From: an uncultured Mailhella sp.
GTDB lineage: Bacteria > Desulfobacterota > Desulfovibrionia > Desulfovibrionales > Desulfovibrionaceae
Direction of reading: 5' to 3'
Assembly (NCBI GenBank): GCA_944324625.1
Contig: CALUWZ010000007.1
Location: 1-22,895 of the forward strand
Length of the DNA stretch: 22,895 nucleotides
Below are positions 1-22,895 of this stretch, piece by piece. The notes under the pieces are model-generated. The model ran no database searches, was not told the origin of the DNA, and saw only the letters and a list, made by a program, of their open reading frames with translations. Each line of letters opens with the position of its first letter. Positions within the stretch are counted from its first letter, which is position 1. A program made the translations under genes and the position numbers.

Positions 1-1135
1 CAATGACAAGAGCCGCGCCGGCGCGAAGATCGCTTGCCATAACAGGCGCACCGGTCAAAACAGGCACGCCGCGCACCAATGCGGAATTGCCCGAAAGCCT
101 GATATCAGCGCCCATGCGAACCAGTTCGGGAACATGCATAAAACGGTTTTCAAAAATTGTTTCTTCCACAATGCCCGAACCTTTGCAGAGAGTCAGCATG
201 GCCATGAACTGCGCCTGCATGTCCGTGGGAAAACCCGGGTGCGGCAGGGTGCGGATATCCACTGCATTCAGCTCTCCGTGGGGCTTTGCCACAACTGCGT
301 TTTCTTCATAAGTCAGCTTCACATTGCAGGCTTCAAGTTTGCTGCAAAGAGCTTCCATATCCTTATAAGGACAGTCCTCCACCCTGACTTCGCCGTTGGT
401 CATGGCAGCGGCAATAAGATAGGTTCCTGCTTCAATGCGGTCGGGCATAATGCGGTACGGAGCTTCCTGTTTTAAACCCGTTACGCCTTGGATTTTTATT
501 TGGGCATGGCCTGCACCTTCGATTTTTGCGCCGCAGGAATTTAAAAAATTAGCCAAATCCACGATTTCCGGCTCACGGGCGGCATTGTCAAGAACAGTTT
601 CGCCTTCCGCAAGACAGGCTGCCATCATAATGTTTTCCGTGCCGCCCACAGTGGGAAAGTCAAACTGGATATGGGCTCCGTGCAATTTTTTGCAGCGTCC
701 TTTAATGTAACCGCCGTCAAGGGTAAATTCCGCCCCCATTTTTTCAAGGGCGGACAAATGCAGATCAACGGGCCGAGCGCCTATGGCACAGCCGCCCGGC
801 ATGGCCACGCTTGCCTCGCCGAGCCGTGCCAGCAAAGGTCCCAAGCACAGCACGGACGCACGCATGGTTTTGACCAGATCATAGGGAGCTTCGGGAATTA
901 TGGCTTCCTTTTGGCATATTTCCAGTCTGTTTTGTTCAAAATGTGTTTCAAAGCCTAAGGTTTCCAAAAGTTTTTGGGTTGTCTGAATATCCCTCAGATG
1001 CGGAACATTCTCAAAAACCACGGGCTTATCGAATAAAATTCCCCCGAAAAGAATGGGAAGTGCGGCATTTTTCGCACCGCTGACTTTCACGGTTCCTTTC
1101 AGAGAAACACCGCCTTGAATCAAAAGACTGTCCAT
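1..1135 (-). CDS. murA: UDP-N-acetylglucosamine 1-carboxyvinyltransferase (partial, C-terminus off window)
   Basis: Catalyses the first committed step of peptidoglycan synthesis in the cytoplasm: enolpyruvyl transfer from phosphoenolpyruvate to UDP-GlcNAc. Translating the minus strand from the ATG at 1135 gives [20 protein letters not shown], then AKNAALPIL, the typical MurA N terminus with the substrate-binding KN pair. The [14 protein letters not shown] segment places the catalytic cysteine at residue 116, equivalent to Cys115 of E. coli MurA and the target of fosfomycin in that family; the cysteine is present. About 378 residues are visible, and the family is usually near 417, so roughly 40 C-terminal residues lie beyond position 1. 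A GGAG ribosome-binding site sits about 7 nt upstream of the ATG. The gene diverges from tRNA-His with only 74 nt between them. Confidence 0.96.
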
Positions 1136-1170
1136 ATATACTCCAAAAAAATTTTTTTTCAAAAAAAAGC

Positions 1171-1199
1171 TTGACGAGCCCGCCGTTTTAGAATAAAAA
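1171..1199 (+). promoter_or_regulatory. Sigma70-type promoter of tRNA-His
   Basis: TTGACG at 1171-1176 and TAAAAA at 1194-1199 are separated by 17 nt. Transcription would begin about 3-4 nt before the mature tRNA. The tRNA-Thr gene at the other end of the window has the same arrangement (TTGACA, 17 nt, TAAAAA), which supports the call. Inferred from consensus only. Confidence 0.6.
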
Positions 1200-1209
1200 T
1201 CTTCTTCAC

Positions 1210-1286
1210 GGCGGAAGTAGCTCAGTTGGCAGAGCACCTGGTTGTGGCCCAGGTGGCCGTGGGTTCAAGTCCCATCTTTCGCCCCA
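1210..1286 (+). tRNA. tRNA-His (anticodon GTG)
   Basis: A full cloverleaf folds by eye: acceptor GCGGAAG (1211-1217) with CTTTCGC (1276-1282), D stem GCTC/GAGC, anticodon stem CCTGG/CCAGG with loop TTGTGGC, and T arm GTGGG-TTCAAGT-CCCAT. The anticodon GTG lies at 1244-1246 and reads CAC/CAU histidine codons. The G at 1210 and C at 1283 supply the G-1:C73 pair that identifies tRNA-His to its synthetase. CCA is encoded (1284-1286). No other tRNA is adjacent. Confidence 0.97.
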
Positions 1287-1292
1287 GATTTG

Positions 1293-1317
1293 CCCAAGCA
1301 TTTGCTTGGGTTTTTTT
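1293..1317 (+). terminator. Rho-independent terminator of tRNA-His
   Basis: The arms CCCAAGC (1293-1299) and GCTTGGG (1304-1310) form a hairpin with a 4-nt ATTT loop, followed directly by seven T (1311-1317). It begins 7 nt after the tRNA CCA. Confidence 0.9.
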
Positions 1318-1354
1318 GTGGCCTTTTTCCCTGCCTGCCGCACAAAGAAAATTT

Positions 1355-2152
1355 CTATTCCAAAGGCAAATCAAGGCAAAGTCCTACGGGACAGTGGTCA
1401 GAACCGTACACATCGTTTTCAATCCATGCGTCCGCAATATACGGCTTCAATTCCTCGGACACAAAGAAATAATCAATGCGCCAGCCGATATTCCTTTCCC
1501 TTGCACGGGTTTTGTAAGACCACCACGTATAGGCTCCTTCGGTATCGCCGTGCACATAACGGTAGGTATCCACATAGCCCATGCCCGTCATTTTATCCAA
1601 AAAAGCCCTTTCTTCGGCAAGAAAGCCCGTATTCAGCACATTGTCCTTCGGGCGTGCCAAATCAATTTCCTTATGGGCGATATTAAAATCCCCGCAGACA
1701 ACAATGGGCTTTTCTTTCCGAAGTTCCTCGGCATAACGCAGAAAACTGTCAAAAAAGCCCATTTTATAGGGAACACGCTTGAAAACGCCCTTGGAAAGCT
1801 CTTCTCCGCCGTTGGGAAAATACCCGTTAAAATAGTGAAAGCGGGGAAACTCCAAATGCACTATTCTGCCTTCGCCCTGATATGCTGGATCAGGCAGTTC
1901 TATTTCCGTGCGCAGCGGCTTCAGATGCGTAAAAACAGCCACTCCCGAATAGCCTTTTTTGACCACGGAATTTGCCCAGTAGCTTGTTTTTCCGCAGACT
2001 GTTTTGTCTTCTTCGGCTATTTGGTCTTCATGGGCCTTGGTTTCCTGTATGCCCACGATATCGGCGCTGTTTTCGCTTTCAAACCATTTCCATTCCTCTT
2101 TTTTGCGCAGGGAACGAAAGCCGTTCACGTTCCATGACTGAAAACGTATCAT
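1355..2152 (-). CDS. xth: Exodeoxyribonuclease III / AP endonuclease
   Basis: 265 aa, the usual length for the ExoIII/Xth branch of the endonuclease/exonuclease/phosphatase fold. It would cut the backbone at abasic sites and act as a 3'-5' exonuclease and 3'-phosphatase in base excision repair. Family active-site residues are all visible: N8 in SWNVNG, E37 in GIQETKA, Y111 in GYFPNG, D155 and N157 in CGDFNIAH, and D252-H253 in GSDHCPVG. The ATG follows directly on the TAA of the upstream gene, with a GGAG site inside that gene's last codons, so the two are probably translationally coupled. It is the last gene of the kdsB operon. No clear terminator is seen between its stop and the convergent tRNA-His terminator. 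Confidence 0.96.
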   Translation of the reverse strand: MIRFQSWNVNGFRSLRKKEEWKWFESENSADIVGIQETKAHEDQIAEEDKTVCGKTSYWANSVVKKGYSGVAVFTHLKPLRTEIELPDPAYQGEGRIVHLEFPRFHYFNGYFPNGGEELSKGVFKRVPYKMGFFDSFLRYAEELRKEKPIVVCGDFNIAHKEIDLARPKDNVLNTGFLAEERAFLDKMTGMGYVDTYRYVHGDTEGAYTWWSYKTRARERNIGWRIDYFFVSEELKPYIADAWIENDVYGSDHCPVGLCLDLPLE

Positions 2153-2662
2153 TTAAAGCTCCGTGCTCTTGGGCTGAGATTTGGGTTCACCGCTGTCCAG
2201 TTTTTTGCCGAGATCATCCATTAAATTATTGAAGCCTTTTTTGATATCCTTACCCATTTTGGAAGCGTCGTCACCGAATTTATTGATATTTTTTTGAACG
2301 GAATCGGAAAAGCTTTCTTCGGAGGCAAGATTCAGAATTCTTTGCCTGACATTGTATCCGCGGGATTTCAGGCTGCTGTCGACTTTTTGCTCAAAATCTG
2401 CAAATTCGTCCTCGGTAATTTTTTCTTTGGAAAGCAATTTTTGTACGTGCGGACGGACACAATCCTTATATACGTCATAGGGCAAAATTTCTTTGAGCAT
2501 ATAAATGCCCGCATATTCCGCATACCCGATAATACGGGGCGGCTCCTCGGCATTTGCTTTATCCGCAACTTTTATTGCTTTGTCTCCTCCCAAAACAAAG
2601 GAACCCACGCCAAATACAAGCACAAGCCCCACAATAGCCAAAAGATGCAATCCTTTATTCAT
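2153..2662 (-). CDS. Small exported protein of unknown function
   Basis: 169 aa from the ATG at 2662; I do not recognise the family. The N terminus (MNKGLHLLAIVGLVLVFGVGSFVLGG) is a hydrophobic segment typical of a signal peptide or a single membrane anchor; no lipobox cysteine is present. The rest is hydrophilic and probably helical, rich in Lys, Glu and Asp, with a KKGFNNLMDDLGKKL amphipathic stretch and a disordered Ser/Lys/Pro tail ending STEL. A periplasmic location is therefore likely. I chose this start because it begins the signal-like helix and has AGGA 10 nt upstream; an in-frame TTG at 2701 would add 13 residues that overlap kdsB and destroy the signal-like start. It lies 26 nt after kdsB and abuts xth, so it is the middle gene of a three-gene operon. 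Confidence 0.8.
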   Translation of the reverse strand: MNKGLHLLAIVGLVLVFGVGSFVLGGDKAIKVADKANAEEPPRIIGYAEYAGIYMLKEILPYDVYKDCVRPHVQKLLSKEKITEDEFADFEQKVDSSLKSRGYNVRQRILNLASEESFSDSVQKNINKFGDDASKMGKDIKKGFNNLMDDLGKKLDSGEPKSQPKSTEL

Positions 2663-2688
2663 AATACTGTAATCCTGCAATTCATACG

Positions 2689-3453
2689 TTATTTTACCCA
2701 AAATTCGGGATGGCTGCCGTAATACAAAACGGCCTGCTCCAGATCTTCGGGCGTGTCCACTCCATGAGGAGCCTCAGAAATAAGACGCACCTGCATGCGT
2801 ATTCCGTGTTCCAAAAGACGGAGCTGTTCCAGCTTTTCCGTCTGCTCCAGAGGACTTGGCGGGAAATCCGCCATTTTTTCAAGCACGGCGCGGGTGAAGG
2901 CATATACGCCCACATGCCCCACATAGGGAGCTTTGCGCACCCCGTCACGGGCAAAAGGTATGGCCGCGCGTGAAAAATACAGGGCTTCCCCGTTTTGGGC
3001 AAGGGCAATTTTCACCTGATTGGGAGATAAAATTCTGTCCCTGTCTTTTTCTTCGTCAAGAATGACGCCGAGCGTGGAACTTTCGCAGCGGGCATCCCCA
3101 AACGGTTCCAAAAGCTTCAGAAACATTTCTCTGCGCACAAAGGGTTCATCGCCCTGAATATTGGCAATAACCGCTTCTTTGTCCAAATCAAGCAGGCCTG
3201 CCGCCTCACGCACCCTGTCGGTTCCGCTTTGGTGGTCGTTTCTCGTGTGCACAAAAGGAACGCCGAGTTCTTCGGCTTTTTTTTCTATCCGTTCATCATC
3301 CGTTGCCAGCCACACATCTTCAAAAACTTCCGCCTCTTTTGCCCGCATGTAAACATGCCAGAAAAGCGGTTTTCCGCCTATTTCGGCCAAGGGCTTCGCA
3401 GGAAAGCGCGTGGAAGCATAGCGGGCAGGAATGACTGCATACGCTTTTTTCAT
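2689..3453 (-). CDS. kdsB: 3-deoxy-manno-octulosonate cytidylyltransferase (CMP-KDO synthetase)
   Basis: Activates KDO with CTP to form CMP-KDO for the inner core of lipopolysaccharide; a cytoplasmic enzyme. The 254-aa product has the family's nucleotide-binding start IPARYASTRFPAKPL (residues 8-22), ATDDERI, SGTDR at 76-80, NIQGDEPFV with the metal-binding D102, and GVDTPEDLE near the end. Length matches the family (about 250). The ATG at 3453 is preceded by GAGG at 7 nt. An upstream in-frame extension to 3537 is possible but adds a non-conserved hydrophobic stretch, so it is not used. First gene of the kdsB - small exported protein - xth operon, and evidence that the cell makes an LPS outer membrane. 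Confidence 0.96.
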   Translation of the reverse strand: MKKAYAVIPARYASTRFPAKPLAEIGGKPLFWHVYMRAKEAEVFEDVWLATDDERIEKKAEELGVPFVHTRNDHQSGTDRVREAAGLLDLDKEAVIANIQGDEPFVRREMFLKLLEPFGDARCESSTLGVILDEEKDRDRILSPNQVKIALAQNGEALYFSRAAIPFARDGVRKAPYVGHVGVYAFTRAVLEKMADFPPSPLEQTEKLEQLRLLEHGIRMQVRLISEAPHGVDTPEDLEQAVLYYGSHPEFWVK

Positions 3454-3565
3454 ACAATTACCTCGCCATTGCATTGTTATATAGCCCCAAAAAAAAAGCA
3501 AGCAAAAACGCAGAACCGCAAATTGAAAAAATGCCAAAAAAAATTCCCGAATTACAATTTTTTTC

Positions 3566-3593
3566 TTGACGCGTTTTTTCTTTGCTTTATCTT
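3566..3593 (+). promoter_or_regulatory. Possible sigma70 promoter of topA
   Basis: TTGACG at 3566-3571 and TATCTT at 3588-3593 with a 16-nt spacer (both four or five of six matches), about 35 nt before the topA ATG. It lies in the 174-nt AT-rich gap between the divergent kdsB and topA. Consensus match only. Confidence 0.45.
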
Positions 3594-3627
3594 CATAAAA
3601 AAGTTTCTTTAATTAAAAGTGAACACT

Positions 3628-6600
3628 ATGAGCAAAGACCTGATTATTGTGGAGTCTCCCGCCAAGGTTAAGACTATCAAAAAATTTCTCGGCAATCATT
3701 ACATGGTACAGGCCAGCGTAGGCCATATCCGCGACCTGCCTTCCCGCGAACTGGGGGTTGACGAAAACACGTTCATGCCCAAATACGTCACCATTCAGGG
3801 CAAGGAAAAAGTCGTGCATGACTTGCAGGAATCCGCCAAAAAAGCGGACATCGTCTATCTTGCGCCCGACCCTGACCGCGAAGGCGAAGCCATTGCATGG
3901 CACATTGCCGAGTCCATAAAGGACTGCTCAAAAAACATCAAGCGCATACAGTTCAACGAAATTACCGCCAAAGCCGTCAAAGATGCCATCGAACATCCGA
4001 GGGAAATCGATCCGCACCTTTTTGAGGCACAGCAGGCACGCCGCATTTTGGACAGGCTTGTGGGCTATAAAATTTCCCCGCTTCTGTGGAAATCCGTCAA
4101 AAGGGGCATTTCCGCAGGCCGCGTGCAGTCCGTTGCCCTGCGCCTTATCGTGGAACGCGAAGAAGAACGTCTTGCTTTTGTGCCCGAAGAATTTTGGAAT
4201 TTTAAAGCCAATCTCACGGCGGACAACATGTCTTTCAAGGCGGAACTGACCAAAATCAACGGCAAAAAAGCCCACATCGCCAACGAAGAACAGGCCCTTG
4301 CCATTGAAAAAGCACTGAATACAGGGTCCTTCATTGTGGAAAGCGTGGAAGAAAAAGAACGCAGCAAAAGCCCGCAGGCGCCGTTCACCACCTCCACGCT
4401 CCAGCAGGCAGCCAACCAGCGCCTCGGCTTTTCCGCAAAACGGACCATGACAACCGCCCAGCGCCTTTACGAAGGCATAGACATTGAAGACAGAGGCACC
4501 GTTGCCCTTATTACCTATATGCGTACGGACTCCGTGCGAATTGCCGACGAAGCAAAAAAAGCCGCCAAGGATTTCATCGAGCAAAAATACGGCAAGGAAT
4601 TTGCTGCGACAGGCGGAAAAGGCCGTGACTTCAAAGGCAAAAAATCCATACAGGACGCCCACGAAGCCATACGCCCCGTTGACGTAAACGTCACGCCCGA
4701 AGAAGTAAAAGCCGCGCTCACGCCGGACCAATACCGCCTCTACAATCTTATTTGGGCGCGCTTTGTGGCCTCACAAATGGCAAACGCAAAATTCCACGAC
4801 ACGGCCGTGGTTATTTCCTGCTGCAGCAGGGACATCAAAGCCGAAACAGAAACAGAAAAAGAATTTTATCCCCTTGAAACGGAATGGAAAACCAAGGGAG
4901 AACGCCTGCTTTTCCCCGGATTTACGACGGTTTTAAGCAGTGCCGACGACAAAGAGGAAGAACTGCCGAAACTTTCCCCCAAGGACGTGCTCGGCGTGGA
5001 ACAAATCCTCAAGGAACAAAAATTCACCCAGCCGAGCCCCCGCTATACCGAAGCGTCCCTCGTGCGGGAACTGGAAGAAAAAGGCATTGGCCGTCCTTCC
5101 ACTTACGCCACCATTATTTCCACCATTCAGGACAGGGAATACGTGCGTCTTGACGGCAAGCACTTTGTCCCTACCGATCTCGGCAATGTGGTCTGTTCAC
5201 AGCTTCGCGACAATTTTCCAACCCTCATGGATGTGGGCTTTACAGCCAAAATGGAAGAAAACCTCGACAAAGTGGCGGACGGAGAACTGGGCTGGGTTAA
5301 GCTGCTGACGGACTTTTCGGGCGATTTCAACACCACGCTGGCCAAAGCAAGCGAACACATGAAAACCATAAAATCCTCAGGCGTGGAAACCAATGTCCCC
5401 TGTCCGAAATGCGGCAAAAACCTGACCGTAAAATTCGGCAAAAGCGGCGAATTTCTTGCCTGTTCAGGCTATCCGGACTGCAAGTTCACCTCTAATTTCA
5501 TCCGCAACGAACACGGTGAAATAGAACTGCAGGCAGCGCCCGAACTCAAAGTGGTCGGCACATGCCCCAAATGCGGCGGCAGCACCGTGGAAAAACGCTC
5601 CCACACGGGCGCACGCTTCATTGCCTGCGCCAATTATCCCAAATGCGACTATGCCGCACCGTTTTCAACGGGCGTAACCTGTCCGCAGTGCCATGAAGGC
5701 GTTTTGGTTGAAAAAAGCTCCAAGCGGGGAAAAATCTTTTATTCCTGCAGCACCTATCCCAAATGCGATTACGCCTTATGGGACTATCCCGTTGCCGAAC
5801 AATGCCCCGAATGCGGTTCTCCCATTCTGGTGCGCAAAAATACCAAGGCCAAGGGCGACCATTACGCCTGCCCCAACAAATCCTGCAGATACATACGCAC
5901 AATCGGCGAAGACGGAGAAGAATTTGAACCGAGCTTTGTGCAGATTCCTCTGCTTCCGAGCCAGCTTCCTCCAAAAGCCGAAATAAGTGCTGAGGAACGC
6001 ACGGAAAAAAACGCTCCGACGGCTGAAAGCCGGAAAGAAACGGCAGAACAGCACACAGAACAAACCGAAGAACAACCCAAAAAAACACGCAAAACCAAAA
6101 CTGCGCAGACAGCCGATGCAGACACTGCACCTGAAAAACCCAAACGCACCCGCAAAAGCAAAACGGAAAACACGGAAAGCGGCACGGACAAAATTATACT
6201 GAACGGCAATGTTTCCGCAGCCAAGGAAGTCAATCTGTATACGGACGGTTCCTGCCTCGGCAATCCCGGCAAAGGAGCCTATGCGGGCATTTTGGAATTT
6301 AAAGGCAAACGGCAGGAATTTGTCGGCGGTTTCAGCCGCACCACCAATAACCGCATGGAACTGCTCGGCGTGATCACGGGCTTAAACAAGCTCAAAGAAC
6401 CCTGCACGGTCAACATTTTCACGGATTCTCAGTACGTGGCAAAAGCCATAAAGCAGGGCTGGCTTGAAAACTGGAAAAAGAACGGCTTCAAAACCGCACA
6501 GAAAAAACCCGTAAAAAACCAAGACTTGTGGATGGAACTGGACAGCGCGCTGAGCCGTCACAATGTTGTGTTCAACTGGATAAAAGGCCATGCAGGCCAC

Positions 6601-6690
6601 CCGGAAAACGAACGCTGCGACGAACTGGCCCGTACCGAAGCCGCCAAGGACAATCTGCCGCAGGATGCCGGTTTTGACGGAGAAGCATAA
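3628..6690 (+). CDS. topA: DNA topoisomerase I fused to a C-terminal ribonuclease HI domain
   Basis: 1020 aa in one uninterrupted frame; E. coli TopA is about 865 aa. The N-terminal TOPRIM domain shows E9 (IIVESPAK) and D81-x-D83-x-E85 (DPDREGEA), the metal-binding acids. The catalytic tyrosine is Y297 in ALITYMRTDS. Four C-terminal zinc-ribbon repeats follow, with cysteine sets at about C592/595/612/618, C646/649/667/673, C685/688 onward and C726/729/748/753. A Lys/Thr/Glu-rich linker (about 790-865) leads to a full RNase HI domain from about 868: LYTDGSCLGNPGKGAYAGIL, with D873, E911, D933, H988 and D998 matching the five catalytic residues of E. coli RnhA. The enzyme should relax negative supercoils and also cut RNA in RNA-DNA hybrids. 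Start: ATG at 3628 is preferred on family grounds; a GTG at 3619 would add three residues. The ribosome-binding site is weak. Confidence 0.97.
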   Translation: MSKDLIIVESPAKVKTIKKFLGNHYMVQASVGHIRDLPSRELGVDENTFMPKYVTIQGKEKVVHDLQESAKKADIVYLAPDPDREGEAIAWHIAESIKDCSKNIKRIQFNEITAKAVKDAIEHPREIDPHLFEAQQARRILDRLVGYKISPLLWKSVKRGISAGRVQSVALRLIVEREEERLAFVPEEFWNFKANLTADNMSFKAELTKINGKKAHIANEEQALAIEKALNTGSFIVESVEEKERSKSPQAPFTTSTLQQAANQRLGFSAKRTMTTAQRLYEGIDIEDRGTVALITYMRTDSVRIADEAKKAAKDFIEQKYGKEFAATGGKGRDFKGKKSIQDAHEAIRPVDVNVTPEEVKAALTPDQYRLYNLIWARFVASQMANAKFHDTAVVISCCSRDIKAETETEKEFYPLETEWKTKGERLLFPGFTTVLSSADDKEEELPKLSPKDVLGVEQILKEQKFTQPSPRYTEASLVRELEEKGIGRPSTYATIISTIQDREYVRLDGKHFVPTDLGNVVCSQLRDNFPTLMDVGFTAKMEENLDKVADGELGWVKLLTDFSGDFNTTLAKASEHMKTIKSSGVETNVPCPKCGKNLTVKFGKSGEFLACSGYPDCKFTSNFIRNEHGEIELQAAPELKVVGTCPKCGGSTVEKRSHTGARFIACANYPKCDYAAPFSTGVTCPQCHEGVLVEKSSKRGKIFYSCSTYPKCDYALWDYPVAEQCPECGSPILVRKNTKAKGDHYACPNKSCRYIRTIGEDGEEFEPSFVQIPLLPSQLPPKAEISAEERTEKNAPTAESRKETAEQHTEQTEEQPKKTRKTKTAQTADADTAPEKPKRTRKSKTENTESGTDKIILNGNVSAAKEVNLYTDGSCLGNPGKGAYAGILEFKGKRQEFVGGFSRTTNNRMELLGVITGLNKLKEPCTVNIFTDSQYVAKAIKQGWLENWKKNGFKTAQKKPVKNQDLWMELDSALSRHNVVFNWIKGHAGHPENERCDELARTEAAKDNLPQDAGFDGEA

Positions 6691-6897
6691 AAAACGGCAT
6701 AATCTTTGCAATCTTCTTTGCAGCAACCCGAAATCAACAGAATAAGCCATATTTTTTCCAAAAAAGTTGGCACATAAAAAGTATACGGCGGCAAAAACAA
6801 AAAAACTGTCACCCCAAAAGGCAGGACAATGCCAACGCAAAGCATGTGCCGCATTAAAAGCCAATTCTGTTGCCGACAAAAAAACAAGGGGAAAAAT

Positions 6898-7713
6898 ATG
6901 AACAGCAGCGAAAGCAAAATGCATGCTTTTGTCCAAAAAAACCGTTATATTCTCATTGGCTGGACAGTTATCCTGCTCTTTACCATGCTTGTATACAATG
7001 CGCTTTTGTTTTCTTCCCTGAAAAAAGAAATGGAAAACAGCCGGCTGGCTTCGGCACGCATTATGGCGGACAATTTGGCGCTTGATATCCAAAGCGGCCT
7101 GAATTTCGGGAAAAAACTCGGCAATTTTAACGGACTGGACCTTCTTTTACAGACAAGAAGCCAATATATGCCCTTGGCGGTTTTTGCTCCCGATACAAGC
7201 CTTATCAAAAAAACCGACCATTTTCCGGACTTGAAAAAAACAGATACCAATTTTTTTGGCACGGAAAACAAAACAGTGCACGGCCAGTTCCTGCAAAAAA
7301 CCGATGACGGTTCCGTACTGTTCCTGCCTCTTGAGGAGAAAAACGGCACTGCAGGATATCTTGCCGTTTTTATTGACGATAATTCCATACTGTCCGAACT
7401 TTACACATTTTACGGCAAGCAGCTTGGCCTGCAGGGCGCCATAGTTCTTGCGGGCATCCTGTGTCTGGCTCTTTTGCTGCGCCTTTTGGAAAAAAGAACC
7501 GAAAAACTTAATATTCCCCTTGAAAAAGCTCTGCGCCATACCCGTTTATGCGGAATTTGCACGTTTCTTGCCGCCCTGCTTTTAAACGGCGCACTGATGA
7601 TTTACAGTTCCAACAGTCGATATATAGAAACACTGAAAGCAGATTCAGAAAAAACGTTTATTTTCATGTCAAAGACACTGAACAAATTGCTGCTGGTGGG
7701 CATTGCCTTTTAA
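6898..7713 (+). CDS. N-terminal part of a sensor-MFS membrane protein, ended by an in-frame TAA
   Basis: 271 aa from the ATG at 6898 (AAGGGG site about 6 nt upstream; weaker in-frame ATGs at 6829 and 6844 lack one). Predicted layout: TM1 at about 17-40, a periplasmic region of about 130 residues resembling a Cache-type sensor (long helix ASARIMADNLALDIQSGLNF, then a strand LAVFAPD), TM2 at about 175-197, a short basic cytoplasmic loop, TM3 at about 217-237, then the start of a second periplasmic region with GIAF just before the stop. The next open frame (7717-9348) is in the same reading frame only one codon later and completes this second region, so this is very likely the first third of a single ancestral gene. 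It could still be made as a separate, truncated sensor-like protein. Ligand unknown. Confidence 0.75.
   Translation: MNSSESKMHAFVQKNRYILIGWTVILLFTMLVYNALLFSSLKKEMENSRLASARIMADNLALDIQSGLNFGKKLGNFNGLDLLLQTRSQYMPLAVFAPDTSLIKKTDHFPDLKKTDTNFFGTENKTVHGQFLQKTDDGSVLFLPLEEKNGTAGYLAVFIDDNSILSELYTFYGKQLGLQGAIVLAGILCLALLLRLLEKRTEKLNIPLEKALRHTRLCGICTFLAALLLNGALMIYSSNSRYIETLKADSEKTFIFMSKTLNKLLLVGIAF
7711..7713 (+). other. In-frame TAA interrupting the sensor-MFS gene
   Basis: The codons TTT TAA AAC ATG join two open frames in the same phase. One substitution (AAA, CAA or GAA to TAA) would restore an 816-codon gene spanning 6898-9348. The stop falls inside a predicted second sensor-like region, directly after GIAF, where the first such region has GLNF followed by GKKLGN. 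The second part has no convincing ribosome-binding site of its own. A sequencing error in the TTTTAAAA run, a recent pseudogene, or stop-codon read-through or re-initiation are all possible. Confidence 0.75.
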
Positions 7714-7716
7714 AAC

Positions 7717-9348
7717 ATGGACAACACAAATGCCTATCTCACCAATATCACGGAAACGCACCGCAACATCATTCTGCTGAAAATTTATGACGAAAACAAT
7801 ACGCTTGCGGCACAAAGCCAAAACCATGCCGAAAAAAGCCTTGCCGATCCGCTGACTTTTCCCGTTACGCTCCATACCCTGCAAACAGACAGCAATACTG
7901 CACAAACAGAAAGGAACTGGACGCTCACGGTGTCCGTCAGCTACCAGTCATGGCTTGCCTATCTGCGGACCATAACGCTGGATATGCTGACCATCGTGGT
8001 CATATCCGTTATTTTCATGACCGAACTGTTTCTTCTGCTCATACGCGGCATTGACTATATTCAGGACAAAAAGCGCCGCGTTTCCGAATCCGCCGCACAG
8101 GCTCTGCAGGACCCCGAACAGGCCCAGCAAAACAAAGGCGTTTCCCGCACAGTGCTGATGCGGCCGCTGATGTTCTTTGTGTTTTTTGCCATAAACCAGT
8201 CCGTCTCCTTTATTCCCCTACGCATGTCCGAACTGCTTTCCGCCCAAAACATCCAAAATACCGTGCTTGCAGGCCTGCCCGTATCCGCAGAAATGGGCAT
8301 GACGGGTCTAAGCGCCCTGATTGCAGGCACATGGATCAAGAAAAAAGGCATAAAGCTTCCTTTTATGAGCGGGCTTTGCATGCTCGGCATAGGCTATTTC
8401 TGCTCCATGCTCGCCGTCAGCCCTTGGCAGTTCATAGCGGCGCGCGCCGTTGTGGGCACAGGCTACGGCCTCACCCTGCTCACAGCCCAAGCTTTTACCG
8501 TTAAAGACGGCATGCTGGCTGACATGTTTTCAGGGGCCTATGCAGGCATGCTCTGCGGAAGTGCCCTCGGCGCCATGATTGCCGAACGCTTGGACTTCAC
8601 TGCCGTATTTTTAATTTCCGCCGTTATCCTGCTCTGTTTCCTTCCTGTTTCCCGCCTTATTCTCAAAGAAGAAAAACAGGCACGGCAGCCAGAAAAGGAC
8701 AGTCTGCAGAACACCGCAGAAGAAAACAAAAAAGCCGCACTTCCCCTGAAAAAAATACTGCCCCTGCTGTGGGACAAACAGTTTCTGTCCTTTGTCCTCT
8801 GCAACCATATACCTTTTGCCATGCTCTGCGTAGGCTTCCTCAATTTCTTTCTGCCCGTTTATCTCAAAAGCGCAGGCACGGCACAGTCCGACATCGGCCG
8901 TATTTTCATGCTGAACTGTCTGCTTGTGGTTTATTCAGGCCCTGTTTTCAGCAGTTTTGTACTCAAAATGACACGCAAAAACAATATGGTTGCCGCAGTG
9001 GGCGCACTGTCTGCCTGTGCGCTTTTTGCCCTGTCCATGCTTCCGCCGCTTCCCGGCTCCCTGCTCGGCGCCGTTTTGCTGGGAACAGCCGTTGGACTGA
9101 GCATTTCCGCACAAAGCGAATATTTCCTTGAACTTGAAATCTGTAAAAAACTCGGTGTCGATCAAAGCATGAGCCTTTTGGACGTGCTCCAGCGCGTAGG
9201 TCAGGTCCTCGGCCCGCTCTGCGCCGGCTTTGCCCTGCAGACCATGAACATTGACGCCGTCACCAAGCAAGTCGGGTTGGCATTTATCTGCATTTCCGTT
9301 CTGTTCCTCTTCCTGACCCGAAAGCACAAACCCCGCGCTGAACATTAA
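7717..9348 (+). CDS. MFS permease with N-terminal periplasmic region (C-terminal part of the split gene)
   Basis: 543 aa. Residues 1-85 complete a periplasmic sensor-like region (YLTNITETHRNIILLKIYDENN), then a transmembrane helix at about 87-109, a charged cytoplasmic linker (about 110-144), and about 400 residues of Major Facilitator Superfamily permease. The permease has roughly 12 hydrophobic helices in two halves, separated by a charged loop EEKQARQPEKDSLQNTAEENKK (around 315-340). GIKLPFMSGLCMLGIGYF followed by AARAVVGTGYG is typical of MFS helices 3-4. Start: the ATG at 7717 lies one codon after the TAA and has no good ribosome-binding site, so independent translation is doubtful. It would export or import a small molecule, perhaps under control of the attached sensor regions. 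Substrate unknown. The next gene starts 4 nt after its stop. Confidence 0.8.
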   Translation: MDNTNAYLTNITETHRNIILLKIYDENNTLAAQSQNHAEKSLADPLTFPVTLHTLQTDSNTAQTERNWTLTVSVSYQSWLAYLRTITLDMLTIVVISVIFMTELFLLLIRGIDYIQDKKRRVSESAAQALQDPEQAQQNKGVSRTVLMRPLMFFVFFAINQSVSFIPLRMSELLSAQNIQNTVLAGLPVSAEMGMTGLSALIAGTWIKKKGIKLPFMSGLCMLGIGYFCSMLAVSPWQFIAARAVVGTGYGLTLLTAQAFTVKDGMLADMFSGAYAGMLCGSALGAMIAERLDFTAVFLISAVILLCFLPVSRLILKEEKQARQPEKDSLQNTAEENKKAALPLKKILPLLWDKQFLSFVLCNHIPFAMLCVGFLNFFLPVYLKSAGTAQSDIGRIFMLNCLLVVYSGPVFSSFVLKMTRKNNMVAAVGALSACALFALSMLPPLPGSLLGAVLLGTAVGLSISAQSEYFLELEICKKLGVDQSMSLLDVLQRVGQVLGPLCAGFALQTMNIDAVTKQVGLAFICISVLFLFLTRKHKPRAEH

Positions 9349-9352
9349 GGTT

Positions 9353-10810
9353 ATGCAGAAAAATAATTACACCGAACAATTGCGGCAGGCCCTTCCGAGA
9401 GTTTTTCAGCTCATGGACACGCCGTTGAAAACACTGCCCCTGAAAGAATACGTACAGGCCTTTCGGCGCAACGACAACACCCTGCAGGACGGAGAAGACG
9501 TTATTGCCGCGGCGGAAAACGAAACCCGCGCCCTTTACGGTGACGCCGAAGCAAAACTCGTGCGCAGGGAACTGGAAAACCGCTTTGCCGTGCATACCGC
9601 CAATCATCAGGGCATTGACTTCCACTACGAATTTTTTCAGGGAGACCTGCTTTTTGCCCTCGGGTGCAGGCATGCCGTGCCGCTGTTTTCCTGCGGCGGC
9701 GTTCCCTGCGACAATATATGCTTTCCCCGCGGCATTGTCCTTTCTTCCAAAAATCCGGACAGCACCAAGGTACTGCGTATTCCCGTACTCAGCAATGCGG
9801 AGCGCAAAATTTTTGTCTGCGTAAAAGATGCCTATACCAAGGAACAGCTCAAATCCTGTCCCGAACAAAATCCCGATCTTTCCGAAAAGGAAAAAACTCT
9901 TATCCGCAGTCTCGTGCAAAAAATATATCTGCATCCGCAGGTGCTGCGGCAGACAAGCTTCAGCACGCAGATGAGCATTGCCAACAGCCTGACATGGGAA
10001 AAACTTACCCCTTCGTCCTTCAGGCTTCCACCGCTCATCAACTTGGAACTGCTGCAGATAACCAAGAAACTCATGCTTCTTGACATGCAGAATCCCTGCA
10101 GTCTCATTTACACGGTTTTATTCGAACCCGAATTTACCAAGGCCATATTCCATGCCCTCAACCATCAAAGGGCATGCTGGCAGATTACGGACAAAATCGA
10201 AAAAGGAACCTTTTTGTTCTGGGCCGTTGACGGACAAAAACACAGCAGACGCCTGACCTACAATGCCAAAAAGCACAGTGTCGAATGTCCGCAGCATCCC
10301 GAACTGTCCTTTGCGCTGACTCCGGAAACCGTCAGCCGCGCCATGCAGGAAGGCACGCTTCTGCCCAGTCTGTACCTTTGTTTTTCCGCTCTGACCATGG
10401 CAAGGGGACTTGTCTGCTTCGGCGGGCCCTACCAGCATCATTACATGGCAGCCATGCAAAACGGCACCCAAAACGTTCTTCGGCTAATCGGCGAAAACGC
10501 CGCGGCAGACAAAATACGCTGCGTCAGCCCCTTTGTCACGGGACTCATGCCTCTGCAAATGCGTTATCCGAACCGAGAAAAAACCTTTTACGCAGGCATT
10601 GCCGAAATACTGCTGGCAGGAGGCATAGACGAAAATCTCTGGGAACAGCTTGGCAGTGCAGATACGTTCAAAACCTTCTGCGCGTCTTTGCCTTTTCATT
10701 ACGAAGAAGTCATTGCGCCGTCCGAACGGCTTGAAAACTGGCAAAATATCCTGTATTCCCCCTCCCCGCTTGTTCTTTCGGAAAAAGCCGCGGATTTTAA
10801 CTTTGATTAA
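9353..10810 (+). CDS. Unrecognised cytoplasmic protein in the sensor-MFS cluster
   Basis: 485 aa with no signal peptide and no membrane segment; I do not recognise the family. The most conserved-looking part is residues 84-127: NHQGIDFHYEFFQGDLLFALG, then C105-R-H107 and the run CGGVPCDNICFPRG with Cys at 114, 119 and 123. Several His and Cys there could bind metal, and the glycine-rich, hydrophobic pattern looks like an enzyme core. A second glycine/histidine patch is GLVCFGGPYQHHYMA (around 350). The ATG lies 4 nt after the MFS stop with only a short AAGG in front, which points to translational coupling with the permease. The substrate-binding protein gene follows 44 nt later, so all appear to be one transcript. 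A role in making or modifying the substrate of the permease is a guess from context only. Confidence 0.8.
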   Translation: MQKNNYTEQLRQALPRVFQLMDTPLKTLPLKEYVQAFRRNDNTLQDGEDVIAAAENETRALYGDAEAKLVRRELENRFAVHTANHQGIDFHYEFFQGDLLFALGCRHAVPLFSCGGVPCDNICFPRGIVLSSKNPDSTKVLRIPVLSNAERKIFVCVKDAYTKEQLKSCPEQNPDLSEKEKTLIRSLVQKIYLHPQVLRQTSFSTQMSIANSLTWEKLTPSSFRLPPLINLELLQITKKLMLLDMQNPCSLIYTVLFEPEFTKAIFHALNHQRACWQITDKIEKGTFLFWAVDGQKHSRRLTYNAKKHSVECPQHPELSFALTPETVSRAMQEGTLLPSLYLCFSALTMARGLVCFGGPYQHHYMAAMQNGTQNVLRLIGENAAADKIRCVSPFVTGLMPLQMRYPNREKTFYAGIAEILLAGGIDENLWEQLGSADTFKTFCASLPFHYEEVIAPSERLENWQNILYSPSPLVLSEKAADFNFD

Positions 10811-10854
10811 TACCTTTTTTTGAGATAGCATAATAAAAAATTAAGGAAAAAAAT

Positions 10855-11979
10855 ATGCATCGCCACTCCATGATAAAAATTCTGCTTACGCTGTGCGTTT
10901 GTTTCTGCACTGTTTTGAATGCCCATGCGGCTCCCGCCAAAAAAATCCGCATCGCCTATGCGGAAGGCGGATATTTTGCCGATTATCCGCTGATTTTAAA
11001 AGGCATAACCTCAGGGCTTCAGCAATTCGGCTATATCGAAAACGGCTTTGTTCCCATTCCCCAAAAAGGACACGTTGCCAAACAGATGTGGCAGTGGCTT
11101 CATGAATACGCAGGCGGCGACAAAATAGAATTTGTGGAAGATGCCTGCTATTCCGCAGACTGGGACGAACAAAAACGTCAGGAAATCAAAGAAACGCTTA
11201 TTAAGCGCGTTCGGGAAAAAGGTGATATAGACATGATTGTCACCGTCGGAACATGGGCCGGCCAAGATTTTGGCAGAGCGGATTTAAATATTCCCGTTGT
11301 TGTCACATCCGTAACCAATCCCATTGAAGCAGGCATTGCCCTTTCCCCGCAGGATTCAGGCAAAGACAACCTTGCCGCCACGGTTCAGCTTGACCGCTAC
11401 AAACGGCAAATTCTCCTTTTCCATTCCATTTTTAAATTCAAAAAACTCGGCATTGCCTACGAAGACACCGAAGAAGGCAGAAATATGATTTCCCTTGCGG
11501 AAATTGAAAGCGCAGCAAAAGAAACAGGAACGGAACTTGTCACCTGCACGGGGGATCTGTATATTTCCGATCTGCAGAAAGCTTCCGAAAACCTTAAAAT
11601 CTGCCATGAACAGTTTGTCCGCCAAGGGGTTGACGCCGTGTATCTTACCCTGAACAACGGCCTTTCCGCCAAATATGCCAAAAATGTTCTGGCACCGCTG
11701 AGCAATGCGCATATCCCAACATTTTCCCAGTCAGGGCAGGAAGACGTCAAGCACGGTGCACTGCTCAGCATTTCACAGCTCAATCTGGAACAGGAAGGCA
11801 TTTTTGCCGCAGAACAGATCAAAGCCATTGCGGAAGGCAAAAAACCGAGGGAAGTCAATCAAATTTTTGAAAGCATAATCAGCCTGACCCTGAACCTTAA
11901 AACCGCCACCATTATCGGCTGGAATCCTCCGCTGGAACTGCTTATTGCCATCGACGAATTCTATCAGGACATCCAGTAA
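10855..11979 (+). CDS. Periplasmic substrate-binding protein, ABC_sub_bind (TrpX-like) family
   Basis: 374 aa. The first 25 or so residues (MHRHSMIKILLTLCVCFCTV, then LNAHA) form a Sec signal peptide ending in an A-H-A cleavage site; no lipobox is seen. The mature part follows the two-lobe pattern of the ABC_sub_bind family (PF04392 type): LILKGITSGLQQFGYIENG near the start, DMIVTVGTWAGQDF, IPVVVTSVTNPIEAGI, LGIAYEDTEEGRNM, and GVDAVYLTLNNGLSAKYAKNV. Such proteins bind small organic solutes (aromatic amino acids in TrpX). AAGGA precedes the ATG by about 7 nt. No ABC permease or ATPase gene is in the window, and the only transporter in the transcript is the sensor-MFS protein upstream. A terminator follows at 12052. 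Confidence 0.87.
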   Translation: MHRHSMIKILLTLCVCFCTVLNAHAAPAKKIRIAYAEGGYFADYPLILKGITSGLQQFGYIENGFVPIPQKGHVAKQMWQWLHEYAGGDKIEFVEDACYSADWDEQKRQEIKETLIKRVREKGDIDMIVTVGTWAGQDFGRADLNIPVVVTSVTNPIEAGIALSPQDSGKDNLAATVQLDRYKRQILLFHSIFKFKKLGIAYEDTEEGRNMISLAEIESAAKETGTELVTCTGDLYISDLQKASENLKICHEQFVRQGVDAVYLTLNNGLSAKYAKNVLAPLSNAHIPTFSQSGQEDVKHGALLSISQLNLEQEGIFAAEQIKAIAEGKKPREVNQIFESIISLTLNLKTATIIGWNPPLELLIAIDEFYQDIQ

Positions 11980-12051
11980 AGCCGCGAACCTGCCCTGACG
12001 AAAAAACAGCACCACATTTCAGCAAATAAACAGAACATATTTTAAAACAAC

Positions 12052-12077
12052 AAACAGCCTTCAAGGCTGTTTTTTTA
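12052..12077 (+). terminator. Rho-independent terminator after the substrate-binding protein gene
   Basis: CAGCCT (12055-12060) and AGGCTG (12064-12069) form a stem with a TCA loop, extended by A:T pairs and followed by a T run. It ends the cluster that starts at 6898. Confidence 0.9.
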
Positions 12078-12509
12078 TTTTCCCGCAATATGCGCAAAAA
12101 TCCGTTACAGACAACACAGTACGCACACAAAAATTTTTTGTCCGGTCAGACAGCTTTCATGACAAAAACAACCAGCCGCAGAAAAAAAAACACAAACATT
12201 TTTGTAACAGACGCATGCATTTAACCTGCCGTAATGTATGCATTTGTCGGCATACAATCCGGTTACGGACTTTTTTTGCAGACAAATTCGGCGTTTCTCA
12301 ACCTATAGCAGACAGCATGTGAAAAATACTGCAAAATGCCCCCAAAAAACGGCAAAATTCGTCATTCAAAAATTTTTTTCATAAGCAAAGCTTTCTTCCC
12401 TCACAAAAAAATATCATATCATATTGAAAAAAATATATTTTTTATTTACTTTTCTGCTGCGGCCCACTTTTTTCCGAAAAAAATGAAAAGTCTTTTTTCA
12501 AAAAGTGTA
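12078..12509. other. Long AT-rich intergenic region, no gene seen
   Basis: About 430 bases between the terminator and the promoter of the FAD enzyme gene. No convincing coding frame: a 75-codon frame at 12336 is low-complexity Lys/Phe. It contains scattered GTTAC/GTAAC words (12105, 12204, 12262) and a small inverted repeat GTATGC/GCATAC at 12236-12255. These could be regulator contacts for the downstream promoter, but nothing here is decisive. Confidence 0.5.
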
Positions 12510-12537
12510 TTGACAGCAAAATTCTTTTTTCTATACT
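12510..12537 (+). promoter_or_regulatory. Strong sigma70-type promoter of the FAD oxidoreductase gene
   Basis: A perfect TTGACA (12510-12515) and TATACT (12532-12537) with a 16-nt spacer. The -35 box is embedded in TTGACAGCAAAATT, a 14-bp word that recurs before the BCCT gene and, with one change, after it. The predicted transcript start is near 12544, leaving a leader of about 70 nt before the ATG at 12614. Confidence 0.8.
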
Positions 12538-12545
12538 CAAAAACA

Positions 12546-12560
12546 TGTTACACCGTAACA
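12546..12560. promoter_or_regulatory. Inverted repeat at the predicted transcript start (possible operator)
   Basis: TGTTAC (12546-12551), ACC, GTAACA (12555-12560) is a perfect 6-bp inverted repeat starting 8 nt after the -10 box. A looser one follows at 12561-12579 (TAATACG / CATATTA). The position fits a repressor site. The regulator is unknown; the IclR protein encoded at 17523 is one candidate. Confidence 0.45.
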
Positions 12561-12613
12561 TAATACGGTACGCATATTAAAAAAGAAAACAATTTTTTCA
12601 TAAGGAGCGTAGT

Positions 12614-13990
12614 ATGAGGGACGCAATTGTTATCGGTGCAGGCATTGCCGGCATGTCAGCCGCTTGGCGCTTACGTTTTGGAGACTTGCTCGTTCTTGAG
12701 GCAAGCAACCGTATCGGCGGCCGTCTGCGTTCAGAACGCAGAGGCAAATACTGGCTTAACTGGGGCGGCCACGTTTTCGGAGGCCCGGGATCTTATGTTG
12801 ACGGTCTGCTGCGGGAAGTCGGCGTTGACGCGCTGAACCTGCAGGGATCTTTTTCCGCGCTTTCTTTCAAGGGCAAAACCCTGAACGGCGGAAACGTAAA
12901 CCTGTATCCTTTCAAACTTCCTCTTTCATGGTCAACCCGCTTTGAAATTGCCCGCGTAGGCCTTAAAGTCATGCGCGCCGTAAAAGCATACGGCAAAGTA
13001 AACAAACCCCGCCCGGGCGAAGATTACCGTGTCCGTCAGCAGCGCATTTACGATTTTATGGCCGACAGAACATTTTCCGATTTCACGGGCCCTCTGACCC
13101 CGGATGCAGACGCATTCTTCCGTCCCACGGTATCCCGCTCCTCAGGCGACCCTGAAGAAATTTCAGCAGGCGCAGGCGTCGGCTATTTCCTGCTTGTATG
13201 GGACAAAAGCTCAGGCCTTGCCCGCAACATTGTAGGCGGCGCGGCAACCCTTCCGCAGGCCATTGCCCACAAACTCGGCGATAAAGTTCAGCTTGGCGCA
13301 GAAGTTATCAAAGTTATCCAGCATGATGACCACGTTGAAGTCGTATACGTGCAAAACGGCGAAGAAAAAACCGAAAAAGCCCGTTACTGCGTCATGACAA
13401 CGCCCGCAACCATTACCCACAAAGTAACCGAAGGCCTTGACCCCATTGTTCACGAAGCACTCGGCCAGATTAAATACGGCCATTATGTTTCAGGCGCATT
13501 CCTCACCAATGAAACGGGCGTTCAGTCTTGGGACAACGTATACGCCTACTGCACGCCTCAGCGTTCATTCAACATTGCGTTCAACATGTCCAACCTTGTG
13601 CGTTCCATGGAAAACGGCGAAAGAGCCCCGGGTTCTTCCTTCATGGTTTTCTCTCCCGCAAGCCTTGCACGCAAGCTTATCGACCTTCCCGATGAAGAAG
13701 TTCTCGACATTTACCGCAAAGACTTGGAAGAAGTATTCCCGGGCTTTGGCAAAATCGTTGTGGAACAGCAGGTGCAAAAATTCAGAAACGGCCTTGCCTA
13801 CTGCTTCCCGGGCAGAAACAAGCTTCAGCCCAAGCTCATGCGCGCACCGAAACGCATTTACCTTGCAGGCGACTATCTCGGCTCATGGTATACGGAAACA
13901 GCCATTCAGACAGGCCTTTTGGCAGGTGAAGACATCAACAGCAAGCTTTATACCGACAATCTTCTGCCGAACAACGGTTTTGTATATTAA
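12614..13990 (+). CDS. FAD-dependent oxidoreductase, flavin amine oxidase / protoporphyrinogen oxidase-like
   Basis: 458 aa. The N terminus has the dinucleotide-binding fold: G8-A-G10-I-A-G13, E29 in LVLEAS at the end of the second strand, and the RIGGR motif (33-37) typical of the amine oxidase superfamily. Near the C terminus, IYLAGDYLGSWYTETAIQTG, with D420, is the second FAD-contacting motif. Family members oxidise amines to imines or desaturate ring or chain substrates; the exact reaction cannot be read from sequence. The RidA gene downstream, which would clear an imine, favours an amine-type substrate. No signal peptide or membrane helix, so it is cytoplasmic. GGAG lies 7 nt before the ATG. 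A strong promoter and regular C-ending codons suggest high expression. Alternatives are a HemG/HemY-like or carotenoid-desaturase-like enzyme; I see no haem or carotenoid genes nearby. Confidence 0.85.
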   Translation: MRDAIVIGAGIAGMSAAWRLRFGDLLVLEASNRIGGRLRSERRGKYWLNWGGHVFGGPGSYVDGLLREVGVDALNLQGSFSALSFKGKTLNGGNVNLYPFKLPLSWSTRFEIARVGLKVMRAVKAYGKVNKPRPGEDYRVRQQRIYDFMADRTFSDFTGPLTPDADAFFRPTVSRSSGDPEEISAGAGVGYFLLVWDKSSGLARNIVGGAATLPQAIAHKLGDKVQLGAEVIKVIQHDDHVEVVYVQNGEEKTEKARYCVMTTPATITHKVTEGLDPIVHEALGQIKYGHYVSGAFLTNETGVQSWDNVYAYCTPQRSFNIAFNMSNLVRSMENGERAPGSSFMVFSPASLARKLIDLPDEEVLDIYRKDLEEVFPGFGKIVVEQQVQKFRNGLAYCFPGRNKLQPKLMRAPKRIYLAGDYLGSWYTETAIQTGLLAGEDINSKLYTDNLLPNNGFVY

Positions 13991-14010
13991 TCCTTAATCC
14001 TCAAAACTCT

Positions 14011-14030
14011 CCGGGAGCCTGCGCTCCCGG
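14011..14030 (+). terminator. GC-rich hairpin between FAD enzyme and ridA (weak terminator or processing site)
   Basis: CCGGGAGC (14011-14018) and GCTCCCGG (14023-14030) pair perfectly around a CTGC loop. A pyrimidine-rich ACCCCCTCTTTTCTTT tail follows instead of a clean T run. It could act as a partial terminator or protect the upstream mRNA, giving more FAD enzyme than RidA. Confidence 0.55.
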
Positions 14031-14056
14031 ACCCCCTCTTTTCTTTCGGAGACACC

Positions 14057-14440
14057 ATGAGAGATACCATAAGCAGCAGCAAAGCCCCCCTTGCAGTGGG
14101 CAATTATTCCCAAGCAGTGCGGGCAGGCGATTTTCTTTTCCTTTCAGGCCAAATCTGCGTCAATCCGCAGACAGGCAAGGAAGAACGGGAAAGCGTAACC
14201 GCACAGACAACCAGAATTATGGAAAACATCAAAGGCATTGTGGAAGACGCAGGCGCAACCATGGACGATGTGGTGCAGTGCAGGGCGTTTCTTTCCGATA
14301 TGAAACATTTTCCTGAATTTGACGCCGTTTACGGCAAATATTTCAGCAAACCTTTTCCTGCCCGCATGACAGTGGCCAGCGCAGGCATTTACAATGATTT
14401 GGATGTGGAAATGGATGTGGTAGTATACTGCAGACAGTGA
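14057..14440 (+). CDS. ridA: RidA family reactive imine/enamine deaminase
   Basis: 127 aa, the usual length of the RidA/YjgF/UK114 family. These trimeric cytoplasmic enzymes hydrolyse reactive imines and enamines released by PLP and flavin enzymes to the carbonyl compound and ammonia. Family signatures are visible: AVGNYSQAVRAGDFLFLSGQ (13-32) with the active-site Tyr17, and the key arginine R103 in FPARMTV. E118 in VEMDVV occupies the usual acidic position. The conserved arginine makes a true deaminase likely. The ATG follows GGAG by about 6 nt and lies 66 nt after the FAD oxidoreductase, behind a GC-rich hairpin. Its partner is probably that oxidase, whose imine product it could hydrolyse. 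Confidence 0.94.
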   Translation: MRDTISSSKAPLAVGNYSQAVRAGDFLFLSGQICVNPQTGKEERESVTAQTTRIMENIKGIVEDAGATMDDVVQCRAFLSDMKHFPEFDAVYGKYFSKPFPARMTVASAGIYNDLDVEMDVVVYCRQ

Positions 14441-14448
14441 TTTTGAAT

Positions 14449-14515
14449 ATTTTGCTGTCAAAAGAATTAAGCAAAAAATTTTGGGCAGTTGACTTAAAAA
14501 TTTTGACAGCAAAAT
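14449..14515. promoter_or_regulatory. Paired 15-bp inverted motif upstream of the BCCT gene
   Basis: ATTTTGCTGTCAAAA (14449-14463) and its exact reverse complement TTTTGACAGCAAAAT (14501-14515) are separated by 37 nt, just after the ridA stop and before a strong AGGAGG site (14527-14532) and the BCCT ATG. The right arm repeats the TTGACAGCAAAATT word found at the FAD gene promoter. The pair could bind a dimeric regulator with looping, or form a long RNA stem-loop. A weak TTGACT (14489-14494) lies between the arms. Confidence 0.6.
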
Positions 14516-14536
14516 TTAAGGGTTTTAGGAGGTGTT

Positions 14537-16132
14537 ATGTCAAACGAAACTAAAGATCAATCTTCAGCCAAGCTTGATAAAAAATTGATGATTCCAAGCG
14601 TACTCATGGTTCTGTTCATTGCAGTTCCGCTGGTAATTTTTTCCAATACGCCCGCAATCCAAGAATTTATCAAGTTTGTTTACAAAGTTACATCAGATAC
14701 CTTCGGCTGGGGATATATTCTTCTTTACCTGTTATTCGGCTTTTTTGTATTTTATGTTGCATTCAGCCCCTACGGCAAAATCAAACTCGGCCCCAAAGAC
14801 CAAAAACCCCGTTACGGGTATTTCCACTGGGCCAGCATGATCATTGCCGCAGGCCACGGCTGCGGACTTGTCAACTGGTGCATGGTTGAACCGCTTATCA
14901 TCAACCACGTGGCTCCCCTCGGCCAAGGATACAACAGCGCCTATACATACGAAGTTGCCGCGGCCTACATGCTTTTCCACTGGGGCCCCTACTACTGGGT
15001 TCTCTATCTTGTAGCCTGCGTGCCGATATTCTACTTCCTCGGCATACGCATGTATGACCGCCAAAGAGCTTCCGCCACCCTTGAACCGCTCATCGGCAAA
15101 AAAGGCGTGGAAGGCTGGTTCGGCATTATTTTTGACGCCTTTGTCATTCTGAGCCTTGCAGGCGGCCTCGGCGCAACGCTCACCTCTGCCGTGCAGCTTG
15201 TGGGCGGCCTTTTCGGAAGTTTCTTTGATCTTGAAAACACAAAACAATTCCAAAGCATTATTCTTTTTACCTTTACCATTATTACGGCAGTCAGCCTGCG
15301 CAAGCCTGTCAGCCGCGGCATGAAGGTTCTTTCCGACGCCAACTCCGTTCTGGCAATACTTTTGCTTGCCATCGTCGTTCTCGGCGGTCCCACGGCGTAT
15401 TTCTTCAGCCTTGCTACCAACACCCTCGGCATGACTCTGGATATTTTCCCCCGCATTTCAGGCTGGACCGACCCCTTCGGCGTCAGCGGCTATCCGCAAG
15501 AATGGACAGTTTTCTACGGCGCATGGTTTGTTGCCTACGCTCCCATGATGGCCATTTTCTTCACAGGCATTTCCATGGGACGCACCCTGCGTGAAACCAT
15601 TCTCGGCGTATATTTCTTCGGCTGCCTTTCTTCCTTCCTGTTCACCATTGTCATGGGCGGTTTTGTGCTTTACTGCCAAAAGAACGGCATCGACCTTTAC
15701 GGCTTCTACGTTGCCTCCGGCAATGACCTGCCCAAAACAGTCAGCTACGTTCTGACCATGGTGCCTTTTGCCAAGATTTACGCTCCGTTTTTCCTTGTTA
15801 TGGTTACCATTTTCCTTGTAACCACCATTGATGCCGCTACCCGCGTTATCGCAGCCATGACCACAAGAAACATGATTGCGGGCCAAGAACCTTCTGTTTT
15901 CGCCAAGATTTCATGGTGTTTTGCCATTGCGCTTTTGGTCTGGGGCGTTCTTTTGGTCGGCGGCCTCTCGGTTATCCAAGCCCTTGTCGTGCTCACGGCC
16001 CTTCCGCTCCTTGTTGTATGCGTCATTATGAATTTCTCCACCTTCAAGGCAATACACATGGATTTCCCGCACATCAGAAGCAAAAACCTGCTCTTCTTTG
16101 AAAACAGACACGAAAAGCAGGAAAATGAATAA
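14537..16132 (+). CDS. BCCT family transporter (betaine/carnitine/choline-type)
   Basis: 531 aa with about 12 transmembrane helices, an inner-membrane secondary carrier of the BCCT family (BetP, CaiT, BetT). Family marks include AAGHGCGLVNWCMVEPL in the glycine-rich TM3 and FHWGPYYWVLY in TM4, which keeps W149, W154 and Y157 at the aromatic-box positions. WTVFYGAWFVAYAP in TM8 is followed by GISMGRTLRETILGV. In TM8 the usual tryptophan-rich WAWWxSW pattern reads G328-A-W330-F331-V-A-Y334, so the substrate pocket differs from classical trimethylammonium carriers. A near-perfect AGGAGG site 4 nt upstream and regular codon use suggest high expression. It is preceded by a paired inverted motif and followed by a 13-bp hairpin. 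With the FAD enzyme and RidA it likely imports the amine they degrade; substrate not determined. Confidence 0.92.
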   Translation: MSNETKDQSSAKLDKKLMIPSVLMVLFIAVPLVIFSNTPAIQEFIKFVYKVTSDTFGWGYILLYLLFGFFVFYVAFSPYGKIKLGPKDQKPRYGYFHWASMIIAAGHGCGLVNWCMVEPLIINHVAPLGQGYNSAYTYEVAAAYMLFHWGPYYWVLYLVACVPIFYFLGIRMYDRQRASATLEPLIGKKGVEGWFGIIFDAFVILSLAGGLGATLTSAVQLVGGLFGSFFDLENTKQFQSIILFTFTIITAVSLRKPVSRGMKVLSDANSVLAILLLAIVVLGGPTAYFFSLATNTLGMTLDIFPRISGWTDPFGVSGYPQEWTVFYGAWFVAYAPMMAIFFTGISMGRTLRETILGVYFFGCLSSFLFTIVMGGFVLYCQKNGIDLYGFYVASGNDLPKTVSYVLTMVPFAKIYAPFFLVMVTIFLVTTIDAATRVIAAMTTRNMIAGQEPSVFAKISWCFAIALLVWGVLLVGGLSVIQALVVLTALPLLVVCVIMNFSTFKAIHMDFPHIRSKNLLFFENRHEKQENE

Positions 16133-16166
16133 CCCATAATAATCTCAAACAACAAACCCATACAAG

Positions 16167-16199
16167 CTGTCAATACGGCGCACCGTGCCGTATTGACAG
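16167..16199. terminator. 13-bp hairpin after the BCCT gene (terminator or operator)
   Basis: CTGTCAATACGGC (16167-16179) and GCCGTATTGACAG (16187-16199) pair perfectly around a 7-nt loop. There is no T run, so it is not a classic terminator. The right arm leads into TTGACAGTAAAATT (16194-16207), a one-base variant of the motif seen upstream of the FAD and BCCT genes, so it may instead be a regulator site for the genes that follow. Confidence 0.6.
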
Positions 16200-16270
16200 T
16201 AAAATTCCGCAGCAGTTCACCGCAGCTGCGGCATATTTAATCTGTGACAGCATGCGCTTTGAGGTAAAAA

Positions 16271-16534
16271 ATGGAACTTTCCCTTTTTATTAAACTTATT
16301 CTGCTTCTCGCAGTTTTGACTGTTTTCTTTTTCATGCAGAATTATGTTCTGAAACTCTATGAAAAAGAATGCCTGAAACTCTGGAACAAATCCAAAGGCG
16401 AACAGACTGCTTCCTGCTGGCTGAAAATTAAACGCCTTGCCTTTGCCTTCTGCGCCGTACTCATTATTGCGGGAATTTCCGCCGCTCTCGGCTACTACTG
16501 CGGAACTCAGGGCTTTTTTTCCTCTCTGAACTAG
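16271..16534 (+). CDS. Small two-helix membrane protein, unknown function
   Basis: 87 aa. Two hydrophobic segments, about residues 4-24 (FIKLILLLAVLTVFFFMQNY) and 53-75 (LAFAFCAVLIIAGISAALGY), flank a charged loop of about 28 residues (LKLYEKECLKLWNKSKGEQT). It starts with a good GAGG site 6 nt before the ATG. Its stop overlaps the ribosome-binding region of the DMT transporter gene, which begins 7 nt later, so the two are translationally coupled. It could be an accessory subunit of the DMT or BCCT carrier. I do not recognise a family. Confidence 0.8.
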   Translation: MELSLFIKLILLLAVLTVFFFMQNYVLKLYEKECLKLWNKSKGEQTASCWLKIKRLAFAFCAVLIIAGISAALGYYCGTQGFFSSLN

Positions 16535-16541
16535 GACTGCC

Positions 16542-17450
16542 ATGCTCAATCCGCAATTTTTAAAAATTTTTCTCAATCTCTTTCTTGTTTATATTTCATG
16601 GGGTACTCTGTACCTTTTCAACAAAAATACCATTGCCGTGTTCGGTCCTTTTCTTACCTGCGGTTTCCGAACCTTTACGGGCGGCATCGGCATCTGCCTT
16701 TTTCTTCTTTTAAGCAAAAAATTTGTTCTGCCTTCAAAAAAAGACATTGTTCAGGCCAATTGGATGGGCTTTTTCATGGTGACCGTAGGCGCAGGCTTTT
16801 TATCCAAAGGTCAGGAAAGCGTGCTCTCCTCCACCGCAGCCATGATTACAGCCTCCGTCCCCATTACCATGCTTATTTCCGGCTGGCTCCTTGCAGGAGA
16901 ACCCTGTCCCCGAAAAACTCAGTGGGCAGGGCTTTTTTTCGGTTTTCTCGGCCTTGCCGTCATTGCTTTAAGCCAAAATTCCGAAAACAGCACGGGACAC
17001 AATTCCTTAATCGGCATTGCATGGCTTTTTGCCGCCACACTGGGCTGGATAGCCGGCACGCTCCTGACTCGGCGCTTTCCTTCAAATTCAAAGCTTTCAG
17101 GAATACAAAACTGTGCATTTTTATTGATATTCGGCGGCATACAGACATTTCTGATCGGCCTTGCTGCAGGGGAGGGCGCGGAAGTCAAATGGCAGGCCGT
17201 CAATGCGGAAATTCTTTTTTCCCTTGCATGGCTCAGCCTCGGCGGTTCCGTTATTGCCTACAGCTGTTATTTTTGGCTTCTTTCACATACCACCATTGCC
17301 GTAACCATATCCTATGAATACGTGGTGCCCGTCATCAGCCTTGCCGTAGGCTATTTTATCGGCAGCGAACCCATAACCCTTGCCATGGTTTTAGCAAGCG
17401 CCATGACCATAGGCTCCGTATTTTTTATTATACGGCAAAAATTGCATTGA
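16542..17450 (+). CDS. EamA / DMT superfamily transporter
   Basis: 302 aa with about ten hydrophobic helices arranged as two EamA repeats (roughly residues 8-140 and 155-297). This is the standard layout of drug/metabolite transporters, many of which export amino acids or metabolites. Typical segments are YISWGTLYLFNK near the start, GFRTFTGGIGICLFLLL in helix 2, SSTAAMITASVPITMLISGWL and GEPCPRKTQWAGLFFGFLGLAVI in repeat 1, and YEYVVPVISLAVGYFIGSEP in repeat 2. The AGGA site overlaps the stop of the small membrane protein. Within this cluster it is a candidate exporter for a product or by-product of amine oxidation; importer roles also exist in the family. Confidence 0.9.
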   Translation: MLNPQFLKIFLNLFLVYISWGTLYLFNKNTIAVFGPFLTCGFRTFTGGIGICLFLLLSKKFVLPSKKDIVQANWMGFFMVTVGAGFLSKGQESVLSSTAAMITASVPITMLISGWLLAGEPCPRKTQWAGLFFGFLGLAVIALSQNSENSTGHNSLIGIAWLFAATLGWIAGTLLTRRFPSNSKLSGIQNCAFLLIFGGIQTFLIGLAAGEGAEVKWQAVNAEILFSLAWLSLGGSVIAYSCYFWLLSHTTIAVTISYEYVVPVISLAVGYFIGSEPITLAMVLASAMTIGSVFFIIRQKLH

Positions 17451-17475
17451 AATTACAAGGGTTTCATTTTATCAT
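17447..17475 (+). promoter_or_regulatory. Sigma70-type promoter of the IclR gene
   Basis: TTGAAA (17447-17452), a 17-nt spacer and TATCAT (17470-17475; five of six matches). The -35 overlaps the DMT transporter stop codon. The leader to the ATG at 17523 would be about 40 nt. Consensus match only. Confidence 0.55.
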
Positions 17476-17522
17476 AAGTTATATGTTTCTGCACATGCCA
17501 CCCATAAGCAGGATTATCGGAT

Positions 17523-18347
17523 ATGAAAGAAAATTTGCAAGAACCTGAAACAAACGCCGAAAAAAAATACTACACCATCAGCGCCATCACCAAAGCCTGT
17601 ACGGTGCTGGACATGCTTGCAACAAAACAAAGCTGGGAACTGGCGGAACTCTCCAGAGCTGCCAAACTTCCCAAAACCACAGTGCACCGCATTCTGCTGA
17701 CCTTTGAAGATTCAGGCTACGTGCAGCAGGAACAGCACAGCAAACGCTATTATCTTTCCCACAAAGTGTTCACGCTTGCAAATGCCGTTCTTGCGGGCAC
17801 CAATCTGCGTGAAATAGCAAGTCCCCACTGCAAAGAACTGCTCGCAGAATACAATGAAACCGTCAACCTTTGCGTGGTTTCCGGAATTGACATGGTTATT
17901 GTGGACAAGCACGTAACCACCCAAACCCTGAGGCCCGACAATATTGTGGGTTCTTCCTTCCCTATTTTTTATTCCGCTTCGGGCAAAGCCTTTCTTGCAT
18001 TCAGCGACCCTGCCTATTATCACGAAATGCTGCCGAAAATAAAAAACAATACGCTTCCGGCAATTTCCGACGAAGCGTTTCAGGCCTTTCTTGAAGAAAT
18101 CGAAGAAGTGAAAAAAACAGGAACAGCCTTTGACAATGAAGAAATTTATCAGGGCGTGCGCTGTATCTCCTCACCGATTTTCGATTTTTCGGAACACTGC
18201 GTCGGCGCAATAAGCGTAACTGCCCCCACCGTGCGGCTGACTGCCGATCTGATTGCAAAAATGAGAATCAGCCTTTTGAAAACGGCGCAAAACATTTCCC
18301 TGCGCCTTGGTTCCTCCAATCCGCTGTTTAATGTCCTTATAAATTAA
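17523..18347 (+). CDS. IclR family transcriptional regulator
   Basis: 274 aa. The N-terminal winged helix-turn-helix is clear at about residues 17-80 (SAITKACTVLDMLATKQSWE, then LAELSRAAKLPKTTVHRILLTFEDSGYV), followed by the IclR effector-binding domain (about 95-265; LREIASPHCKELLAEYNETVNLCV, SSFPIFYSASGKAFLAF, GVRCISSPIFD, GAISVTAPT). Such proteins control catabolic operons in answer to small organic acids or aromatics. Its own promoter lies at 17447. As the only regulator next to the FAD enzyme, RidA, BCCT and DMT genes, it is the natural candidate for binding the repeated motif or the inverted repeat near them; this is inferred from position. AGGA lies 9 nt before the start. Confidence 0.94.
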   Translation: MKENLQEPETNAEKKYYTISAITKACTVLDMLATKQSWELAELSRAAKLPKTTVHRILLTFEDSGYVQQEQHSKRYYLSHKVFTLANAVLAGTNLREIASPHCKELLAEYNETVNLCVVSGIDMVIVDKHVTTQTLRPDNIVGSSFPIFYSASGKAFLAFSDPAYYHEMLPKIKNNTLPAISDEAFQAFLEEIEEVKKTGTAFDNEEIYQGVRCISSPIFDFSEHCVGAISVTAPTVRLTADLIAKMRISLLKTAQNISLRLGSSNPLFNVLIN

Positions 18348-18692
18348 ACACGGCTGCGGAAGCGAACTTTTCTGCCCGCTCCTTTCGGCCCCACGCAGCA
18401 CCGCAGATCCCTGCGGCTCTTTGTTTCCTGCCGCATTGCCTTTCTGTCCGCGGCATGCCTTCAGCCCCTGAACCGAGACTTTTATTCCGCCGAGGACGGC
18501 ATCAGCGCCAGCATACAGACAGTACGGACAGACGGCATTGCCATTATCTGATTTCTTTATTATGCCTGACAGCCTGCCAAACACATTATAAAAAATTTAA
18601 AATGCAATCCGCTTCTCCCTGCCAAAGGATCAAAAAAATACTGCAGTCCGGGCGAACCCCTATTTTGCCGGTACTCTCAAAAAACGAACCTA
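18348..18692. other. Intergenic region with a possible weak terminator, no gene seen
   Basis: A hairpin CCGCAG/CTGCGG (18401-18416, ATCC loop) followed by CTCTTTGTTT may end the IclR transcript. The rest has no frame with gene-like composition: frames on both strands are Arg/Cys-rich or overlap the IclR gene and look like shadows. Base composition falls sharply from about 18590 into the LysR module. Confidence 0.45.
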
Positions 18693-18721
18693 TTGGAATT
18701 TTATGTTTTTTAAGCTATAAT
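18693..18721 (+). promoter_or_regulatory. Sigma70-type promoter of the LysR gene
   Basis: TTGGAA (18693-18698), 17 nt, and a perfect TATAAT (18716-18721). The predicted transcript start near 18728 leaves about 39 nt before the ATG at 18767 and rules out the longer in-frame upstream extension as the coding start. Confidence 0.7.
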
Positions 18722-18766
18722 ATGCTTATTCTTGCAAAGCATGAGGCAAACAGACGGGCAGGCCGT

Positions 18767-19681
18767 ATGAAATTTGAATATTTGAAGCATTTACTGGTAA
18801 TTGCAGACTGCAAATCTATTTCGCGGGCAGCCGAAAAGCTGCGCATGAGTCAGCCTGCCCTGACCAAAGAAATCAATTTTGTTGAAGATGAACTTGGCAT
18901 ACAGCTCTTTATCCGCTCCAATAAAGGAGTTATTCCGACCAAGCAAAGTGAGTCATTTTTCAGGGAAAGTGAAATTGTGCTTTCCTATTATCATTCTTGG
19001 AAGTCGAATAAAAAAAACATGGATCTTGAAGCGGTGAACATTGCCGTTTCAGAATTGTTCTGCCAGCTTATTTTCAGCGATCTTCTGGTAGAAATGCACA
19101 AAAACAGACCGCAGGCAGACATACGCATAACAGAGCACAGCACACAGGAAATCATCAGTTCCCTGCCGCTGCAGAATTATGATTTGGCCGTTGTCATGTG
19201 CCTCCCTGAAGACGAAACACGGATTGCGGAAAAAGTTCGGTCCCTTAATTATGAAATGGAGCTGCTGCATTCCGACAGCTACTGCGTTTTTATGAACAGC
19301 AGGCATGTGCTTGCCGATAGAAAAGAAATTTTTCTGGCAGATTTGGAAACAAGTGTTTTGGCGTTATACAGCAACAGTTCCGCTTTTTTATATTCCGGCT
19401 TCTTGGGATCGCGTTTTGCACAGAAAATATTTTTGCCCAACAGTGATATGATAACCACTATTTTAGACAATGAAACAAATTTTGTTTCTTTCTGGTCAAA
19501 GCTTATTGTCAAAGATGCTATCCGCCTCAGCACACATTTGTGGACATGCAAAGAAATTAAGGATTTTCCAATGCCTTTCAATCATTACGTGATTTATCCG
19601 CAAAAAAAATATGTCTCCCCTGCCGCAAAGGTTGTGCTCGCCAAAATAAAAGAATGGTACCAAAAACAGCGGCATGATTAA
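18767..19681 (+). CDS. LysR family transcriptional regulator
   Basis: 304 aa, normal for LysR regulators. The start MKFEYLKHLLVIADCKSISR leads into AAEKLRMSQPALTKEINFVEDELGIQLF (about 21-48), the standard N-terminal helix-turn-helix, followed by a substrate-binding domain (about 90-300) with DLAVVMCLPEDE and a region around NNETNFVSFWSKLIV. The frame stays open 104 codons upstream, but that stretch is not LysR-like and contains the promoter. The gene reads in the same direction as the permease and amidohydrolase genes 111 nt downstream, which it probably controls. Composition is more AT-rich than the IclR cluster to its left. Confidence 0.93.
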   Translation: MKFEYLKHLLVIADCKSISRAAEKLRMSQPALTKEINFVEDELGIQLFIRSNKGVIPTKQSESFFRESEIVLSYYHSWKSNKKNMDLEAVNIAVSELFCQLIFSDLLVEMHKNRPQADIRITEHSTQEIISSLPLQNYDLAVVMCLPEDETRIAEKVRSLNYEMELLHSDSYCVFMNSRHVLADRKEIFLADLETSVLALYSNSSAFLYSGFLGSRFAQKIFLPNSDMITTILDNETNFVSFWSKLIVKDAIRLSTHLWTCKEIKDFPMPFNHYVIYPQKKYVSPAAKVVLAKIKEWYQKQRHD

Positions 19682-19740
19682 ATCGGTTATATCCCCATTC
19701 AAAATTTGAGTATATACAAAAATAATTATTTCTTTATAAC

Positions 19741-19772
19741 AAATAACATGTGAACCTCATCACATGTTATTT
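19741..19772. promoter_or_regulatory. Perfect 13-bp palindrome of CRP/FNR type before the permease gene
   Basis: AAATAACATGTGA (19741-19753) and TCACATGTTATTT (19760-19772) are exact reverse complements around ACCTCA. The core TGTGA-N6-TCACA equals the CRP-class consensus. A possible -10 box TATAAC lies just upstream (19735-19740), so a bound protein would cover the transcript start. The same sequence could also form an RNA hairpin followed by a T-rich tail and end the LysR transcript. Confidence 0.75.
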
Positions 19773-19792
19773 TATTTTTAAAGGAGCGGAAT

Positions 19793-21238
19793 ATGACGAA
19801 ACAAAAAACTCAGCTCAATGTCTGCGGTATGATCCATATTGCTGTTATTGTATTTTTTATGTTTATTTTTAAATGTTTTCCTCCTTTTGCCAAAATAACG
19901 CCGAACGGTATGGAAATTTTGGGAATTTTTTTGGGAGCCGTTTACGGCTGGTGCTTTTACAGCCTGCTGTGGACATCTCTCATGGGAATTCTTGCCTTCG
20001 GCTTTACGAAAACGTTCACAATGGCGCAGGCATTCGGCTTGGGATTCGGCGATGAATTTGTCATTATGGTTGCCGGTCTGCTCTTTATAGCCGCCTATAT
20101 CAACCAGTCCGGTTCTTCAATGATCATTATCAGCTGGCTTGCAAAACGAAAAACAGCGGAAGGACGCCCATGGGTTTTTGTGGCTCTTTTTTTATTGGGC
20201 ACACTGCTGATATCTATTTTGACAGACGTTGTTCTGGCTGCCATTCTGATGCTTCCCCTTTACCGAGCCTTTGCCGAAAATGTCGGCATCAAGCCGTACG
20301 ACCCGCTGAACTCTGTTTTTCTGACGGGGATACTGTGTGCTTCCTCTCTCGGCGATATTGCCATGCCTTTTAAATTTATGCCTATAATTTTTTGGAAAAC
20401 ATTCACTTCGCTTACCGGCATACCGGTAGATTTTTCCAAGCACGTCTTTATTGTTTTCCCCGCCGTTGTTGCCGTTTTGCTGGTATATGTGCTGGCATGC
20501 AAATTTATCGTTCGGCCCGACGTATCTGTTTTAAAAAACATATCCAAACTGGAATGCTTTAATGTGCAGGCAAGCAAAGTTCAGAAAATAAACCTGACGG
20601 TTATCGGCTTGCTTTTGGTTTCACTGATATTGCCCAGCATACTGCCGAAAGATTTCATCATTACTAAATTTTTCACGCACTTGGGATATGCAGGCACAGT
20701 CTTTGGCTTTTTGCTTTTTATGATTACGTTCAAAGTTGACGGCAAAAGCCTTATCAGCCTTCAGGAACTTGCAAAGGATTTTGACTGGGCAATGCTCATG
20801 CTTTTGGTATTCTTTATACCTCTTGCCACGGCACTTCCTTCTGACGATGCCGGAATAAAAAGTTCCATATCTTTGTTTGTTCAGCCTATTTTGTCAGGAC
20901 TTCCCCCGTATTTCTTTGTCGTTGCTTTAATTTTGATGGTTACGCTTTTAACCAATTTTTTAAACAATATGATTGTTGCCCTGATTTTTGTCTCAATTCT
21001 TGCTTCCCTTGACCTGCAGGCTATGGGACTGAATATTACTGTACTGGCGATTATGATTATGTGCTCTTCCGTATATGCCATGTTTTCTCCTGCGGCAAGT
21101 CCTGTCAGCGCATTCATTTTTTCCCAAAAAGATCTGATCCGTTTTAAAGATCACTGCCTGCACGGTTTAAAATGCTGTGCTGTGATTTTAATTTTTTCTT
21201 TTACCATTGTTTATTGGTATCTGACAATTTTTATGTAA
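19793..21238 (+). CDS. SLC13 / ion-transporter superfamily permease (DASS-like)
   Basis: 481 aa, about 11-12 transmembrane helices, an inner-membrane carrier of the SLC13/DASS type (ion transporter superfamily), usually moving di- or tricarboxylates or sulfate-like anions. ITPNGMEILGIFLGAVYGW near the start is typical, and LLTNFLNNMIVALIF in the second half matches the family's substrate/cation hairpin. In the first half the equivalent stretch reads LLISILTDVVLAAILMLPL, so the usual Ser-Asn-Thr motif is replaced. AAGGAG stands 6 nt before the ATG. The amidohydrolase-like gene starts 12 nt downstream with its own site, so they form one transcript. The palindrome at 19741 and the upstream LysR gene suggest substrate-dependent or redox-dependent control. 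Substrate unknown; a carboxylate or sulfonate is plausible. Confidence 0.85.
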   Translation: MTKQKTQLNVCGMIHIAVIVFFMFIFKCFPPFAKITPNGMEILGIFLGAVYGWCFYSLLWTSLMGILAFGFTKTFTMAQAFGLGFGDEFVIMVAGLLFIAAYINQSGSSMIIISWLAKRKTAEGRPWVFVALFLLGTLLISILTDVVLAAILMLPLYRAFAENVGIKPYDPLNSVFLTGILCASSLGDIAMPFKFMPIIFWKTFTSLTGIPVDFSKHVFIVFPAVVAVLLVYVLACKFIVRPDVSVLKNISKLECFNVQASKVQKINLTVIGLLLVSLILPSILPKDFIITKFFTHLGYAGTVFGFLLFMITFKVDGKSLISLQELAKDFDWAMLMLLVFFIPLATALPSDDAGIKSSISLFVQPILSGLPPYFFVVALILMVTLLTNFLNNMIVALIFVSILASLDLQAMGLNITVLAIMIMCSSVYAMFSPAASPVSAFIFSQKDLIRFKDHCLHGLKCCAVILIFSFTIVYWYLTIFM

Positions 21239-21250
21239 AAAGGAGTTACT

Positions 21251-22084
21251 ATGTTTTGCGTAGATTTCAGAAACAGACCGCCTTTTAAATCTTTTATGGC
21301 ACAGGGAACGTGGAACCTGTTCGATGCCGGACTCCTGACAAAAACAGCAAAGTTCTTCTCTTCACAAATAGCACCCTCTGCTTTGGAAAAATCCATGGAT
21401 CTGTATTTTCAGGAAATGGCCGCGGCTGGAATTGATAAGGCTGTTGTTCCCGTCCGCTGCTCTGCAGGAGGTAAAAACGAAGATTTATTGGAACTTATTC
21501 AAAAATATGAAAATAAATTCATTGGCATAATCAGCGCAGAACCTTTTTCGCCTGCTTTATCCGAAGCCATTGACAGGTATATTGTCAACGGCCCCTGCAC
21601 AGGCATAACGCTTGAACCCTCTTTGGATTCTTTTTTCTGGCGCGTTGACGACAGCAGAATGAATACGGTTTACGAAAAATGTGCGGATAAAGGCATTCCC
21701 GTATTGTATACAATAGGAGGGCTGGACGGGGTTGCACCGGAACAAATTTCTGCCGCAGAAAAAGTTGCCCAAAATTTTCCCGAACTGAAAATTATCCTTT
21801 GTCACGGCTTTTGGCCCGAAACAATAAAAGCTTGCCAACTGGCTGCTTTTTATGAAAATATTTACCTCTGCACAGACGTATATTTAATGCAGGTGCCGGG
21901 TTTTGAACACTATGCGGCAGCCGCCAACTTCATGATTCCCGATAAAATTATTTTCGGCAGTGCATATCCTCTTGCTTCCATGGAAAGTGCCGCCGCTTTT
22001 TATCGGAACGGAATCTTAAAAAATGAAGTACTGGAACGGGTAATGGGTGAAAATGCACTGAAAGCCCTTGGTATTGATAAGTAA
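21251..22084 (+). CDS. Amidohydrolase-2 family protein with altered metal-binding motifs
   Basis: 277 aa, a TIM-barrel protein of the amidohydrolase-2 type (PF04909 family: decarboxylases and hydrolases such as ACMSD and lactonases). The first strand normally ends in HxH; here it reads VDFRNRPPF, with R7 and R9 in those places. Later landmarks fit: GITLEPSLDSFFWRVDD, IPVLYTIGG, LKIILCHGFWPE with H185, and LERVMGENALKALGI near the end, typical of the C-terminal helix. The usual GSDYP motif reads GSAYP (A238), so the catalytic or metal-binding Asp is missing too. Without HxH and that Asp it may use no metal or have a different reaction. AGGAG sits 5 nt before the ATG. It follows the SLC13 permease by 12 nt and probably acts on the imported compound. 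Confidence 0.85.
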   Translation: MFCVDFRNRPPFKSFMAQGTWNLFDAGLLTKTAKFFSSQIAPSALEKSMDLYFQEMAAAGIDKAVVPVRCSAGGKNEDLLELIQKYENKFIGIISAEPFSPALSEAIDRYIVNGPCTGITLEPSLDSFFWRVDDSRMNTVYEKCADKGIPVLYTIGGLDGVAPEQISAAEKVAQNFPELKIILCHGFWPETIKACQLAAFYENIYLCTDVYLMQVPGFEHYAAAANFMIPDKIIFGSAYPLASMESAAAFYRNGILKNEVLERVMGENALKALGIDK

Positions 22085-22104
22085 CCTGATAAAATCTTAA
22101 ATGC

Positions 22105-22143
22105 AAAAAAGCAAAACTCCTTCACGGATTTTTGCTTTTTTTT
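22105..22143 (+). terminator. Rho-independent terminator after the amidohydrolase gene
   Basis: The arms AAAAAAGCAAAA.TCC and GGA.TTTTGCTTTTTT fold around a TTCAC loop with one mismatch, and the 3' arm runs into a T tract. It begins 20 nt after the stop codon. Confidence 0.85.
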
Positions 22144-22448
22144 CGGCATAAAAAATAACATTTTCTTCCCGAAGAAATGATGTCCGGCAGATGTTTATAC
22201 GGCAGACACACAGCCTTTTCCAAATCCGCACGCCTGCTCCGTCATTACAAGACAAACAAAAAATGCTGCTTTAAACAGTCACCCTGAATGTGATTTTTAA
22301 CTCTCAAATAAAATGTCACAAATTCTCATGCAGCGTGACTGCTCACAACACTGTCGGCTATAAGCCTTTGCGTCAGGCCCTGTATTCCGAACATACTGCA
22401 AAACTTATCTGCAAATTTCCCCCCGCCGTCAAAACGACTGATAACAAA
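22144..22448. other. Intergenic region, no gene seen
   Basis: About 300 bases between the amidohydrolase terminator and the terminator of the opposing tRNA-Thr transcript. A 67-codon frame on the plus strand (22290-22493) has no ribosome-binding site and runs through the tRNA-Thr terminator, so I do not call it. No promoter or strong hairpin was found. Confidence 0.5.
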
Positions 22449-22491
22449 ATAAAAAAAGGACTTATGAAATTTTTTGTTTTCATAAGTCCTT
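22449..22491 (-). terminator. Rho-independent terminator of tRNA-Thr
   Basis: Read on the minus strand, AAGGACTTATGAAA and its exact complement (14-bp stem, 22456-22469 with 22478-22491) are followed by a run of T (A run at 22451-22457 on the plus strand). It begins 8 nt after the tRNA 3' CCA. Confidence 0.9.
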
Positions 22492-22499
22492 GAAATATC

Positions 22500-22575
<76 letters not shown>

Positions 22576-22584
22576 GTGCTGTTA

Positions 22585-22613
22585 TTTTTAATAGCAAGGT
22601 TCTGTTCTGTCAA
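22585..22613 (-). promoter_or_regulatory. Sigma70-type promoter of tRNA-Thr
   Basis: On the minus strand TTGACA (22613-22608), 17 nt, TAAAAA (22590-22585), which puts the transcript start only a few bases before the mature tRNA. The same -35/-10 pattern stands before tRNA-His. Confidence 0.65.
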
Positions 22614-22895
22614 GAAAAATTTCACGGTTTTACTTTTTTTGCAAACAAAAAATTAAACAACAACATGACAATAAAAATTTTTCCTGCTTTTTCATCAGCA
22701 AAAAGCTCCTGAAACAAGAATGTTTTGTGATATGCAAAGAGCGGCGAAAATCAATTTTCAGTATGCACAAAATTTTTGTAACCGCAGTTTTTCCGTTTTT
22801 TATCCGTCTGTTTTTCCAATAACGGCAGCAATAAAATTTTTCTGCGGTATTTTAGACAGATAAGGCTGCGTATACAATTCATGAAAACATAAGCC
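22614..22895. other. AT-rich right end of the window, no gene seen
   Basis: About 280 bases upstream of tRNA-Thr with no supported coding frame. A short inverted repeat (GCTTTTT / AAAAAGC, 22686-22706) has no T run on either strand. The segment may hold the upstream region of a gene beyond the window. Confidence 0.45.

Follow-up and report, generated by a model that had tools for sequence, protein, structure and literature searches.

Negative supercoils behind RNA polymerase favour R-loops in E. coli, where overproduction of RNase HI rescues the growth of topA null strains and topA rnhA double nulls fail to grow, as passages of one source describe (PMC6160223). Topoisomerase I also binds RNA polymerase, according to extracts of a second source (PMC10187895), and structures of RNAP-TopoI complexes have been solved (9gda and others). 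RNase HI has been described in two-enzyme chains: SCO2299 of Streptomyces coelicolor unites an RNase H with an acid phosphatase (in extracts of PMC1950709), and MSMEG_4305 of mycobacteria unites an RNase H with CobC (in extracts of PMC7466739). The protein described here likewise houses RNase HI in a two-enzyme chain, but it carries the domain at its C-terminal end, whereas in MSMEG_4305 the RNase H is N-terminal. The partner in both known chains is metabolic; here it is a topoisomerase, the enzyme whose loss causes R-loops, and neither a phosphatase nor a CobC domain was detected in the fusion protein by Pfam or NCBIfam at E 0.001.

Topoisomerases with added domains are also known. Reverse gyrase is a type IA topoisomerase joined to a helicase-like domain, and the PRK06319 family joins topoisomerase I to a SWI domain, which is not an enzyme. 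Our protein, encoded in a 22,895-nucleotide stretch of DNA from an uncultured Mailhella sp. (hereafter the window), resembles PRK06319 in carrying an added domain and scores 701.8 bits against it, below the cut-off of 868. Against reverse gyrase it reaches 304 bits (NCBIfam cut-off 471.7), and no helicase-like domain was found in it. Compared with the unfused TopA of E. coli and of Desulfovibrionaceae, the fusion continues past the fourth zinc ribbon into a linker and an entire RNase HI; compared with E. coli-type RNase HI, the fused domain is not free-standing but sits C-terminal on topoisomerase I. Among the 17 NCBIfam families matching the window protein, no name refers to a topoisomerase I-RNase HI fusion, and no report of such a fusion was found in the open-licence literature, where absence is not absence from print. 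The component enzymes, RNase HI in two-enzyme chains and topoisomerase I with added domains are thus already known, and the joining of TopA to RNase HI is the new element.

An earlier note, made from the letters and their open reading frames, had described a single frame encoding a topoisomerase I, a charged linker and an RNase HI. It argued from the intact active sites that both functions are used, and it named a broken linker, or absence of the fusion from close relatives with separate topA and rnhA, as grounds for rejecting the idea. The frame is indeed unbroken and encodes 1020 residues and a stop, with matches to both enzymes in Pfam and NCBIfam (Table 1). The mechanical open reading frame begins at GTG 3619, whereas the alignment of relatives places the conserved start at ATG 3628; a weak promoter-like match upstream (3566-3593) carries no evidential weight.

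Table 1. Features of the fusion gene and its upstream neighbour, in window coordinates; residue numbers refer to the fusion protein.
Feature	Position	Strand	Basis and details
topA-rnhA fusion gene	3628..6690	+	One open frame; Pfam and NCBIfam matches to both enzymes
TOPRIM domain, residues 5-112	3640..3963	+	PF01751; E9 just inside, plus D81, D83, E85
Type IA topoisomerase core, residues 127-560	4006..5307	+	Pfam Topoisom_bac; catalytic Y297 at 4516-4518
Four C4 zinc ribbons	5401..5886	+	PF01396; C592/595/612/618, C646/649/667/673, C685/688/707/713, C726/729/748/753
Variable charged linker, ~residues 762-862	5911..6213	+	Low model confidence; absent from unfused TopA
RNase HI domain, residues 866-1005	6223..6642	+	Catalytic D873, E911, D933, H988, D998
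kdsB, divergent upstream neighbour of fusion	2689..3474	-	TIGR00466, 210 bits, over cut-off

The N-terminal part has the features of a type IA topoisomerase I, namely the TOPRIM acids, the core, the active-site tyrosine and C-terminal zinc ribbons like those of E. coli TopA, and the protein scores 784 bits against NCBIfam topA_bact (cut-off 456). The same chain scores 216 bits against NCBIfam ribonuclease HI (cut-off 160), and Pfam RNase_H matches with E 3e-46 over an RNase H fold that holds the D-E-D-H-D catalytic set. RNase HI of this E. coli type has the feature called the ‘basic handle’. Pfam Zn_ribbon_Top1 matches three stretches, the best being 591-624; the four repeats proposed at the outset are borne out by 16 cysteines from C592 to C753 that are present in 27 of 27 sequences. 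A study by Cheng and others reportedly concerns the zinc ribbons and RNA polymerase.

Both halves are whole: the fusion contains the full extents of an unfused TopA and of a free RNase HI with extra sequence between them. In the nearest genus by TopA score (g52), two unfused TopA proteins (L136 and L137) end 15 residues past the last zinc cysteine, and the free RNase HI starts with a methionine shortly ahead of the TDGSC motif. By domain content, the fusion is a complete bacterial topoisomerase I followed by a linker and a complete E. coli-type RNase HI. Its single-chain sequence thus bears out the proposal that the predicted activities of supercoil removal and hybrid removal lie on one molecule.

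The structure model agrees with this layout. In a model built from an alignment of 50 sequences, both domains are predicted with good confidence and pLDDT falls below 50 only at 762-854. An earlier model from 22 close sequences gave a poor topoisomerase core, which the wider alignment resolved. The predicted folds match E. coli topoisomerase I and E. coli RNase HI; in the list of fold matches (VIA-align, 50 rows), residues 1-636 are densely covered, the RNase H domain is present in 8 rows and the zinc ribbons past residue 636 are barely tested.

A protein search with residues 760-1020 among approximately 5.8 billion proteins returned 42 hits from 2134 candidates. In 26 of these, the topoisomerase, zinc-ribbon and RNase H domains occur together according to the Pfam column, 24 of them with Toprim as well, so the domain order that the earlier note had wanted mapped recurs in 26 protein clusters. 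Chance is excluded by the E-values together with this conservation. Fifteen further hits carry RNase H beside other partners and one (P0042) is a topoisomerase piece lacking RNase H. As a side observation, the fifteen (P0028-P0041 and P0043) include P0029, named anthranilate synthase component 1 in one source, and P0032, named GcvPB in another; the RNase H is C-terminal in P0028-P0030. Further partners among the fifteen are, by Pfam accession, a reverse transcriptase, a PIF1-like helicase and a DnaQ-like exonuclease.

The catalytic residues are retained throughout. We aligned the window protein with 21 of the 26 fusions (68-94% identity to it), leaving out P0014, P0016, P0002, which differs from the window protein by five residues, and P0007 and P0020, which lack the N terminus. 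In these 22 rows, the acids E9, D81, D83 and E85, the tyrosine Y297 and the RNase H residues D873, E911, D933, H988 and D998 are invariant at the positions first assigned to them. When residues were counted in an alignment of all 26 fusions and the window protein, the RNase H five were found in 27 of 27 sequences, the TOPRIM acids in all 25 sequences that cover them (the other two have gaps) and the tyrosine in 26 of 26 covering sequences. One protein, P0011, is missing 27 residues after residue 112 that are present in the other rows.

Selection on the RNase H domain could be gauged from five full-length genes, four of whose ten pairs have unsaturated dS. For the RNase H domain, these pairs give dN/dS values of 0.085, 0.073, 0.071 and 0.120, which are rough because dS in those pairs is high (0.6-2.1). 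The topoisomerase core gives 0.056-0.087 in the same four pairs, and the finite values for the linker are 0.26-0.58, a clear contrast. Both halves are under purifying selection, which is strong in the RNase H domain. A decayed passenger domain is ruled out by the conserved catalytic residues and the low dN/dS, and the argument that intact active sites mean both functions are used gains from the same two observations, the residues being kept across 27 sequences.

The fusion is present in all six genomes of the genus. Five copies are full length; the sixth matches over profile positions 444-1018 and is truncated where a 3228-base contig ends. PF00075 matches exactly once in every one of the six, within the fusion, and the check for a separate rnhA found no other RNase HI gene in any of them; the fusion occupies the place of a separate rnhA in the genomes seen. 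In five of the six no second type IA topoisomerase was found, three of those five being only 80-91% complete. In G003, a single contig of 2,172,708 bases that is 99% complete, no PF01131 or RNase HI match other than the fusion was found, and one RNase HII is also present. The remaining genome, G002, encodes a second, unfused and very divergent topoisomerase I-like protein of 721 residues (L145:2930-5092, + strand), which scores 513 bits against TIGR01051, over the cut-off, and forms a very long branch in the TopA tree.

We searched 348 genomes of the order with the fusion profile; 345 matched and three did not, matches being listed for 149 genomes and the other 196 matching genomes being searched again. 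Among the matches listed, none spans both domains in the 342 genomes of the order outside the genus, where the topoisomerase matches listed end at or before profile position 850, short of the catalytic part of RNase H. Similarly, 395 genomes drawn from the phylum, partly overlapping with this set, yielded no other full-span fusion among the matches listed. In the genomes searched, the fusion is thus confined to one genus and separate topA and rnhA appear only outside it, and the absence from close relatives that would have counted against the fusion is not seen in the six genomes. A 906-residue frame with RNase H in one genome (G100) was rejected as a candidate topoisomerase fusion, since NCBIfam gives RNase H models only and the TopA pieces lie on another contig.

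The carriers of the fusion are a small bacterial group, probably from animal guts. The closest titled records are from Desulfovibrionaceae, for example Candidatus Bilophila faecipullorum at 65% identity, in a scan that may omit the window's nearest records. In five of the six genus genomes, but in none of four outside the genus, the sulfoacetaldehyde acetyltransferase Xsc scores above its cut-off; in G003 it lies at 1.06 of 2.17 Mb. Taurinivorans muris LT0009 uses Xsc for taurine, unlike Bilophila wadsworthia, as extracts of one source report (PMC10507020); its taurine-cluster transporter genes have locus tags 1026-1027 out of 2,059 protein-coding genes, which likewise puts them near mid-genome. 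The genus that carries the fusion is probably Taurinivorans. A point against this is G+C content, 43.6% in LT0009 by the same source and 46.2% in G003, the latter a local value over the 18 kb read. Around the fusion, the stretches L144, L146, L147, L148 and L149 range in G+C from 34% (G004) to 51% (G001), a strong difference within one genus.

Phylogenies were used to place both halves. In an RNase H tree of 70 rows, a single branch (support 88/96) separates the 26 fused domains from all others, and in a TopA tree of 56 rows, from which three distant type IA paralogues and four further rows are left out, the 25 fused sequences form one clade (support 100/100). With the three paralogues included (63 rows), the fused set needs two changes, a very long branch joining inside it. 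The trees fit a single fusion event, with no loss seen. An RNase H from outside the family is unsupported: the fused domains sit among Desulfovibrionaceae RNase HI, in a tree whose deep branches are weak and whose sampling was limited to the order.

The neighbourhood suggests which gene moved. The gene kdsB lies divergent and upstream of the fusion in four genus genomes (the window, G001, G003 and G004), and it adjoins the unfused topA in three g52 genomes (three of the seven short loci compared). In four relatives with both genes on one contig, two of them from the nearest genus, topA and rnhA are approximately 400 kb (G265), 41 kb (G256), 204 kb (G022) and 129 kb (G104) apart; an origin from adjacent genes is thus unsupported in these relatives. 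The simplest course would be that topA stayed, rnhA moved in behind it once and the old copy was lost. The genes downstream of the fusion vary between genomes. In the window, positions 6691-22895 hold an MFS transporter, an ABC substrate-binding protein, an amine oxidase, a Rid-family protein, a BCCT transporter, an IclR regulator, a CitMHS transporter and an amidohydrolase, as well as long open frames at 6829-7713 and 9353-10810 (both + strand) that match nothing in Pfam or NCBIfam at E 0.001. The stretches compared in relatives, some of which end soon after the fusion, show none of those downstream genes next to it; the exception is G003, where amidohydrolase-like and CitMHS-like relatives (27-40% identity) lie on the opposite side of the fusion.

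From its two complete halves, we propose that the N-terminal part would act as a full topoisomerase I, relaxing negative supercoils, and the C-terminal part as a full RNase HI, cutting the RNA of RNA-DNA hybrids, with the flexible linker tethering the two over 70-166 residues across the family and leaving their geometry free. A topoisomerase I trailing RNA polymerase would relieve the negative supercoiling that promotes R-loops, while the RNase HI tethered to it would destroy hybrids formed on that same DNA. The fused protein very likely has both activities. The whole reading, in which a bifunctional enzyme would relax transcription-driven supercoils and clear the resulting R-loops, has in our estimate a probability of about 0.5, and for tethering to give joint action on R-loops the odds are about even. 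It is a tentative suggestion, slightly short of an even chance, that selection joined the two activities for a coupled function, giving a dedicated anti-R-loop enzyme that is the sole type IA topoisomerase and RNase HI in at least one member. The suggestion draws on the four zinc ribbons being kept, with RNase HI attached through the chain end that adjoins them, on G003 having no other type IA topoisomerase or RNase HI, and on the links known from E. coli.

A serious rival is that the fusion is neutral: in a small genome, rnhA came to lie in frame after topA, its former copy disappeared, and the two enzymes do independent jobs with the tether only fixing them at 1:1. The weight of this rival comes from the linker, which lacks any conserved feature except a start codon at its beginning. 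In the window protein, the linker is approximately 100 residues long and predicted disordered, with low model confidence. Across the 27 sequences, the corresponding stretch (772-865) is 70-166 residues long, rich in charged residues and in T, S, A and P, with a net charge of -2 to +14 that is positive in 26 of 27, and it is conserved in neither length nor sequence; nothing in the sequence thus demands a defined joint mechanism. The distance of rnhA from topA in the four relatives means that one rearrangement could join them, and genomes of the genus are small (1.7-2.7 Mb, with several of them incomplete). Neutrality, too, would lead one to expect both halves to be under purifying selection, and fusions are probably rarely undone, so that long retention alone is no proof of benefit.

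Against neutrality, the joint has survived divergence to 68-71% protein identity with no split and no separate RNase HI gene in six genomes, and topA and rnhA were already strongly linked genetically. We regard a neutral fusion as less likely than not. The picture of a simple tether is itself weakened by E. coli, where the inhibition of R-loop-dependent replication by topoisomerase I seems independent of its C-terminal contact with RNA polymerase, as extracts of one source state (PMC10187895). Co-localisation at the polymerase may therefore not matter.

An improbable alternative is that the RNase H domain is freed in the cell, by proteolysis of the linker or by an internal translation start, so that no joint enzyme exists there. 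Predicted disorder would favour proteases, and all six genus genomes share a start codon where the linker begins (GTG in five, ATG in G004; 5938-5940 in the window, residue 771), 79-148 codons ahead of the catalytic aspartate. This codon may be an internal start or merely a conserved valine, and a separate RNase HI product is possible. Yet the codon mostly corresponds to a valine kept in the protein, no clear ribosome-binding sequence precedes it in the five genomes with upstream bases read, and the genus genomes have no start codon at a shared position close ahead of the RNase H domain itself. The linker frame is open at the DNA level in four other full-length copies and in the 3′ fragment of the sixth genome, which leaves no sign of the stop or frameshift at 6000-6230 that would have undone the fusion. 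The hit P0042, of 597 residues and 95% identical to the fusion P0011, runs from within the topoisomerase core into the linker, where it stops, and has no RNase H; as it lacks the N terminus as well, it may come from a broken assembly, the alternative being a real split in the linker.

It is quite improbable that the fused RNase HI serves mainly in the removal of replication primers, with topoisomerase I placing the enzyme at forks. RNase HI in general acts on RNA primers too, according to extracts of one source (PMC4429107), but the topA-rnhA genetics of E. coli concern R-loops and RNase HII is still present. An assembly or annotation artefact, which the fragmentation of the window genome (237 contigs, 89% complete) might invite, is refuted by independent copies, the same order being found in 26 protein clusters and in five genomes at full length (one of them a single contig) with another at a contig end, and its probability is negligible.

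The idea of topoisomerase I and RNase HI as a common guard against R-loops derives for the most part from genetics in E. coli, where the two genes are separate. As a bifunctional enzyme with both predicted activities on one chain, the fusion would be a natural system in which to ask if supercoil relaxation and hybrid removal must share one place, and a ready-made tool enzyme for work on R-loops. Its interest is above average because the two partners are already strongly linked in function. The lineage that carries it probably includes a cultured isolate, and the gene content of its members suggests that one type IA topoisomerase, bearing an RNase H of its own, can be enough for a bacterium to live.
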